From positions 62,001 to 126,000 of the forward strand of contig CACYHR010000005.1 of NCBI GenBank assembly GCA_902774265.1: a DNA stretch of 64,000 nt. The letters run 5' to 3'. The position numbers and the translations under genes are program-made. This DNA comes from an uncultured Eubacteriales bacterium. Its GTDB lineage: Bacteria; Bacillota; Clostridia; Peptostreptococcales; Anaerovoracaceae. The notes beneath the pieces are model-generated. The model searched no databases. It saw only the letters and a list, made by a program, of their open reading frames with translations, and was not told where the DNA came from. This document shows positions 1 to 64,000 of this stretch, one piece after another. Each line of letters begins with the position of its first letter. Within the stretch, counting starts at the first letter, position 1.

Positions 1-643
1 CAAATCTACGGGAGTGGATGTGCTGGTTCTGCCGGCTCTCGAGGAATATCCTGACTCGTGTTTCGTTGAGGATGTGGCTGTGATGGCAGAGAAATGCGCC
101 ATAATCACTAATCCCGGCGCAGGGAGCAGGAATGGCGAGACTGAATACATTATCGACGCAGTAAAGAAGTTCTACAGTGATGATCAGATAGGATATATCA
201 AGGCTCCGGGGACTCTCGAGGGCGGAGATGTTATGAAGGTCGGCGATACATTCTATGTTGGAGTATCTGCAAGGACAAATGAAGAGGGGATAAAGCAGTT
301 TGCTGACTTTTTCGGATCCTTCGGATATACGGTCAAGGCAGTGCCTCTGACGGAAGTGCTGCATCTCAAGACAGGTGTCAATTACATTGAAAACAACAAA
401 ATGCTGGTATCTGGTGAGTTTATCGATAAGCCTGATTTCGCTGATTATGAAAAGATCATCGTGCCAGAGGAAGAGGCGTATGGTGCAAACTGCATCTGGA
501 TGAACGGGACGATTATTGTTCCTCTCGGCTATGATGCAGTTCAGAAGGCAGTAGAGGACGCGGGTTATCCTGTCATCACTGTCGACACATCCGAATTCCG
601 CAAGATCGACGGTGGTCTCAGCTGCCTTTCACTGAGGTTCTAG
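1..643 (+). CDS. Dimethylarginine dimethylaminohydrolase-like amidinotransferase-fold hydrolase (5' part missing)
   Basis: The reading frame is open from the first bases, so the N-terminus lies outside the window; a GTG at 14 is internal. What is visible is the C-terminal two thirds of a guanidino-group-modifying hydrolase. The FVEDVAV segment, the LHLKTG segment with the catalytic histidine, and the C-terminal GGLSCLSLRF segment with the nucleophilic cysteine fit the dimethylargininase family better than long arginine deiminases. Members hydrolyse methylated arginine or related substrates to citrulline plus an amine, in the cytoplasm. A strong terminator follows at once, so it ends its transcription unit. 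Exact substrate is not certain. Confidence 0.85.
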   Translation, partial: KSTGVDVLVLPALEEYPDSCFVEDVAVMAEKCAIITNPGAGSRNGETEYIIDAVKKFYSDDQIGYIKAPGTLEGGDVMKVGDTFYVGVSARTNEEGIKQFADFFGSFGYTVKAVPLTEVLHLKTGVNYIENNKMLVSGEFIDKPDFADYEKIIVPEEEAYGANCIWMNGTIIVPLGYDAVQKAVEDAGYPVITVDTSEFRKIDGGLSCLSLRF

Positions 644-664
644 GCTCGGATGTAAGTGAGATGT

Positions 665-706
665 AAAGAGCCCTGGAATATCAAATTGATGTGCCGGGGC
701 TCTTTT
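665..706 (+). terminator. Rho-independent terminator after the dimethylargininase-type gene
   Basis: An inverted repeat pairs AAGAGCCCTGG with CCGGGGCTCTT and is followed by a T run. It lies 22 bases after the stop codon and separates this gene from the convergent gene ending at 804. Confidence 0.8.
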
Positions 707-803
707 CAGAGAAAAGTACTGCAGTGAACTTGTATCTCTGCTATTGCGGCTGCGCAGAGCAGCCGTATTTTTGCAGGTTTATGTCAGGCAGACCTGATCG
801 TTA

Positions 804-3617
804 TTATTTGCGGCCTGTTATGCCGAATGCGCTGAGGTCATACCATGCCGGAATGATCTTTGGCATTACCTCATCTGGATCTGCCTCTTCGCAGAGTATG
901 CTCGATCCGAGATAGAGGTTGTTGTTTGAGTATCCTGCGCCTATGATGGTCTCGACAGGGAGCTCAGCCCACGGATCATCAACGCTTGATTTGAGCTTGA
1001 AGTCCTCTACGAATGCAGGGATCCATCCTTCATACTCGTATTTGCAAAGCACCTTGGTAAGAGCTGTGTTGAACTTTGATCCGCCGTTCTCATCAGGCAT
1101 CTGATCAAAGTGGAAATAGTATCCGAAGCCCTGAGTCTCTTTGCCGGCAGAAGGTGCCTGGAAGATCAGGTGAGTCATCGGATGGTTATACTCACCGAGT
1201 CTCAGTTTCATGTCGATCATCTGTGTGCCTCTTCTGGATACGTTTACGCAGACTTTGCCATTCTCGTCATCCTTTCTGATAACGAATTCGGCATCGACCT
1301 TTTTAGGAATCGAGAGCACATCGCGACCGAGAGCTGTAGCCATTTCGGCACCCTGTCCTCCGAGAACGAGACTGATGCAATAGAGTCCGAGCTGTCCCTT
1401 ATATGTAGCATATACGCCGAGTATCGATTCGTAGTAATTATCAGCAAATGTAGGCTCGTTGATATGATTTGCCGAAACATAAACGAGCGGCAGTGCGTAT
1501 GGCTCGAGCGGAGCAGGCAGTATCCTTCTGATCGCCTCAGGAGTAGTAGCATAGAGCATGTACACGCCTTCCTGCTTCTTCATGGCGCAGTCCTTTGCGA
1601 ATGCAGCCATCTTTTCAGGGGAGGTTACGAAGCTCGGCTTTGGAGCCTTGAAGAGCTCGGCGCCTACATCATAGCCTGTCCTTGTAGCAGGTCCCATCGT
1701 TCCGTCCTGTATAGCGGATCCGACCAGTTTTACGCAGATGCCTTTTTCTTCGAGTGCAGCCTTGAGGCTCTGATCAGGTTTGTATCCGAGCGACATTACT
1801 ACAGCATCGCATGCAACTTTCTTCTGCTCGCCTGTCTCTACATTCTCTATGCAGACGCCGTCAGCCTCGACAGCCTTTAGAGCGTTTTTGAACTCAAAAG
1901 AGATATCCATTTGCTTTACTCTGCTCATTACGTCCAGGACGTTTGCGATGTATGCAGTAGGAGCAGGGCGGTCAACCATGTCGACTACGGTTACCTTGAT
2001 GCCTTTTTCGCCGAGGAACTCAGCGGCTTCAAGACCTGTAAGGCCGGCGCCTATCATGGCGACGTGCTTGCCTGTGAAATCGACCTTGCCTGTAAGAGCA
2101 TCTTCTACAGTAAAGACATTGGCACCGTCAGCGCCCGGAATGCTCTTTGGAACGATGCTCTTTGAACCTGTAGCAAGCACTACTGCGTCAGGTCCCATAG
2201 CGGCGATTTCATCAGCGCTGACTTCTTTGCCGAGCTGTACATCGACGCCGAGTCTGGCTAGTTCTTTGCCCATATAGTCGATGAAATTCTGCATTCTTTC
2301 CTTGAGAGGAGGCAGCTTGGCGAGATTGATCGTGCCGCCGAGTTCTTCCTGGCGGTCAACGAGAGTGACCTTAACGCCTCTTTCCGCCAGAGTCCTTGCA
2401 GCGTACATTCCTCCCGGACCTCCGCCGACAACGACAGCCTTCTTATCATCTGTGACAGGCTCGAGGTCGCCTAGCTTGAGCTCTCTTCCCATGCGGGGAT
2501 TTACAGCGCACTGGAAAGGCTGAAGCTGGGCATTTATAGTCAGCAGTGTTTCGAAGCAGCGCAGGCAGTTGATGCATTTGTTGAGTTCATCGATGCGGCC
2601 TTCCTGTACCTTTACGCCCCATTCAGGCTCTGCCAGCCAGGTTCTTCCGAATTCCGCATAATCATAAACGCCTTCCTCCATGAACTGCGCAGCGATCTCA
2701 GGACTCCTGATAGCCGAAACAGCCATTACAGGGATATTGACAGCATCCTTGACTGCCTGGATCATAGGTCTTCTCCAGCCCTCATGGAATGATGTAGGCT
2801 CGATAGCCCAGTTGAGTGTCTCGTAGATACCGCAGCTGACGTCGATGAAATCGATGCCGACCTCTTCAAAGTATTTTACGATCTTTACGCCTTCATCGAG
2901 ATCGATGAAAGGTTCTGTGACTCCGTTGTGCGCAAGCATTTCGTCAACGGAGAGTCTGATGCCGACAACATAGTCAGGACCGCATTTCTCGCGGATCTTA
3001 TCGATGATATCCTTCACGAAACGCATCCTGTTCTCAAAGCTGCCGCCGTACTCATCTGTACGGAAATTGGTATAAGGCGAGAGGAACTGCTCGAGCAGGT
3101 AGCCGTGAGCGCAGTGGAGTTCGATACCGTCTATGCCGGCTTTCTTACATCTTACGGCGCCGTCGCTGAACTGTTCGATCAGCTCAAGAACTTCGTCATG
3201 TGTAAGAGCTCTGGTCGGCTGCTGAGAATAAAGGCATACTCTGTCAGAAGCGGATACACATGGCTGTCCTCCGATCAGTCTCGATACGCCCTCTCTGCCA
3301 GGGTGGTGCAGCTGAATAAATACCTTTGAGCCGTGCTTATGTATAGCGGCGGCGAGTTTTGCAAGGCCTGCGATATGGCGGTCCTTAGTTACCGAAAGCT
3401 GTCTGAACGAGCCTGCGCCTGTCGCATCGTTTACACGGCAGATCTCAGGCATTATCAGTCCGCAGCCGCCCTTTGCTCTCTCTTCATAATAAGCGATCAT
3501 GGCATCCCCGCAGGAACCGTCAAGCTCTGCGAGGTTGCTGCCCATAGGTGACATGACGAGCCTGTTCTTAAGCTCGACATTGCCGATCTTTCCCTTTTGG
3601 AATAATATATCGTACAT
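804..3617 (-). CDS. Fusion of Old Yellow Enzyme/Fe-S/FAD enoate reductase with a C-terminal acetoacetate-decarboxylase-like domain (copy 1)
   Basis: 937 residues. Residues 1-340 are an FMN-binding OYE barrel with the HCAHGYLL motif (His168, His171). Cys348, Cys351, Cys354 and Cys370 fit the 4Fe-4S site of 2-enoate reductases. Residues 393-650 carry two dinucleotide folds (GGGPGG at 398, GAGLTG at 523). Usual family members, including BaiCD/BaiH and 2,4-dienoyl-CoA reductase, end near residue 650-670. Here about 255 further residues form an ADC-superfamily domain (GRD...PKK, Lys772/773 as Schiff-base candidates, Glu730). NAD(P)H-dependent reduction of an activated C=C is expected; the ADC domain may decarboxylate a beta-keto acid or do aldol/dehydratase chemistry. 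The start follows AGGAGG. It is 63 bases downstream of an SDR gene. Substrate unknown. Confidence 0.85.
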   Translation of the reverse strand: MYDILFQKGKIGNVELKNRLVMSPMGSNLAELDGSCGDAMIAYYEERAKGGCGLIMPEICRVNDATGAGSFRQLSVTKDRHIAGLAKLAAAIHKHGSKVFIQLHHPGREGVSRLIGGQPCVSASDRVCLYSQQPTRALTHDEVLELIEQFSDGAVRCKKAGIDGIELHCAHGYLLEQFLSPYTNFRTDEYGGSFENRMRFVKDIIDKIREKCGPDYVVGIRLSVDEMLAHNGVTEPFIDLDEGVKIVKYFEEVGIDFIDVSCGIYETLNWAIEPTSFHEGWRRPMIQAVKDAVNIPVMAVSAIRSPEIAAQFMEEGVYDYAEFGRTWLAEPEWGVKVQEGRIDELNKCINCLRCFETLLTINAQLQPFQCAVNPRMGRELKLGDLEPVTDDKKAVVVGGGPGGMYAARTLAERGVKVTLVDRQEELGGTINLAKLPPLKERMQNFIDYMGKELARLGVDVQLGKEVSADEIAAMGPDAVVLATGSKSIVPKSIPGADGANVFTVEDALTGKVDFTGKHVAMIGAGLTGLEAAEFLGEKGIKVTVVDMVDRPAPTAYIANVLDVMSRVKQMDISFEFKNALKAVEADGVCIENVETGEQKKVACDAVVMSLGYKPDQSLKAALEEKGICVKLVGSAIQDGTMGPATRTGYDVGAELFKAPKPSFVTSPEKMAAFAKDCAMKKQEGVYMLYATTPEAIRRILPAPLEPYALPLVYVSANHINEPTFADNYYESILGVYATYKGQLGLYCISLVLGGQGAEMATALGRDVLSIPKKVDAEFVIRKDDENGKVCVNVSRRGTQMIDMKLRLGEYNHPMTHLIFQAPSAGKETQGFGYYFHFDQMPDENGGSKFNTALTKVLCKYEYEGWIPAFVEDFKLKSSVDDPWAELPVETIIGAGYSNNNLYLGSSILCEEADPDEVMPKIIPAWYDLSAFGITGRK

Positions 3618-3680
3618 TGCTTTTCCTCCTGAAATATTTAATGGGTCATGGATGTTTATGGCTCAAAAAGCCTGCAGAAA

Positions 3681-4550
3681 CTACTGCTGTTTGATATTGT
3701 GGTCGATGGCTACAGCTTCCGGATTCTTTCTTGCAAGCATGTTCTCGCAGCGAAGCTGTATGTACTTGTCATAATGCTCGTGAGTGATGATGTAGAGCTG
3801 ATCGTCTTCTATAGCCTTAAATACTACCGGTCCGGCCTCGTCAATAGGACGTCCTGTCTTGATCAGGTACTGAGCCGCGCCCTGCATAGCCTTGTGGATC
3901 GGGCTGCCGTAATATGCATCCTCGACTGTGTATTTGTCCTGCTTGTATTCCTCGGAATGATCGAGGTGTGTCTGGATGAAACCCGGGCAGTATGCGCTCA
4001 TGTGGATGTCAGCGCCTGCTTCGATAAGGTCAAAGTATACAGACTCTGTCAGAGCGAGCGCTCCGAACTTGGATGCCTGATAAGCAGCTGCACTCTTGGA
4101 TGTGAAGGTGCCGGCTGCCGAGCAGGTGTTGACTATGTTGCAGTGGGTACCCTGCTTCATCATTACAGGAATAACCTCATGCATGAAATAAATGTGTGAT
4201 TTGAGGTTGGTGTCGATGATCCATTCATATTCAAGAGGCGGAACAGCCCATACAGGACCGAAGGTAGCGACTCCGGCGTTGTTCATCAGAAGATCGATCT
4301 GGCCGAACTCCTCCAGAACTTTGGATACTACACATTTCACCTGATCGTATTCGGTCACATCGCAAGGGAAGAGCAGTATCTTTTCTGCGCCCAGTTCCTC
4401 AGCGAGAGGTGCGATCTCATTCAGAGCGTCCTCCATGATGTCTACTGCTGCGATCTTCATGCCGCGCTGCGCAGCCTGCTTGACGAATTCCTTACCGAAA
4501 CCATGAGCAGCACCTGTGATAAGTGCGACTCTGCCTGCAAAATCTTTCAT
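3681..4550 (-). CDS. Short-chain dehydrogenase/reductase paired with OYE-ADC copy 1
   Basis: 289 residues, classical SDR. It has the TGAAHGFG cofactor motif near the N-terminus, NNAG at about residue 90, a catalytic Ser in NTCSAAG and the YQASK motif supplying Tyr and Lys. The acidic residue after the second strand (AVDIMED) suggests NAD(H) preference. The start follows AAGGAGG. It is the first gene of a two-gene unit with the OYE-ADC gene, so it probably interconverts the alcohol and ketone of the same substrate. Its N-terminal half resembles the second SDR domain of the fused protein at 9535 (shared QAAQR, VDIMED). Substrate not predictable. Confidence 0.88.
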   Translation of the reverse strand: MKDFAGRVALITGAAHGFGKEFVKQAAQRGMKIAAVDIMEDALNEIAPLAEELGAEKILLFPCDVTEYDQVKCVVSKVLEEFGQIDLLMNNAGVATFGPVWAVPPLEYEWIIDTNLKSHIYFMHEVIPVMMKQGTHCNIVNTCSAAGTFTSKSAAAYQASKFGALALTESVYFDLIEAGADIHMSAYCPGFIQTHLDHSEEYKQDKYTVEDAYYGSPIHKAMQGAAQYLIKTGRPIDEAGPVVFKAIEDDQLYIITHEHYDKYIQLRCENMLARKNPEAVAIDHNIKQQ

Positions 4551-4632
4551 CGTTTTACCTCCTTAAAAGCGTGAGCCGGCCGGCGAGCGACCGGCTGTCA
4601 AAAATAGACATATTTACTGACAATATACAGAC

Positions 4633-4667
4633 ATAAAAATATCCTGATCCAATTATCGAATCAGGAT
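4633..4667 (-). terminator. Terminator of the PucR-family regulator gene
   Basis: On the minus strand a hairpin (TATCCTGAT / ATCAGGATA) is followed by a run of five T. It lies between the regulator's stop and the SDR gene, so the SDR/OYE pair needs its own promoter within 4551-4632. Confidence 0.7.
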
Positions 4668-4751
4668 AAAAACTTAACAATATACAGTATTACAAAACAA
4701 CAGAGATCATTTGGCAAGAGTGCACAAAAGGGATGATCTGCAGGATTTCAG

Positions 4752-6284
4752 CTACAGTTTGTCGCTGAAATCTTTTCCGGCCCATTTGCGCTTTTGGTTG
4801 ATCACGTTGCTTATGGCATATGAGAGCCTGAGGCGGAACCTTGTATCGGTATCGCCGAGATCTATATCGCACAGCTCCTCTACGCGGCGCAGTCTGTAAA
4901 TCACACTGTTTCTGTGCAAAAACAGCGCTTTTGCCGTATCTGTAGTGTTGCACGAGTACTTGAGGTATGTATGAAGCGTGATCTCTAGGTTTGTGTTGTT
5001 ATCCGCATCATAGGCTGCGAGCTTAGGCAGAGCAGGGTGAAGGTATCTGCTCAGATCCTCTCTGTCAGCCACTGTGCGGAACATTACATAAATGCCGTAA
5101 TCCTCAAACGTGAATATGCTGTTCTCAGGGTCAAGCTGCAATCCGATCTCAAAGGCATCGACAGCCTCCTGAAAGTGAGAGCGCAGGGTCGAGATATCAT
5201 GGAAAGGCAGACTGACGCCTATCCGGGTACGGCATTTTTCCGGAAAGAGGGCAAGTATCTGTCCTGCTTTGCGTATGATCTCGCTGCTGCCGATTATAGC
5301 TGCGTTGTCTCTCTGAGAAATCACATGGCAGCCAGGCATGATATTTGTCATTTCCTCTGACAGATCGCCTTCGCGCGGAAAGACCGAGCTGTCACCGCTT
5401 GCTTTGCAGTAGAGCACCTGCAGCTCCGAAGGGAAGCTCAGCTGTGTATAAGCCTCCGGAAGAGATGAGACATCGGCTCCGATTATCAGATTGTAGAGGA
5501 AGCGGTGATAGTCGCTTGTCAGATAGAGAAATCCCGGCGCGTATTTCATAACGGCGTAGCCTACAACGCCGCTCAGTATCCTGAGCATTTCGACATGCTC
5601 GGGCCTGTATGAGTCATAGCCTTCTATCACTATAAGAAAGCCTATCCAGATGTCCCGGCAGTAGACGCGGCTCGCGAATTTCTGGAAAGGGGATGAAGGG
5701 CATGAGACCTCCAGCGGTGTCGTGGTCGAATCGGCCATCTGTACTGATTTGAGAGATTTGACGGCTTTGATGAACTCGTAGTCGCAGTAGCCCTGCTCAA
5801 TATTGTGCATCCAGAGCTTGTCGGTCACAGGGATCTGCTCCGAATTGCTGAGTATCCTGAACTCACGGTCGATGAACACGAGCGAAGCACCGAATTTCTG
5901 CGACGCAAGATCGATAAGAGCATCGACATTTCTGACGCGGTCAAGAGACTTCATCATCGATTCATATAAACCGCCCTTGTGCGAATCTATTACCATTTGC
6001 GATGCGCTGTTGAATGCCAGACCGAAATCGCTGTCAGACACAAGCGCAGTGCTGAGACCTGTGAGATCCTTGCCGCTCAGATCTACCGATTCGGTAAGTA
6101 TGCACTGCGACGGCAGATACTGGCTCTCCAGCAGTCTGTTGCTGAAATACAAAACATTGGGACTGTAGCCGGAGCGCCCTGAGTCCATAAAGCGCACCTC
6201 GGTGATCTCGGCGTCTGTACCTTCGGAAATCACGGAGACCTTGCATATACTGCTCAGCTTCTCGATAAATTCGCGAAAAATCAT
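4752..6284 (-). CDS. PucR/CdaR-type transcriptional regulator
   Basis: 510 residues. The C-terminal 60-70 residues contain the PucR helix-turn-helix (TDTAKALFLHRNSVIYRLRR), typical of regulators of purine, sugar-acid or aromatic catabolism that sense a pathway metabolite. The N-terminal and central parts look like GAF-like and GGDEF-like sensory modules without catalytic motifs. The start follows AGAGG. It sits between two divergent redox units (minus-strand SDR plus OYE-ADC; plus-strand OYE-ADC plus tandem SDR), which makes it the obvious regulator of both. Its promoter carries a perfect palindrome, suggesting autoregulation. Ligand unknown. Confidence 0.85.
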   Translation of the reverse strand: MIFREFIEKLSSICKVSVISEGTDAEITEVRFMDSGRSGYSPNVLYFSNRLLESQYLPSQCILTESVDLSGKDLTGLSTALVSDSDFGLAFNSASQMVIDSHKGGLYESMMKSLDRVRNVDALIDLASQKFGASLVFIDREFRILSNSEQIPVTDKLWMHNIEQGYCDYEFIKAVKSLKSVQMADSTTTPLEVSCPSSPFQKFASRVYCRDIWIGFLIVIEGYDSYRPEHVEMLRILSGVVGYAVMKYAPGFLYLTSDYHRFLYNLIIGADVSSLPEAYTQLSFPSELQVLYCKASGDSSVFPREGDLSEEMTNIMPGCHVISQRDNAAIIGSSEIIRKAGQILALFPEKCRTRIGVSLPFHDISTLRSHFQEAVDAFEIGLQLDPENSIFTFEDYGIYVMFRTVADREDLSRYLHPALPKLAAYDADNNTNLEITLHTYLKYSCNTTDTAKALFLHRNSVIYRLRRVEELCDIDLGDTDTRFRLRLSYAISNVINQKRKWAGKDFSDKL

Positions 6285-6314
6285 AATAAATACCTCTGCA
6301 TATATAATGTAGAA

Positions 6315-6326
6315 AATGTATACATT
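6315..6326. promoter_or_regulatory. Palindromic operator candidate AATGTATACATT
   Basis: A perfect 12-base palindrome immediately downstream of the -10 of the pucR-type promoter, covering the likely transcription start. The position suits autorepression. Which protein binds is inference. Confidence 0.45.
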
Positions 6327-6327
6327 C

Positions 6328-6356
6328 AGAATAGGTCAATGTGCACAAAATGTCAA
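6328..6356 (-). promoter_or_regulatory. Sigma-70 type promoter of the PucR-family gene
   Basis: Minus strand: TTGACA (6351-6356), 17-base spacer, TATTCT (6328-6333), about 45 bases upstream of the start codon. The -35 overlaps a TGCACAAAATGTC motif (6342-6354) that recurs as TGCACAAATGTC at 6444-6455 on the other side of the divergent spacer, so both may be binding sites for one regulator. Confidence 0.6.
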
Positions 6357-6562
6357 TTGAAATTATGCATAAATGCCGAAAAGCGAAATACTCTGGTTAT
6401 CATCATGGCTGCGTTCAGTGCACTGCTACTGTTTAGTACATACTGCACAAATGTCCGCGCTTGTTTTGGATATTTGTGATAATGCGGCATGAGTTCGACA
6501 AAAATATAATTAAGTCAGATAAAAATATAGCAAACGTATCTCATTGATGGAAAGGAGACACC

Positions 6563-9379
6563 ATGTACGAAAAGCTATTTGAAAAGGGTAGGATCGGCAA
6601 TGTCGAACTCAAGAACAGACTTGTCATGACACCTATGGGTACTAATCTGGCCAACCTCGACGGAACACCAGGCCCTGCTATGATCAGATATTATGAAGAC
6701 AGAGCGGCAGGCGGCTGCGGACTGATCATGCCTGAGATCTGCAGAGTCAACGAGGCGACAGGTGCGGGAATGATGAGACAGCTCGCTGCTACCAAGGATT
6801 ACCACATCCAGGGTATCGCAGAGCTGGCAATGGCAGTTCACAAGCACGGATCCAAGATATTCATCCAGCTGCATCACCCGGGCAGAGAAGGCGTATCTTC
6901 ACTGATAGGCGGACAGCCTTGTGTTTCCGCTTCGGACAGAGTATGTAAGGTTTCACAGCAGGAAACAAGACCTATGACCATCGATGAGATCCACGAGCTC
7001 GTAGGTCAGTTCGGTGACGCTGCTCTGAGATGCAAGAAGGCCGGCGTTGACGGTATCGAGCTCCACTGCGCTCATGGCTATCTGCTGCAGCAGTTCCTCT
7101 CGCCTTATACCAACTACAGAGAAGACGAATACGGCGGAAGCTTTGAGAACAGAATGAGAATAGTTCTCGAGATCATCGCTGACATCCGTGAGAAGTGCGG
7201 TCCTGATTTTGTTCTCGGCTGCAGAGTATCCGTTGTTGAGTTCCTCGACAAGCTCGGATACGAAGGCGACCAGATCAGACTTGAGGATGGTATAAAGATC
7301 GTAAAATGCCTCGAAGAAGCAGGCATCGATTTCATCGACGTATCCGATGGTCTCTATGAGACCGGAAGCTTCTCGGTAGAGCCTATCTCCTTCCCGCAGG
7401 GCTGGAGAAGACCTATGATCCAGGCTATCAAGGACGTAGTAAATATCCCTGTTATCGCAGTATCCGTTATCCGCGAGCCTCAGGTCGCAGAGACATTCCT
7501 CGAAGAGGGAGTTGTTGATTTCGTAGGCATGGGCAGAACATGGATCGCAGACGCTGAATGGGGCAAAAAGGTACAGGAAGGCAGAGAGGATGAGCTCAAC
7601 AAGTGTATCGCTTGTCTGAGATGCTTCGAATCGCTGCTCGGACTCAACGCTCAGGGACTGCCTTTCGAATGTGCAGTAAATCCTCGCGCATGCAACGAGC
7701 TTCGCTACGGGGACCTCGAGCCTGTAACAGGTTGCCACAAGGCTGTAGTAGTCGGCGGCGGCCCTGGCGGAATGTATGCAGCTGCTACACTGGCTAAGAG
7801 AGGCGTTGATGTAACACTTCTCGACCGTCAGGAGGAGCTCGGCGGAACAGTAAATCTGGCTAAGAAACCGCCTCGGAAGGAAAGGATGCAGTGGTTCATC
7901 GATTACCTCAAACAGGATATGGAGAAGGCCGGCGTAAAGGTCTGCCTCGGATGCGAAGCTACAGCTGACGATATCGCAGCTATGGAGCCTGAAGCAGTAG
8001 TTCTCGCTACAGGTTCGACATCTATCTTCCCATCGAAGATCCCTGGCGTAAACGGTGACAATGTATTCGCTGTAAACGACGTACTCAACGGCAAGGTCGA
8101 TCTCTCCAATAAAAAGGTCGCTATGATCGGTGCTGGACTCACAGGTCTTGAGGCCGGTGAATACCTCGCTGAGACAGGCGCGGAAGTCACATTTGTAGAC
8201 ATGCTCAAGGTCGCTGCACCTAACGCTTACAGACTGAATGTAGTAGACGTTCAGACAAGACTTGCAGCACTCGGAGCTAAATACGAGCTCGGAAACGCTC
8301 TCAAGGAGATCACTGCTGACGGAGTCGTTATTGAGAATGTAGATACAAAAGAAGAGAAAAGGGTCGAGGCTGATGCTGTAGTTCTCTCGCTCGGATACAA
8401 GCCTGATCAGAGCCTCAAGGCAGCTCTCGAGGAGAAGGGCCTCTGCGTCAAGGTGATCGGCTCCGCTGTAGTAGACGGAACTATCGCTCCTGCATCCCGC
8501 GGCGGATACGAGGTCGGCGCTTCACTGTTCAAGGAAGAGCCTCTCAGCTTCAAGATCGGCGACGGACAGTTCAAGTCCTTCTCAAAGATCTCACACATGA
8601 GAGGACAGGAAGGCACATACGTAGCTTACCTCACACAGCCTGAGGCTATCAGAGCGGTACTGCCTGAACCACTCGAGCCATTCTCGATGCCTGTAGTTAC
8701 AGTATCTGCATGCCATATCAAGAACCCTACATTCGCAGACAACTATTATGAGGCTATCCTCGGCGTATACTGCACATACAAGGGACAGCTCGGCATGTAC
8801 ACTATCTCACTTGTGCTCGGCGGACAGGGTGCAGAGATGGCTACACAGCTCGGAAGAGACAATTCGGCTATCCCTAAAAAGCTCGATGCTGAATTCGTTA
8901 TCAGAAAGGATGACGAGACCGGCAAGGTAAGCGTAGGCGTTACCAGAAGAGGCACACAGCTCATCGATCTCGAGATGCAGCTCGGTCAGTACAACCACCC
9001 TCTGATGCACGTTCTGTATCAGGCACCTGCTCCTGGCGCTGAAACAGCCGGAAGCGGATACTACATCCATTTCGACAGACTGCCGGGCGAGGACGGAATG
9101 TGGAGATTCGACAACGTATTCCTGCTTAAGAATGTCGTTAAATATAAATATGATGACTGGAAGCCGGGCTTCGTAACAAAGTTCGAGCTCAAGTCCAGCA
9201 TAGATGATCCATGGGGCTGCCTGCCGGTCAACACCATTATCGGCGGTGCATATGCCGAGAACAATCTGCTTATCACAGCTCTCGAAAAGCTTGAGGATGT
9301 GGATGCAGAGGAGACCATGAAGAAGATACTGCCTGCATGGTATGACAGGACAGCCTTCATGGAAGTCGGCAGAAAATAA
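6563..9379 (+). CDS. Fusion of Old Yellow Enzyme/Fe-S/FAD enoate reductase with an acetoacetate-decarboxylase-like domain (copy 2)
   Basis: 938 residues, alignable end to end with the product of 804-3617. Key residues keep the same numbers: HCAH at 168-171, Cys348/351/354/370, GGGPGG at 398, GAGLTG at 523, Glu730 and PKK at 771-773. The ADC-like part covers about 683-930. Copies differ in the loop around 225-240 and in the 655-682 linker, so substrates may differ. The start follows GGAAAGGAG. It is transcribed divergently from the PucR-type gene and is followed after 155 bases by the tandem SDR gene. Codon use is strongly biased, as in highly expressed genes. Expected role: reduction of an alpha,beta-unsaturated carbonyl compound coupled to ADC-like chemistry. 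Confidence 0.86.
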   Translation: MYEKLFEKGRIGNVELKNRLVMTPMGTNLANLDGTPGPAMIRYYEDRAAGGCGLIMPEICRVNEATGAGMMRQLAATKDYHIQGIAELAMAVHKHGSKIFIQLHHPGREGVSSLIGGQPCVSASDRVCKVSQQETRPMTIDEIHELVGQFGDAALRCKKAGVDGIELHCAHGYLLQQFLSPYTNYREDEYGGSFENRMRIVLEIIADIREKCGPDFVLGCRVSVVEFLDKLGYEGDQIRLEDGIKIVKCLEEAGIDFIDVSDGLYETGSFSVEPISFPQGWRRPMIQAIKDVVNIPVIAVSVIREPQVAETFLEEGVVDFVGMGRTWIADAEWGKKVQEGREDELNKCIACLRCFESLLGLNAQGLPFECAVNPRACNELRYGDLEPVTGCHKAVVVGGGPGGMYAAATLAKRGVDVTLLDRQEELGGTVNLAKKPPRKERMQWFIDYLKQDMEKAGVKVCLGCEATADDIAAMEPEAVVLATGSTSIFPSKIPGVNGDNVFAVNDVLNGKVDLSNKKVAMIGAGLTGLEAGEYLAETGAEVTFVDMLKVAAPNAYRLNVVDVQTRLAALGAKYELGNALKEITADGVVIENVDTKEEKRVEADAVVLSLGYKPDQSLKAALEEKGLCVKVIGSAVVDGTIAPASRGGYEVGASLFKEEPLSFKIGDGQFKSFSKISHMRGQEGTYVAYLTQPEAIRAVLPEPLEPFSMPVVTVSACHIKNPTFADNYYEAILGVYCTYKGQLGMYTISLVLGGQGAEMATQLGRDNSAIPKKLDAEFVIRKDDETGKVSVGVTRRGTQLIDLEMQLGQYNHPLMHVLYQAPAPGAETAGSGYYIHFDRLPGEDGMWRFDNVFLLKNVVKYKYDDWKPGFVTKFELKSSIDDPWGCLPVNTIIGGAYAENNLLITALEKLEDVDAEETMKKILPAWYDRTAFMEVGRK

Positions 9380-9534
9380 CAAAATCGCCAGACAGTTAAC
9401 AGACATGACTCAATAGCATGCATGAGTAAGCCCGGCGCAGGCCGAATGATTTTGCTACTTTTCAGTGCGGCATTGCGCCGCGGGCTTTGCTCAGCATGTC
9501 CGGTATAATAAGAATTTCATAGAAAGGGGTAAAT

Positions 9535-11325
9535 ATGAAAGACTTTAAGGGCAGAGTAGCCGTTATTACAGGAGCTGCTAACGGATTCGGTAAGGAATAT
9601 GTAAAGGAAGCTGCAAAGCGCGGCATGAAGATCGTAGCTGTGGATATAGAGGGCGATGAGGTCCTGGACTGCGAGCCGCTTGCAAGAGAGCTCGGCGCGG
9701 AGGATATCATTTGCGTACAGGCTGACGTATCCCTCTTTGAAGATACACAGAAGATTGTAAAAGCCGCAATGGATAAATTCGGTCAGATCGATCTGCTGAT
9801 CAACAATGCCGGAACAGGCAAGGGCGGTACAATAAGCAATCTGCCTCTCAGAGACTGGGAGTGGATGGTATATGCAAATCTGATGTCTCATGTTTACATG
9901 ATGAGACAGATAGTTCCTATCATGATGAAGCAGGGAACACACTGCAACATCCTCAATGTATGCTCTATCGCGGGTCTTATCACGAGCAATGCTATGCCTG
10001 GATACTATTCCACAAAGCATGCCGCTGTACAGCTCAGCCGTGCGACTCAGTACGAGCTCGAGGAGATGGGAGCAGATATCCAGGTCAGCATTTTCTGCCC
10101 GGGCTTCGTCCAGACAGATCTGCATCACGCTGAGCGCCACAGACCTGCAAGATTTTCGGACCCGACAGATCCGTATTATCAGAGTGCAGAGTTCTTCGCT
10201 TCCGAAAAAGCAAGTGAATATGTCGTAACTACAGGATTGCCTATTGACGGCTTCGGCGAGACCTGCTTCAAGGCTATCGAGGATGATCAGTTCTACATCG
10301 TTACACATCCGCAGTATGATCCTCTGATTAAAAAGCAGATCTACGACAGAGTTGACGGAAACAATCCTGACCTCAGAAATGTAGGCAAGGAGCGCAAGGA
10401 AGTCGTCAGCGGCGACAGGGATCTGACAGGAAGAGTAGCACTCATCACAGGTGCGGCATTCGGATTCGGAAAAGAGTTCGTAAAGCAGGCAGCACAGAGA
10501 AAGATGAAGATCGTTGCTGTAGACATCATGGAAGACGAACTCATGAAGATAGAGGCTGTTGCAAAGGAAAACGGTGCTGAGGACATCACACTGATCCCTG
10601 CTGATGTATCGCTTTATGAGGAAACAGAGAGAGTCGTCAAGGCCACTATGGATAAATACGGCCAGATCGATCTTCTGATGAACAATGCCGGAACATGTAC
10701 ACCGGGAGTAGGTTTCATGATCCCTCTGCAGGACTGGGAGTGGATAATCCGCACAAACTTCCTCTCGCATGTATATTTCATGAGACAGGTAGTGCCTATT
10801 ATGAAAGCTCAGGGCACACACTGCAATATAATGAACACCTGCTCGGTAGCGGGCCTGATAACAAGCACAGGCATGGCAGCATACTATACAACTAAGAATG
10901 CTGCAGTAGCACTCTCGGAATGCATCGAATACGAGATGCAGGAAGCGGGAGCAGACATCCATCTGAGCGTATTCTGCCCGGGATTCGTACGCACCCATTT
11001 CGATCATGCCGACGAATACCGTCCTGCTAGATACGCGCACGGAGATGATCCGTACTATCAGAGTGAAATGTTCGAAAAGGGCAAGCAGTCTGCTGCCTTC
11101 GTGATCGGAACAGGCTATCCTCTCGAAGGATTCGGCGAAAGAGTATTCAAGGCTGTTGAGAACGATGAGTTCTACATTGTCACACACCCTGAGTACAATG
11201 CCGCTATTAAAAAGGAGGTAGATGAGACCGTAGCAAGGACAAATCCTCTGGTAGTGACTATCACAGAAGCGATCAAGGATGTCACCAATCTGCCTGGAGG
11301 ACCGCTCAGAGGCTATCTTAAATAA
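9535..11325 (+). CDS. Tandem two-domain short-chain dehydrogenase/reductase
   Basis: 596 residues with two complete SDR domains in one chain. Domain 1 (about 1-285) has TGAANGFG, NNAG, Ser in VCSIAG and YYSTK. Domain 2 (about 298-590) has TGAAFGFG, NNAG, Ser in TCSVAG and YYTTK. Both catalytic sets look intact. Domain 2 has no start codon or ribosome site at its beginning, so this is a true fusion. Domain 2 resembles the stand-alone SDR at 3681 more closely than domain 1 does. Start follows AAAGGGG. It is probably co-transcribed with OYE-ADC copy 2, as two reductases or two stereospecificities of one pathway. Single SDRs are usually 250-300 residues. Confidence 0.88.
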   Translation: MKDFKGRVAVITGAANGFGKEYVKEAAKRGMKIVAVDIEGDEVLDCEPLARELGAEDIICVQADVSLFEDTQKIVKAAMDKFGQIDLLINNAGTGKGGTISNLPLRDWEWMVYANLMSHVYMMRQIVPIMMKQGTHCNILNVCSIAGLITSNAMPGYYSTKHAAVQLSRATQYELEEMGADIQVSIFCPGFVQTDLHHAERHRPARFSDPTDPYYQSAEFFASEKASEYVVTTGLPIDGFGETCFKAIEDDQFYIVTHPQYDPLIKKQIYDRVDGNNPDLRNVGKERKEVVSGDRDLTGRVALITGAAFGFGKEFVKQAAQRKMKIVAVDIMEDELMKIEAVAKENGAEDITLIPADVSLYEETERVVKATMDKYGQIDLLMNNAGTCTPGVGFMIPLQDWEWIIRTNFLSHVYFMRQVVPIMKAQGTHCNIMNTCSVAGLITSTGMAAYYTTKNAAVALSECIEYEMQEAGADIHLSVFCPGFVRTHFDHADEYRPARYAHGDDPYYQSEMFEKGKQSAAFVIGTGYPLEGFGERVFKAVENDEFYIVTHPEYNAAIKKEVDETVARTNPLVVTITEAIKDVTNLPGGPLRGYLK

Positions 11326-11362
11326 AAATCTTCAATTGGTCATGGAGTTATCCTTTATGAAT

Positions 11363-11402
11363 CGGGAGCCGGCAATTTCAGCCGGCTCCCGGTTCACTTT
11401 TT
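11363..11402 (+). terminator. Rho-independent terminator of the OYE-ADC/tandem-SDR unit
   Basis: CGGGAGCCGGC pairs with GCCGGCTCCCG around a short loop and is followed, a few bases on, by a run of T. It begins 37 bases after the SDR stop codon. Confidence 0.85.
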
Positions 11403-11487
11403 AATGCCCGTGAGTGCAGGTCTATGCTATAATATTCGGTAACTAACAGATTCGCAGTTTACAGGTATTCAGACAGGAGGTTAGGCT

Positions 11488-14400
11488 ATGAGGACAGGAA
11501 AGAGAGTAAGAAGACATCTTGCCCTGATACTGAGTGTTCTTCTGACAGTTACGGCGATACCGCAGTTCGCCGCGGCTGCAGTAACAAACAGTCAGGCTGT
11601 CAAGCTTGAGGAAGGGACATATGTGCCGGGACAGGTAATAGTGATGTTCCGGGACAATGTGATCGAAGAAAGCGATGACTCTTTAAAAAAGGTAAGATCG
11701 ATGGCTCAGATCGGCTCTGATTTCGGAGCGATGGAGGGAGCCGTAAGTGAATCCTCTGCGGCTGCGAGAATAGCGGAGTCGGAGACGGACCATGTCGATA
11801 ACAGTCTCGGCAGTGATTTTACGATAGAAGATACACTTGTCTTTCCGGCAGGATCATCCGATGCTGACGGAGGCATCGGCATAGAATCTGAGGACGATGA
11901 GGGATTCAGCGTCGCGCTGATTTCTTCTGATAAATATGATACAGAAACTATGATAGAGAAGCTGTCGAAAAACAGCAATGTTGCGGCTGCTGAACCTAAC
12001 TACAGGACTTATCTGACGGATATAGACGGATATGACAGCTATTCTCTGAACGACAAATACGCACGCTGGCTGTACCATGACAATGCGCCTGCAGCCAGAA
12101 ACAGAACGGGCGACAGCGTAGATGCGCTCGGCGCGGATCCGGATGCTGCGGTTTCTGCGAATGCGGCTTCCGGATGGAAAAAACTGAACGGCAAGGAAAA
12201 GGAAGTAGTAGTTGCAGTTGTCGATACAGGCATCAATCCGAATCACGAGGATCTCAAATACAGACTGTGGACAAATCCGGGAGACATAGGTCTTGCCGGA
12301 GAGCACGGTTACAATTTTGCTGACAATAATACTGATATCACAGACCATGCAGGTCACGGCACACACTGTGCCGGACTTATAGCAGCTCAGGCAAATAACG
12401 GCAGAGGCGTTGCGGGTGTTTCCGGCATAGGTAATGTAAAGATCATGGGTCTCTGCATCAATGCGAGCTCCACGGAAGGAAGCCTTTATGTAGCAATGGG
12501 GGCATATAATTATGTACTCAGAGCAAAGGAAAAAGGAGTCAATGTCGTTGCAACAAGCAATTCCTGGGGCAGAGGCGACACACAGAGCACTATATTCGAC
12601 GAGATAGTAAACCGGGCGAAGCCGGCATCATTTCATTCTTTGCCGCAGGAAACTCGTCAGACAACCTCGATTACAGGGTGGATAATCCGTCAGCGACCGA
12701 TTCTGACTATTCTGTAGTAGTCGGAGCGGCCGGAATAACCGGCGAACCTGCCGGATTCAGCAACTACGGCAGACAGGCCGTGGATGTGTTCGCATCCGGT
12801 GTAAACACATTATCTACAATTGGAAAAGCTGTGTATTTCCCGACGATTTATACCAGATCTGAACGCCGCGCCAATACGGAATATTATGGAGAGTTCACTA
12901 AGAACACTAAGGTAAAGAACGGAACTGTAACGCCTGACAACGACGATACACTGCTGTCTTCCGTCGATTCATTCGGCGCGATGAAATTCCACAAACAGCC
13001 ATCGTCAGATTATGCAGGTGAAGAAGGTGAAGAAACACCGTCAATCCCTGATACTGCAAGATGCGAAGTCGAGCTGTCTCAGGATCGCTATTTCAATACC
13101 GGGACTAAAGCATCTCTCAAAGTAACGATCAAAAATGCGCAGTATGGCGAAGAATACTATGTATATTTCCCATACAAAAAGAACAGAAAGACTGAAGCGG
13201 ATAATACAGCATTCTCGATCATGTATCAGAACGGCGATACATCTGACGCAGGATACGCTGATGTATACGGTGGCGAGGTCATAGAGGAAAAAGACGGAAC
13301 ATGCAGAATGACAAACTTTGGAATACATGGTCATCATATGGGGTCTGCTGAAAGAGATGTAGCTACACATCTGTCCAGCAAAATATTGACTGAAGATGAT
13401 GAACCTGATGATAATTCCTACAAAATGTGCAGTTACTCAGAGCTGGGCAGAAGCAAATGCGGAATCGGTCTTCAGATCTATCCTGCCAACGGAGTCGAAG
13501 GAACAAAGTGGGAAGAAGGACAGTCACATGATCTTGTACTGTATATAGACAGTATTGGTGTTAGCAAACCGAATGCGAAGATAGATCCGAACAGCTCTTA
13601 TGATATAATGTCAGGCACGTCGATGGCGTGTCCGTCTGCTGCAGGAGCAGGCGCTCTTATGGCGCTGCTGAATCCGAGGATGGATGGACAGTCCGGAGCA
13701 GAATATGCGACGATGATACGCAATAAGCTGTTCGAGAGCGTACATAAGACTGACGCGCTCAGCGGCCTTTGCTCGACAGGCGGATATATTGATTTCAGAT
13801 ATATGAATTCAGGACAGCCTGTTATAAACGATGCTGTCTGCAATGTGGATAAGGGAACTCTGACGATCAGGGGCAAAAACCTCAACGAAAGCGGAGTTCT
13901 GACATACCGCAAGCTGGATGAAGCGGCATCTTCCGTTGTAGAGCTTCCATCGGGCGGAATGGATCTCAGTTATTCCGCAGACGGCAGCAAGATCGTGATC
14001 AGCAACGCTAAGAGCCTTTTCGGCACTTATATTGAATTCGAAATGACATCGGAATCAGGAGAGAGCGGTAAGGGATCGTTCTTTACGGTCAAAGGTCAGA
14101 ATGAGCTGAAGATGGTCAGCAGCATTCTGTATCCGAATCCTGCGGATGATGATTATTACAACAGCCACAATATACAGCTTGCGACAAATGCATCCGGAAG
14201 CTGCCTCTACGGTGTGGAGAATGACACCGGTAAACTAATGCGCTTCAACGGCCGCGAATTTGTCGATATTCCTGGTACGCTCATCAAGGATACTGTAGTG
14301 GAAATGCTGTCGAAGGATTACGACCAGTATCAGATAGAGAATCAGTTTGAAATAAGTCCATTTCATGATCAGAATCTGCTGAATGACGGCAACATGATAT

Positions 14401-15476
14401 ATTACAGTGTAAATGTTAACTATACCCCTGAGGGAAGTGAAGAAACCGAATACAATGAATATCTGGCTTCGCTGGATCTTTCGGCGCGTTCACCTGAATG
14501 GACGCTGCACGAATACAACGTTTCGGAAATAGAAGAAGAATACACCAGTATCAGCAGATTAGCAGCTAACGGCAGGATTTACATTCTGGTCAGCACATAT
14601 GGTAAGGATTACTCTCTGTTCTACAGCTTCGATCCGGAAAGTAATGTCCTGACCAAAGAGGCCACGCTGCCTGTATTCGTACATAATGCGTATATGACTG
14701 AGTATAATGGCAGCATATATGTGATGTTCGGCGGTCTTGCTCCTGACGGAGTACACGAAAAACTCGATCAGATCTCGGAAGGAGTATACAGATTCGACGG
14801 CAGCAGCTGGAAGAGGACCGGAACTCTGCGATACGCCGGTAAGCGCGATTCGGGACTGGGATCGGATTATCCTGAGTATACCGCGGCAGCTGGCAAAGCC
14901 AGGAACGGTCTTGTAATACTGGATATGTCAGTCGATGGCGCAGGAAACTGCTCTCTGTATGATCCGGAACGCGATACGATCAGGCCGATCTACTATACTC
15001 TGAATGACAGTCATTCTGACAACACTATGTTTGACTGCCGTTCGAGTGTAGCTACGAAGAAAGGCATTTACTACCTGAGAGATTATAACGATGAGATGAG
15101 AAGAGGCTGGGCCCTGTATCTGCTGCCTGCATCGAGCGGAGAATATGAGAGCGCTTATGGTGCTGATTCCACATCTGCGGCAAAAGTCAGAAAGACAAAG
15201 GTGACTTTGAAGAGCGTCAAAGCAGGCAAGGGAAAGATGACCGTAAAATGGAAGGCTAATAAGTCTGTATTCGGCGGCTATCAGATCAAATACAGGATCA
15301 AAGGCAAGAGCTGGAATTCTGTAAGCGTCGGTAAGGCATCAGCCGCTAGCAAGGTTATAAAGAAGCTGAAAAAAGGCTGTAAATATCAGGTGAAGGTCAG
15401 AGGATACAAGGTCATCGACGGATCCAGGATATACGGCAAATTCAGCAAAACCAAAACCAGCGGAAGGATAGGATAA
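11488..15476 (+). pseudogene. Secreted S8 subtilisin-like serine protease, disrupted by one frameshift
   Basis: Starts at ATG 11488 after AGGAGG, with a signal peptide and a propeptide. The first frame holds the catalytic Asp (VVDTGIN) and His (HGTHCAG) and runs to 12717. The homologous sequence continues one frame over from about 12618 (EAGIISFFAAGNSSD with the oxyanion Asn) to 15476, including the catalytic Ser (SGTSMACPS) and a C-terminal FN3-like domain. Restoring one base near 12616 rejoins one chain of about 1,330 residues. A large insert separates Asn and Ser. It may be a real mutation, a phase-variable site or a sequencing error, because the rest is intact. A second subtilase at 20613 has similar architecture. 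Confidence 0.85.
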
Positions 15477-15478
15477 GA

Positions 15479-16123
15479 GTGTTATATATAGTCAGACACG
15501 GACAGACTGCAAAGAATAAGAAAATGCTGCTGCAGGGCCGCAGCGATCAGACGCTGAATGAAGAGGGCTGGAATCAGGCCCGCCAGATAGCTGATAAGCT
15601 GAGAGAAAAGGGGATTGAATTCGACCGCATCTATTCCAGTCCCCTTATCAGGGCTGTGCAGACAGCCCAAATAATAGCAGATGAAATAATCTTACGCCGT
15701 GACGAAGCTGGCGATGCTGCGGGACATCCGGCGTCTGTTCAAACATCGTCTGTTATAACTGATGAAAGACTGATCGAGATGGATTACGGTCCGTATGAAG
15801 GAATGGATCTGACTGATCCGGCGCCGGAAGTGATGGCTTTTTTCAGGGACTTTGCAGGTACACCGGCGCCGGAAGGCATGGAGCAGCTTTCTGATGTTGT
15901 GGCAAGGACAGGCGGATTTGCCGATGAGGTACTGGCCGAAGCCGCAGAGGGGAATGTCCTGATATCCACACACGCCATTGCGATGAAGGGAATACTTGAG
16001 CATCTGACGCCTGATTCCGCCGGAGCATACTGGTCCAGATACATAGGCAACTGCGAGGTCTATGCAGTGGAAGCTGATTCTGAAGGATATGGGATCCCGT
16101 ACGGGTTTATAAGTTTGGAGTAG
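15479..16123 (+). CDS. Histidine phosphatase family protein (phosphoglycerate-mutase-like)
   Basis: 214 residues. The N-terminal RHGQT motif supplies the phospho-accepting His, followed by the LQGRSDQTLNEEGW signature, a YSSPLIRAVQTA segment and a later STHAIAMKGI segment with the second His. It starts with GTG only two bases after the protease stop codon, with AAGGATAGGATAAG upstream, so translation is probably coupled. Such enzymes remove phosphate from small phosphorylated metabolites; the substrate cannot be read from sequence. An inverted repeat after the gene may end the transcript. Confidence 0.87.
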   Translation: MLYIVRHGQTAKNKKMLLQGRSDQTLNEEGWNQARQIADKLREKGIEFDRIYSSPLIRAVQTAQIIADEIILRRDEAGDAAGHPASVQTSSVITDERLIEMDYGPYEGMDLTDPAPEVMAFFRDFAGTPAPEGMEQLSDVVARTGGFADEVLAEAAEGNVLISTHAIAMKGILEHLTPDSAGAYWSRYIGNCEVYAVEADSEGYGIPYGFISLE

Positions 16124-16125
16124 TT

Positions 16126-16161
16126 TTGATCAGCCCGGAGTAAATATTCCGGGCTGATCAA
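16126..16161. terminator. Inverted repeat after the histidine phosphatase gene
   Basis: TTGATCAGCCCGGA pairs with TCCGGGCTGATCAA in a perfect long stem. No T run follows on the plus strand, so it is only a possible terminator. Confidence 0.5.
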
Positions 16162-16240
16162 ACAGAGATAAATGTAACTGCTGCTTCAACCAGGAGCAAA
16201 GCTCCAACAAGCTCGCTTGATTGGAGCGAGCGACGCCGTC

Positions 16241-16282
16241 AACAGACACCGGGAGCTTCAGCTCCTGAGAGCATCAGTGGGA
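16241..16282 (-). repeat. Fragment C of the two-hairpin repeat family
   Basis: Read on the minus strand it contains CCCACTGATGCTCTCAGGA continuing to GAGCT, as in copy A at 20478, then a variant tail with CCGGTGTCTGTT, also a terminal sequence of the family. The copy is rearranged and lacks the central GCCGCC hairpin. Upstream, 16189-16240 holds another hairpin-rich stretch (GCTCGCT / AGCGAGC). Confidence 0.6.
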
Positions 16283-16374
16283 ATACAGTTTACATATTTA
16301 ACGAATTTATGTAGAATAAAATAAATTTTTAAATATGAAATAGGGTTTAAGGACGATAAGGAGGAACAACTGAA

Positions 16375-16920
16375 ATGAGCAATGTTTATGATTTTACGGT
16401 AAAGGACATAATGGGCAATAAGATAAATCTCGGCGAATATAAGGGCAAGGTTATGCTCATCGTCAATACAGCTACAGGCTGCGGATTTACACCTCATTAT
16501 GAGCCGCTCGAAGCAATGTATAAAGAATTCAGGGATCAGGGATTCGAGATTCTCGATTTCCCGTGCAACCAGTTTGCAGATCAGGCTCCGGGAAATGACA
16601 ACGAGATTCATGAATTCTGCACAGTAAAATTCGGAACAGAATTCCCTCAGTTTACCAAAATCGAAGTAAACGGCGAAAACGCTGATCCGCTCTTCGCTTA
16701 TCTGGCGACAGAGAAACCTTTTGAGGGATTCGGTAGTGGTGTCAAGATGATCGCTCTCAAAAAGTTCGCAGATGCAAATAACAGGAAGTTCGGCGACAAA
16801 GCATATATCAAGTGGAATTTCACAAAATTCCTCATTGACAGAGAGGGCAATGTCATTGCAAGATTCGAGCCGACTGTTGATATGGCTGAAGTAAAGAAGG
16901 CTGTAGAAGCAGCTCTGTAG
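16375..16920 (+). CDS. Glutathione peroxidase family thiol peroxidase
   Basis: 181 residues, full length for the family. The NTATGCGFTPHY segment holds the peroxidatic Cys (Cys form, not selenocysteine); FPCNQF holds the second conserved Cys and Gln; WNFTKFLID holds the Trp/Asn pair. Bacterial members usually take electrons from thioredoxin and reduce hydroperoxides in the cytoplasm. Start follows TAAGGAGG. It is monocistronic between the repeat-rich spacer and its own terminator. A 14-base tandem duplication spans the stop codon. Confidence 0.93.
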   Translation: MSNVYDFTVKDIMGNKINLGEYKGKVMLIVNTATGCGFTPHYEPLEAMYKEFRDQGFEILDFPCNQFADQAPGNDNEIHEFCTVKFGTEFPQFTKIEVNGENADPLFAYLATEKPFEGFGSGVKMIALKKFADANNRKFGDKAYIKWNFTKFLIDREGNVIARFEPTVDMAEVKKAVEAAL

Positions 16921-16941
16921 GATCTGTTCTGTAGGATCTGT
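16914..16941 (+). repeat. 14-bp tandem duplication across the peroxidase stop codon
   Basis: Two perfect consecutive copies of TCTGTAGGATCTGT; the first contains the TAG stop. It looks like a replication-slippage product. A small hairpin (AGAACC / GGTTCT) follows at about 16949-16965. Confidence 0.75.
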
Positions 16942-17075
16942 TATTTAAGAACCGCGCCGGTTCTGCAGCTGAGCTGAACAGTGAATGCGCTGAATTGAAG
17001 CTGAGCAAAGCGATTTACACAGCACGCATAGCTTTGCAGAGTTTAGCCGGGCAGTAATATCTGACTGCTTTCGAT

Positions 17076-17110
17076 AAAAGGGAGTCGTTTATACCATGCG
17101 GCTCCTTTTT
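17076..17110 (+). terminator. Terminator downstream of the glutathione peroxidase gene
   Basis: AAAAGGGAGTCG pairs with CGGCTCCTTTTT with one mismatch or bulge; the descending arm ends in T's. About 155 bases after the stop codon. Confidence 0.65.
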
Positions 17111-17218
17111 GTGTACAATAAAACTGCCGGAAATGCTATACTTCAGATATCAGTTAATATCTGATGAAACATGGCAGAGTTATGAATCTGACCGGGAGTT
17201 ATCGAGAGGAGGTAAAAA

Positions 17219-18571
17219 ATGCCTGTAAAACCCTATGCTCAGGAAATGATAGACAGAGATCCCGTTTTCAGGGATATTGCAGATCTTAAGGAAACCGTCT
17301 GGATCAATGACAAGTATCTGCCTTTTGATATGATAGACGGAGTCTGCCAACTGGTAGTAAATGATGAAGATATAGCAGACGCAGAGGCAAGACTTAGAAA
17401 GTTCGCACCCTACATCAGGAAATGTTTCCCCGAAACAGAAGCAGACGGCGGCCTTATTGAGTCTCCTCTCGAAGAGATAGCTGAGATGAAGAGCGCTTTA
17501 GCGGAAAAATACGGAGCGGATATACCGGGACGGCTGCTTCTCAAGATGGACAGCCATCTGCCTATAGCCGGTTCTGTCAAGGCGAGAGGCGGAATATATG
17601 AGGTGCTGAAACATGCCGAGGATCTGGCACTTGCGGAAGGAATGATAACAGAGGAAGACAATTATGAGCGTTTTGCCGATGATGATTTGAGAGAATTCTT
17701 CGGCAGATATACCGTGCAGGTAGGATCTACCGGCAATCTCGGACTATCAATAGGCATCATGAGCGCCTTCCTCGGATTCAAGGTTAAAGTCCATATGTCC
17801 GCAGACGCGAAGCAGTGGAAAAAGGAGATGCTTCGCAGCAAGGGCGTCGATGTTATTGAATACGAAGATGACTATTCGAAGGCGGTAGAAGAGGGGCGGC
17901 GTCTTTCGGATATGGATCCGATGAGCTATTTTGTGGATGATGAATACTCGGTACCTCTGTTCCTCGGCTATGCAGTTGCTGCAGGCCGCATGGTTTCGCA
18001 GCTTGAAGAAAAGGGCATTACGGTAGATGAAGATCATCCGATGATAGTTTATATTCCTTGCGGCGTAGGAGGAGCGCCGGGCGGAGTATGCTACGGACTC
18101 AAGAGAGTATTTGGCGACAATGTCCATGTATTCTTTGTAGAGCCGACACTTTTCCCGTCTGTTCTGATAGGATGCGCTTCAGACCGCTACAACGATACGA
18201 ATGTATCGGATTTCGGCATCAGCGGTATGTCGCACGCTGACGGCCTTGCATGTGCAAGCCCTTCAGGCTTCGTAACAAGAATAGACCGCAATCTGATCTC
18301 GGGAGACTTTACGGTTTCCGACGGCAGACTCTACGATTACATGAGACTCCTGAAAGACACCGAGGACAAGCTGATAGAACCTTCCAGCTGTGCCGCATTC
18401 ATCGGACCGTGCAGATTGCTTGAATATGAGGGAACTAAAAAATACCTTGAAGAACACGGGCTTACAGCCGAAAAACTGGAAAATTCAGCCCAGGTATGCT
18501 GGGCAACAGGCGGCAGACTTGTACCGGATGAAATATGGGAACAATACATCAACACATATCCGGAGAAGTGA
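17219..18571 (+). CDS. dsdA: D-serine dehydratase
   Basis: 450 residues, the usual DsdA length. This PLP fold-type II lyase converts D-serine to pyruvate and ammonia. LPIAGSVKARGG holds the lysine that binds PLP, and VGSTGNLGLSIG is the phosphate-binding/substrate loop. The N-terminal arm (YAQEMIDRDPVFRDI) is typical of DsdA rather than threonine dehydratase. Start follows GAGAGGAGG. It stands alone, without a DsdC regulator or DsdX transporter beside it, and ends at a strong bidirectional terminator. Confidence 0.93.
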   Translation: MPVKPYAQEMIDRDPVFRDIADLKETVWINDKYLPFDMIDGVCQLVVNDEDIADAEARLRKFAPYIRKCFPETEADGGLIESPLEEIAEMKSALAEKYGADIPGRLLLKMDSHLPIAGSVKARGGIYEVLKHAEDLALAEGMITEEDNYERFADDDLREFFGRYTVQVGSTGNLGLSIGIMSAFLGFKVKVHMSADAKQWKKEMLRSKGVDVIEYEDDYSKAVEEGRRLSDMDPMSYFVDDEYSVPLFLGYAVAAGRMVSQLEEKGITVDEDHPMIVYIPCGVGGAPGGVCYGLKRVFGDNVHVFFVEPTLFPSVLIGCASDRYNDTNVSDFGISGMSHADGLACASPSGFVTRIDRNLISGDFTVSDGRLYDYMRLLKDTEDKLIEPSSCAAFIGPCRLLEYEGTKKYLEEHGLTAEKLENSAQVCWATGGRLVPDEIWEQYINTYPEK

Positions 18572-18649
18572 TATACATGCGCAGATGTATTTCGTACTTA
18601 AATGCATAACGCACCGGCATAGTGCTGATTTGTGATGAAAAATGAATAC

Positions 18650-18801
18650 AACAAAAATAACCGCACATTGTGCGGTTATTTTTGTGTAGATATTGTATTT
18701 AAGAGGGATGAAAGTATTATGGTGTGATAACGCCGATCGGAATCGACCGGCAATTATTACCTTTACCTGATGCAAGTAGTTAAATATTTCTAACTCCTTG
18801 C
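18650..18801 (-). ncRNA. Candidate small non-coding RNA with its own promoter and terminator
   Basis: On the minus strand a good promoter (18808-18836) directs transcription into about 150 bases that end at the strong terminator at 18653-18683. The 5' end folds into a long hairpin (GCAAG...AGTTA / TAACT...CTTGC) starting at the predicted first base; a second hairpin pairs GCCG with CGGC around 18731-18751. The upstream DUF3048 gene has its own terminator, so this unit is independent. There is no ATG-initiated frame; a 25-codon TTG frame after AAAGGT cannot be excluded. The family is not recognised. This explains most of the gene-free stretch 18572-18891. Confidence 0.55.
18653..18683. terminator. 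Symmetrical (bidirectional) terminator
   Basis: A 14-base stem (AAAAATAACCGCAC / GTGCGGTTATTTTT) with a 3-base loop has A's before and T's after on both strands. It can end dsdA on the plus strand and the candidate small RNA on the minus strand. Confidence 0.88.
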
Positions 18802-18807
18802 ACAATT

Positions 18808-18836
18808 ATAGTAACACATATAATTCCTACTGTCAA
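18808..18836 (-). promoter_or_regulatory. Promoter of the candidate small RNA
   Basis: Minus strand TTGACA (18831-18836), 17-base spacer, TACTAT (18808-18813). An overlapping TATAAT at 18805-18810 would have a 20-base spacer. Predicted start near 18800, at the foot of the first hairpin. Confidence 0.65.
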
Positions 18837-18855
18837 GCTAGGAATTAAAAAATAT

Positions 18856-18879
18856 TAAAAAACCGGTGTGACCCGGTTT
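18856..18879 (-). terminator. Terminator of the DUF3048 gene
   Basis: Minus strand AAACCGG / CCGGTTT stem followed by T's, 13 bases after the stop codon. Confidence 0.75.
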
Positions 18880-18891
18880 GAGGTGGCGGGA

Positions 18892-20115
18892 TCAGTATGA
18901 TTCGCCGATTTGTTCACTTGTACCAAGTGTCTCTGAATCTATGCGAACGCCGCCGCCGTTGTTGGATGAAACCCATCCTATCCATGTTTTGCCTGGATAG
19001 AGGTGAGCGTTTATACGTACAGGCTTGGCATCTGATGAGTCAGCATTATCGGTATCAGAGCCGGAATCGGAGGCAGCGGCTTGTGCTGCTCTTTCTTCTG
19101 CGGCTTTTGTAGCGGCTACATCAGTGAGAATGAGCTTGCCTTTTTTATTGATTTTCCAGGTGATATCTTTGGCATTGCCTTTACTGATCAGTTTGCCTTC
19201 ACCACCTGAGAGATTGTAATTGCAGTAGGTTATGGTGTAACCGATTTCACCCATGTAATCGCTCTTATCGATATATTCTGTTTCGTCGAAAAGAATAAGT
19301 AGATTATCACGTTCGAGGTCGTTGCGGAAAAGTGCTGTGTGGTATTTTTCGTCATCAGGGTCATATGTCCATACTGTAGATTCCCACGATGTCTTGGCAG
19401 AATAATCCACATGTATGCTTTCTGCATTAGGGACGCGTGTCATCCATGCGGCTTTGCTGAAACGAAGTTTTGTCTTCTTTTTTGGCTCAACCCTGAATTC
19501 TGCCTGCTCCAGTGCAGCCGGAACCTTGTCACCGTGAAGTATTCCGCGGTGTTCGATCGCGGTAGATCTGGTTTGATCTCTGCCATACAGTCCGACTTTG
19601 TCGTTGAAAGTCATCTGATCGATATGATCTACTTTATCATCTTTGAATACAGTGGTGGCACCAATATAATTGCCTTTTGAACTGCTTCTGCCCCAGTGAA
19701 TGAAAATGGAGTCAAACAGTTCTGAGAATTTAATATACGGCGGGCGGGCGCTTCTCATTGGCCCGATTATCTCAGGCAGTTTATTGTAATCCGCGTACAT
19801 CCAGAGCGTCCTTGTTATTCCGGCCTCAACTTCTCCCTGAAGTATTATGTCAGGTGAATATTCAGGATCATCCATTCCCCACTGTGGTCTGGAGTCAGGG
19901 CTGTTTTCCACTACAAAGGCTGCGATGCGTCTGTTCAGGGCATCTTCATCAAAGCCTTCTTCAGCTGTCATTCCCGTAAGAGGGTTTGCTTTTGTTTCGA
20001 CTTTGACCTCTTCGGGTTGTTCGGCAGGTTTCGGCATCATTGCCAGATAGGCCGTCATGCCGCATATGGCCAGAATTCCTATGAAAACAAATGCTTTTAA
20101 TCCTTTTCTTTTCAT
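18892..20115 (-). CDS. DUF3048 (YerB-like) membrane-anchored extracytoplasmic protein
   Basis: 407 residues from the preferred start MKRKGLKAF, which follows AAGGAG; an upstream in-frame start would add 13 residues. Residues 5-25 form an N-terminal membrane anchor or signal peptide. The body matches the DUF3048 family: VVENSPDSRPQWGM, GPMRSARPPYIKF, FIHWGRSS and a C-terminal VRINAHLYPGKTWIGW strand. An Ala/Ser/Asp-rich insert lies near the end of the first domain. The family is widespread in Firmicutes, extracytoplasmic and of unknown biochemical function. The gene is flanked by its own promoter and terminator. Confidence 0.88.
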   Translation of the reverse strand: MKRKGLKAFVFIGILAICGMTAYLAMMPKPAEQPEEVKVETKANPLTGMTAEEGFDEDALNRRIAAFVVENSPDSRPQWGMDDPEYSPDIILQGEVEAGITRTLWMYADYNKLPEIIGPMRSARPPYIKFSELFDSIFIHWGRSSSKGNYIGATTVFKDDKVDHIDQMTFNDKVGLYGRDQTRSTAIEHRGILHGDKVPAALEQAEFRVEPKKKTKLRFSKAAWMTRVPNAESIHVDYSAKTSWESTVWTYDPDDEKYHTALFRNDLERDNLLILFDETEYIDKSDYMGEIGYTITYCNYNLSGGEGKLISKGNAKDITWKINKKGKLILTDVAATKAAEERAAQAAASDSGSDTDNADSSDAKPVRINAHLYPGKTWIGWVSSNNGGGVRIDSETLGTSEQIGESY

Positions 20116-20168
20116 TACCTGTACTCCTTGTTCGGGCATTATAGTGGAGATCAATGGTCTTTATAGAT

Positions 20169-20197
20169 ATTATAATGTATTTCCCGAAATCTCTCAA
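20169..20197 (-). promoter_or_regulatory. Promoter of the DUF3048 gene
   Basis: Minus strand TTGAGA (20192-20197), 17-base spacer, TATAAT (20169-20174), giving a start about 45 bases upstream of the ATG. The rest of the gene-free stretch 20116-20612 holds repeat copy A; I see no gene in it. Confidence 0.7.
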
Positions 20198-20477
20198 TGC
20201 AACGCATCGCAGATATAGAAGAAAATATTGTTAACGTTACAATTCATCCAACGATCGGCATATGCTGACCGTCATATACTGAGTATGCTTGAAGGGGCGA
20301 TTCGGAGACAGAAGCATACTTGTGGCACATATTTGTGCTGTGGCGGAAAAAGCAGTGGCAATCAGTGATATACCGAAAGTATTTCACTGTGGGGCGGTTT
20401 GATGTTAGAATAGGGAATCACATACACGGAATCGAGCTTTTTGATTTGCACACATTGAATCGCGCTTTGAAGCATAA

Positions 20478-20577
20478 ATATAACAGACACCGGATGTCCC
20501 CCGCCTCTTAGGCGGCGGGTTCCATTTTCGACCATCAGTGGTGGGTAACAATCCCCCCACTGATGCTCTCAGGAGCT
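20478..20577 (+). repeat. Copy A of a two-hairpin repeat element (94-bp core)
   Basis: The core 20478-20571 is the reverse complement of 40329-40421 with one extra C in a C run as the only difference seen. It holds a short hairpin (CCGCC / GGCGG) and a long one (CATCAGTGG / CCACTGATG, extended by TGGG/CCCC). The tail GCTCTCAGGAGCT is shared with fragments at 16241 and 52363. The form resembles REP-like elements or the hairpin-rich ends of IS200/IS605-type elements, but no transposase is present. It ends 36-42 bases before the next start codon. Confidence 0.75.
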
Positions 20578-20612
20578 TTGAAAAGCATGCAGCATGAAAC
20601 GGGTTGGTTGGT

Positions 20613-23276
20613 ATGAAGAGATTGGTAAGACGATCAGTAATTATTGTAATGGCGGTGCTGATGATCCTGCAGCCGGGTTTTGGTTTGCTTTGTTTTGCAG
20701 ACGATGGTTCTGCAGCGGGCGCTTATGCGGATTTCACCGGCTTCGCAGCTGTCGAAGATATCGTTAATGATGCCGGAACTGCAGGAGTTGTCGATGCTAA
20801 CGGTAATGATGGTTTCGGAATTGACGGTAATGATGTCGGAAATTCAGTTAATGATTTTGTTAATACTGACAGTGTTGCTGACCTGAGCGATATCGATGAA
20901 GATGTTGCTGATACGGACCGGCTGCTTGTGCTGGTTGAGGAGGGCACCGGGAATAAGGAATTGAGAGCTATTGCGGATGATTCCGGGGCCGAAGTCGAGA
21001 GGGTAAGTGATTTTGAAGACGGAACCAGGCTTGCGGCAGTTCAGATTGATCCGGACAACATGCAGGAGACAGCTGAGAGTCTTGCTCAGAATGATAAAGT
21101 GCTTATTGTACAGCCAAATTATAAGTACAGGCTGGAAGACACGACTGTGGGAAGCGTCGATGCCGTTAGTTCAGATGATGTAAACAACATCAGCAGTTCT
21201 GCTGCAGCGGAGAACGGCAGCGCAGGAACTGCGATTTTGAGTAATGATCTCGAATATATATATGTCGAAGATGTCAAAGCAAACGTATACAGTTTCAGGG
21301 ACGGTACGGCATCTATAAGCAACGATAAATATCTGAAACTGCAGAGTTTCCTGACACAGCCGGATGCAAATATTTATTCCGGCAGTACTCTCAGAGGAAC
21401 GGCAGCAGGATGCGCGGATTTTGTCGGTGCGTGGAAATCGCTTAAGTCTGTGCCCGGTGTTTCCAATGGGAAGGTGAGTGTAGCTGTTATAGATACAGGA
21501 GCGCTTATAAGACATCCTGACCTCAGAGCTAATATTAATAAGGATTTATGTGTAACCTTTAATGACGGAAAGAAGGGATCTTTCACGGAATGGGACGGAT
21601 ATGAGGACGACCACGGGCACGGCACCCATGTGTGCGGACTCATTGCAGCGGAAGTGAACAACAGTCTCGGAGTTGCCGGTACCGCATACAATAGGGCAGA
21701 GGTATTCTGCATCGATGCTACAAATAAGGAAGACAACTCATTATTCACCACTCAGAATATCTGCATGTCGATCGATTATGCCGTCGAACAGGGAGCAAAA
21801 CTAATAAATCTGAGTCTTGGAGGCCTTTACAGGGATCTGCTGATGGAACGTTCTGTAAGTAACGCCTGGGACAAAGGCGTTCTCTGCATATGTGCCGCGG
21901 GGAACGAAGGATCCGATGCAGCTCAGAGTCCCGGAGATTCACCATGCGCGATCAGCGTCAAAGCAAATGACGTATACGGCAAGGCGACCGGTTCTTCCAA
22001 CTACGGCCCGGACAAGGATGTTTCGGCACCGGGAAGCGGTATGTTCAGCACCTGTCTCAAGACGACGAGGGACAGCAGCGGGAAGCTTGTCCCGGAACTG
22101 CCTCTTACGCCTACATATGAATACAAAACCGGCACTTCGATGGCGACTTCAGTCGTGACCGGCACAGCAGTTCTGCTTCTCTCAGAAGACAGCAGCCTCA
22201 CTCCGAGACAGCTCAAAAACTACATTTATACCAGCAGCGGACAGGATTCATATATGGGAATGCAGATAGAACCGGGATTCGGTATAGTCAACGCTGACAG
22301 AGCTGTGCAGAATCTCCATATGGGCAGTCAGGCAGTATCAGACATAATACTCAACAGGACATATGCCGAAGTCTGCAAGGGAGGCTCCGTCTCTCTGGAA
22401 TTTGCAGTGCTGCCTGCAGAAGCGGGAAGATCGGCAGACACGGCAGTGTACAGTTCTTCAGATGAAAGCGTTGCAAGCGTCGATCAGTACGGAATGATCA
22501 CGGGAACAGGAAAAGGTACTGCAGTGATCACCGTCAGCTGCGGAGGCAAAACCGCCGAATGCACAGTAAAAGTCCTGCCTGCGGAAGTAACGAATTTCAG
22601 CAAGAGGCCATATACAAAATCCGGATATCTAGAAGAGGATGACCAGACTGCGGTCGTGAAGGAAAATGACTGGGCTGAGTGGGAGTCATTTACTGATGTG
22701 TATCAGACAAAAATCAAATCTAAGGAGAAGCTGAAGATAGATCTGACGATGTATGGCATCGGATCTATTCCTTATCTGCAGATAACGAAAAAGGACGGTA
22801 CGGTAGTTGCCGGCAGGATATGCAGGCAGAGCGGCAGTATAAAGGATATGGCTATGTCTTATACTGCCCCGGAAGCAGGTACTTACCGGATAATGGTGCT
22901 GAACAAGCCATACAGCGGCACGGGAAATCAGAGCATCAAGTACAAGCTGACAGTCAACTCGGAGATAAGGGACCTCCCGGATGTAAGTATCAAAAAGCCG
23001 GTCAGCGGTAAGAAAGCGGTCACAGTCAGATGGGCAAAGCTCAGCAAAGCCAAGCAAAAGAAAATCTCAAAAATACAGATACAGTACAGCACTTCGGCTG
23101 CATTCACATCGGGAACCAATAAGACCGTTTATGCCAGAAACACAGCGTCGTCAAAAAAGATAAGCGGCCTCAGATCAGACAAATACTATTACATCCGCAT
23201 AAGAGGATATAAGAAAAGCAGCGGCGTAAAGCATTACTCAAAATGGTCAGAAACGAAAAAAGTCAGGACAAAATGA
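20613..23276 (+). CDS. Secreted subtilisin-like serine protease (S8) with Big2 and FN3 domains
   Basis: 887 residues from ATG 20613 (a TTG at 20604 would add three). A signal peptide is followed by an Asn/Asp-rich linker, an I9-like propeptide, then a catalytic domain with Asp (VIDTGA), His (HGHGTHVCG), oxyanion Asn (CAAGNEG) and Ser (KTGTSMATS), all intact. A Big2-type Ig fold (SSSDESVASVD), a PPC-like domain and a C-terminal FN3 domain follow. There is no LPXTG sorting signal. It probably degrades extracellular protein, feeding the amino-acid fermentation encoded downstream. Repeat copy A lies just upstream and no clear ribosome site remains, so expression may be altered. It is the intact relative of the frameshifted gene at 11488. 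Confidence 0.9.
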   Translation: MKRLVRRSVIIVMAVLMILQPGFGLLCFADDGSAAGAYADFTGFAAVEDIVNDAGTAGVVDANGNDGFGIDGNDVGNSVNDFVNTDSVADLSDIDEDVADTDRLLVLVEEGTGNKELRAIADDSGAEVERVSDFEDGTRLAAVQIDPDNMQETAESLAQNDKVLIVQPNYKYRLEDTTVGSVDAVSSDDVNNISSSAAAENGSAGTAILSNDLEYIYVEDVKANVYSFRDGTASISNDKYLKLQSFLTQPDANIYSGSTLRGTAAGCADFVGAWKSLKSVPGVSNGKVSVAVIDTGALIRHPDLRANINKDLCVTFNDGKKGSFTEWDGYEDDHGHGTHVCGLIAAEVNNSLGVAGTAYNRAEVFCIDATNKEDNSLFTTQNICMSIDYAVEQGAKLINLSLGGLYRDLLMERSVSNAWDKGVLCICAAGNEGSDAAQSPGDSPCAISVKANDVYGKATGSSNYGPDKDVSAPGSGMFSTCLKTTRDSSGKLVPELPLTPTYEYKTGTSMATSVVTGTAVLLLSEDSSLTPRQLKNYIYTSSGQDSYMGMQIEPGFGIVNADRAVQNLHMGSQAVSDIILNRTYAEVCKGGSVSLEFAVLPAEAGRSADTAVYSSSDESVASVDQYGMITGTGKGTAVITVSCGGKTAECTVKVLPAEVTNFSKRPYTKSGYLEEDDQTAVVKENDWAEWESFTDVYQTKIKSKEKLKIDLTMYGIGSIPYLQITKKDGTVVAGRICRQSGSIKDMAMSYTAPEAGTYRIMVLNKPYSGTGNQSIKYKLTVNSEIRDLPDVSIKKPVSGKKAVTVRWAKLSKAKQKKISKIQIQYSTSAAFTSGTNKTVYARNTASSKKISGLRSDKYYYIRIRGYKKSSGVKHYSKWSETKKVRTK

Positions 23277-23282
23277 GATTGA

Positions 23283-24155
23283 TCAGACGAATATCTTTTC
23301 TGTTTCGATGTATTTGATGAATTTGTTGAGGCTGTCTGTTACATGTTTTGCTGAATAGTGGAGTTCGAGGGTTTCGTTGAATTTGCCTTCGAGCGAGTAT
23401 TCGTAAAGGTTGCTCTTGTCTTCGGGAGCTTCTTTTTTCAGCATTATTGCAAATCCCTGGGCGAGGTCGAGGAGCAGGCGCTGTTTTGCTATTGATTCGA
23501 CTGTAGTGATCTTGCGGAATGTTGTTCCTATCGATTCATCTATTATCCTGCTGCAGTATTCGTGGTATGAACTTTCAGTAGCTTTGGTTATGTACGGCAG
23601 TTCACGGACGACATTTTGCAGAGTCCCGTATTGTTCAAGCGCTGTTTTGGAACAGTAGAGGCATGGCGCGCCGGAAAGAATTTCGACTTTTCGGAGTGAA
23701 TTCTTGCGCGGTATTCCGAGCGCCAGGATATCAGGGATCAATATAGCGTGGATCTTTCTTCTGAACAGTCTGTCATACAGTTCGTCCTTTGTGCCAAACG
23801 ATACCCGCATGCGAATGTCCGGATGCGCTGCCCTGAATTTCTCAAGAATAGTAAGATCGAAGAATTCCCCGTATATGCCAATATTCAGATCGTCGCCGCT
23901 TGCCTTGCGCACATGTCGCTTAAGATTATCATAATCCTTACTCAGTTCTTTAGCTCCGTTATAAAAAGTGTGTCCTGCCTCGGTAAGCGAACATTCACGC
24001 GTGGTGCGGTAAAAGAGCTTTACGCCGAGTTCATCCTCGAGCTGGGCGATGTATTTGCTCATTGTAGTCTGAGCGATATTGCATTTTTCGGCAGCCTGAG
24101 TGAAGTTCTCGCTGTTCGCAGCCGCAAAAAAGAATTCAAGTTTGCTTAGATCCAT
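23283..24155 (-). CDS. LysR-family transcriptional regulator
   Basis: 290 residues from MDLSKLEFF, which follows CGGAGA; an in-frame start at 24230 is possible but lacks a site. The N-terminal winged helix-turn-helix (NFTQAAEKCNIAQTTMSKYIAQLEDELGV, in part) is followed by a linker helix and a periplasmic-binding-like effector domain. It is divergent from the hadI operon, with 302 bases between the two starts, so it is the likely regulator of the amino-acid reductive pathway. Inducer unknown. It converges on the subtilase gene with only six bases between stops. Confidence 0.88.
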   Translation of the reverse strand: MDLSKLEFFFAAANSENFTQAAEKCNIAQTTMSKYIAQLEDELGVKLFYRTTRECSLTEAGHTFYNGAKELSKDYDNLKRHVRKASGDDLNIGIYGEFFDLTILEKFRAAHPDIRMRVSFGTKDELYDRLFRRKIHAILIPDILALGIPRKNSLRKVEILSGAPCLYCSKTALEQYGTLQNVVRELPYITKATESSYHEYCSRIIDESIGTTFRKITTVESIAKQRLLLDLAQGFAIMLKKEAPEDKSNLYEYSLEGKFNETLELHYSAKHVTDSLNKFIKYIETEKIFV

Positions 24156-24300
24156 ATAGTTCTCCGTATATATGTCTGTTAATGTCATGTTCGAACATTG
24201 CGCATGTAATCGTTTGTAGTATTCTATCACATTTATTATGAAATGGAATAGATGTTATATATTCACTAATATATTTCAATAACGAAGTTGACGGATTAGA

Positions 24301-24328
24301 TTGATTAAAAAATAACAATAAGTATAAT
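24301..24328 (+). promoter_or_regulatory. Promoter candidate of the hadI operon
   Basis: TTGATT (24301-24306), 16-base spacer, TATAAT (24323-24328), followed by a leader of about 120 bases. The rest of the divergent spacer 24156-24457 is AT-rich and should carry the LysR sites; I could not pick one reliably and see no gene there. Confidence 0.55.
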
Positions 24329-24457
24329 TGGATTGTACGATTATTCAGACATAAAGCGTCTCAGACACGTGAAGATCAGGCATGTAATTGGTATGCACGA
24401 TGTATATATGCGAAGCAGCGTAATGATTTTGTCTGACCGCATATTTGGTAAAAAGAT

Positions 24458-25234
24458 ATGATAACACTCGGTATAGATATAGGTTCAACAACTTCAAAAT
24501 GCGCTCTTCTGAGAGACGGCAGTGATATACTTGCGACCAGTCTCAGAGTGGGCGGACTCGGAACTGAAGGACCTGATGAAGCCATGCAGGAACTGCGTGA
24601 GAGTTCGGGAATCGATCTCAGCGCTGTAGACCGCACTATAATAACAGGCTACGGACGCAACAAATATGAGGGCGGCGACGGTGAGGTCAGTGAACTGACA
24701 TGCCACGCACTTGGCGGCAGGCTTGTTTTCCCTGAGCTCAGAACTGTTATAGATATTGGCGGGCAGGACGCAAAGGTCATTTGCCTCAGTGAAAGCGGCA
24801 GGATGACAAATTTTGTCATGAATGACAAATGCGCTGCAGGTACAGGCAGATTTCTGGACGTTATGGCAAACATACTCAGGATGGATGTAAACGATTTCGA
24901 CGAGGTAGCTTCGGGATCTGTTTCACCGGCGGCGATATCGAGCACATGCACAGTATTCGCTGAATCAGAGGTTATCAGCCAGCTTGCAAACGGAGTCGAC
25001 AGAGCGGATCTGGTGGCAGGAATCTGCGGAAGCGTTGCTTCGAGAGTCAGCGCTCTTGCAAGGAGGGCAGGTGTTAAACCTCAGGTGTGCATGTCCGGAG
25101 GAGTTGCAAAGAACGGAGCTGTAAGAAGAGCGCTTGAAAAGAGCCTGGACACAGAGATAGCTTTCGACCCGAGAGCACAGTATTTCGGCGCGATAGGTGC
25201 AGCATTATACGCATACCGGCAGCTGCAGCAGTGA
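24458..25234 (+). CDS. hadI: ATP-dependent activator of 2-hydroxyacyl-CoA dehydratase
   Basis: 258 residues, ASKHA-fold ATPase of the HgdC/HadI/FldI family. GIDIGSTTSK is the phosphate-1 motif. Cys125 (NDKCAAGTG) and Cys164 (SSTCTVFAE) provide the ligands for the 4Fe-4S cluster shared by the homodimer. It injects one low-potential electron, driven by ATP hydrolysis, into the dehydratase encoded next to it, starting radical dehydration. First gene of the operon. The weak ribosome site (AAAAAG) fits the low amounts needed of a recyclable activator. The RNA element at 25285 lies between it and the dehydratase genes. Confidence 0.92.
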   Translation: MITLGIDIGSTTSKCALLRDGSDILATSLRVGGLGTEGPDEAMQELRESSGIDLSAVDRTIITGYGRNKYEGGDGEVSELTCHALGGRLVFPELRTVIDIGGQDAKVICLSESGRMTNFVMNDKCAAGTGRFLDVMANILRMDVNDFDEVASGSVSPAAISSTCTVFAESEVISQLANGVDRADLVAGICGSVASRVSALARRAGVKPQVCMSGGVAKNGAVRRALEKSLDTEIAFDPRAQYFGAIGAALYAYRQLQQ

Positions 25235-25284
25235 ACTGAACGAAGCAGGCTAAGATAAACAGATTATTAAAATATCGTTAAAAC

Positions 25285-25372
25285 AGTTCAAAATGCCGAT
25301 GCAGGCGGTATTGCATCGATTCCTAAGCAGTTCAGAAACCGGAGCATAATACCTGAAAGGCTGTTTTGAACT
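25285..25372 (+). ncRNA. Structured leader RNA element before hadB with two alternative folds
   Basis: A long closing stem pairs AGTTCAAAA (25285-25293) plus GCC (25295-25297) with GGC (25359-25361) and TTTTGAACT (25364-25372). Inside, CGATGCA (25297-25303) can pair with TGCATCG (25312-25318). Alternatively GGTATT (25307-25312), part of that hairpin, can pair with AATACC (25348-25353). A further hairpin (CCACT / AGTGG) follows at 25382-25397, before AGGGAGGAAAG. Exclusive pairings are typical of riboswitches or attenuators; no known class is recognised, and RNA processing is an alternative role. Confidence 0.5.
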
Positions 25373-25429
25373 TAATATATGCCACTCTGTATAGTGGTAA
25401 TAATATATGTCTATTGAGGGAGGAAAGAA

Positions 25430-26698
25430 ATGGCAGAAGAAGTCAAGAAGGCCGAAGAAGTAAAGAAGCCGCGCAAGCCGCTCGATCCTAATTCGGCGAA
25501 GTACAAGCTGGGAAAGATAGCGTCTGACGCGTTTGCCAACACTATCGAAGCTAAGAAGCAGGGCAAGCCTGTAGCATGGGTATCCAGTAATTTCCCTGTT
25601 GAGATCCCTGAGACTCTCGGAATCTGGACAGCTTATCCTGAGAACCAGGCAGCAGGAATCGCAGCGCGCGGCGCAGGCGAGCGCATGTGCAACGTAGCTG
25701 AGGCAGACGGATATTCAAACGATATCTGCGCTTACGCAAGGATAAGCCTGGCATACGCCAAGCTCAAGGAGTGCCCTGAGCAGGATGTAGCTATGCCTGA
25801 TGTGCTGCTTTGCTGCAACAACATCTGCAACTGCATGATCAAATGGTACGAGAACCTCTCACAGGAACTGAATATCCCTATGATCATGCTTGATATCCCG
25901 TTCAATCCTGATTATGAGGTATCCGATGCTCAGGTCGCATATGTAACAGGACAGTTCTGGGATGCAGTTCACCAGCTTGAGGATCTGTTCGGACTCAAGT
26001 GGGACGACAAAAAGTTCGAAGAAGTCACGGGCTTCAGCTGCCGCGCAAGCCGTGCATGGCTCGAGGCAACCGCTCAGGCAAAATACACACCGTCTCCGTT
26101 CAACGGTTTCGACCTGCTCAACCACATGGCAGTTATGGTTACAGCCCGCGGCAAGGAAGAAGCAGGCGAGGCTATGGAAACACTGCTCAAAGAGTATAAG
26201 GAAAACCACGAAAAGGGCGAGAGCACTTTCCGCGCCGAGGAGAAATACAGAGTTATGTTCGAGGGTATCGCATGCTGGCCATACCTCAGAGCTACTTCGA
26301 GAGGACTCAAGGACCGCGGCATCAACATGGTAACAACTATCTACGCTGACGCTTTCGGCTTCGACTATAACTCTTTCGACGAAATGATCCGCGCTTACTG
26401 CAGCGTTCCAAACGCTATCAACCTCGAAAAATCCAGAGACAAGAGAGTAAAACTCTGCAAGGACAATAACGTAGAGGGACTGCTCGTTCACACTAACAGA
26501 TCCTGCAAGCTCTGGTCCGGATTCATGGCTGAGATGAGCCGCCAGATCGGTGAGGAATGCGGTATCCCTGTTACAAGCTTTGACGGCGACCAGGCGGATC
26601 CGAGGAATTTCTCAGAGGCTCAGTATGATACACGCGTACAGGGTCTGATGGAGATCATGGAAGGCAACAAGGCCGATAGAGCAGGTAAGGAGGCGTAG
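25430..26698 (+). CDS. hadB: 2-hydroxyacyl-CoA dehydratase, subunit alpha (HadB/FldB-type)
   Basis: 422 residues, typical length. It has the 2-hydroxyglutaryl-CoA dehydratase D-family fold with conserved cysteines in LLCCNNICNCMIKW, one expected to ligate the 4Fe-4S cluster, and a charged Lys-rich N-terminal tail. With HadC it forms the heterodimer that removes water from (R)-2-hydroxyacyl-CoA through a ketyl radical, giving the (E)-2-enoyl-CoA. Start follows GGGAGGAAAG. The stop overlaps the next gene's Shine-Dalgarno region. The substrate could be the leucine- or aromatic-amino-acid-derived acid; sequence alone does not decide. Confidence 0.9.
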   Translation: MAEEVKKAEEVKKPRKPLDPNSAKYKLGKIASDAFANTIEAKKQGKPVAWVSSNFPVEIPETLGIWTAYPENQAAGIAARGAGERMCNVAEADGYSNDICAYARISLAYAKLKECPEQDVAMPDVLLCCNNICNCMIKWYENLSQELNIPMIMLDIPFNPDYEVSDAQVAYVTGQFWDAVHQLEDLFGLKWDDKKFEEVTGFSCRASRAWLEATAQAKYTPSPFNGFDLLNHMAVMVTARGKEEAGEAMETLLKEYKENHEKGESTFRAEEKYRVMFEGIACWPYLRATSRGLKDRGINMVTTIYADAFGFDYNSFDEMIRAYCSVPNAINLEKSRDKRVKLCKDNNVEGLLVHTNRSCKLWSGFMAEMSRQIGEECGIPVTSFDGDQADPRNFSEAQYDTRVQGLMEIMEGNKADRAGKEA

Positions 26699-26700
26699 TG

Positions 26701-27816
26701 ATGGTAAAGGATATTCTTGCAAAATTTCACGAGGTTGCCGCATCGCCTCGCGCACAGATGGATAAATACATGGCAGAGGGCAAAAAGGTCGTACTGACTG
26801 CTCCTGTCTACACACCGGAAGAGCTGATCCACTCGATGGGATTCGTACCTATGGGAGCATGGGGAGCTGACATGGAGCTGAACAGGGCCAAGGAATACTG
26901 CCCTGCATTCCTCTGCTCAATCGTACAATCGATACTCGAGCTGGGAATCAAGGGAGCATACAAGGGCGCAAGCGCTATCGTTATCCCTTCGCTCTGCGAC
27001 ACTCTCAAGACTCTCGGCGAGAACTGGAAATATGCCGTAGATGATATCAAATTCATCCCTATGACATATCCTCAGAACAGGAAACCGGATTACGGCATCG
27101 CCTTCACAAAGGCAGGTTATGAGAGAGTCATCAGAGATCTCGAAGAACTGGGCGGCAAGTATGACGCTGCAGCTCTTGTCGAGTCAAACAGTATATATAA
27201 CAAACACAATGCTTCGATGAGGAAGCTCGACGAGGTGCTCGCTGCTCACGCAGAGATCACTGCAAGCCAGAGAAGCGACATTTTCAAGAGCGCATTCTTC
27301 ATGACTAAGGAAGAGCACACAGAGCTCGTTGACCAGCTGATCGAAGAGCTTGAAAAGACTGAAGGCACAGCTGCAAAACTGCCTGTAGTCGTATCCGGCA
27401 TACTGACAGACGCTCCTCAGCTGAATGCTGTATTCGAGGAATTCGGAATGCATATCGTTGCTGATGATGTTGCTGCGCAGTCGCGTCAGTACCGCACAGA
27501 CGTGCCTGAATGCGATGATCCTCTCGATGCACTCGCAGTCAAGTTCGCAAACATGGACAACTGCTCTGTACTCTACAACGTAAAGAAACCGAGAGTACAG
27601 TGGATAGTCGACACAGCAAAAGCTCGCGGAGCAAAGGGCGTAGTAGTCGTAATGACCAAATTCTGCGACCCTGAGGAATTCGACTATGTTATGATCAAGA
27701 AAGCCTGCGAGGCTGCAGATCTGCCTCTCGCTCTCGTCGAAGTCGACAGACAGATGGTACAGTTCGAGCAGATCAGGACAAATCTCGAAACATTCAGAGA
27801 TATGCTGATGATGTAG
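26701..27816 (+). CDS. hadC: 2-hydroxyacyl-CoA dehydratase, subunit beta (HadC/FldC-type)
   Basis: 371 residues from ATG 26701, chosen over GTG 26698 because AAGGAGG lies seven bases upstream. It is a smaller paralogue of HadB in the HgdB/HadC family. Cluster-ligand candidates include the Cys residues in NRAKEYCPAFLCS. It partners the alpha subunit in the oxygen-sensitive radical dehydratase. Translationally coupled to hadB and followed after 22 bases by the CoA-transferase gene. Confidence 0.9.
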   Translation: MVKDILAKFHEVAASPRAQMDKYMAEGKKVVLTAPVYTPEELIHSMGFVPMGAWGADMELNRAKEYCPAFLCSIVQSILELGIKGAYKGASAIVIPSLCDTLKTLGENWKYAVDDIKFIPMTYPQNRKPDYGIAFTKAGYERVIRDLEELGGKYDAAALVESNSIYNKHNASMRKLDEVLAAHAEITASQRSDIFKSAFFMTKEEHTELVDQLIEELEKTEGTAAKLPVVVSGILTDAPQLNAVFEEFGMHIVADDVAAQSRQYRTDVPECDDPLDALAVKFANMDNCSVLYNVKKPRVQWIVDTAKARGAKGVVVVMTKFCDPEEFDYVMIKKACEAADLPLALVEVDRQMVQFEQIRTNLETFRDMLMM

Positions 27817-27838
27817 ATTATGTAATGGAGGAAAAACA

Positions 27839-29083
27839 ATGAGTGAGAACAAAAAAGCTCTTGAGGGTGTCAAGGTCGTAGAGCTTGCGACATTCATCGC
27901 AGCGCCTTGCACAGCAAGATTTCTCGCAGACCTCGGCGCCGAAGTCATCAAGGTTGAGGCTCCTATGGGAGACCCGCTGAGGTACACAGCCGTTAACGAA
28001 GGCCGTCCTCTCGATCAGAAGGAAAACACTTCCTATGACCTCGAGAATGCCGGCAAGAGATGTATAGCTCTCAACCTCAAATCGGAAGAGGGAAGAGCTG
28101 CACTCGAAAAACTGATCGCAGATGCTGATGTGTTCATCTGCAACTGGAGGCAGGGACCTCTCAAGAGAGCAGGACTCGACTGGGATACTCTTCATGCAAA
28201 ATACCCTTCACTGGTAATGGGTTATGTTTCCGGATACGGCGAAGTCGGTCCTGACAAGGATCTGCCGGGATTCGATTTCACAGCATTCTATGCCCGCGGC
28301 GGTATCCTCGGACCTCTGAGAGACAAGACAAGCACACCTATGCTGACTGTACAGGGATTCGGCGACCACCAGGTAGCAATGAACCTGGCTGCCGGAGTGC
28401 TCGCAGCTCTCTACAAGGCAAAGATGACAGGCGAGGGAGATCAGGTAATCGTATCGCTGTTCCACAGCGCTGTATGGGATGTTTCCCTGATGCTGCAGGC
28501 CAGCCAGTACGGTTCGGACAGCTGCAAGTTCCCTATGGAAAGATGGGAGAACGGCAACCCTCTGACTATGTGCTACCGCACAAAGGACGATCAGTGGCTG
28601 CAGATCGCAATGCCTCAGTACGACAGGCACTATCCTGTGTTCATGAACGCAGTAGGACATCCTGAGCTGGCTGACGATGCGAGATTCTATCCTCAGAAGA
28701 ACCTCGTTCCGAACAGAAAGGAATTCTCTGCATGGATGAACGAACTCTTCCTGACAAAGAACTGCGATGAGTGGTGCAAGATCCTCGACGCGGCAGATCT
28801 GCCTTACGCAATCGCCCAGAACTGGGACACACTGCTCAAAGACAGACAGGCATGGGCTTCGGATATTTTCTACGAAATGCAGTACAGCAACGGAAACAAG
28901 CGCACGCTGGTAAGACCTCCTGTAATGTTCAAGGAGAACGGTCTTCCTGATTACAACAGAGGACCTTATCTCGCAGAGCACACAGAGGAGATACTCGGTG
29001 AGTACGGATACAGCAGTGATGAGATCGCAAAGATGATCGAGGGCGGCGCTGCAGCATCCATGGATCCGGCTCTGAGAGACTGA
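27839..29083 (+). CDS. hadA: Family III (CaiB/BaiF) CoA-transferase
   Basis: 414 residues. Family III CoA-transferase fold; Asp176 in GFGDHQVA fits the catalytic aspartate that forms the mixed anhydride. In homologous pathways it moves CoA from the end product (isocaproyl- or arylpropionyl-CoA) or the enoyl-CoA onto the 2-hydroxy acid, so no ATP is spent on activation. Start follows ATGGAGGAAAAAC. In Clostridioides difficile hadA precedes hadI; here it follows hadC, so gene order is rearranged. Confidence 0.9.
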   Translation: MSENKKALEGVKVVELATFIAAPCTARFLADLGAEVIKVEAPMGDPLRYTAVNEGRPLDQKENTSYDLENAGKRCIALNLKSEEGRAALEKLIADADVFICNWRQGPLKRAGLDWDTLHAKYPSLVMGYVSGYGEVGPDKDLPGFDFTAFYARGGILGPLRDKTSTPMLTVQGFGDHQVAMNLAAGVLAALYKAKMTGEGDQVIVSLFHSAVWDVSLMLQASQYGSDSCKFPMERWENGNPLTMCYRTKDDQWLQIAMPQYDRHYPVFMNAVGHPELADDARFYPQKNLVPNRKEFSAWMNELFLTKNCDEWCKILDAADLPYAIAQNWDTLLKDRQAWASDIFYEMQYSNGNKRTLVRPPVMFKENGLPDYNRGPYLAEHTEEILGEYGYSSDEIAKMIEGGAAASMDPALRD

Positions 29084-29142
29084 TAATAACAACGGTATTG
29101 GGCAGTTGATAGCTAATAACCCGAACAGGAGGAATAATACAA

Positions 29143-30150
29143 ATGAAAATCGCTGCTTATGAAGTAAGACCTGATGAAAAACCTATTATCGAAGGCCTTT
29201 GCAAAGAATACGGTATTGAACTCGTTTCGACACCGGCTAACCTCGATGCTTCCACAGTAGACATGGCTGAAGGATGCCAGGGTGTAACAATGCTGGGACA
29301 GAGCGACCTGTCCGACCCTATCATCGACAAGCTCGCTGATTTCGGCGTAACAGTACTCGCTGCACGCTGCGTAGGTTTCGACCACATGAACAGATTCTAC
29401 GCAAGATCCAAGGGCATGCATATCTGCCACGGTTCATATGCTGCAAACGGAGTTGCCGAGTATACCGTAATGGCTATACTGATGTGCATCCGTAACTACA
29501 AGAAGGCACAGGCTAACACAGACGACAACGACTTCACACTGAAGGGCAAGATGGGAAGAGAGCTCAGATCCCTCACAGTCGGCGTCATGGGAACAGGAAA
29601 GATCGGACGCACTGTTATCCAGCTGCTCTCGAGCTTCGGATGCAAAATACTGGCATACGATGTATTCCAGAATGATGAAGTCAAGAAATTCGCTGAGTAT
29701 GTCGATCTCGACACCATCCTGGCTGAATCCGATGTAATCACGCTGCACATGCCTCTCCTCGATGATACCAAGGGCGTTATCAGCAAGGAGAACGTCAGAA
29801 AGATGAAGGACGGAGTCGTTCTGATCAACAATGCAAGAGGCGAGCTCTGCGATGTTGATGCACTGATCGAAGGCGTTGAGACCGAAAAGATCGGCGCACT
29901 CTTTATGGATGCTTTCCCTGGCGAAGTCGGAATCATCCACCTCGGACACGATGCAGATATAATCAGAACAGAGGGAATGCCTTACTTCAAGCTCAAATAT
30001 CTGCGTTCATTCGTAAACGTATACCACACACCTCATATGGCATTCTTCACACAGGAAGCCGGTGAGTCGATGGCAAGATGCGGAGTTGACGCTATTTATG
30101 AGCTGCTGACAAAGGGCGAGACAATCCACGAAGTACCTAAGAATATGTAA
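29143..30150 (+). CDS. ldhA: D-2-hydroxyacid dehydrogenase (NAD-dependent, LdhA/FldH-type)
   Basis: 335 residues of the D-lactate/D-2-hydroxyacid dehydrogenase family. GTGKIGRTV is the NAD-binding glycine motif. NNARGELCD contains the substrate-binding Arg and HTPHMAFFT the catalytic His, with an acidic relay between. It reduces the transaminated 2-oxo acid to the (R)-2-hydroxy acid, using NADH from the oxidative branch. Start follows ACAGGAGG. It lies inside the dehydratase operon, which argues for 2-hydroxyisocaproate or aryllactate rather than plain lactate. No aminotransferase is encoded nearby. Confidence 0.9.
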   Translation: MKIAAYEVRPDEKPIIEGLCKEYGIELVSTPANLDASTVDMAEGCQGVTMLGQSDLSDPIIDKLADFGVTVLAARCVGFDHMNRFYARSKGMHICHGSYAANGVAEYTVMAILMCIRNYKKAQANTDDNDFTLKGKMGRELRSLTVGVMGTGKIGRTVIQLLSSFGCKILAYDVFQNDEVKKFAEYVDLDTILAESDVITLHMPLLDDTKGVISKENVRKMKDGVVLINNARGELCDVDALIEGVETEKIGALFMDAFPGEVGIIHLGHDADIIRTEGMPYFKLKYLRSFVNVYHTPHMAFFTQEAGESMARCGVDAIYELLTKGETIHEVPKNM

Positions 30151-30189
30151 GATCTACGTCTGGCGCGTAAGCGGGAAGGAGACAAAACA

Positions 30190-31332
30190 ATGATTTTAGA
30201 CAAGAAACACGCCATGCAGCAGAAGCTGTTCCGTCAGTTTGCCGAGACGGAATTCACAAAAGAGCTGCAGGACGAGCTGGATACTACCGGAGCATTCAAC
30301 TGGGATATCCACAACAAGATGTCAAAATACGGATTTATGGGAGTTAAGATCCCTGTAGAATACGGCGGAGCAGGCGGAGACTATCTGTCATACGTTCTGA
30401 TGGACGAGGAGCTGGCTCGTCAGAACCTGGTTCTTTCGATCTATGCCAACACATCCAACTCTCTGGGAGGCGGCCCTCTGATGCTGGCCGGCTCGGAGGA
30501 GCAGAAGAAGCTCTATCTGCCGCAGGTAGCAAGCGGTGAAAAGATCATGGTATTCGGTCTGACAGAACCTGGCGCAGGTTCGGACGCAGGCGGTACCACA
30601 ACTACTGCTATCGAGACAGAGGACGGTTATGTGATCAACGGACGTAAGTGCTTCATCTCCGGAGCTCCTGTAGCTGACTGGATCGTTATCTTTGCAAAGA
30701 CAGACCTCAGCCAGAAGGGTTCAAGAGGTATCTCGATGTTCGTCGTAGATATGCATCTGCCGGGAGTTTCCCTGGGTGCTGACGAAAAGAAGATGGGTAT
30801 CAAGGGATATCCTACCTGCGACGTAGTATTCGAGGATGTACATGTCGGCAAGGAATGCCTGATCGGACCTCTCAACAAGGGATTCCCTGTAGCTATGAAG
30901 ACTCTGGACGGAGGACGTCTCGGAGTTGCGGCTATGTCGGTCGGCGTTTGCCAGTCGGCTCTCGACGAAGCTGTAAAATACGCTAAGGAAAGAAAGCAGT
31001 TCGGACGCAGGATCGCAGATTTCCAGGGCATCAGCTTTATGATCGCAGAGATGGCTGCAGATACAGAAGCAGCAAGACAGATGACTTATCACGCTGCCAT
31101 CCTCAAGGATGCAGGCGACCCTGAAGCAGGCGTAGCATGCTCGAAGGCTAAGTTCTTCGCTGCAGAGGCTGCAAACAGGAACGCATACAAGGCAGTTCAG
31201 ATCCACGGCGGATACGGATATATCCAGGAGTACAGAGTAGAGCGCATTTACAGAGACGCGCGCATCCTGTCCATATTCGAGGGTACATCCCAGATCCAGG
31301 AACTCGTTATCGCTAACAGTCTGCTGAAATAA
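30190..31332 (+). CDS. acdB: Acyl-CoA dehydrogenase acting as enoyl-CoA reductase
   Basis: 380 residues, full-length FAD acyl-CoA dehydrogenase. FGLTEPGAGSDAGG and WIVIFAKTD are family signatures; the C-terminal FEGTSQIQ contains the catalytic glutamate. Next to etfB and etfA it should reduce the 2-enoyl-CoA from the dehydratase to the saturated acyl-CoA, possibly in an electron-bifurcating complex that also reduces ferredoxin, as described for related clostridial Acd-Etf complexes. Start follows GGGAAGGAG. Spacing to etfB is 17 bases. Confidence 0.92.
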   Translation: MILDKKHAMQQKLFRQFAETEFTKELQDELDTTGAFNWDIHNKMSKYGFMGVKIPVEYGGAGGDYLSYVLMDEELARQNLVLSIYANTSNSLGGGPLMLAGSEEQKKLYLPQVASGEKIMVFGLTEPGAGSDAGGTTTTAIETEDGYVINGRKCFISGAPVADWIVIFAKTDLSQKGSRGISMFVVDMHLPGVSLGADEKKMGIKGYPTCDVVFEDVHVGKECLIGPLNKGFPVAMKTLDGGRLGVAAMSVGVCQSALDEAVKYAKERKQFGRRIADFQGISFMIAEMAADTEAARQMTYHAAILKDAGDPEAGVACSKAKFFAAEAANRNAYKAVQIHGGYGYIQEYRVERIYRDARILSIFEGTSQIQELVIANSLLK

Positions 31333-31349
31333 GAAGGAGGTAAGAAACT

Positions 31350-32150
31350 ATGAAAATAATGGTAACAGTTAAGCAGGTTCCTGATACCTCCGGCAAGGTA
31401 GCAGTCAACGAAGACGGTACTCTGAACCGTGCTTCGATGCAGGCGATCATCAACCCTGATGACCTGAACGCGGTAGAGGAAGCCCTTTCACTCAAGGACG
31501 AATACGGCTGCAAGGTAGTCGCATTCACAATGGGACCTATGCAGGCAGAGCCGATGCTGAGAGAGCTGCTCGCTATGGGCGTAGACGAGACCGTGCTTAT
31601 TTCTGCAAGAGAATTCGGCGGATCCGATACATACGCTACTTCGCAGATCATCGCAGCAGCTATCGATACTTACGGAATCGATGACGACGATATCATCATC
31701 GCAGGCCGTCAGGCTATCGACGGAGATACAGCTCAGGTAGGACCGCAGATCGCAGAGAAGCTGCATCTGCCGCAGGTCACTTATGCAGGCGAAGTAAAGA
31801 AGGACGGCAACACTCTTACTATCAAGAGAATGCTCGAGGACGGATACATGACCATCAAGGTAAACACACCTTGCATGATCACCTGCATCAAGGAGCTGAA
31901 CGAGCCTAGATACATGAACGTCAGAGGAACCATCGAGTGCTGGGACAAGCCTCTCACAATCATGGATTACAACGCTCTCAAGGATCACGAGCTGATCGAT
32001 GCTACTACTATCGGTCTTAAGGGATCCCCTACAAACATCTACAAGTCATTCGCACCTCCTGTCAAGGGCGCCGGCATGATGCTGGAAGGCTCGGGCAAGG
32101 AAACTACCGACAAGCTTGCAAATATCCTTACAAGCAAGCACATCATTTAG
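31350..32150 (+). CDS. etfB: Electron transfer flavoprotein, beta subunit
   Basis: 266 residues. MKIMVTVKQVPDTS start, AGRQAIDGDTAQVGPQ signature and an AMP/FAD-binding core define EtfB. It partners EtfA and the acyl-CoA dehydrogenase encoded just upstream. Whether it bifurcates needs inspection of the second FAD site; the genetic setting makes it plausible. Start follows AAGGAGG. Confidence 0.94.
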   Translation: MKIMVTVKQVPDTSGKVAVNEDGTLNRASMQAIINPDDLNAVEEALSLKDEYGCKVVAFTMGPMQAEPMLRELLAMGVDETVLISAREFGGSDTYATSQIIAAAIDTYGIDDDDIIIAGRQAIDGDTAQVGPQIAEKLHLPQVTYAGEVKKDGNTLTIKRMLEDGYMTIKVNTPCMITCIKELNEPRYMNVRGTIECWDKPLTIMDYNALKDHELIDATTIGLKGSPTNIYKSFAPPVKGAGMMLEGSGKETTDKLANILTSKHII

Positions 32151-32165
32151 GAAGGGAGGACTGAC

Positions 32166-33278
32166 ATGGCTTACAACAGTGCAGATATAGCTGCTTTCAA
32201 GAACGTATGGGTCTTTTGCGAGCAGCGTCAGGGCGTAATGATGCCTACAACTTTTGAACTTATCTCCGAGGGACGCAAGCTTGCAGACGAGCTCGGCGTA
32301 GAACTCTGCGGTATACTGCTCGGCGACGACGTCGACGGCATCGCTGCAGAACTCGGCGGATACGGCGCAGACAGGGTCTATGTTTACAACAGCCCTCTGC
32401 TCAAACACTATACAACAGATGCTTATACCAAGGTCATCGTTGATGCGGTAGAGGAATTCAAGCCTGAGATCATGATCTACGGCGCTTCCAATATCGGCCG
32501 TGACCTGGCACCGAGATGCGCTGCAAGACTTCACACAGGACTCTGCGCAGACTGTACTCATCTGGATGTCGACCTGAACGGATATATTGAATTCCTCAAG
32601 TCAGGTTCAAATCTCGATGTTGAGAAGACCAATTTCGAGACAAAGATGTTCGATGTAAACACCAACCTCAAGATGACACGTCCTGCTTTCGGCGGACACC
32701 TGATGGCTACAATCGTTTGCCCGAGGTTCCGTCCTGCAATGGCTACCGTTCGTCCGGGCGTCATGAAGAAGAGACCTTTCGATGAGGAAGGCGCTAAGAA
32801 GGTCGAGATCGTTCATCCTGATTTCGAGCTCACAGAAGCTGACGTACAGACAGAGGTCGTTGAGGTCGTAAAGGCTGCAAAGAAGCTGGTAGACCTGATC
32901 GGTGCTGAGTACATCGTTTCCGTAGGACGCGGTATCGCAAAGGATGTAGAGGGCGGTATCAAGCTGGCAGAAGAGCTTGCTGACCTGCTCGGCGGCGTTG
33001 TCGGATCATCACGTGCGGTTGTTGACGCCGGCTGGATCAGCGCAGACCATCAGGTAGGACAGACAGGAAAGACTGTTCATCCTAAGGTTTATATCGCGCT
33101 CGGTATCTCCGGAGCTATACAGCACAAGGCAGGAATGCAGGAATCCGAGTACATCATCGCTATCAACAAGGACGAGAACGCTCCTATGTTCGAGATCGCT
33201 GATTACGGAATCGTAGGCGACCTGTTCAAGGTAGTACCGCTGCTGATCGAATCGATCAAACAGGCTAAAGCGGAGTAA
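32166..33278 (+). CDS. etfA: Electron transfer flavoprotein, alpha subunit
   Basis: 370 residues. The C-terminal FAD domain is clear: VGSSRAVVDAGW, HQVGQTGKTVHP and YIALGISGAIQH. No N-terminal ferredoxin domain is present, so it is the short form. It shuttles electrons between NADH, the acyl-CoA dehydrogenase and probably ferredoxin. Start follows GAAGGGAGG. It ends the pathway operon and a terminator follows at 33427. Confidence 0.94.
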   Translation: MAYNSADIAAFKNVWVFCEQRQGVMMPTTFELISEGRKLADELGVELCGILLGDDVDGIAAELGGYGADRVYVYNSPLLKHYTTDAYTKVIVDAVEEFKPEIMIYGASNIGRDLAPRCAARLHTGLCADCTHLDVDLNGYIEFLKSGSNLDVEKTNFETKMFDVNTNLKMTRPAFGGHLMATIVCPRFRPAMATVRPGVMKKRPFDEEGAKKVEIVHPDFELTEADVQTEVVEVVKAAKKLVDLIGAEYIVSVGRGIAKDVEGGIKLAEELADLLGGVVGSSRAVVDAGWISADHQVGQTGKTVHPKVYIALGISGAIQHKAGMQESEYIIAINKDENAPMFEIADYGIVGDLFKVVPLLIESIKQAKAE

Positions 33279-33426
33279 TCCTGAAGACCGGTATTCATTG
33301 AGTAATCCTTTAAGTAATGCCGGAGGGGCAAAGATATACATTTGCCTGGGATGCCCGGGAGTGCGAGCCCGCGGAATAAACCCGACCGGCAGGAATCCAC
33401 GGTTTACGGAATAGTTTTATAATGTA

Positions 33427-33456
33427 AGGGGCGGCCGCATCGGTCGCCCTGTTTTT
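33427..33456 (+). terminator. Terminator between etfA and the butyrate-kinase-family gene
   Basis: GGGCGGCCG pairs with CGGTCGCCC with one G-T pair, followed by GTTTTT. It may partly insulate the kinase gene from the reductive operon. Confidence 0.75.
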
Positions 33457-33489
33457 GGAGATGAGCACAGGATTGGAGGAAACAGTTTA

Positions 33490-34605
33490 ATGTCCTACAA
33501 AATATTTACCCTGAGTCCGGGGTCGACGTCGACCAAATGCGCTGTGTTTGAGGATGACAGACTGATCTTTAAGGAGAATATCAGTCATTCAGGTGAGGAA
33601 CTTGCTCAGTTCCCGACAGTCAATTCGCAGCTTCCGTACAGGATGGATCTGATAATGGATAAGATGCGCGAACACGGCCTGAGTCTGAACGAAATGGATG
33701 CCTTTGCCGCATATTCCGGAGGCCTCGAATCGACGCCGGGAGGAGTTTTTCCGGTGAACGAAAAGATGCTCGAGGATGCGGCGTCCGGGAGGATAGCGGA
33801 TCATCCGGCTACTCTGGGTGCGCAGATAATAGGTGCTTTTGCCGATGCCAGCGGCGTGCCGGCTTTTGTGATAAATCCGCCCGATGTCGACGAGCTTGAT
33901 GATATAGCAAGAATATCCGGGATCAAAGGTATTTACCGTGAATCACATGTGCATGTTCTCAATCAAAAGGAAGTCGCCATGAGGATGGCGCAAGAGCTTG
34001 GCAAGTCATATAAGGACTGCAGATTTATCGTCTGCCATGTCGGCGGCGGGCTGTCCATAGCTGCCCATAAAGACGGCAGGATGGTTGATGCGAACGATGT
34101 AGTGAACGGTGAAGGGCCGATGGCTCCTAACAGATCAGGATATGTTCCTCTGCTGCCGCTGGTAAAGAAATGCTTTGAACCGGGCTGCAGCTACGGAGAT
34201 ATCAGGGGAATGGTTGCGAAGACAGGCGGACTCAAATCCCTGACCGGTACAGACAGTATGCGCGAGATAAAGTCCAGACGTGACAGTGGAGACAAATGGG
34301 CGGCATTTGTCTATGACGCATTTGCCTATAATCTGGCTAAATTCATCGGTTCATATGCATGCGTACTTGAAGGCAGGGTGGATGCCATCATAATGACAGG
34401 CGGAGTATCCAATGACGAAGACTTCATAGAGAACATCAGGAAATACGCCGGATGGATCGCGCCGATCAAGGTATACGGCGGAGACTTTGAAATGGAAGCA
34501 CTCGCAGCCGGAGCGATAAGGGTGCTCAGAGGCGAAGAAAATCCGCAGGAATACACCGGTGTGCCGGTATTCAGCGGATTCGACTTCGAACCGGAAACGG
34601 TCTGA
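33490..34605 (+). CDS. buk: Butyrate/branched-chain fatty acid kinase
   Basis: 371 residues, acetokinase-family butyrate kinase. LSPGSTSTKCAVF is the N-terminal phosphate motif, HVGGGLSIAAH the adenosine region, and NRSGYVPLL and GGVSNDEDF are family signatures. It turns acyl phosphate plus ADP into fatty acid plus ATP. No phosphotransbutyrylase gene is nearby. Its position right after the Had/Etf operon suggests ATP recovery from branched-chain acyl phosphate of the oxidative Stickland branch, or from butyrate. Start follows TTGGAGG. Confidence 0.9.
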   Translation: MSYKIFTLSPGSTSTKCAVFEDDRLIFKENISHSGEELAQFPTVNSQLPYRMDLIMDKMREHGLSLNEMDAFAAYSGGLESTPGGVFPVNEKMLEDAASGRIADHPATLGAQIIGAFADASGVPAFVINPPDVDELDDIARISGIKGIYRESHVHVLNQKEVAMRMAQELGKSYKDCRFIVCHVGGGLSIAAHKDGRMVDANDVVNGEGPMAPNRSGYVPLLPLVKKCFEPGCSYGDIRGMVAKTGGLKSLTGTDSMREIKSRRDSGDKWAAFVYDAFAYNLAKFIGSYACVLEGRVDAIIMTGGVSNDEDFIENIRKYAGWIAPIKVYGGDFEMEALAAGAIRVLRGEENPQEYTGVPVFSGFDFEPETV

Positions 34606-34713
34606 CAACTATCTGCCTACAGTTTGATAACAGTCTTAAGTCGTACGACAAATGTGCGACAACCGGCCGGCACCGAGCCGACAGCAGTCTGACGATTTGT
34701 ACGGTGATAAAGA

Positions 34714-34752
34714 GACTGCTTCACACATGACAGTGCGAAGCAGTTTTTTTTA
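34714..34752 (+). terminator. Terminator after the butyrate-kinase-family gene
   Basis: ACTGCTTC pairs with GAAGCAGT, followed by eight T's. In the gene-free stretch 34606-34980 I see, beyond this, only a weak promoter candidate (TTTGTT, 16 bases, TATATT near 34945) for the peptide gene downstream. Confidence 0.88.
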
Positions 34753-34980
34753 TATAAAAGCCGGATTGGACGAAAGCACCCATTTAATGGTAGAATAATA
34801 GAAATAAATGCGGTCTGACAAATATTTAGGCACATGCAAAAAAAGATGGAACGGAAATAAGTCGATAAGGCTTCATCTGACTTGTATATATAACGGATGC
34901 TGATGTTCCTTTATTTCTGATTTGTTTTCTGCAGATGTATGATATATTATCTGTATTATTAAAAAGAGGAGGATAGAACA

Positions 34981-35202
34981 ATGTTAGAAAAAAAGAATTA
35001 TCGATTGAAGAATTATCGATTGAAGAATGAAGAAGCGGAAAGCACAAAACTTGATGTTGATAAACTTGAACAGGTCAGTGGCGGTGTATTTTTCGATGAA
35101 GAAAACAGCTCATCAAAGGCTAAGACTAAAAAAACATTTATAATCGATTCCGAAAAACCGGATGAAGACAAAAAGTCTCTGAATATAAAGGTGATTGACT
35201 GA
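34981..35202 (+). CDS. Short peptide precursor with a double-glycine leader (peptide 1)
   Basis: 73 residues. The LDVDKLEQVSGG segment (about residues 24-35) matches the double-glycine leader consensus cut by C39-peptidase ABC exporters. The remaining 38 residues are very hydrophilic (SSSKAKTKKTF..., then acidic), without Cys or a hydrophobic stretch, unlike usual pore-forming bacteriocins. Strong start: AGAGGAGG. A perfect 15-base tandem duplication gives KNYRLKNYRL in the leader. It directly precedes the secreted papain-like protease; a second double-glycine peptide follows that gene. No exporter is encoded nearby. Function unknown. Confidence 0.7.
   Translation: MLEKKNYRLKNYRLKNEEAESTKLDVDKLEQVSGGVFFDEENSSSKAKTKKTFIIDSEKPDEDKKSLNIKVID
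34993..35022 (+). repeat. 15-bp tandem duplication inside peptide gene 1
   Basis: Two perfect copies of AAGAATTATCGATTG in frame, adding KNYRL to the leader. Confidence 0.85.
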
Positions 35203-35271
35203 GTTTCATTGATCCGTTAAACAGATCCGCCAAACAGATAATTCTGCGAAATGAAAAAGGAAAATAAGACA

Positions 35272-37839
35272 ATGTCAGGAATAATCAGAAAGCGTCTAGT
35301 AGTATCGATAATATCTGCGGCTATGCTTGTTGCCATGACGCCGGTGATTCCGTGGGTGTCGTCTGATGCCTTTGCCGGGAGTAGCACACTTGATGAGATA
35401 GCAAGGCAGTTTCAGGATAAGGACAAGGATCCGTATGCATTTACCTATACTTCGGGAGGAGCCGGCATAGAGGAAGGCGCTGACTATCCGGCGTCGTTTG
35501 ATCTCAGGGAATCTGACGGTTCTGATGGTAAAAACGGTTATGTTACACCTGTCAAATTCCAGAATCCTTTCGGAAGCTGCTGGGGATTCTCGGCTATTTC
35601 TGCAGCGGAGACCAGTATTCTGGGAAACCCTGCAACAAGGGAAGGTTTCGATGCAAGAAAACTGAATCTGTCGGAAAAACATCTGGTATGGTTTACATAC
35701 CGGCCGATCAATGATTCTGCAAATCCGCATGACGGAGAGGGACTTGTGACCTTCAACAATAAGCTTACATCCGCTGCGACTTTCAATATAGGCGGCAAAC
35801 CTTTTTATGCGACTTCTCTCTTTGCAAGCGGAATGGGTCCGAATCTGGAAGTCAGTGGTTATGTAGACGGGAAGCCTGTCTATTTCGATGAGGCTGCATA
35901 TCACGGCAAAAAGAAGCTGGTAGAATGCTGGAACAATAAAGTTTATAAAGAAAGCAGTATCCCTAAGGGAGTAATACCTTACTACTACAGCGAAAAGGAC
36001 GACTGGTCGATCGACGGTGATTTAAGATTTGTTTCAGATTACAGACTCAAGGAATCATATATCCTGCCGACACCTTCAGGTAAATCAGGTAATCAGAGAC
36101 AGGATGCTATAAATGCGATCAAGGAACAGCTTTATAACAAGAGAGGTGTAGAGATTGCATATTATGCTGACAGTTCTACACCTGCTTCAGCCAGCGGCAA
36201 AGAGTTTAATACAAAATATATCAGTCCTAACTGGGCACATTATACGTATAACAGCGGTACCGGTGCTAACCATGGAGTATCGATCATCGGATGGGATGAT
36301 AATTATCCTAAGGAGAATTTTGCCCACATGATCAAGGGCTATTCCAAGGACGAAGCATATAAGCTCTCGACTCCTGAACACGATGGCGCATGGCTCGTCA
36401 AGAACAGCTGGGGCGCGGAGACAGAAGAATTCCCGAATAAGGGTTCCGGTAAGTGGGGATTACTTGAGGGAGAGGACAAGGCTCCATATAAGGCGAAAGA
36501 TAATGCAAAGCATACGGGGTATTTCTGGCTGTCATATGATGACAAGAGCATGAGTATGATAGAGGCCCTGGAGTTTGATAAAAGCAATCTCAATGAAGAG
36601 TTTGTCCTGTATCAGTACGACTATATGCCGGTCAACACTGTTGATTCAGCTGTGACTGATGGAGAAGCAAAGATTGCCAATATATTCGAGGCAGAGTTTG
36701 AGTCCGGCCTGGAACAGCTGGCATTCCAGACAAAGGACAACAATGCAACCGTTTATTACGAGATCTATCAGATGCGTGACGGAGCCACAGATCCTACAGA
36801 CGGTACTCTTCTTACTAAAGGAAGCGCATCATACAAGTATGGCGGATTCCATAAAGTCAATCTGCCAGGCGGCCTGGTCGTTACAAGAGGGCACAAATTC
36901 TCTGCAGTCATAACAGTTAAGACAAGCAACGGTAAATATGCAACCAGTGCTCAGACTGCTGTTAATAAGAGTTTTGCTAAAAGGAGAGGCACAATCTATT
37001 ATGCTAACAGCGTGATCAACGAAGGAGAGAGCCTTCTTTATACTGACGGCAGCTGGAAGGATCTGTCAGATGCAGCGCTTCAGAGGAAACTGATAGGGGA
37101 GAATTATTATAAAGATTATTGCATAGATAATTTCCCTATCAAGGTCTATACAAGTGATGTGACTGATCCTCAGAGATTTGAACAGACCGGAGAGGATGGA
37201 ACTGCATTCGGCAAGGGCGCTTCTGATAATGCGAACATATTTGCTGCGACAGAATGGAAATCAAACAAGGATCCGAATGGTATTAAACTGATCGACCTCG
37301 GCCTGAAGAGCAGCAAGCAGGCCAATACAAGCATTTCGCTCAAATGGAATGCTGTGCCGGGAGCTGTAAAATACATTGTTTACGGTGCAAAGAGCGGAGG
37401 AAGCTATCTTGACTTAGTAAAGATGACAGACGCAAACTCTTACAAGGTCAGTAAGATAGTATCCGCTAAGCTTAAAAAAGGCACATATTACAAATTCATG
37501 GTAGCGGCACTTGACAGTGACTGGAATGTTATCACGACCTCCGGAATAATACATGCAGGAACGACCGGAGGAAAAGCAGGTAATTATACCAAAATCAAGC
37601 TGTCCAAACCATCCAACGGAAAGCTGAGCCTCAGCAGCGGCAAATCGTTTACTGTTAAGGCAAGTGCATCCGGCAAAAAAGTACAGAAAAAGCTTGGACT
37701 GAGGTATGAATCTTCAGACTCAGCAGTTGCATCTGTAAACTCTAAAGGTGTTATAACTGCGAATTCAGCAGGAACATGTAATATACTTGTATATGCTCAA
37801 AACGGACTCAGTAAAACAATCACTGTAACCGTAAAATAA
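35272..37839 (+). CDS. Secreted papain-like (C1) cysteine protease with lectin-like, FN3 and Big2 domains
   Basis: 855 residues from ATG 35272, preferred because AAAGGA lies upstream; ATG 35251 in frame would add seven. A signal peptide (ISAAMLVAM, cut near DAFA) is followed by a short propeptide. The C1A domain has Gln in KFQNPFG, Cys-Trp in GSCWGFS, His in ANHGVSIIG and Asn in VKNSWG. A C1-associated lectin-like beta domain (YYEIYQMRDG), an FN3 domain and a C-terminal Big2 fold (YESSDSAVASV) follow. No LPXTG. The enzyme acts outside the cell, cutting proteins or maturing the two double-glycine peptides encoded on either side (inference). Confidence 0.87.
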   Translation: MSGIIRKRLVVSIISAAMLVAMTPVIPWVSSDAFAGSSTLDEIARQFQDKDKDPYAFTYTSGGAGIEEGADYPASFDLRESDGSDGKNGYVTPVKFQNPFGSCWGFSAISAAETSILGNPATREGFDARKLNLSEKHLVWFTYRPINDSANPHDGEGLVTFNNKLTSAATFNIGGKPFYATSLFASGMGPNLEVSGYVDGKPVYFDEAAYHGKKKLVECWNNKVYKESSIPKGVIPYYYSEKDDWSIDGDLRFVSDYRLKESYILPTPSGKSGNQRQDAINAIKEQLYNKRGVEIAYYADSSTPASASGKEFNTKYISPNWAHYTYNSGTGANHGVSIIGWDDNYPKENFAHMIKGYSKDEAYKLSTPEHDGAWLVKNSWGAETEEFPNKGSGKWGLLEGEDKAPYKAKDNAKHTGYFWLSYDDKSMSMIEALEFDKSNLNEEFVLYQYDYMPVNTVDSAVTDGEAKIANIFEAEFESGLEQLAFQTKDNNATVYYEIYQMRDGATDPTDGTLLTKGSASYKYGGFHKVNLPGGLVVTRGHKFSAVITVKTSNGKYATSAQTAVNKSFAKRRGTIYYANSVINEGESLLYTDGSWKDLSDAALQRKLIGENYYKDYCIDNFPIKVYTSDVTDPQRFEQTGEDGTAFGKGASDNANIFAATEWKSNKDPNGIKLIDLGLKSSKQANTSISLKWNAVPGAVKYIVYGAKSGGSYLDLVKMTDANSYKVSKIVSAKLKKGTYYKFMVAALDSDWNVITTSGIIHAGTTGGKAGNYTKIKLSKPSNGKLSLSSGKSFTVKASASGKKVQKKLGLRYESSDSAVASVNSKGVITANSAGTCNILVYAQNGLSKTITVTVK

Positions 37840-37865
37840 TAAAACAGTAACAGGAGGAAAATGCA

Positions 37866-38018
37866 ATGGCAGAAGAAAAGAAACTGGAAGATCTTAAGGA
37901 GATGGAAGAAGCTAAAAAGCTTGCTGATGATGAACTCAACGAAGATGATCTCGATGAAATCTGCGGAGGCGCCGACAGAATTCGCGGCAATAAAGTCAAT
38001 AAAAGCACTTTCAAATAA
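37866..38018 (+). CDS. Very short peptide precursor with a double-glycine leader (peptide 2)
   Basis: 50 residues starting MAEEKKLEDLKEM. A charged, helix-prone leader ends in LNEDDLDEICGG (residues 24-35), then a 15-residue basic product beginning ADRIRG. The start follows ACAGGAGG, 26 bases after the protease stop codon, so it is in the protease operon. The leader resembles peptide 1 in pattern (L-x-x-D-x-L-x-x-[IV]-x-G-G). Size and basic core suggest a signalling peptide or small exported peptide; no exporter is nearby. Confidence 0.65.
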   Translation: MAEEKKLEDLKEMEEAKKLADDELNEDDLDEICGGADRIRGNKVNKSTFK

Positions 38019-38020
38019 AA

Positions 38021-38491
38021 ATGGCTTTACATATTGTACTGGTAGAACCTGAGATCCCGCCTAATACAGGCAATATTGCCAGAACTGCGGCTGCGACTGA
38101 CAGTGTACTGCATCTGGTAAAACCGCTTGGTTTCAGGCTGGATGAGAAAAGTCTTCGCAGGGCAGGACTCGATTACTGGCCGTATGTCACGCTTGAGGTG
38201 CATGAGAATCTGGAAGAATTCCTGGAGAAATATTCAGACAGGCGTATGTGGCTTGCGACAACAAAAGGTCCACGCTTATATACCGAGGCTGAGTTCAGGG
38301 ATGAAGACATGATACTGTTCGGACGTGAAACAGCGGGACTTCCGAGGGATCTGATCGAAGCACGCCGGGATATGGCTATACGGATACCAATGAGCAGAGA
38401 CACCAGATTAAGGTCTTTCAATCTGTCTAATGCCGCCAATATAGTGCTGTTTGAAGCGCTGCGGCAGCTGGGATTCCCGGGACTTGAATAG
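38021..38491 (+). CDS. trmL: tRNA (cytidine/uridine-34 2'-O)-methyltransferase
   Basis: 156 residues, SPOUT-fold methyltransferase of full length. PEIPPNTGNIART at the N-terminus, GRETAGLP in the knot and LSNAANIVLFEALRQ at the C-terminus define TrmL/CspR. It methylates the 2'-OH of the wobble nucleotide in leucine tRNAs using S-adenosylmethionine. It begins two bases after peptide 2 without an evident ribosome site of its own, so it is read through from the upstream genes. Confidence 0.93.
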   Translation: MALHIVLVEPEIPPNTGNIARTAAATDSVLHLVKPLGFRLDEKSLRRAGLDYWPYVTLEVHENLEEFLEKYSDRRMWLATTKGPRLYTEAEFRDEDMILFGRETAGLPRDLIEARRDMAIRIPMSRDTRLRSFNLSNAANIVLFEALRQLGFPGLE

Positions 38492-38571
38492 ATAAGATAA
38501 TCGGTCAATCATTTCATAATCATCCTCAATATGATGCGCCACAGACGATTCTGATAATGATGGGATACATG

Positions 38572-39579
38572 TTAGCTTCGTTCAGATGCCGCGCCGGCGA
38601 TTACGCAAACTATTATTATAGCTGCACCGGCCATTCCGGCAGGTGAAAGTGTTTCACCCAGAAGTATGTATGAAAAGACTGCTGTCATCACCGGGCAGAG
38701 ACTTTGAAGAAGAGAAACCGTGCGCTCACTGATTCTGGTTAGGGCAAGGTTCTGCATCAGGTAGCCCAGGAATGTGCACATAATGGCAAGGTAAATGATT
38801 ATTGCCCAGGCGGCAGGCGTGGTATTGCTCAGGTGCAGGCCGCCTTCGAAGAAGGCTGCGCCCGCGAGGGCGAGGGCTGCGGAGCAGCCGGCCTGCAGCG
38901 CAGTCAGGCTTATCGGATCGATTGGCTCAGTTTGATCATCTGACTTAGCTATTTCACTGACTGTATTTTCACTGTCAGCAGATTTCGGATCTGTATGACT
39001 GTCGATTCCGAGGAATCTCTGACTAAGTACAAGAGTAACAGCCATGAGGATGGCTGCACATATAGCGACGATTTCTCCGATCCCGAATCCGGAAAGACCG
39101 CCGCGTACACATAGCAGATACATACCTGGCAGCACAAGGATCTGTATAAGGATCAGCTGCCATTTATAATGCTTTCTGAATAATATAAATGCAAATGCCG
39201 GAGTGATGATTACAGACAGAGACCTCAGAAACGCAACGGATGTTGCATCTGTCAGTGCGAGTGCGACATTGTTGAGAAGGTAGCTCATTCCGATGAACAA
39301 ACCCGGGAATAACCATGTTCTTACCTGTGCAGTCTTCAAAGTATGAATGATGCGTTTACGGAACAGTATGAAGATCGTAATAAAGGCAATAGAATATCTT
39401 ACTGACATCATGCTGTAGACAGGAGTGACTTCAAAAGCGATTTTTGATATAGGGTCGCCGAATCCGTAGACTGCAGATTGCAGTATGATAAGAGCCTCCG
39501 GCCATCCCGGACGATAAGCGGATACTCCTGTTCCTTTATTTGCAGATGTTTTATTTCCCGGCAACTGTTTATCTTTCAT
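38572..39579 (-). CDS. EamA/DMT-family transporter
   Basis: 335 residues with about ten hydrophobic segments in two EamA repeats, separated by a hydrophilic Ser/Asp/Glu/Thr-rich loop near residues 190-220. PVYSMMSVRYSIAF and the C-terminal ILLGETLSPAGMAGA segment are typical. Such proteins usually export amino acids or related metabolites through the inner membrane; the substrate cannot be told. It converges on trmL. The ribosome site is weak. A perfect TGTATAC palindrome lies about 105 bases upstream. Confidence 0.87.
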   Translation of the reverse strand: MKDKQLPGNKTSANKGTGVSAYRPGWPEALIILQSAVYGFGDPISKIAFEVTPVYSMMSVRYSIAFITIFILFRKRIIHTLKTAQVRTWLFPGLFIGMSYLLNNVALALTDATSVAFLRSLSVIITPAFAFILFRKHYKWQLILIQILVLPGMYLLCVRGGLSGFGIGEIVAICAAILMAVTLVLSQRFLGIDSHTDPKSADSENTVSEIAKSDDQTEPIDPISLTALQAGCSAALALAGAAFFEGGLHLSNTTPAAWAIIIYLAIMCTFLGYLMQNLALTRISERTVSLLQSLCPVMTAVFSYILLGETLSPAGMAGAAIIIVCVIAGAASERS

Positions 39580-39683
39580 ATTTTTTATTTATTGTGATTT
39601 CTAAAAACAGATTCATTCTTTCGATATATTGAACAGGTCAGTTTTTTTTGACTTCGATCGATGGACGAATTGCAATAATTAAG

Positions 39684-39713
39684 AGTGTATACCCGGCAAA
39701 GCTTGTATACACT
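39684..39713. promoter_or_regulatory. Palindromic operator candidate upstream of the EamA gene
   Basis: AGTGTATAC (39684-39692) and GTATACACT (39705-39713) form a perfect inverted repeat with a 12-base spacer. The TGTATAC core is common in GntR-family operators. No such regulator gene is in the window. The rest of 39580-39917 shows no gene. Confidence 0.45.
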
Positions 39714-39917
39714 TTGAATAAGTACATAATAGCATAATACTCGTAACAATTCAGCAATCGGCCGGCACAAAATACGGTTAGTTACAATTCAGCATTCGGC
39801 GAAGAGAAGATGCAATACACGAGTACGCAGCGCGTAGTTATATGTTAGAATAAAACACAGAGGATGATTCGCTTATCATTCAGGCGCTAATAAAAGGCTT
39901 GGACAGGAGGTTTTACA

Positions 39918-40322
39918 ATGAAGAAGAGAATGGCAGCTATAATCAGCGTATTTATCGCAATTCTAATGCTCACATCGATCCCGTTTGTTTCATATGCTTC
40001 TTCCATAACGCTGGAAAAATACATCAAAAATGATAAGGAAGCATATCGCGTAATAAAAAATGAAGCAAAGGCCTACGGTGTAAAAATAAAGTTCAAAGGA
40101 AATACTGTTATCTATACTTATGACCTGAAAGGAAAGTTCTCAAAAAAACAGGCTTTTTCCGCATGCATGAAAAAAGCGATCAAAAAAGCACTGAAGAAAA
40201 ACAAAAAAGAGTACACTGGTGAATGCAAAAAACTGCGCAAAAAAACAGGCATCAAGGGAATTAAGATAGTTGTACAGTACACTTACAAAGGGAAAAAGAT
40301 TGTTTCGAGGACGTTTAAATAA
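39918..40322 (+). CDS. Small secreted lysine-rich protein of unknown function
   Basis: 134 residues. Signal peptide at 1-27 (AAIISVFIAILML, cut after SYAS). The mature part is about 105 residues, strongly basic, with a beta-strand pattern (KFKGNTVIYTYDLKG ... IKIVVQYTYKGKKIVS) similar to the small DUF4854-type extracellular proteins of Firmicutes, though I cannot confirm the family. One Cys pair is present. Start follows ACAGGAGG. Repeat copy B begins six bases after its stop codon. Confidence 0.7.
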   Translation: MKKRMAAIISVFIAILMLTSIPFVSYASSITLEKYIKNDKEAYRVIKNEAKAYGVKIKFKGNTVIYTYDLKGKFSKKQAFSACMKKAIKKALKKNKKEYTGECKKLRKKTGIKGIKIVVQYTYKGKKIVSRTFK

Positions 40323-40328
40323 GCCAAA

Positions 40329-40421
40329 TGAGAGCATCAGTGGGGGATTGTTACCCACCACTGATGGTCGAAAATGGAACCCGCCGCCTAAGAGGCGGGG
40401 GACATCCGGTGTCTGTTATAT
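40329..40421 (-). repeat. Copy B of the two-hairpin repeat element (93 bp)
   Basis: Reverse complement of 20478-20571 except for one base missing in the C run. It fills the space between the small secreted gene and the fumarase alpha gene, ending 20 bases before the latter's ATG. A 20-base piece of its end recurs at 41339-41358 in the same orientation, so fumarase alpha is bounded by directly repeated element ends. Confidence 0.75.
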
Positions 40422-40441
40422 AATCAGGAGTGTTTTGATAT

Positions 40442-41359
40442 ATGGATAAGGAACTGAGAAACAGATTTGTGGACATAGTCGCTGATTTTACCGCGACGAC
40501 CGGTATTTATCTGCCGGACGATGTGGAAATGAAGCTGCGTGAGCTTGCAGCAGAAGAATCGCGGTCTGAAGCAAAAACGATGTATGAGTGCATACTGAGA
40601 AATATTGAAGAGGCCGCCGGGCTGGGAAGACCGCTATGTCAGGATACAGGTGTTCTTCAGTTCTTTGCCGGGGTCGGGACAGGTTTTCCGTATATGGATG
40701 AGATAGGATCTGTTATTAAAGAAGCCACGGTAAAATCGACTCTCGAAACACCGCTGAGACCTAATGTAGTAGAGCCTCTCGGCGAACATAATACCGGGAC
40801 CAATGAAGGCTATGGAGCTCCTTATATACAATACGATCTGATCCCGGGCAGTTCAGATCTCAGACTCAGGCTTTATATGGCCGGCGGAGGGTGTTCCCTG
40901 CCCGGACGTAGCAAGGTGCTCATGCCGCTTGAGGGAATAGAGGGAATCAGGAGATTTGTCTATGAAACGGTTGTTGAATGGGGCGCGAATGCATGTCCGC
41001 CGCTGATGATCGGGATCGGACTGGGGACATGCGCAGAGACTTCAGCGCTGCTTTCCAAAATGGCTCTTCTGAGGCCGATCGGCACACATTCATCATATCC
41101 AAAAGTCGCGGAACTCGAGGATGAGATCCGAAGCGATCTTGACTCAATAGGAATTGCTCCTCTCGGATTCGGAGGATCGAAAACCGTTCTGGGAGTGAAT
41201 ATTGAGGCTGCAGGGCATCATCCTGCGACTCTGGGGGTCGGTATAACCACCGGATGCTGGGCCACCCGGCGCGGCGAGATCATTATACATGATGATCTCT
41301 CTGTTGATATCATTTCTCACAGACGGCTAAAGTCAGGTGACATCCGGTGTCTGTTATAA
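40442..41359 (+). CDS. Class I fumarate hydratase / L(+)-tartrate dehydratase, alpha subunit
   Basis: 305 residues, the N-terminal subunit of two-subunit iron-sulfur hydratases. Conserved Cys lie in PLCQDTGVLQFF, AGGGCSLPG and WGANACPPLMIGIG, the expected 4Fe-4S ligands. With the beta subunit it hydrates fumarate to malate, or dehydrates tartrate or another C4 acid. Start follows TCAGGAG. The last seven codons (GDIRCLL) and most of the stop are formed by the 20-base repeat end at 41339, so the native C-terminus may have been replaced. Confidence 0.87.
   Translation: MDKELRNRFVDIVADFTATTGIYLPDDVEMKLRELAAEESRSEAKTMYECILRNIEEAAGLGRPLCQDTGVLQFFAGVGTGFPYMDEIGSVIKEATVKSTLETPLRPNVVEPLGEHNTGTNEGYGAPYIQYDLIPGSSDLRLRLYMAGGGCSLPGRSKVLMPLEGIEGIRRFVYETVVEWGANACPPLMIGIGLGTCAETSALLSKMALLRPIGTHSSYPKVAELEDEIRSDLDSIGIAPLGFGGSKTVLGVNIEAAGHHPATLGVGITTGCWATRRGEIIIHDDLSVDIISHRRLKSGDIRCLL
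41339..41358 (+). repeat. Fragment D: 20-bp end of the repeat element within the fumarase alpha C-terminus
   Basis: GACATCCGGTGTCTGTTATA is identical to 40401-40420, the end of copy B, and in the same orientation. Confidence 0.8.
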
Positions 41360-41492
41360 ATATTATTTGAAATTATTATAAATAAATGCGTCTGAATTGC
41401 CGGTTTCGGCGGGAGAATGGTTAAGGCGAAAGACCTGAGAAAGTTTTTTTTGACTTCATCGGTGTCCTTTGCCGGAAAGGCGAATTATATAA

Positions 41493-42107
41493 ATGAAAAA
41501 AATACTGACAACTCCGATCAGCTATGAGCAGATTAGAGATCTGAGGACGGGCGATACAGTTTATCTGAGCGGGATGCTGGCGACATGCCGTGACGCCGGT
41601 CATAAGCGTGTGCTTGAAGAAGGTATTATGCCGCGAGAATTCGAGTTCAGAGATGGTGCTATTTTTCATGCCGGCCCGATTGTCGGAACCGATGAGAACG
41701 GAAAGAAATATATGGTCTCGATAGGACCGACGACCAGCCGCCGAATGGAAAAGCTTGAAGCGGATTTTATTGAAAAGACCGGTGTAAGGCTGATAATCGG
41801 AAAGGGCGGCATGATGAAGGATACGGCCGAAGCCTGCAGAAAATACGGTGCTGTTCACTGCGCTTTTCCGGGAGGATGCGCTGTTGTAGCAGCTCTGGAT
41901 GTCGAAGAAATCACCGGATGTGAATGGGAGGATCTCGGTATGCCGGAAGCCCTCTGGATAATGAGAGTGAAAGAATTCGGACCGCTTGTAGTGTCTGTTG
42001 ATACCGAAGGAAATAATCTCTTCGATGAACGTAAGCAGCTGTTCAGACAACGTATGCACTGCATTTTGGGAGACGAGGTATCCTTGCCCGATAATTTGGA
42101 TGTATGA
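41493..42107 (+). CDS. Class I fumarate hydratase / L(+)-tartrate dehydratase, beta subunit
   Basis: 204 residues of the Fumerase_C family. LSGMLATCRDAGHKR, IGPTTSRRMEK and GKGGM are the substrate-binding signatures; the active-site region lies around FPGGCAVV. It pairs with the alpha subunit encoded 133 bases upstream. The gap between subunit genes is unusually wide and contains the repeat fragment end. It overlaps the promoter of the T7SS locus at its 3' end. Confidence 0.88.
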   Translation: MKKILTTPISYEQIRDLRTGDTVYLSGMLATCRDAGHKRVLEEGIMPREFEFRDGAIFHAGPIVGTDENGKKYMVSIGPTTSRRMEKLEADFIEKTGVRLIIGKGGMMKDTAEACRKYGAVHCAFPGGCAVVAALDVEEITGCEWEDLGMPEALWIMRVKEFGPLVVSVDTEGNNLFDERKQLFRQRMHCILGDEVSLPDNLDV

Positions 42108-42125
42108 TGATAGCTATGTTATACT
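42096..42125 (+). promoter_or_regulatory. Promoter candidate of the T7SS locus
   Basis: TTGGAT (42096-42101), 18-base spacer, TATACT (42120-42125), within and just after the end of the fumarase beta gene and about 15 bases before the likely transcript start of the first FHA gene. Confidence 0.5.
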
Positions 42126-42146
42126 ATGTTAAATAGGTGAAAAGAT

Positions 42147-43256
42147 ATGAATGATTACAAAGCCAGAAAACCACTGGCGGTTTTTTCAAACAGAAAAACA
42201 AGCATGCAGATCTACGGTTTGCCTGCTGTGCTCGGAAGGAATAACAACGAAGTAGATGCTTATATATTCCACGAGAGCATCAGCCGAAGGCACTGCCTTA
42301 TTGACTGTGTTGAAGGACGTTTTGTTCTGCAGGATCTCGGGTCTACATATGGGACTGAAATCAACGGCACAAGGCTTGATCCTCAGAAAAAATACTATCT
42401 CAATAACGGGGATAAAGTGAAGCTGGGGAGTGTTAAGCTCAGCTTCAGCGCAAGCGAAGCTGAATTGATTAATTATATACAGCAGAACAGAAATCCTGAG
42501 AACGCCAATACGAGGGATACTGCTGACGGATCATTCCCTGAATATAAAAAGGTGTTCGTCGATGCCAGGGAGCTCAGCCCTTATGAATATGATGAGAGGG
42601 ACGTAATCACAATAGACTGCGGACTTCGCGGCACATCCGGACAGACGAACTATTCAAGGGATCTTTATACCAAAGAAAAGAGTACGGATTTCTCCGGGTC
42701 AACAGGCGATGCCGGATCATTTGAGCACAGAACAAATGACGATAATCGTGAGCCTGAGAATGATCCGTTCAGAACACAGTATATCGAGATTCCGTATTCC
42801 GAACAGCTGGATGGAGATTATCGTAATTCCGGTGCTACCGATATGGAAGAGGATATAGAAGGTACTGTAATTCTGGATCATATCGGTATCCCTGATGCGG
42901 ATATCTTCAATCAGCCGACCGGGCAGCCTGAAATCATGAAAAAAAAGCATATGCGGCTCACGTGGAAAAACCCGGAGTCGGGAGAGACAAAACAGGCTGA
43001 TGCAAAGGCCTTTCCATACCGGATAGGAAGAAACAGCAGAGACAATGATCTGGTGCTGCCTGTAAAAGGTATAAGCAGAAGACACATTACGGTGCATGAG
43101 AGAGATGGTGAATTTTTCATAGTAGATGAGGATTCGACCAATGGCGTCAAGCTTAACGGAATAAAGATAGATCCCCGCCAGGAGACAGGAGTCTCTGACG
43201 GAGACCGGATCAGGATAGCCGGTACGGATTTAATTATTCAGATTACAGAGGAATGA
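42147..43256 (+). CDS. Twin-FHA-domain protein of the T7SS locus
   Basis: 369 residues. FHA domain 1 covers about 20-100 (GRNNNE, SISRRHCLI, STYGTEINGT); FHA domain 2 about 285-365 (GRNSRDND, GISRRHITV, STNGVKLNGI). Both keep the Arg, Ser and Asn/Thr that bind phosphothreonine. The link is acidic and disordered and contains EGTVILDH, a Thr with Leu at +3, the type of site FHA domains recognise when phosphorylated. It probably scaffolds phosphorylated partners made by the two Ser/Thr kinases of the locus. First gene of the locus; its stop overlaps the next start (ATGA). Confidence 0.87.
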   Translation: MNDYKARKPLAVFSNRKTSMQIYGLPAVLGRNNNEVDAYIFHESISRRHCLIDCVEGRFVLQDLGSTYGTEINGTRLDPQKKYYLNNGDKVKLGSVKLSFSASEAELINYIQQNRNPENANTRDTADGSFPEYKKVFVDARELSPYEYDERDVITIDCGLRGTSGQTNYSRDLYTKEKSTDFSGSTGDAGSFEHRTNDDNREPENDPFRTQYIEIPYSEQLDGDYRNSGATDMEEDIEGTVILDHIGIPDADIFNQPTGQPEIMKKKHMRLTWKNPESGETKQADAKAFPYRIGRNSRDNDLVLPVKGISRRHITVHERDGEFFIVDEDSTNGVKLNGIKIDPRQETGVSDGDRIRIAGTDLIIQITEE

Positions 43257-43747
43257 TTATGGAACTGAAATTTTGCGGAAGATGCGGGACAAAACTGGTA
43301 AATGGTGCCAGCTTTTGCGGAGGCTGCGGGGCGCCGATACCAAAATTTACACCTGACTCAGATTCTGCCCCGGCATCAAATAATGAATACAGATCAAATA
43401 TGATGTCAGGTTCAGAACATGATCAGAACAGAGATCTGTCAGGAAGACTCAGGCAGTCGTTCGACAGCTATTTTAATCAAGAAGGTACCGGTCTGCTGGT
43501 CAATCAGAGAGTCACTGCTTCAGGGTCAGTAAACGGAAATGCAAATGTAAAAAGAGGTGAATTGTTCCTGAATTCTGAAGAAAAAAAGAGAGGATCGGTC
43601 AAGGTCCTTGATTTCGGGACGGGGCAGAGATTCAGCATTAACATTCCCCCGGGAATGAATGCCGGAGACAGCATAATAGTGAGAGGAACGGGACTGAAGG
43701 ATCCGGTATTCGGGACTGATTGTGAGATAGAATTGACAGTATTCTGA
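43253..43747 (+). CDS. Zinc-ribbon protein with a DnaJ-C-like beta domain
   Basis: 164 residues. An N-terminal zinc ribbon (CGRCGTKL ... CGGCGAP, four Cys) is followed by a disordered stretch and a C-terminal domain with the pattern SINIPPGMNAGDSIIVRGTG, like the substrate-binding beta domain of DnaJ-type chaperones but without the J domain. Start codons at 43253 or 43259 are both possible; the first overlaps the upstream stop. Possibly an adaptor that presents unfolded substrates to the secretion ATPase (inference). Confidence 0.75.
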   Translation: MIMELKFCGRCGTKLVNGASFCGGCGAPIPKFTPDSDSAPASNNEYRSNMMSGSEHDQNRDLSGRLRQSFDSYFNQEGTGLLVNQRVTASGSVNGNANVKRGELFLNSEEKKRGSVKVLDFGTGQRFSINIPPGMNAGDSIIVRGTGLKDPVFGTDCEIELTVF

Positions 43748-43792
43748 CCGTCGTGGTTTTCATAGAGATGCAGTTCACAGGAGAGCTTATTC

Positions 43793-46700
43793 ATGAGTCT
43801 TATTTTATCGGTATATTCACAGAATGCATTCAAGGAATTCAACCTTCCGTCAATCAATAATTCTGATTATGAGATAACCATTCGCGAAGACTATTTCAGA
43901 CTGACTGAGGACATCCATATCAAACTTGAAGTTATGGATGAAGTGTGGAAGATCAGGACCGGCAGCGGTTACAGGCTGTTTGTAAAAGAACAGGCATATG
44001 ATAATGTTGAGCTGTCTGACAGACTGATGGTAAATATTGTTACTGCCGGGGGAGGCATGCTGACACTTATAGCTTCGTATGTCGAAGATCCTTTTCATGC
44101 GTTCAATAAATACCGTATAAGCGGTTTGAACGAGGTAACGATAGGCAGAGACAGAACAAATGATGTCGTATATGATTTCGGCGGAATGGTTGGACGCTCA
44201 CATGCTGTAATAATACGTGAGGGCAACAGGGTCATAATACAGAATAAGAGTGCTAACGGTATATATGTTAATTCTGCGAGAGTTGACGGAAGCGTTGAGC
44301 TGCAGTTCGGTGATTACATCAACATAATCGGCCTGCATATGGTATTCCTCGGTTCTCTGCTTGCGGTAGATAATAAAGCATCCGCAGTAAGTGTCAATGA
44401 CAGAAAACTTAAAAAGATAAATAAGTCCGAAATAGTAAGGACTGATAACAGAAATACGAGACTGATGTCTCCGGGCAAGACGGTTTACAGGAGATCGCCT
44501 AGATATGTTGAGGGTGTTCAGCACTCAAAGATAGATATCGAAGCTCCTCCGCAGCTGCCTCAGGAGAACAATCAGTCTTTATTTTTGACTATCGGACCAA
44601 CGCTGACTATGGCGCTGCCTATGGCACTCGGCTGCCTGTTGATGGTTTATTCTTATAAGAGCTCCGGCACTCAGACTACCAACTCGCTTTTCATGTATTC
44701 AGGTCTGGTAATGGCTGTTTCTTCGGCATTGATAGGGGTGATGTGGACTCTCATCAACAGGAGCCAGCAAAAGAAAGCTGCGGAGGCTATGAAGCAGCTT
44801 CGAAAGACCAGGTATGAGGAATATCTGTCAGATAAAGCTGAAGAGATACGGCATGAATACAAACGGACAGCGCAGAGTCTGATCGATAATTATCCGGATG
44901 CGTACAGCTGTGTCGGATACGATGAGAATTCAATCGAACTATGGAGCAGGAACTCATCACACGAGGACTTTCTCAGACACAGGATAGGCATGGGCGATGT
45001 GCCGTTTGAGATGGAAATAAATGTTCCGGCCGGTAAATTCAGTCTGTTTGATGATGATCTGACCGATGGTCCTGCAATTATCAAATCTGATTATTCAATT
45101 CTGAGGAATGTTCCTGTTACGGTTGATTTGCTCAAACACAAGCTGATAGGAATAGTCGGCGGCAAAGGCAAAAAAGGAGCGATAGAAATCGCCAGGCTGT
45201 TGAGTGCGCAGATTGCAGCAAACAACTGTTATACGGATGTAAAGCTTGTATATATATATGATAACGGTAAATCATCAGATGCTGATGAATGGGATTTTGC
45301 AAAATGGCTGCCTCATGTCTGGGCTGAGGACAGAAATACAAGATATGTGGCTTCAAATCGTGAAGAAGCAAATGATGTTTTTTACGAACTTGGAAATATA
45401 CTGCGTGCAAGGAGCGAGAACAGAGATCAGCATAAAAAAAGCGGCATTACCAAACCGTATTTCATACTCTTCCTCTCAGAACAGTCCATGATCGAAGGCT
45501 CTCTCTTCTCCAAATACATATTTGATGAAAATGATAATTTCGGTCTGACAACAGTGATACTGGCCGAAAGGTATGAGGATCTGCCTAACGGATGCGAGTT
45601 CATAATTGAGAATTCACAGACTTTCAAAGGCTATTATGAGACAGCTGCCGGAACAGGTCCTGATAAGGCTGTAGCATTCGATGCTGTTGACAGATTCAGT
45701 CTCGAGCGCTTTGCCAGAAAACTTTCCGGTCTTAAGGTGCTGGAAATCGAAACAGGCGGAGAGATTCCTTCGTCCCTGACATTTTTCGATATGATGGGGG
45801 TCAGCAGACCTGAGGATATTCCTGTAAGGGAATACTGGGCAAAGAGCAGGATATTTGAAAATATACGTGGACTTATAGGACAAAAGGCCGGCGGTGTTCC
45901 ATGTTATCTGGATGTTCATGAGAAATACCACGGACCGCACGGGCTGATTGCCGGTACTACCGGATCCGGCAAGAGTGAGACTTTGCAGACATACATTCTG
46001 TCGCTTGCAATAAACTACAGTCCTGATGATGTTGCATTTTTCATAATAGACTACAAGGGCGGAGGAATGGCTAATCTGTTTGACGGTCTGCCTCACATGG
46101 CAGGGCAGATATCCAATCTCTCCGGCAACCAGGTTCAGCGCGCGATGATCTCGATAAAAAGCGAGAACAGGCGCAGACAGAGGATATTCAACGACAACGG
46201 CGTAAACAATATAAACGCTTATACAAAGATGTTCAAGAACGGCGAGGCAGCGATTCCGGTTCCTCATCTGTTTATCATCATAGATGAGTTTGCAGAACTC
46301 AAAAGAGAAGAGCCGGAATTCATGCGTGAGCTTATCAGTGTAGCTCAGGTAGGTCGAAGTCTGGGCGTACATCTTATTCTTGCGACGCAAAAACCAAGCG
46401 GTACCGTAGACGATAATATCTGGAGCAATTCCAGATTCAGATTGTGCCTCAGAGTTCAGGATAAGCAGGACAGTATGGATATGCTCCACAAACCGGATGC
46501 CGCTTATATTACACAGGCGGGAAGATGCTATCTGCAGGTGGGTAATGACGAGCTTTATGAGCTCTTCCAGTCAGGCTACAGCGGGGCTGCATATGATGCC
46601 TCAAATTACGAGGACAGTGCTGATGTAGCGAAACTTATAAATCTGCCGGGAAAGGTCGATATGACCGGAAACACTATAAGGCAGGCACACAGGAAAAACG

Positions 46701-48817
46701 CGGAAACAGCATGGGTGGAGGTTCTTCTTGAAGCGGCAGAACTGGCTTCAGCTTCGCTGCACTTCAGATCAGAGATTGGATCAAGTGATGCCGGCAATAT
46801 ACAGAATTCTGTCAGCCAGATATATGCGATACTCAAAGAGCAGGGTATTGATTACGGTGAGAGCAAATATAATACAGCTCGTCTGCAGGAATTCATGCGT
46901 ACATACTATGAAATAGAATCCGGCGGAGAGATACCGACGGCAGAAACGATAATTGCAGTTTCGCAGGAACGGAACAGAAAACTGCCTCAGCAAAAGGAAC
47001 ACAGCGAGCTGGATGCTGTCAAGGATTATCTTCAGAAGACAGCTTTGGCGGCAGGTTACACCAGGAGACATCAGCTGTGGATGCCTGTTCTCAGAGATAA
47101 TATCTGTCTGGATGAATTTGATGAATTCAGGGATACAGCATTCTCTTCAAATCATGCATGGTTAAAAACCGAAGGAGAATGGAATCTCAGGATAGTGATG
47201 GGAAAGATGGATGATCCGGAAAACCAGAATCAGATGCCGTATGTGCTTGATTTTGCGGAGGACGGGAATGTTGCGGTATGCGGTTCCATAGTCAGCGGAA
47301 AGAGCACCGCCCTTCAGACTATAGCTTATGCACTTATACAGAGATATTCTCCGGAAACAGTCAATATATATGCTGTAGATTTCAGCAGCAAGATGATGGC
47401 CGGATTCGAAAGCGCTCCGCATTTCGGCGGAGTCATGTACGAAAATGATAAAGAGAAGATATCCAAATTCTTTAACATGATAGGCAGTATCCTTGAGGAA
47501 AGAAAAAAGCTGTTCCACGGAGGAAACTACAAGCAGTATGTTCGTGTGAACGGCGTTACTCTTCCGGCGATATTCATACTGATCGACAATTACGGCGCTT
47601 TCAAGCAAAAGACAGATGAGGCCTTTGAAGAGATCCTTATCCGCCTTTCCAAAGAGGGTCTGAGCAACGGTATTTATCTGATAGTATCGGGAGGCGGATA
47701 CGGAATCAATGAGATAACAGCAAGAGTAGGTGAAAACCTCAATACAGTGCTGACTCTGGCTCTTAAAGACAAATTCGAATACGCCGATCTGCTTCACAGC
47801 ATGCAGATAAGTTTCCTTCCGGAGAGCGGAGTTAAGGGAAGAGGCCTGGCATACTACGGCAGCAGGATACTGGAATATCAGACGGCTGTTTCTGTATCAG
47901 CTGATAACGACTATGAGAGGATGGAGAAGATAAGAGCTGTCTGTGATGAAATGTCAGAGAAATGGCATGGAAGACGTGCCCGTCCGGTTCCGGAAATACC
48001 TGAAAAGCCGGTATGGGAAGTATTTTCGGGACTTGAAGAATACGAAAAGATGTCGGCCGGATACGGTCTTCTTCCGATCGGATATGACGAATCAGATGCA
48101 TCAGTTTACGGAATACCGCTGGACAGCACATTCTGTTACGGCATATACGGCCAGATGCAGACCGGAAAGACAAATCTCCTCAAAGCCTGCATACTTGCTG
48201 CAATCGATAAGGATGCGGAGATCTGTATTGTGGACGGAGAGGAACATGAACTTGGAGTATTTGAAGACAAAGAAGGCGTGAACTATGTATCCGCCGATAC
48301 AGAACTTGAGCAGTATCTGAGAACGGTGGTACCTGAATTCAGCGCAAGGAGAAAACGAAAGGACGAGCTTGTTGCTCAGGGCAAAGAAGCAGCTGCGATA
48401 TTTGAGATCATGAGCAGCGAATTCAAACCTATATTCTTCTTCCTTCATGAGCTTGATCAGTTTATGAATATGATTTACAAATCCGAAATCAATCTTGCGC
48501 CTCTTTTCGAGAATGTTATAGGCAAGGGTTCGGGAAATAATATCTATTTCTTTGCAGATATGTCAGTCAGAAACAGATCCAATACAGACTGGTATGCTGC
48601 ATATAAATCTTTCACAGGATACAGAAAAGGAATACACCTGGGAGGAAAGATCTCTGACGGAACTATTCTTGATTACGGTAATATGTCTTACTCGGAACAG
48701 AGCAGATCCTTAAAGACCGGTACGGGATATGTGATGGATGAAGAGGCTGAGAATACAATAAGAAGGATCGTTACACCGCTTGTAAAAGCATCGGATCTCG
48801 TATGGAAGGAACAATGA
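43793..48817 (+). CDS. essC: EssC-type FtsK/SpoIIIE ATPase of a type VII secretion system
   Basis: 1,674 residues. An N-terminal beta domain precedes an FHA domain (about 110-185; TIGRDRTND, GRSHAV, NGIYVN). Two membrane helices follow (about 262-285 and 300-322), then three P-loop ATPase modules: Walker A GTTGSGKS near 722 with Walker B IIIDEFAEL, GSIVSGKS near 1163 with ILIDN, and GQMQTGKT near 1452 with FFLHELDQF. The first module is canonical and the later two are degenerate, as in known EssC. It drives export of WXG100 proteins and effectors across the membrane. Start follows AGGAG. Confidence 0.94.
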   Translation: MSLILSVYSQNAFKEFNLPSINNSDYEITIREDYFRLTEDIHIKLEVMDEVWKIRTGSGYRLFVKEQAYDNVELSDRLMVNIVTAGGGMLTLIASYVEDPFHAFNKYRISGLNEVTIGRDRTNDVVYDFGGMVGRSHAVIIREGNRVIIQNKSANGIYVNSARVDGSVELQFGDYINIIGLHMVFLGSLLAVDNKASAVSVNDRKLKKINKSEIVRTDNRNTRLMSPGKTVYRRSPRYVEGVQHSKIDIEAPPQLPQENNQSLFLTIGPTLTMALPMALGCLLMVYSYKSSGTQTTNSLFMYSGLVMAVSSALIGVMWTLINRSQQKKAAEAMKQLRKTRYEEYLSDKAEEIRHEYKRTAQSLIDNYPDAYSCVGYDENSIELWSRNSSHEDFLRHRIGMGDVPFEMEINVPAGKFSLFDDDLTDGPAIIKSDYSILRNVPVTVDLLKHKLIGIVGGKGKKGAIEIARLLSAQIAANNCYTDVKLVYIYDNGKSSDADEWDFAKWLPHVWAEDRNTRYVASNREEANDVFYELGNILRARSENRDQHKKSGITKPYFILFLSEQSMIEGSLFSKYIFDENDNFGLTTVILAERYEDLPNGCEFIIENSQTFKGYYETAAGTGPDKAVAFDAVDRFSLERFARKLSGLKVLEIETGGEIPSSLTFFDMMGVSRPEDIPVREYWAKSRIFENIRGLIGQKAGGVPCYLDVHEKYHGPHGLIAGTTGSGKSETLQTYILSLAINYSPDDVAFFIIDYKGGGMANLFDGLPHMAGQISNLSGNQVQRAMISIKSENRRRQRIFNDNGVNNINAYTKMFKNGEAAIPVPHLFIIIDEFAELKREEPEFMRELISVAQVGRSLGVHLILATQKPSGTVDDNIWSNSRFRLCLRVQDKQDSMDMLHKPDAAYITQAGRCYLQVGNDELYELFQSGYSGAAYDASNYEDSADVAKLINLPGKVDMTGNTIRQAHRKNAETAWVEVLLEAAELASASLHFRSEIGSSDAGNIQNSVSQIYAILKEQGIDYGESKYNTARLQEFMRTYYEIESGGEIPTAETIIAVSQERNRKLPQQKEHSELDAVKDYLQKTALAAGYTRRHQLWMPVLRDNICLDEFDEFRDTAFSSNHAWLKTEGEWNLRIVMGKMDDPENQNQMPYVLDFAEDGNVAVCGSIVSGKSTALQTIAYALIQRYSPETVNIYAVDFSSKMMAGFESAPHFGGVMYENDKEKISKFFNMIGSILEERKKLFHGGNYKQYVRVNGVTLPAIFILIDNYGAFKQKTDEAFEEILIRLSKEGLSNGIYLIVSGGGYGINEITARVGENLNTVLTLALKDKFEYADLLHSMQISFLPESGVKGRGLAYYGSRILEYQTAVSVSADNDYERMEKIRAVCDEMSEKWHGRRARPVPEIPEKPVWEVFSGLEEYEKMSAGYGLLPIGYDESDASVYGIPLDSTFCYGIYGQMQTGKTNLLKACILAAIDKDAEICIVDGEEHELGVFEDKEGVNYVSADTELEQYLRTVVPEFSARRKRKDELVAQGKEAAAIFEIMSSEFKPIFFFLHELDQFMNMIYKSEINLAPLFENVIGKGSGNNIYFFADMSVRNRSNTDWYAAYKSFTGYRKGIHLGGKISDGTILDYGNMSYSEQSRSLKTGTGYVMDEEAENTIRRIVTPLVKASDLVWKEQ

Positions 48818-49536
48818 TAGATCTTCTGATTTATGACAGTGATACGGATGAACAGCAGAGGCTCGGCAGACAGGCGCGGAATATGGTTGCTCTTCTTTCC
48901 GATGACAGCATAAACTGTGAATGCAGGCAGACTGTATCACAGATGGATTTATATCTCGAATCGGATGAGCCATATGATCTTTCTATGCTTGAGGTTTCTG
49001 ATGATGAGGATATTGAGCTGACCAAAAGAGTACGTGAGGGCAGGGAACAGTCGGATATGATGCTTGTTGCCGATAATCATATATCTCCGATGCGGTATAT
49101 GACTCCGGAGATCAGAGCGTGTTCGCTGCTGCTGAGGCCATATGATGAGAGCACGATGAAGAGTACGGTACAGGATTTCATGGCGGCTTTCTTCAGGAAA
49201 AGAACAGTTCCTGACAGCGATAATTCGATACTTATAGAGAACAGGGATGGAAGGACTGTAATACCTTATTCACATATTTACTATATAGAGGTGTGCGAGA
49301 AGAGACTTCTGTTCAGGCTGCGTGACAAAAAATATGTAAAATACGGTACTCTCGGAGAAATAAAAAAAGAACTTCCGGCCAATTTCGTTCAGTGTCACAG
49401 GAGTTACATATTCAATGCGGGATACCTCGACCGGATAAAACTGTCAGAGAACACGGTTTTTCTGCAAAATGATATAACGGTGCCGTTATCAAGATCATAC
49501 AAATCATCTGTAAAGGAGTTTCTGAATGGACTATAA
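48814..49536 (+). CDS. LytTR-family response regulator with atypical receiver domain
   Basis: 240 residues from ATG 48814 (AAGGA upstream), overlapping the end of essC by four bases. Residues 1-115 look like a receiver fold (LLIYDSDTDE start, LLRPYD near the end) in which the usual Lys position is Arg, so phosphorylation control is doubtful. Residues 135-238 are a LytTR DNA-binding domain (YSHIYYIEVCEKRLLF, FVQCHRSYIFN). No histidine kinase is nearby. LytTR proteins bind two direct repeats about 21-22 bases apart; such repeats lie at 50465-50496, before the WXG100 genes. Confidence 0.85.
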   Translation: MIDLLIYDSDTDEQQRLGRQARNMVALLSDDSINCECRQTVSQMDLYLESDEPYDLSMLEVSDDEDIELTKRVREGREQSDMMLVADNHISPMRYMTPEIRACSLLLRPYDESTMKSTVQDFMAAFFRKRTVPDSDNSILIENRDGRTVIPYSHIYYIEVCEKRLLFRLRDKKYVKYGTLGEIKKELPANFVQCHRSYIFNAGYLDRIKLSENTVFLQNDITVPLSRSYKSSVKEFLNGL

Positions 49537-50209
49537 GCCTGCAGAAATGATAATGATAGAGGATAAAGAACTGGAGTTGCTGCTGGCAGCTGCCGGTATC
49601 AGTAAGTGGTACGGTATTCGTTCCGGATCGGGCGGTGTGGATTATGAGAATGACGGCGCTGTCAATGAGATACTGGCTCATCTGTATCAGAAAGGTCTTA
49701 TAGACTGGCATGACGGAAAAGCAAAGATCGCAGATGTAATCAGGCCGGCTGTCAGAGTGATGAAAGAGGCTGTATCCTGCATCACAGTCAGTCGTACAGA
49801 CAGACAGGAGGATCTCATTTGCTGCTATTTCGGATCGGGAAAGGCGGTTTGCATCGGAAGAGACAGTATGTCACCGGATGAACTTGAGCTATCTGTGACA
49901 GATGCCGGATTGTGGCCGGATAAGCTTAAAGCAGACTCGTATCTGCCTGAGGTAGCAGATTACCCGGATCTTTCTGATCCGATGAAACTGGGCAGCAGCG
50001 CAGCGGGATGTACAGGAGAACTGATTACTTTGCTGGAAAGGTACAATATCACGGACGGCAAGCTGACCGGCTCAATATTACTGTATGATGACGGTATGTA
50101 CGGGCATTACGAGATGAAAAGCGACAGTGGAGAGATGCTCGAAAAAAGCGATTACAGACAAAAAGATATATTCAGGATTCTTTTGAGATGGGCGGGTGTT
50201 GAATTATGA
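49526..50209 (+). CDS. Unrecognised cytoplasmic protein of the T7SS locus
   Basis: 227 residues, no signal peptide or membrane segment. A winged-helix-like start (ELELLLAAAGISKW, LAHLYQKGLIDWHDG) is followed by mixed beta strands (DLICCYFGSGKAVCIG) and a C-terminal alpha/beta part. I do not recognise a family. Size and position between regulator and EsaB-like gene invite comparison with EspG-type chaperones of mycobacterial ESX systems, but no motif proves it. It overlaps both neighbours, so it is translationally coupled within the locus. Confidence 0.7.
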   Translation: MDYKPAEMIMIEDKELELLLAAAGISKWYGIRSGSGGVDYENDGAVNEILAHLYQKGLIDWHDGKAKIADVIRPAVRVMKEAVSCITVSRTDRQEDLICCYFGSGKAVCIGRDSMSPDELELSVTDAGLWPDKLKADSYLPEVADYPDLSDPMKLGSSAAGCTGELITLLERYNITDGKLTGSILLYDDGMYGHYEMKSDSGEMLEKSDYRQKDIFRILLRWAGVEL

Positions 50210-50454
50210 TAATGGTGGATATTTATATGCCGGCATTGGATCAGAGCTATGATTTTATGCTGGACGAGAATGCAGTTCTGAGCAATATAGTTCTCGAGGT
50301 AAGCGAAATGATAGCTAAGACTACAAAGAGCAGACTGACCGATGAAAATAACGGATTCGTACTGTATCATCCTGAAAAAGGAGCGCCGCTTTCTGAATCG
50401 AGAACGCTGTACGAGAGCGGCGTCAGAGACGGAGACAGGCTGATACTGGTGTAA
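50206..50454 (+). CDS. esaB: EsaB/YukD-like ubiquitin-fold protein
   Basis: 82 residues with the beta-grasp pattern of YukD/EsaB (MVDIYMPALDQSYDFMLDENAVLSN..., in part; LYESGVRDGDRLILV at the end). The family is a cytoplasmic regulator or accessory of T7SSb and also occurs fused to actinobacterial T7SS membrane parts. It overlaps the upstream gene by four bases. A 127-base gap with the LytTR-type repeats follows. Confidence 0.85.
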   Translation: MIMVDIYMPALDQSYDFMLDENAVLSNIVLEVSEMIAKTTKSRLTDENNGFVLYHPEKGAPLSESRTLYESGVRDGDRLILV

Positions 50455-50464
50455 TCGGGACAAA

Positions 50465-50496
50465 AATGTGCATTTCAGAGCGATGAATGTGCATTT
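50465..50496. promoter_or_regulatory. Putative LytTR binding site: two 11-bp direct repeats
   Basis: AATGTGCATTT occurs at 50465-50475 and again at 50486-50496, a 21-base period placing both on one face of the helix. This is the architecture of LytTR sites. It lies about 86 bases upstream of the first gene of the WXG100 block; a -10-like CATTAT follows at 50534 without a good -35, as at activator-dependent promoters. Confidence 0.55.
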
Positions 50497-50581
50497 TACG
50501 GTAATTAATAAATAAGTACAGGTAAGCGTGCTACATTATAGGTGCAAAGGGAAACAGAAATAAAATCACAGGCAGAGAGTT

Positions 50582-50956
50582 ATGATTGAAGTAAGACCGG
50601 ACAGATGCTTTAAAGCATCAGAAGAAATGCGGCATACTGAACGGAGACTTCGGTATGAAGCTGAGAATATAGAAAGCGTATGCAGAGCACTCAGGCGGTA
50701 CGAAGATGAATCAATGCATATCATTGCTGCCGGACTTGAGAAATATGCGGCGAATGTATTGAACAAATCCGAGACAACAGCAGTGCTGCATGTGATGCTG
50801 GAAAAGATAGCGGGGATATATACCCGAACAGAGAACGAAGTTGAAGATTATATAGATCGCGCGGAAGCGGTGAAAGCACCTGAATACGGGACAATGACGC
50901 CGGGATCCGCAGGACTTAAAGCAAAGGATATTTTCGAAGAATTCCGGGAGAGGTAA
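50582..50956 (+). CDS. Small helical WXG-like protein of the T7SS locus
   Basis: 124 residues, almost wholly alpha-helical and charged. It lacks the W-x-G turn but has YTRTE, a YxxxE motif like the T7SS export signal, around residue 80. It sits two bases before a WXG100 gene, so the two products may form a heterodimer. Family not recognised. Start follows GCAGAGAG. Confidence 0.65.
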   Translation: MIEVRPDRCFKASEEMRHTERRLRYEAENIESVCRALRRYEDESMHIIAAGLEKYAANVLNKSETTAVLHVMLEKIAGIYTRTENEVEDYIDRAEAVKAPEYGTMTPGSAGLKAKDIFEEFRER

Positions 50957-50957
50957 G

Positions 50958-51263
50958 ATGGCAGATCTAATCAAAGTGAACACAAACAGACTCAACTCAG
51001 ATCAGAAGGAGATAGGCGATCATATCAGGGCAATGCAGAGACTCGTAAGCGATCTGAGATCCCATAACAGTGCTCTTGACAGCATGTGGGACGGTCCGAG
51101 CAGCGATGCCTTCAAAGCCGCTTTTGAGAGTGATATCGCGGCACTCGAGGAGATACTGAAGGCACTGAGTGGAATAAACAAATACGAGGATAACGCAAGA
51201 AGCAAATATGATGCATGCGAGCAGAAGGTTGGGGAACTGATAGACCAGATAAAGATAAGATAG
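50958..51263 (+). CDS. WXG100 family protein 1
   Basis: 101 residues, helix-turn-helix hairpin with the turn SMWDGPSSDAF (W-D-G) near residue 41 and YDACE (YxxxE) near the C-terminus, the bipartite T7SS export signal. EsxA-like substrate. Start follows GAGAGG. Confidence 0.9.
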   Translation: MADLIKVNTNRLNSDQKEIGDHIRAMQRLVSDLRSHNSALDSMWDGPSSDAFKAAFESDIAALEEILKALSGINKYEDNARSKYDACEQKVGELIDQIKIR

Positions 51264-51275
51264 AGAGGTGCCAAG

Positions 51276-51587
51276 GTGAATATAACTGTAAAGGTCAGCA
51301 CAGCGGAGATGAGAAATCAGTCCAATCAGGTGCTGGATGATGTAAGACAGATAGAAAGACACTGGGAACGTATCAGCCGGATTATCAACGGTACCAGAAA
51401 TTACTGGGAAGGGGATGCCAGCAACGCGCATATCAGGATCTACAAGGATGTGGAAGGCGATGTGAATGCCATTATGGCAAGGTTGAAACAGAATCCGGTA
51501 AAGCTGCAGCAAATGGCAGGTGTTTATGAAGAGGCTGAGGCGGGTGCTGAAGCAGTGAGCAACAATCTGCCTACAGATCTGTTCTGA
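51276..51587 (+). CDS. WXG100 family protein 2
   Basis: 103 residues with GTG start after GAGAGG. W-E-G turn in NYWEGDASNAH and YEEAE (YxxxE) near the C-terminus, followed by a short tail. Twelve bases after the previous WXG100 gene; the two are candidates for a heterodimer. Confidence 0.9.
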   Translation: MNITVKVSTAEMRNQSNQVLDDVRQIERHWERISRIINGTRNYWEGDASNAHIRIYKDVEGDVNAIMARLKQNPVKLQQMAGVYEEAEAGAEAVSNNLPTDLF

Positions 51588-51607
51588 CAGGAGGTAATAT
51601 AAGCAAT

Positions 51608-51961
51608 ATGAAATCGAACTCACAGATACTGATGGATTTCAACAATGCCAAAAGGCAGGCAGCCAGACTCGAAGATGCTGCAAGATCAATACGAAGAGAA
51701 TCAGGCAGAATGAGCGATTGCAGAAATGATGTTTCGGCAGCCTGGTCAGGAGACAATGCTTCAAAGTTCATTGCAAAGATGGGCATAGTATCCGAAGATC
51801 TCGAAAAGATAGCATCGAGTCTGGAGAAGACTGCTGAAGTCATCAGAAAGAATGCAAAAACGATGTACGATGCAGAAATGGAAGCCAAAAGAATCGCCGA
51901 GGAGAGGACGCATTTCAGCGGCGGAGGCGGCGGAGGCGGCGGAGGCGGCCGCGGGTTTTAA
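51608..51961 (+). CDS. WXG100 family protein 3 with a poly-glycine tail
   Basis: 117 residues. W-S-G turn in AAWSGDNASKF. After the helical hairpin the chain ends in a run of about ten Gly followed by RGF, coded by a GGA/GGC repeat. The usual YxxxE is changed (MYDAEME), so it may be exported only with a partner or not at all. Start follows GGAGG. Confidence 0.87.
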   Translation: MKSNSQILMDFNNAKRQAARLEDAARSIRRESGRMSDCRNDVSAAWSGDNASKFIAKMGIVSEDLEKIASSLEKTAEVIRKNAKTMYDAEMEAKRIAEERTHFSGGGGGGGGGGRGF

Positions 51962-52027
51962 CAATATTGCCGGAATAACATAGTCTATAAATCATTGTAA
52001 TATATTAAAAAAACAGGAGGAAATCAA

Positions 52028-52327
52028 ATGGCAAGCAGTTTTACAGTAACATCCCAGCAGCTTAGAGATAAGGCTGCAGAGCTGAGAAATCAGAACAATA
52101 ATCTCAAGTCTCAGATAGAGAACCTGAGATCGCAGGAGAGTTCTCTCAATTCGATGTGGGAAGGCGAAGCGCGTCAGGCTTTTAAAAATGCTTTTGATCA
52201 GGATATTGCAAAAATGTTAGAGTTCATAAAAGCAATAGAAGCGTTTATAGTAGCTCTTATCAACATTGCGGAAGAGTATGAAAAAGCTGAAAACAAGAAC
52301 ATCAGCACAGCCAGTACAAGGAAATAA
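52028..52327 (+). CDS. WXG100 family protein 4
   Basis: 99 residues, W-E-G turn (SMWEGEARQAF) and YEKAE (YxxxE) near the C-terminus. Strong start AACAGGAGG. Closest in pattern to WXG100 protein 1. A fragment of the repeat family follows the gene at 52363. Confidence 0.92.
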   Translation: MASSFTVTSQQLRDKAAELRNQNNNLKSQIENLRSQESSLNSMWEGEARQAFKNAFDQDIAKMLEFIKAIEAFIVALINIAEEYEKAENKNISTASTRK

Positions 52328-52362
52328 CAGACGTAGATACCGGTGGCGGGAAACGATCCCGT

Positions 52363-52393
52363 ACTGACGCTCTCAGGAGCTGATGCTCTCGGA
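52363..52393 (+). repeat. Fragment E of the two-hairpin repeat family
   Basis: ACTGACGCTCTCAGGAGCT matches the tail of copy A (ACTGATGCTCTCAGGAGCT) with one change and is followed by GATGCTCTCGG. A small hairpin CGGGA / TCCCG precedes it at 52347-52361. It sits between two WXG100 genes. Confidence 0.6.
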
Positions 52394-52436
52394 TAAAGTA
52401 CTAAAAGATAAACGATTTATATAAGGAGATATAGAA

Positions 52437-52751
52437 ATGAACGGAACATTAAAGGTAGATACCGCCAAACTCAGAGCAGCGGCAAGCGAATTTTCATCAA
52501 CCAGCGCACAGATCAGGAACACTACAAACCAGATGGTACAGACAATAGGTCAGCTCAGCGGAACTGTATGGCAGGGAGAAGCTGCATCTGCATACACAAA
52601 TAAATTCAGAGGCCTTGACGATGAAATGCAGAAAATCGACAAAATGATTCAGGAGCATGTACAGGATCTGAACGAAATGGCGTCGCAGTATGAAACAGCA
52701 GAAAGCACAAGCACACAGCAGGCATCTGCACTGAAGGTGGATATATTTTAG
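52437..52751 (+). CDS. WXG100 family protein 5
   Basis: 104 residues, W-Q-G turn (TVWQGEAASAY) and YETAE (YxxxE). Start follows AAGGAG. It immediately precedes the putative effector gene, a usual place for the dedicated partner of an effector. Confidence 0.92.
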   Translation: MNGTLKVDTAKLRAAASEFSSTSAQIRNTTNQMVQTIGQLSGTVWQGEAASAYTNKFRGLDDEMQKIDKMIQEHVQDLNEMASQYETAESTSTQQASALKVDIF

Positions 52752-52809
52752 AAAGTCATGCAGTAAACTGGAAGATATCGCCTGAGTGAAAGTATAGGGA
52801 TGGACAGAC

Positions 52810-53997
52810 ATGGAATTTAAAGTCAAACCGAATGAAATACAACGGCTGTCTTCAAACATTGGCAGCATCACAGCTGTAATAAGTGGTGTTGCTGCCAGTG
52901 TTGATTCTGCGGCAAAAGGTCTTCCGGATTCATCAAATACATACCAGATCATTTGTGAAAGGTTAAGTGAAATTCGATCCGGAATAGAAGAAACTGCGCA
53001 AACAACTGGCAGCATGGAAGCTGCGTTAAAGAATATAGCTCATAAATATCTGCTGACCGAAAAGATTCTGACAGCAATGACTCCAAATCACCCTTTTAGT
53101 GTTTCAGGACTTGGATCCATTTTTAACTTCAACAATTCTTTATGGCCGATTTTTAACTTCAACAATTCTTTATGGCCGATAGGAATAGCAGCAATGGAAG
53201 GCCTCACATGGAACAACATTTTTACAGGAGCAAGTGTAATTGGGGTGTCAACGGGCATAGGAAGTATCCATATTCTTCAGAATATGTTACATATCGGACA
53301 AGCTATTCCAGGGTTTTATCATAACGGGCATCCTATTCCGTTAGATAATAATCATCACGGATCATGGAATGTGTCTGCTTTGAACAATAATTATTCAACA
53401 GGCCTGGAAACAACATTTTTTGATAAAGACAGAAAAATAAATCCAAAAATGAAAGCTTATGCCAAGGATGAGTTTACTGCGTTTGGAATCAATTACAGTA
53501 CCGGAACAGGTCCTATCAGCACGGAACTTGGAGTAAATGTCGGAAAAGCTGCTGTATCGGGACAGGCTATAGCGTCATTGTTTAGTAAAAATGGAGCTTT
53601 TTCACCTGCATTAGAGGCTAAAGCAAAAGCAGAAGGAACTGTATTAGAAGGTAAGTATTCTTCCACTGTAGGGGATAAGAATAATAATATCCATGCAAAT
53701 GCGGAAGGGAAGGTTCTGACTGCTGAAGCCGAAGCCTCAGTAAAAGCATCATCAAAAGGGCTGGAAGTCAAAGCAGGAGCCGAAGCTTACGCAGCAAAAG
53801 GAAGCGCTGAAGGTGGATTCACCATATTCGGAATTAAGTTTGATGCTAAAATCAGCGGAGGTGCAGGAGGTGCTTCAGCGACTGCCGCAGCTGCGGTTAC
53901 CGGGTCTTCTGTATCCGGTAAGATCGGAGCAGGATTAGGTCTTGGATTAGACTTAGAAATCGGTATAGACTGGAGTGGATTTAATTTAGGAATATGA
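52810..53997 (+). CDS. Putative T7SS effector with a WXG-like N-terminal helical domain
   Basis: 395 residues. Residues 1-95 form a helical hairpin ending in YLLTE (YxxxE), without W-x-G. Then comes a hydrophobic, Asn/Gly-rich middle with a 10-residue tandem repeat (IFNFNNSLWP twice). Residues 230-395 are Ala/Gly/Lys-rich strands (AKAKAEGT, AEASVKAS, GAGLGLGLDLEIG), with no nuclease, NADase or lipase motif I recognise; a membrane-active function is possible. The sequence is AT-richer with different codon use from its neighbours, suggesting acquisition or module exchange. The following DUF4176-type gene may be its accessory or immunity partner. Confidence 0.65.
   Translation: MEFKVKPNEIQRLSSNIGSITAVISGVAASVDSAAKGLPDSSNTYQIICERLSEIRSGIEETAQTTGSMEAALKNIAHKYLLTEKILTAMTPNHPFSVSGLGSIFNFNNSLWPIFNFNNSLWPIGIAAMEGLTWNNIFTGASVIGVSTGIGSIHILQNMLHIGQAIPGFYHNGHPIPLDNNHHGSWNVSALNNNYSTGLETTFFDKDRKINPKMKAYAKDEFTAFGINYSTGTGPISTELGVNVGKAAVSGQAIASLFSKNGAFSPALEAKAKAEGTVLEGKYSSTVGDKNNNIHANAEGKVLTAEAEASVKASSKGLEVKAGAEAYAAKGSAEGGFTIFGIKFDAKISGGAGGASATAAAAVTGSSVSGKIGAGLGLGLDLEIGIDWSGFNLGI
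53119..53178 (+). repeat. 30-bp tandem duplication in the putative effector gene
   Basis: Two perfect 30-base units in frame, each coding IFNFNNSLWP. A recent duplication, since no base differs. Confidence 0.9.
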
Positions 53998-54047
53998 TAA
54001 TGCTATGATGTTAACTATATACTATTTTTGAATGAAAAGGAGAGAAA

Positions 54048-54350
54048 ATGGATAGAGAATTATTACCTTTAGGTTCCGTCGTATTACTGAAAGAGGGGGA
54101 GAAGCGCCTTATGATTTGTGGAAGAATACAAGCACAAGGCTCAGAAAATACAATATATGATTATTCTGCATGTCTTTATCCGGAAGGAATAATCAGTTCT
54201 GACAGCATGTATTTTTTTAATCATGATGCTATTGACAGAGTGTTTTTCATCGGATTTCAGGATGAAGAGGAACTGGCATTCAACGAGTTGTTAAAGGGAC
54301 TTGGTGAACTGGAAATAAAGGATGGAGTAATTGTCGAAAAACAGAAATAG
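54048..54350 (+). CDS. DUF4176-like T7SS accessory protein
   Basis: 100 residues starting LLPLGSVVLLKEGEKRLMI, with DYSACLYPEG and FFNHDAIDRVFFIGFQDEEE, matching the small DUF4176 beta proteins found next to T7SS effectors in Firmicutes. No signal peptide. Start follows AAAGGAGAG. It probably serves the effector gene just upstream as chaperone or adaptor; immunity is possible but unproven. Confidence 0.82.
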   Translation: MDRELLPLGSVVLLKEGEKRLMICGRIQAQGSENTIYDYSACLYPEGIISSDSMYFFNHDAIDRVFFIGFQDEEELAFNELLKGLGELEIKDGVIVEKQK

Positions 54351-54353
54351 TTT

Positions 54354-56423
54354 ATGAATTACGATTCTCTTGAACGCAAAATAGAATATGTTTTTCAGGG
54401 GAGATACGATTATCTGGGCAGATTGGGCAGCGGCGGAATGGGTACAGTCTGTCTGGTTCAGGGAAGAGATCTGATGCGCGGCAGGTATGCACTCAAGGTC
54501 ATACATAAGCAAAGTCCTGAAAACAGGGATGTCGATGTATATACAGAGATACATACTCTGGAAGGATTGAGGCATCCGGGAATAGTATCGATATATGAGG
54601 CTGTTGAGGATGCAGATAACGTCTATATTATACAGGAATACATTAACGGCAGGAGTCTGGTTGAACTGAGAGATGATTATAATACTGTTGATGCCATAAC
54701 TGAGGATACAGCCATGCTCTGGATGATCGATGTTGCTGATGCGCTCGCGTACCTGCATGGATGCGGCATCGTCCACAGAGATATCAAGCCGGGTAATATC
54801 ATGGTGGATAATACCGGGTCAGCCAGAGTAATAGATTTCGGTCTGGCCAGGCGCATATCGACGCTCAGAAGAAGCAACGGCGTTACTGTCGGCAGTGCAC
54901 CGTATTCTCCGCTTGAAAGACTTGAAGGAGAAGCGGACGGAGTAAAAACAGATATATATGCCTTCGGAGTGACATTTTATTCTCTGATAAGACGAAAGAT
55001 ACCTTCGGTAAGCGGAAGGGAAATCAACACTCTTCGAACAGGAAACAAGAGTGTTAAGCCTTATTATATGAATGCTTATCGAAGCATGATCGGTGATCTC
55101 GGCAACATCAGAAATGAGGGTCTGCGGGATATCATACGGGGATGTGTAGAAACAGATCCGCTTAAAAGGATAAGCGATTTTAACACCATACGTTACAGAC
55201 TCAGAAGTCTGAATCAGGTCGAGGCTGTCCACACAGAAAAGGTCAGAACCGTAAGACGTTTCCATCGCAGCATGATAGCAGTGCTGCTCATCGGAATAAT
55301 GCTGACCGGTCTCGGTCTTGTGCAGATGAAGCGTGATTATGATCATAGATTTGAAGACATTTTGACTAAGGCGGAAAAATCCTTCTCTGAGGCTGATTAC
55401 ACAGCAAGCGAGCAGGATGCGAGAGAAGCGATTACCTTTAATCCTGGAAGTGCGGCCGGATATATTGCCAAGTACAGGGCGGAGACATCATACGCTTATG
55501 AGATGAATGATGCAGCATCTTATGAGAAACTAATAAGCGAGACAGAGGATGATTGGAATAAGCTTCCGTCTCTTAAGGACAATCTGAATGCAGCAACATA
55601 TCTTGCGAATGCATATTTTGAATCAGGTAAACCTGATGAGGCGGCTGCTGTACTGGATGACAGAGATGATCTGGAAGATGATCAACTGATGCTGCTGGGA
55701 CAAGCCTGGTATGAAATCGGTAAGAATAAAAAAGCACTTTCATGTGTGAACAGGATAAGTGGTGACGTGCCTCAGAAATACTATCTTGAGGGGCTGATCA
55801 GGCAGGACACGGATCAGGGACAGGCGATAGAGGATTATGAGAAAGTCATAAATACTGAAGATACAGAGGGTGGATTTACCGATCTGAAAAGGAAGGCAGT
55901 GTCGCAGATAGCGCAGATATATATAGACAGGGGAGAATACAGCAGGGCAGCCGGAAGTATCAGCTCTGCAATCGGTGATAATGCTGCGCTTCAGAATAGT
56001 GCAAAGCTCAATATTATGATGATGGATTGCCTGTACAAAGCAGGAGATTACAGTTCTGCAATAGATCAGGCAAATCTTGTTACAGACAAATTCTCTAACC
56101 CCGGTGCATTTGCTGTCAAATGCAGCTCTCAACTCGAGACGGGAGACAGCAAGGGGGCTTTAGATACTATATATGAATGGGAACAGGCATATCCTGAAGA
56201 TGCCAGACCACATGTCCAAAATGCTATTATTTTCAACAGGATAGCAGGCAAGGCCGTAACAGACAACGAACGCATGGCTGCTTATCCTGATTTTATCCGC
56301 GTATATGAACAGGAAAGAGAATGGCTGGTTTCTCATAATGAAATGAATGATGAATTCCGCAGTCTGGAAAGCCCGTATATGGAAGCGCGCAATATACTTT
56401 CGCAGATGGAGGCCGAATCATGA
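54354..56423 (+). CDS. Transmembrane Ser/Thr protein kinase with extracytoplasmic TPR-like repeats
   Basis: 689 residues. The kinase domain (about 18-285) has GSGGMG, Lys48, Glu65, HRDIKPGN with Asp143 and DFGLA with Asp161, all intact. One membrane helix lies at about 305-325. Residues 345-685 are helical TPR-like repeats, expected outside the membrane. In classical T7SSb, EssB joins a pseudokinase to a membrane helix; this active kinase has a similar outline and might have a comparable structural role (inference). Likely targets are Thr sites bound by the FHA domains of the locus. It starts four bases after the DUF4176-like gene. Confidence 0.92.
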   Translation: MNYDSLERKIEYVFQGRYDYLGRLGSGGMGTVCLVQGRDLMRGRYALKVIHKQSPENRDVDVYTEIHTLEGLRHPGIVSIYEAVEDADNVYIIQEYINGRSLVELRDDYNTVDAITEDTAMLWMIDVADALAYLHGCGIVHRDIKPGNIMVDNTGSARVIDFGLARRISTLRRSNGVTVGSAPYSPLERLEGEADGVKTDIYAFGVTFYSLIRRKIPSVSGREINTLRTGNKSVKPYYMNAYRSMIGDLGNIRNEGLRDIIRGCVETDPLKRISDFNTIRYRLRSLNQVEAVHTEKVRTVRRFHRSMIAVLLIGIMLTGLGLVQMKRDYDHRFEDILTKAEKSFSEADYTASEQDAREAITFNPGSAAGYIAKYRAETSYAYEMNDAASYEKLISETEDDWNKLPSLKDNLNAATYLANAYFESGKPDEAAAVLDDRDDLEDDQLMLLGQAWYEIGKNKKALSCVNRISGDVPQKYYLEGLIRQDTDQGQAIEDYEKVINTEDTEGGFTDLKRKAVSQIAQIYIDRGEYSRAAGSISSAIGDNAALQNSAKLNIMMMDCLYKAGDYSSAIDQANLVTDKFSNPGAFAVKCSSQLETGDSKGALDTIYEWEQAYPEDARPHVQNAIIFNRIAGKAVTDNERMAAYPDFIRVYEQEREWLVSHNEMNDEFRSLESPYMEARNILSQMEAES

Positions 56424-56680
56424 CACATATTCTTGATTTCGTATCGAATATAAGTCACTATGCGGGTCCGGGCATGATAATGTTTGTGATCGGAGTCGCT
56501 CTTGTCGTTTTTGCAATTACAAGACTGACAAAGCAGAGAGCTGCAGATAGAAGCGTTACAGTTGCAGAATTCAACCGGCAGTTTTTAAATGATACGGGGT
56601 TCAGTATCTCAGATGTAGAGGCAGGTGAAGCCAGAAAACAAGCGGCTTCAAAACTTGGAATAGGTACAGACCGAAGGTAA
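56420..56680 (+). CDS. Small single-pass membrane protein of the T7SS locus
   Basis: 86 residues: a short outer segment, one helix (about 18-38, MIMFVIGVALVVFAI), then a charged cytoplasmic tail (AEFNRQFLNDTGFSISDVEAG in part). Overlaps the kinase gene by four bases, so it is coupled to it. Family not recognised. Confidence 0.75.
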   Translation: MTHILDFVSNISHYAGPGMIMFVIGVALVVFAITRLTKQRAADRSVTVAEFNRQFLNDTGFSISDVEAGEARKQAASKLGIGTDRR

Positions 56681-56683
56681 GAT

Positions 56684-58465
56684 ATGGATTTAGAGAATAA
56701 AGAAATGACCAATGAGTCAAAAGAAATAACGGAACCAGCAGACACAACAGATCAGAATATAGAACAGAATACCGATCAGAATATTGATCCTAATATAGAA
56801 GATACCGCAAGACTCATGACTGCATATAAAAAAGGCAGTTCAAAAAAACGGATGGCGCTGATCATTGCAGTTTTGATAGCTGTAGCTGCTGTGGCCGGTA
56901 TAGGCGGTTTTTTTGCAGTAAACAGCAAAAACTATGATAAGCAGCTTGTTATTGCCGAAAAAGCACTCAGAGAGGGAGATTATGAACAGGCAGAGACAGC
57001 CTATCTGTCGGCTGTTTCTATGAATAAACGCAAACCTAAAGCACGGGAGGGACTTGCTTTTACTTATGCGGTAGTCGGCAAATTCGATGAATCCAAGACA
57101 GAATATGAGAGTTTGTATGCAGATACAGGCGATGAGAAGTATAAACTGGCTGCAGCTGATGCAGGTGAGGAGAGAATTCCCGGAGACAGCAGCCTTGCTA
57201 TATCTGGAGTATGGAGAGACATAGCACTTGAGGATATTCCCGAATATGATGAACTATATGAATTCCTTAAACAATTTTATCTTTTCAGCGCCGATATAGA
57301 TGGCGGCAATGAATTTGACTGTAATGATGCATCGGACAGCTGGGTATTACTCAGTTTGGCAGCCGATGATTTAGTTGACTTTTCAAAATATGAAGATCTC
57401 GGTTATTACGATGATCTTTATGACGAAGATCATCATAAGCCTGATCCGAGAGGATGGTGCGAAGATAATTATTATATGGCAGATGATGGGGAAACAATCT
57501 ATATGTTCTCTGAAAGACGGGCAGACGCTGTCGATTGGGTTGCAAAGAATATACTGAATCTGACGGATGATGATATAGCCTCAATAATAAAGAAAGAAGA
57601 AGAAAAAGGAAATCTTTATCGTGAAGGTGATTATTACTACAGTCCTTGTGTACGGACAGGTTTGTCATTGTGTGGAACTATAGTGCTTAATGCAAAAACA
57701 GATGGAGAAAAATACTGCATAGAATATGAAAGCGGTATAGATGGAGATTATGATGAAGAAGGCAATTATTCATATCTTGATCCGGATGATTCGTATTATC
57801 AGCATCACTATGCATTGATGGAACTCAAGACGATAGAGGATGGCAAGTATTGGTCTATGTACTACACCGGCAGGAAACTGCCGGGTGAAGTGAGTAATCA
57901 GAGCTACAGGCAAAAGGAATCAAAAGACAGTAAACAGGAAAGCATTAAGGATTCAGGAAAAGATTCAGGATCCGGTTCTAATTTGTTTGAAGAATTGTCT
58001 GATGTTGACTTTATATTTGCCAGCGGTGCGGGAGGCTGGAGTACCGAGCTGAATATCGATGAAGATGGTTCGTTTACCGGCAGCTATCACGATTCGGAAA
58101 TGGGACTTACCGGTGACTCATACCCGAACGGAACAGAATATACCTGCAGTTTCAGCGGACAGTTTTCCGAACCCGAAAAGATCAGCGATCATGTCTACAG
58201 ATTCAATTTAAAGAAGTTAGAACACGATGAAGCGGAACAGGAATACATCGATGACGGTACAAAGTACATTACAGCTGATGCTTATGGTATCGAGGATGCA
58301 AAAACGATCGAATTGTATCTGCCGGGAGCAGATGCATCAGATCTGCCGAACGGGTTCACAGACTGGATGAAGGGCGTTTGCTCTGATGATGAGTATAAAC
58401 CGACACTAAAGATATACGGTCTTTACAATATTGAAGAGGAGACAGGATTCGCCGGAAGAAAGTAA
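56684..58465 (+). CDS. Membrane protein with TPR-like segment, type VII locus
   Basis: 593 residues. A cytoplasmic Asn/Gln/Thr-rich tail (1-50) precedes one membrane helix (about 55-77). Then come TPR-like helices (QLVIAEKALREGDYEQAETAYLSA in part) and a large outer domain rich in Asp, Glu and Tyr, including a Ser/Lys/Asp-rich spacer near 408-430 and a C-terminal beta domain (GSYHDSEMGLTGDSYPNG). Membrane and TPR layout echoes the kinase upstream. Family unknown; possibly an outer scaffold or ligand-binding part. It starts four bases after the small membrane protein. Confidence 0.75.
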   Translation: MDLENKEMTNESKEITEPADTTDQNIEQNTDQNIDPNIEDTARLMTAYKKGSSKKRMALIIAVLIAVAAVAGIGGFFAVNSKNYDKQLVIAEKALREGDYEQAETAYLSAVSMNKRKPKAREGLAFTYAVVGKFDESKTEYESLYADTGDEKYKLAAADAGEERIPGDSSLAISGVWRDIALEDIPEYDELYEFLKQFYLFSADIDGGNEFDCNDASDSWVLLSLAADDLVDFSKYEDLGYYDDLYDEDHHKPDPRGWCEDNYYMADDGETIYMFSERRADAVDWVAKNILNLTDDDIASIIKKEEEKGNLYREGDYYYSPCVRTGLSLCGTIVLNAKTDGEKYCIEYESGIDGDYDEEGNYSYLDPDDSYYQHHYALMELKTIEDGKYWSMYYTGRKLPGEVSNQSYRQKESKDSKQESIKDSGKDSGSGSNLFEELSDVDFIFASGAGGWSTELNIDEDGSFTGSYHDSEMGLTGDSYPNGTEYTCSFSGQFSEPEKISDHVYRFNLKKLEHDEAEQEYIDDGTKYITADAYGIEDAKTIELYLPGADASDLPNGFTDWMKGVCSDDEYKPTLKIYGLYNIEEETGFAGRK

Positions 58466-58493
58466 TGATTCAGGATCAAAAGGAGCGTGAGCC

Positions 58494-59051
58494 ATGTATT
58501 GTACGAACTGCGGAAAGAAACTGGATGATTCAAACAGGTATTGCGTGTATTGCGGAGCAAAGCTGGATGTCCGCAGTTTTGATACTGCTCCGGATGAGGT
58601 ATACCGTCAGAATCCACAGCAGACGAAGCCTGATGTGCCTCAAAACAATGCTCGGACGAATTACAGGAGCAGCAGTGTCGACTCAGGTTGTCTGATATAT
58701 ATAATAGGTGCAATAGTACTTGTATTAGCTGTTGCTGCTTGTTTTTATATTGATAACGGCGGGAATTTTCCTGGTTTTAATTTCAATATTGAAGGCAGCT
58801 GGGAGAATGACGGTGATGTCGAATTCGGTCAGATGGTATATGGTTCGACAGTTGTGTTTGACGGAGATTACTGCAATGTGGTAAGTCCTTCCGACACCTA
58901 TGAATTCTATAAAAGCGGAGATATGTATACCCTTGAATGTACAACAATGTGGTTCGGTGATACATTGTCATTTGATGTTGAAGTTTTAGATAACAATAAT
59001 ATATATATTTACACAGATTCCGGAACAGTAGAATTAACGAGGATAGAATAG
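58494..59051 (+). CDS. Zinc-ribbon single-pass membrane protein
   Basis: 185 residues. N-terminal zinc ribbon CTNCGKKL ... CVYCGAKL (four Cys), a disordered linker, one membrane helix at about 66-86 and an outer beta domain of about 95 residues (SWENDGDVEFGQ; lipocalin-like strand pattern). Start follows AAAGGAG. Zinc-ribbon/helix/beta proteins are frequent in clostridial T7SS neighbourhoods; role unknown. Confidence 0.78.
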   Translation: MYCTNCGKKLDDSNRYCVYCGAKLDVRSFDTAPDEVYRQNPQQTKPDVPQNNARTNYRSSSVDSGCLIYIIGAIVLVLAVAACFYIDNGGNFPGFNFNIEGSWENDGDVEFGQMVYGSTVVFDGDYCNVVSPSDTYEFYKSGDMYTLECTTMWFGDTLSFDVEVLDNNNIYIYTDSGTVELTRIE

Positions 59052-59067
59052 AATAAAGGAGAGCAAC

Positions 59068-60390
59068 ATGATTTGTCCATATTGCGGCAGAGAGAATGTA
59101 TCTGACGGATTGTTCTGCAGCTATTGTGCGGCAAGACTTCCGGTTCAGACTGACCCGGTCATCGGTAAATCTGATGATGAAAAGACGATGATCATCAAAG
59201 AAGATGAATACGACGATGAAAAGACAGTAATCATCAAAGATGATGAACCGGACGATGAAAAAACAGTGATCATTAAAGATGATGAATTCGGTGATGAAGA
59301 AGAGGCTACTGTAATAATCAGTGATGACGATACTTATGTGCCTTCATTCGCATACAGCAGACAGGATAAAAAAACTGTACAGGAATCCGGCAGCAAAGAT
59401 CATATAGTGAGTTATCAGTCAAATGCGGTATATGATAAAAGACAGACCGGTACAGAACGGCCGGAATGGTCGTCATCTGCGTCTGATGATGCACAGGTAG
59501 CGAGACTGAAGCAGCTTTTTGATGACGGGATTCTGACAAAGGAAGAGTATGAAAGAAAGCTGAGCACTCTGACCGGCAGACCGGTCATCAGCGATAATAA
59601 TTCTTCAGAGTCTGAAGTGACTGCAGCACCTGTGATAGAAAGGCCTTCAGCAGAAAAAGCTCAGAAATATTGCTCAGGCTGTGGAGCTAAACTGGAAAAA
59701 GGGCTGTCATTCTGCACTCAGTGCGGAACCAGAGTCGCCGGCAGTCAGCCTGCAAATGAGTCAGATAAATCACAATCATTGTTTGATTCGGTTCAAAAGT
59801 CTGTTCAGTCTGTGATCAGAGCTGAAGACAGCCGGCCTGTTACTCATGAATATCAGAATCTCGGCGGCTGGCTGGCTGTTATAGCTTACGGAAATCTGAT
59901 TGGTGCTGCGCTGATGCTGGTTCGGCTGATTATGAACCTGAGCGATCTCTCAGCAGTAAAATCAATGACATTCGGATATGCCGGAGGCATTACGAGTACT
60001 ATTGCGGTGTTCCTTGTAATATTCTATGCTGCAGCTATAGCTGCAGCGCTGGGATTCTTTATGATGATACAGCGAAAAAACAGCGGTTTCCTGCTTTATT
60101 ATGAGGTAGTGATGCTGGCCGCAGCTGGACTGGTTATACTTGCAGGCATCATAGCGGGTATGTCTGTAAGCTCAATGCTTGGATCGTTTGCCGGATTTGC
60201 AACCGGTAAATTGTTCGGAAGAGTTGTCGGATATGTATTATGTATTGCAATAGCACTTGCTATAGGGCTCTCTTATTTCAGCAAATCCGTAAGAGTCAGG
60301 ACATATTTCGGCACTGACGAATATCTGCTGAAAAGCATTTTCTGCAAAAATATAAAGGCGCCTGAACCGGCTGTACCTGACAGAATATAG
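59068..60390 (+). CDS. Multi-pass zinc-ribbon/SHOCT protein with acidic Thr-Val-Ile-Ile repeats
   Basis: 440 residues. Zinc ribbon 1 (CPYCGREN ... CSYCAARL) is followed at about 35-90 by four acidic repeats of the type DDEKTVIIKDDE. A SHOCT-like segment follows (ARLKQLFDDGILTKEEYERK), then zinc ribbon 2 (CSGCGAKL ... CTQCGTRV) and four or more membrane helices from about residue 268 to 410. In each repeat a Thr in acidic context has Ile or a similar residue at +3, the form FHA domains prefer once phosphorylated. It is a good candidate substrate of the locus kinases and docking partner of EssC or the twin-FHA protein. Confidence 0.8.
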   Translation: MICPYCGRENVSDGLFCSYCAARLPVQTDPVIGKSDDEKTMIIKEDEYDDEKTVIIKDDEPDDEKTVIIKDDEFGDEEEATVIISDDDTYVPSFAYSRQDKKTVQESGSKDHIVSYQSNAVYDKRQTGTERPEWSSSASDDAQVARLKQLFDDGILTKEEYERKLSTLTGRPVISDNNSSESEVTAAPVIERPSAEKAQKYCSGCGAKLEKGLSFCTQCGTRVAGSQPANESDKSQSLFDSVQKSVQSVIRAEDSRPVTHEYQNLGGWLAVIAYGNLIGAALMLVRLIMNLSDLSAVKSMTFGYAGGITSTIAVFLVIFYAAAIAAALGFFMMIQRKNSGFLLYYEVVMLAAAGLVILAGIIAGMSVSSMLGSFAGFATGKLFGRVVGYVLCIAIALAIGLSYFSKSVRVRTYFGTDEYLLKSIFCKNIKAPEPAVPDRI

Positions 60391-60431
60391 TCAGTCAACA
60401 TATTTCCAATAACAAAAGAAAAGAGATCCAT

Positions 60432-61211
60432 ATGAAAGTAACAGGATGCGGTGCATCTCACAGAGGGAATTTAAGGGCACACAACGAAGACAATCTTTTT
60501 GTAAACGGAGCATATCGAAAAGATGTTACCGTTGATAATACTCTGTTTCGTGAAATACGAGAACAGGGTCCGTTTACATATGCTGTTTTTGACGGCCTCG
60601 GCGGCGGCGACAAGGGCGAGATCGCTTCGCTCATTGCTGCTGAACGGCTTGCCGCAGCAGACAGTTACGGACTGAACGGACGAATGGACAGCTATATTCT
60701 TGATGCACATAACTCGATAGCTGATTATTCACGCAAAGAGAAACTGTATGAGATGGGGACTACTATTGCGATGGTCAATATATCGGGTTCAGCAGCTCAG
60801 GTATGCAACATCGGAGACAGCAGAGTCTATCTCTGGCGATCAGGCAGATTGACACAGCTTTCTCATGATCATAATGTAAAGCAGTCTATGATAGACAGCG
60901 GAATAATCACCGCTGAAGACGCACGTAAGACGAACCGAGGAGGGGAGCTCACTCAGTATCTCGGAATCATAACTGAGGATGATATGGAGCCGGAGGCCTA
61001 TTTTACAGACATCAGGCTGATGAACGGAGATGTCATACTGCTGTGCAGCGATGGTTTGACAAATGAGCTGGATGAGGATGATATAGCGGAAACAATAGAA
61101 AAAAATCGTGACAGAGGAGCTGAACGCACAGCGGTAACTCTTGTATGGAAAGCGGTTCAGGGTGCGTGCAGAGACAATGTTACAGCTGTAGCGATTTGCA
61201 TAACAGAGTAG
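60432..61211 (+). CDS. PP2C-family Ser/Thr protein phosphatase
   Basis: 259 residues. Metal-binding and catalytic motifs are present: NEDNLF near the N-terminus, FDGLGGGDKGE (DGxGG type), IGDSRVYLW, LLCSDGLTNEL and DNVTAVAI at the end. No membrane segment, so it acts in the cytoplasm. It would reverse phosphorylation by the two kinases of the locus. Its own ribosome site (AAAAGAGATCC) is moderate. Confidence 0.93.
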   Translation: MKVTGCGASHRGNLRAHNEDNLFVNGAYRKDVTVDNTLFREIREQGPFTYAVFDGLGGGDKGEIASLIAAERLAAADSYGLNGRMDSYILDAHNSIADYSRKEKLYEMGTTIAMVNISGSAAQVCNIGDSRVYLWRSGRLTQLSHDHNVKQSMIDSGIITAEDARKTNRGGELTQYLGIITEDDMEPEAYFTDIRLMNGDVILLCSDGLTNELDEDDIAETIEKNRDRGAERTAVTLVWKAVQGACRDNVTAVAICITE

Positions 61212-61337
61212 GTCTATCTCAGAATGACGATTGATGATGATCTTCCGCTTACATGCAATATATAGGTTGGTGCCGGAAGAAATCGGATTACAATTCCACT
61301 AAATATTATGGGTATATTTGTGAATGGGATCTGACTG

Positions 61338-62279
61338 ATGACGAAAAAAAACAGCAGAATCAATAATAAGAAGAATCAGAAAATCATAATATTGATCATA
61401 GTATTACTGTTATTTAATGCTTTAGCTTTTTCCCTGCTTATTGTAAGAACGAACAGGTCAATAAAGGATAAGAATATTCAGAGCGGTATTTTAATAAGAA
61501 AATTGCTGGAGGCGAGTTTTTCGGATATTTCCGATGTGATATCTTCTGAGTGCGGCGATATTCTGGCGGCTGTTCATATTTATTCTCATCGGGGCGGGGC
61601 TGCAGGAAGGGAAGAAGAAAACAGTATTCCTGCATATGATTATGCCGTATCATGCGGATCTGTCAATATAGAGCAGGATGTTGTGACTTCAGCAGAGGGA
61701 ACATTATATGTGTCACATAATCTTTCTGCTGCAATGATGACCGGAACCGGCAGATTATACTCCGAAATGAAAGATAGTGAAATCGATGCATTGACTACTT
61801 ACGGGGGAAATCATATTGCCAGACTTTCGGAGGTTTTTGACAGATACGGTGACAGTGTATACTATATTATAGAAATAAAGGAAAATAGCAGCACAGCCGC
61901 AGATTCATTCGTTGATATTGTGAATGAATACGGTTATAAAGACAGGATCATTGTCCAGTCGCTATATCTTAATGTGCTGGAATCGCTTGAATCCGTTTTT
62001 CCGGAAATGAAAAAACTATATGTATGTATGAGTCAGGCGGATATCAATACAGGTCTAGCTTCTGATTGTGTGGATATAATAGGAGCAAGGATCAATTATA
62101 TGACTGATGCCAATTGTGATGCTGCACACAGCCGGGGCAAAGAATTCAATGTATGGACGCTTGTTAATGAGGATCAGATAAGATCTGCAATTGACGTTGG
62201 CGCTGATACGTATTTTGCAGATGATACAGAAATGGCTTTTCGTGTAGAAAAAGAATACAGACAGAAGCAGAATCAGTAG
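61338..62279 (+). CDS. Membrane-anchored glycerophosphodiester phosphodiesterase
   Basis: 313 residues. N-terminal membrane anchor (IIILIIVLLLFNALAFSLLI in part, about 17-37). The GDPD domain has HRGGAAGREEEN, the E-x-D pair in NIEQDV, His in YVSHN and the Glu-x-Lys pair in IEIKE, so all main catalytic positions are filled. It cleaves glycerophosphodiesters outside the membrane to glycerol-3-phosphate and an alcohol. Its place between phosphatase and kinase may mean lipid or teichoic-acid remodelling near the secretion site, or be incidental. Confidence 0.88.
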   Translation: MTKKNSRINNKKNQKIIILIIVLLLFNALAFSLLIVRTNRSIKDKNIQSGILIRKLLEASFSDISDVISSECGDILAAVHIYSHRGGAAGREEENSIPAYDYAVSCGSVNIEQDVVTSAEGTLYVSHNLSAAMMTGTGRLYSEMKDSEIDALTTYGGNHIARLSEVFDRYGDSVYYIIEIKENSSTAADSFVDIVNEYGYKDRIIVQSLYLNVLESLESVFPEMKKLYVCMSQADINTGLASDCVDIIGARINYMTDANCDAAHSRGKEFNVWTLVNEDQIRSAIDVGADTYFADDTEMAFRVEKEYRQKQNQ

Positions 62280-62328
62280 AAGATGATTTATTCAGTCGTA
62301 ACTCTTTGGTGTTATAGGTAAAAGGCAT

Positions 62329-64000
62329 ATGGATAAGACAAAAAAATATGAGACCGTTTTCGGGTCATGGAAAGTGGGAAAGCTGCTTGGCAAAGGCAGT
62401 TTCGGCAGTGTATATGAAATTACGAGAGAAGAATTCGGAAATACATACCGGGCTGCGCTCAAGATAATCTCGATACCGCAGGAAGACGAGGATATCAAGA
62501 GCCGAATGTTAGAGGGGACAGATCCTGAGTCTGTATCCGCTTATTATGATGGAGTTCTCAGAGAGATCGTCAACGAGAACGAGATCATGTCACAGCTCAA
62601 AGGCAACAGCAATATAGTCAGCTATGAAGATCATATGATCATTCCTCATGAAGACGGAATAGGCCATGATATACTGATCAAAATGGAATTGCTCACACCG
62701 CTCGTAGATTACATGCTTGAGCATACTCTTGATGAAAAGGATGTCATCAGGCTGGGAATCGATATGTGCAGAGCTCTTGAACTGTGCCATAATAAGAGTA
62801 TCATCCACAGAGACATCAAGCCTCAGAATATATTCCTGTCTGACAACGGCAATTTCAAACTGGGTGATTTCGGTATAGCAAGGACTATAGAGAAGACGAC
62901 AGGAGGCCTTTCCAAAAAGGGCACATACAAATACATGGCGCCCGAGGTATACCGCGGGGATGAGTACGGAACGACCGTTGATCTGTATTCGCTGGGCATG
63001 GTCATGTATACTTTGCTCAACAACAACAGATCACCGTTCCTGCCGCAGCCGCCTGAAAAGATTTCGCATAATATTGAAGAAGAATCGAGAGCAAGGAGGC
63101 TGCGCGGAGAACCGGTGCCGGCACCGGTGAATGCAAGTTCGGCGCTGAGTCAGATAATACTGAAGGCATGTTCATTTTATCCTCAGGACAGATTCAGGAC
63201 AGCAGCGGAAATGAGGCAGGCTCTGGAATATCTGTATGAGGATTATGATGCGCGTATGGACGAGACAGTTCAGATGATCCCGGGATTTAATCCTGCTCCC
63301 GGAATTGATCAGATGTCCGATACCGGACGTATACCTCCTTACGGTGCTCAGCAGGCATACGCTTATCAGGATCAGTATGGGCATCCGGGAGCATCTGCCG
63401 GCCCTCAATATGTCGGACAGCCTTCATACAGGCAGACCGGATCTTATGGACCTGTAGATACACAGAGCGGCCGGAATCATTACGGATACGGACAGGCACC
63501 CGGATATACGGATCAGAATGGTCAGGTTTTCGGCGGTACGCAGAATGGATACTATCCGGCAGCGGGAGGCATGAAAGGACAGAATGGTTTTGAGCAGCCG
63601 GTCCATGTGGAATCCAAAAAGAGCAGACTGCCGATAATAGCTGCAGTGATAATCGGCCTGTTATTTATCGGTGCAGGTATATTTGTCCTGATTACCCAGC
63701 CGGGAATGAATAATGCCGATCTTTCTGCTCTGATGAAGGAACCTGTATTTACCGGATATGACGGGTTCGGAGTTGTATCAGAGAAGCCTGTTCTTGATGA
63801 AGCAAAGGTGAATGCTTTTCTTGACAAGATAAAAGATGAGACGGAGAGGGAAAATACCATACAGGTTCTGGAAACCGTAAAATACAAATGTGAGCCTGAC
63901 AAATCTCTCGAAAATGATGACACTGTGATAATCCATGCTTCATTCGACAGCGATCTGGCTGAATCTCTGGATGTTACCGTTAAATCGATTGAAGATGAGG
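62329..64000 (+). CDS. Transmembrane Ser/Thr protein kinase (3' end outside window)
   Basis: 557 residues visible, frame still open at the window edge. The kinase domain (about 13-305) has GKGSFG, Lys45, HRDIKPQN with Asp162 and DFG with Asp180, plus APE at 204; all catalytic residues are present. A Pro/Gln/Tyr/Gly-rich disordered linker (310-425) leads to a membrane helix at about 431-453 and the start of an outer domain. ATG 62329 follows AAAGG. MDETVQM in the linker is a possible phospho-Thr site. Second kinase of the locus, without TPR repeats so far. Confidence 0.9.
   Translation, partial: MDKTKKYETVFGSWKVGKLLGKGSFGSVYEITREEFGNTYRAALKIISIPQEDEDIKSRMLEGTDPESVSAYYDGVLREIVNENEIMSQLKGNSNIVSYEDHMIIPHEDGIGHDILIKMELLTPLVDYMLEHTLDEKDVIRLGIDMCRALELCHNKSIIHRDIKPQNIFLSDNGNFKLGDFGIARTIEKTTGGLSKKGTYKYMAPEVYRGDEYGTTVDLYSLGMVMYTLLNNNRSPFLPQPPEKISHNIEEESRARRLRGEPVPAPVNASSALSQIILKACSFYPQDRFRTAAEMRQALEYLYEDYDARMDETVQMIPGFNPAPGIDQMSDTGRIPPYGAQQAYAYQDQYGHPGASAGPQYVGQPSYRQTGSYGPVDTQSGRNHYGYGQAPGYTDQNGQVFGGTQNGYYPAAGGMKGQNGFEQPVHVESKKSRLPIIAAVIIGLLFIGAGIFVLITQPGMNNADLSALMKEPVFTGYDGFGVVSEKPVLDEAKVNAFLDKIKDETERENTIQVLETVKYKCEPDKSLENDDTVIIHASFDSDLAESLDVTVKSIEDE

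Follow-up and report, generated by a model that had tools for sequence, protein, structure and literature searches.

An OYE-ADC fusion with a divergent PucR-type regulator and a putative operator: a candidate carbonyl-processing module of anaerobic bacteria

In acetoacetate decarboxylase (ADC), Lys115 forms the Schiff base together with Lys116 and Glu76, and Arg29 is a further functional residue of the true decarboxylase. ADC-fold proteins are oligomeric, and Sbi00515 and Swit_4259 are enzymes of the superfamily that we take to be non-decarboxylating. The OYE-type iron-sulphur flavoenzymes of gut bacteria perform reductive chemistry on bile acids, bilirubin and isoflavones, and their cluster motif is given as CX2CX3CX11-13C in PMC11574389. 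Some OYE-type reductases carry an extra C-terminal enzyme domain; PMC12238238 gives this arrangement for 61 of 257 homologues, the gut fusion mf2052 being of the 5β-reductase/3β-HSDH kind. An OYE-ADC protein was not named among the papers listed in the literature searches, and a characterised family, which an earlier sequence-only reading had given as a reason to drop its proposal, did not emerge there.

The window analysed here, a stretch of 64,000 nucleotides from a Mogibacterium-like MAG, encodes two such fusions, each as one unbroken ORF: a minus-arm paralogue of 937 aa (804..3617, minus strand) and a plus-arm paralogue of 938 aa (6563..9379, plus strand). In both proteins, the OYE, FAD/NAD and ADC domains each exceeded their own Pfam cut-offs, with 250 and 245 bits for PF00724 (Oxidored_FMN, residues 5-343 and 4-344), 113 and 105 bits for PF07992 (Pyr_redox_2), and 117.6 and 122.8 bits for PF06314, whose cut-off is 29.8 (minus and plus arm, respectively). 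On the plus arm, the OYE barrel (residues 4-344) lies at 6572..7594, the FAD/NAD(P)-binding part (residues 393-640) at 7739..8482 and the ADC domain (residues 679-912) at 8597..9298, all on the plus strand; the ADC domain of the minus-arm protein (residues 665-904) occupies 906..1625 on the minus strand. The intact three-domain chains bear out the 937- and 938-residue fusions described from the sequence alone, and the C-terminal part, for which a lack of ADC similarity had been named as counter-evidence, instead belongs clearly to the ADC superfamily. An OYE barrel and an FAD/NAD domain on one chain are the mark of Fe-S OYE flavoenzymes; from those of the BaiCD, BilR, daidzein reductase or 2,4-dienoyl-CoA reductase kind, the fusions differ by the third, ADC domain. 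The two proteins are 66% identical overall (69% in the OYE and 60% in the ADC parts). The AlphaFold model of the plus-arm fusion reached a mean pLDDT of 85.3 and a pTM of 0.74, and a fold search matched 2-naphthoyl-CoA reductase (NCR, 6qkg) over residues 1-658 only, in a list filled by OYE-module matches in which the ADC part was not represented. The scanned window proteins beside the fusions were SDRs, PucR and a dimethylarginase-like protein, with no CoA ligase among them.

Within the OYE half, H168, H171 and Y173 were invariant in 58 aligned fusions, corresponding to a catalytic Tyr and a His pair that presumably binds the substrate, as in YqjM. In 1ps9, the Tyr equivalent to Y173 is Y166, named in PMC12238238. 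Four cysteines were likewise invariant in the 58 fusions (C348-X2-C351-X2-C354-X15-C370), but their spacing of CX2CX2CX15C departs from the CX2CX3CX11-13C given for the gut enzymes of the BaiCD and BilR kind in PMC11574389. Since all four Cys are present, an iron-sulphur cluster is still likely. The resemblance could be taken to mean that a reductase acting on bile acids or steroids, of BaiCD or 5β-reductase type, carries a further domain; BaiCD was the best NCBIfam hit, and the 3β-HSDH domains fused C-terminally to gut 5β-reductases (PMC12238238) would fit. However, the BaiCD model NF041087 gave 455.0 and 454.1 bits against a cut-off of 825, and the fusion also fell below the cut-offs of the mycofactocin OYE and bilirubin reductase models. 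The extra domain of mf2052 is a Rossmann dehydrogenase, whereas that of the window fusions has the ADC fold. Furthermore, 5β-reductases of the ci2350 clade carry Asn directly before and Ser four residues after the catalytic Tyr, while the bile determinants at those positions are mainly Tyr/Ser and Glu (PMC12238238); both window proteins have Gly172 and Gln177 there. On the BaiCD cut-off and these published determinants, steroid or bile-acid substrates were set aside, and a reductase of this type appears very improbable.

In the ADC half, E730, K772 and K773 were invariant in the 58 fusions, down to 53% identity, and align in 3bh2 with the equivalents of Glu76, Lys115 and Lys116. Both Lys were also kept in the aligned stand-alone ADC genes, and the Glu in all but two haloarchaeal ones. 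This conservation makes a dead ADC domain unlikely. A role without catalysis, in which the domain serves binding or oligomerisation and brings substrate to the OYE site, would agree with the oligomeric nature of ADC-fold proteins and with an OYE-only relative that retains the same PucR and SDR neighbours (L021), but against the invariant triad we consider it improbable. Among solved structures, sequence searches reached ADCs alone above chance, with a detectable similarity of about 95-116 residues. The Schiff-base Lys, the adjacent Lys and the Glu76 equivalent align with 3bh2, 3bgt and 3c8w, from which the fusion differs in being joined to a flavoenzyme and in the position of Arg29, which is Gln682 in 58 of 58 fusions. 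L110 shares the Gln, the unfused L115, L117 and L111 have Ala at this position, and a Rhizobium ADC (L125) has the Arg. With Gln or Ala in place of Arg29, a simple acetoacetate decarboxylase is doubtful, and NCBIfam PRK02265, with a cut-off of 150 bits, reached only 36. Nevertheless, the structure matches and the invariant Lys115, Lys116 and Glu76 equivalents argue for a true β-keto-acid decarboxylase, for which the SDR would oxidise a β-hydroxy acid, the ADC domain would release CO2 and the OYE half would reduce an enone before or after; we rate its chances as substantial, if somewhat short of even. The retention of the catalytic Lys with loss of Arg29 would also suit a Schiff-base enzyme of the hydratase or aldol-dehydratase kind, which forms or removes the conjugated double bond reduced by the OYE half, so that both sites share one enone. 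Such chemistry fits an ene-reductase on the same chain, but solved non-decarboxylating members of the Sbi00515 or Swit_4259 type did not appear in sequence searches, which cannot exclude them. This second reading is held as a tentative but real possibility.

The fusion is not peculiar to the Mogibacterium-like MAG of the window. A scan of genome contigs yielded 74 loci, in 63 of which the fused ORF reached 880 residues or more; the fused proteins formed a single clade in the OYE tree. Among plasmid records, 948 matched the fusion, none covering 80% of it. The contig scan also found the fusion in Acetobacterium, Anaerocolumna and Ruminiclostridium records. A gut-specific role is therefore unsupported, and the habitats of these genera, presumably mostly non-gut, also speak against a bile-acid reductase. 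The neighbourhood proved to be conserved: 51 of 60 testable loci have a divergent PucR gene upstream, and 43 of 57 have a neighbouring SDR in the same direction. Neither was present beside eight of the fusions (L053, L057-L060 and the Olsenella-type L104, L105 and L107), so the fusion can function in their absence. The SDRs are not all one orthologous gene; those of L091 and L115 were just 23-32% identical to the window SDRs, and a zinc alcohol dehydrogenase occupied the slot in one genome. Further pathway genes were sought in the flanks, where the commonest families after fusion, PucR and SDR reached just 16, 9 and 8 of 76 loci. The first two, unannotated, may include a transporter. Several Mogibacterium loci carry the third, which resembles a 3-hydroxyacyl-CoA dehydrogenase, in their minus arm, but the window does not. 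Scans of other genes nearby in Mogibacterium gave DUF2201, GDPD and PLD proteins, plus one with no Pfam hit.

Equivalent parts also occur unfused. At one locus (L115), they form a single operon, PucR facing OYE-ADC-SDR, and in its family all five genomes with this ADC have ADC-SDR facing PucR. In four related genomes, ADC-SDR has no OYE next to it, and on pRL9 an ADC is paired with a 3-hydroxybutyrate dehydrogenase; both observations favour the β-keto-acid decarboxylase. The stretches read around two further unfused ADC relatives (L111, L112) contained no OYE or SDR, those around two haloarchaeal OYE homologues contained no ADC, and the ADC of G329 was found in one of 61 genomes of its relatives, namely G329 itself. 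Haloarchaeal plasmid ADCs lay among acyl-CoA and acetone-carboxylase-like genes, with no annotated OYE in the stretch read. Since neighbouring but separate genes for these parts exist elsewhere, a dedicated reaction sequence is likely, and the reductase and decarboxylase-like parts probably work as one pathway on a ketone-like compound. Thus, from the earlier proposal of a dedicated sequence, the combination of carbonyl chemistry, C=C reduction and an alcohol/ketone step is upheld as likely by these genes and the conserved neighbourhood, while steroid or bile-acid substrates and a gut-specific role are not.

Around the PucR-type regulator (510 aa, 4752..6284, minus strand), the minus arm runs pucR, SDR, fusion on one strand, with a classical SDR of 289 aa (3681..4550, minus strand; PF00106 156.8 bits; TGAAHGFG, NNAG, YQASK). 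The plus arm runs fusion, tandem SDR. SDR partners around PucR are therefore present as claimed, except that the plus-arm gene joins two SDRs in tandem in a protein of 596 aa (9535..11325, plus strand), with two PF00106 stretches and halves 56% identical; this length class recurs in other Mogibacterium loci. TGxxxGxG, NNAG and YxxxK were present in all three SDR units. With different gene orders, the arms are not the mirror images originally described. In the trees, the two fusions fall into separate clades, and each groups with its own orthologues from other Mogibacterium genomes; they are old paralogues, which rules out a recent inverted duplication.

The regulator shares the C-terminal HTH_30 domain of PucR, CdaR and AdeR (PF13556, 72.8 bits against a cut-off of 27), but scored 61 bits against 700 for AdeR and 60 against 612 for CdaR. 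A further difference is the putative operator found here, a GTGCA-N3-TGCAC dyad in the pucR promoter, which is new. Exact copies numbered 27 in 1.29 Mb, where 1.1 were expected, and all adjoined pucR; none was found in the window's plus arm or in L110, L117 and L132-L134. In the window, the conserved cis element (6327..6363) has an intact right half, TGCACAAAATGTCAA, whereas the left half of the dyad is degenerate. As a held-out sequence it scored 32.8 with the PWM, while the 99th percentile was 6.8 among 740 random 250-bp pieces drawn from the loci, and its core was unique in its own genome at up to 3 mismatches. It overlaps a predicted sigma-70 promoter of pucR (TTGACA-N17-TATTCT, 6328..6356, minus strand), the top-scoring site (10/12) in 3500-6700, where shuffling gave 4.8 sites (sd 2.1), a range that includes the six sigma-70-like sites counted.

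Taken as a whole, we give about an even chance to a PucR-switched catabolic or detoxifying module for a widespread, probably plant- or microbe-derived carbonyl compound, a substrate class we infer. Its main enzyme would be a natural bifunctional fusion, whose ADC-fold domain may bind a ketone or β-keto acid as a Schiff base on Lys772, near Lys773 and Glu730. The step there would be decarboxylation or, nearly as likely since Arg29 is missing, a hydration/dehydration or aldol-type reaction. In the N-terminal half, hydride would pass from NAD(P)H through a predicted FAD and iron-sulphur cluster to FMN, which would reduce a C=C bond conjugated to a carbonyl held by His168/His171, with Tyr173 as the likely proton donor. 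The SDR (the zinc alcohol dehydrogenase in one genome) would interconvert alcohol and ketone, and PucR may bind GTGCA-N3-TGCAC within its own promoter, controlling itself and the divergent operon. The bolder picture of a tandem machine, in which the Schiff-base domain makes or unmasks an enone by aldol-dehydration, dehydration or decarboxylation for reduction by the OYE half, under the PucR-dyad switch and within a carbonyl pathway undescribed in anaerobes, is a speculative and rather unlikely one. A conserved OYE Fe-S branch with a second active site of the Schiff-base type, its own regulator and a putative operator marks a pathway open to direct tests in cultured strains such as Baileyella intestinalis, Robinsoniella peoriensis and Acetobacterium. 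With the unfused operon, the steps can be assigned one by one to individual enzymes, and operator and regulator together allow an inducer screen by which the substrate might be found.

The domain search confirmed that the two mirrored enzymes join an OYE/FAD reductase to an ADC-superfamily domain, as the sequence-only reading had claimed. The minus-strand fusion (804-3617, 937 residues) carries Oxidored_FMN, Pyr_redox_2 and a C-terminal PF06314 domain of 117.6 bits, and the plus-strand fusion (6563-9379, 938 residues) carries the same domains with 122.8 bits for PF06314 (cut-off 29.8). The stretch between them encodes an SDR at 3681-4550 and, at 4752-6284, a regulator carrying a PucR HTH domain, both on the minus strand, and a tandem SDR-SDR protein of 596 aa (9535-11325, plus strand) is encoded beyond the plus-strand fusion. 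TGxxxGxG, NNAG and YxxxK are kept in all three SDR units. Within the 3.26 Mb assembly, the two fusions were the only PF06314 matches (E 0.001), and the closest named contig, from a goat-gut Mogibacterium MAG, showed 99% identity over the ADC part.

Both fusions scored below the cut-offs of the BaiCD model (455 and 454 bits vs 825) and the bilirubin reductase model (409 and 388 bits vs 750). PMC12238238 names Asn and Ser as determinants around the catalytic Tyr for steroid reductases; in bile-acid reductases these positions are mainly Tyr or Ser, and Glu, whereas both window fusions have Gly172 and Gln177. An extra domain on an OYE-type reductase has precedent, since the same paper reports a 3beta-HSDH/isomerase naturally fused C-terminally to such a reductase in 61 of 257 homologues. 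An OYE-ADC fusion was not found named in the literature searched.

In an alignment of 58 fusions with identities down to 53% (numbering of the plus-strand fusion), the OYE site H168, H171 and Y173 and the ADC site E730, K772 and K773 are invariant. This also holds for C348, C351, C354 and C370, likely iron-sulphur ligands. Their spacing is CX2CX2CX15C, which departs from the cluster motif that PMC11574389 describes for gut Fe-S flavoenzymes, CX2CX3CX11-13C. When the solved ADCs 3bgt, 3bh2 and 3c8w were aligned, K772 fell at Lys115, K773 at Lys116 and E730 at Glu76, while the Arg29 position is an invariant Gln682 in the fusions. Among unfused relatives, the Arg29 position is Gln in L110 and Ala in L115, L117 and L111, and a Rhizobium ADC (L125) retains Arg. 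A Schiff-base step of the fusions may be either a decarboxylation or a hydration/dehydration: the missing Arg29 counts against a plain acetoacetate decarboxylase, while on Rhizobium pRL9 an ADC adjoins an annotated 3-hydroxybutyrate dehydrogenase, and this ADC-SDR pair probably serves decarboxylation.

Among the matches listed, full-length fusions came from six of the 148 genomes sampled in the family (G000, G076, G131, G091, G124, G066). Across the order, the ADC profile matched in 16 of 393 genomes, 12 of these with an open frame of fused length. The phylum sample of 398 genomes showed the fusion in the window's own genome only and an unfused relative in one other, G450, in whose class (299 genomes) an unfused relative occurred in two and the fusion was not found. 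A contig-collection scan confirmed 104 stretches, the best 80 of which gave 74 loci; its two seed peptide patterns were taken from the ADC domain of the fusions, which biases it towards fusions. Carriers include Mogibacterium, Baileyella, Mobilibacterium, Clostridium cadaveris, Hespellia, Robinsoniella, Lacrimispora, Lachnotalea, Anaerocolumna, Murimonas, Ruminiclostridium, Oscillibacter, Cuneatibacter, Acetobacterium, Sinanaerobacter, Olsenella and others. The three-domain architecture recurs: 63 of the 74 loci contain a fused ORF that is 880 residues or longer. The remaining 11 are eight loci cut by a contig edge (L048, L051, L064, L066, L068, L070, L075, L106), a partial frame close to a contig end (L067), a partial frame only (L086) and a split pair of adjacent OYE and ADC frames (L063).

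The gene neighbourhood proved to be conserved as well. A divergent PucR gene lies within the first two upstream genes at 51 of the 60 fused loci whose upstream sequence exceeds 2 kb, a co-directional SDR adjoins the fusion at 43 of 57 loci with both flanks, and both are present at 42 of these 57, a neighbour count in which automatic ORF choice overlooked the tandem SDR of L088. Both neighbours are missing at L053, L057-L060, L104, L105 and L107, and the adjacent SDR at L054, L074, L076, L102 and L103; at L072, a copy of the minus arm, PucR is co-directional and three genes upstream. In Sinanaerobacter (L103), a zinc alcohol dehydrogenase takes the slot between PucR and fusion. Because of this replacement, and because the SDRs form unlike groups (L091 and L115 share 52% identity with each other but only 23-32% with the window SDRs), the alcohol/ketone step is suggested to matter more than the enzyme family. 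Flanks outside the module vary, the next commonest neighbour family occurring at 16 of 76 loci. At L060, a 1154-aa OYE-like protein (4339-7803) is encoded directly upstream of the fusion gene.

A 37-bp element with the core TAGTGCAYNRTGCACAAAWTGTCAA recurs in the pucR-fusion intergenic regions. Its opposite strand forms the predicted sigma-70 promoter of pucR (TTGACA-N17-TAnnCT), in whose spacer the dyad GTGCA-N3-TGCAC falls. A PWM trained on 13 regions scored at least 14.9 in 25 of 39 held-out regions, whereas 740 random 250-bp pieces cut from these loci had a 99th percentile of 6.8; these counts are dependent, as the test regions are interrelated and L043 and L055 share one same region. The other 14 scored lower, and seven of them (L052, L071, L073, L078, L079, L094, L097) have an exact dyad in or beside the called pucR frame. 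Overall, 27 exact copies were found in the 74 loci (1.29 Mb), against 1.13 expected: 20 at the pucR 5' end, six in Mogibacterium, past the pucR 3' end and upstream of the minus arm, and a single one, in L098, 143 bp within the called frame. When all 5-bp half-sites were compared at spacers of 0-8, the dyad ranked top, being present in the pucR 5' zone of 21 loci (runner-up 7). The unfused operon L115 carries it too, and the OYE-only operon L021 has a version with one mismatch; the exact dyad was not found in L110, L117 and L132-L134. The window copy (6327-6363) retains the promoter and the right half of the dyad and lacks an exact match to the whole, and its core has no second occurrence in the own genome when up to 3 mismatches are allowed; the window SDR-PucR gap gave no match (score -1.1). 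We infer that PucR binds this dyad as a putative operator. Separately, several Mogibacterium minus arms contain a 3-hydroxyacyl-CoA-dehydrogenase-like gene (L035:4759-5718 and relatives), missing from the window, with an exact dyad upstream.

In the unfused operon L115 (G450), a minus-strand PucR gene is followed by genes for OYE (646 aa), ADC (270 aa) and SDR (257 aa); the gaps measure 29 and 77 bp. In L110 (G329), the genes for OYE (650 aa) and ADC (292 aa) are separated by 14 bp and lie downstream of a 3beta-HSD/epimerase-like gene; a Rieske/VanA_C oxygenase-like gene (L110:7636-8595) lies nearby. The L115-type ADC occurs in five of 148 genomes from G450's family, in all five followed by an SDR and faced by a PucR gene, and in one preceded by OYE. 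For two further unfused relatives, L111 and L112, OYE and SDR were not found within the stretches read. Since the OYE-ADC gene order equals the domain order, the fusion could have arisen through a lost stop between adjacent genes. In the OYE tree, built by a quick method with some long branches flagged, 66 fused modules group with the split L063 in a single clade (67 rows, SH-aLRT 97; nine rows outside), consistent with one single fusion event, and Olsenella (Actinomycetota) is nested inside, which suggests transfer between phyla. The mirrored look of the cluster is not due to a recent inverted duplication: in both OYE and ADC trees the paralogues sit in separate clades, each with orthologues from other Mogibacterium, and are thus an old pair. 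Haloarchaeal plasmids (L120, L121, L122) carry ADC homologues that share 28-30% identity with the L115 ADC, among differing sets of AMP-binding, enoyl-CoA hydratase, acyl-CoA dehydrogenase and hydantoinase/oxoprolinase genes, and an OYE-only homologue (42% identical) adjoins a helix-turn-helix gene on the Enterococcus plasmid NZ_CP023514.1 (L119).

Elsewhere in the window, a consecutive series at 25430-33278 (HGD-D pair, CoA-transferase III, D-2-hydroxyacid dehydrogenase, acyl-CoA dehydrogenase, two ETF proteins) resembles an operon for a reductive 2-hydroxyacyl-CoA dehydratase of Stickland type. At 43793-48817, a protein of 1674 aa combines an FHA domain with two FtsK/SpoIIIE stretches; we take it to be EssC-like, which suggests a type VIIb secretion system. 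Pfam identified a subtilase at 20604-23276, and 11488-15476 appears subtilase-like by eye; it is divided between the frames 11488-12717 and 12678-15476, which overlap, perhaps through an assembly frameshift.

Taken together, the cluster is most likely a PucR-controlled carbonyl module, in which a Schiff-base step would take place at Lys772 of the ADC domain, a C=C bond would be reduced at FMN, and the SDR or zinc alcohol dehydrogenase would perform the alcohol/ketone step.
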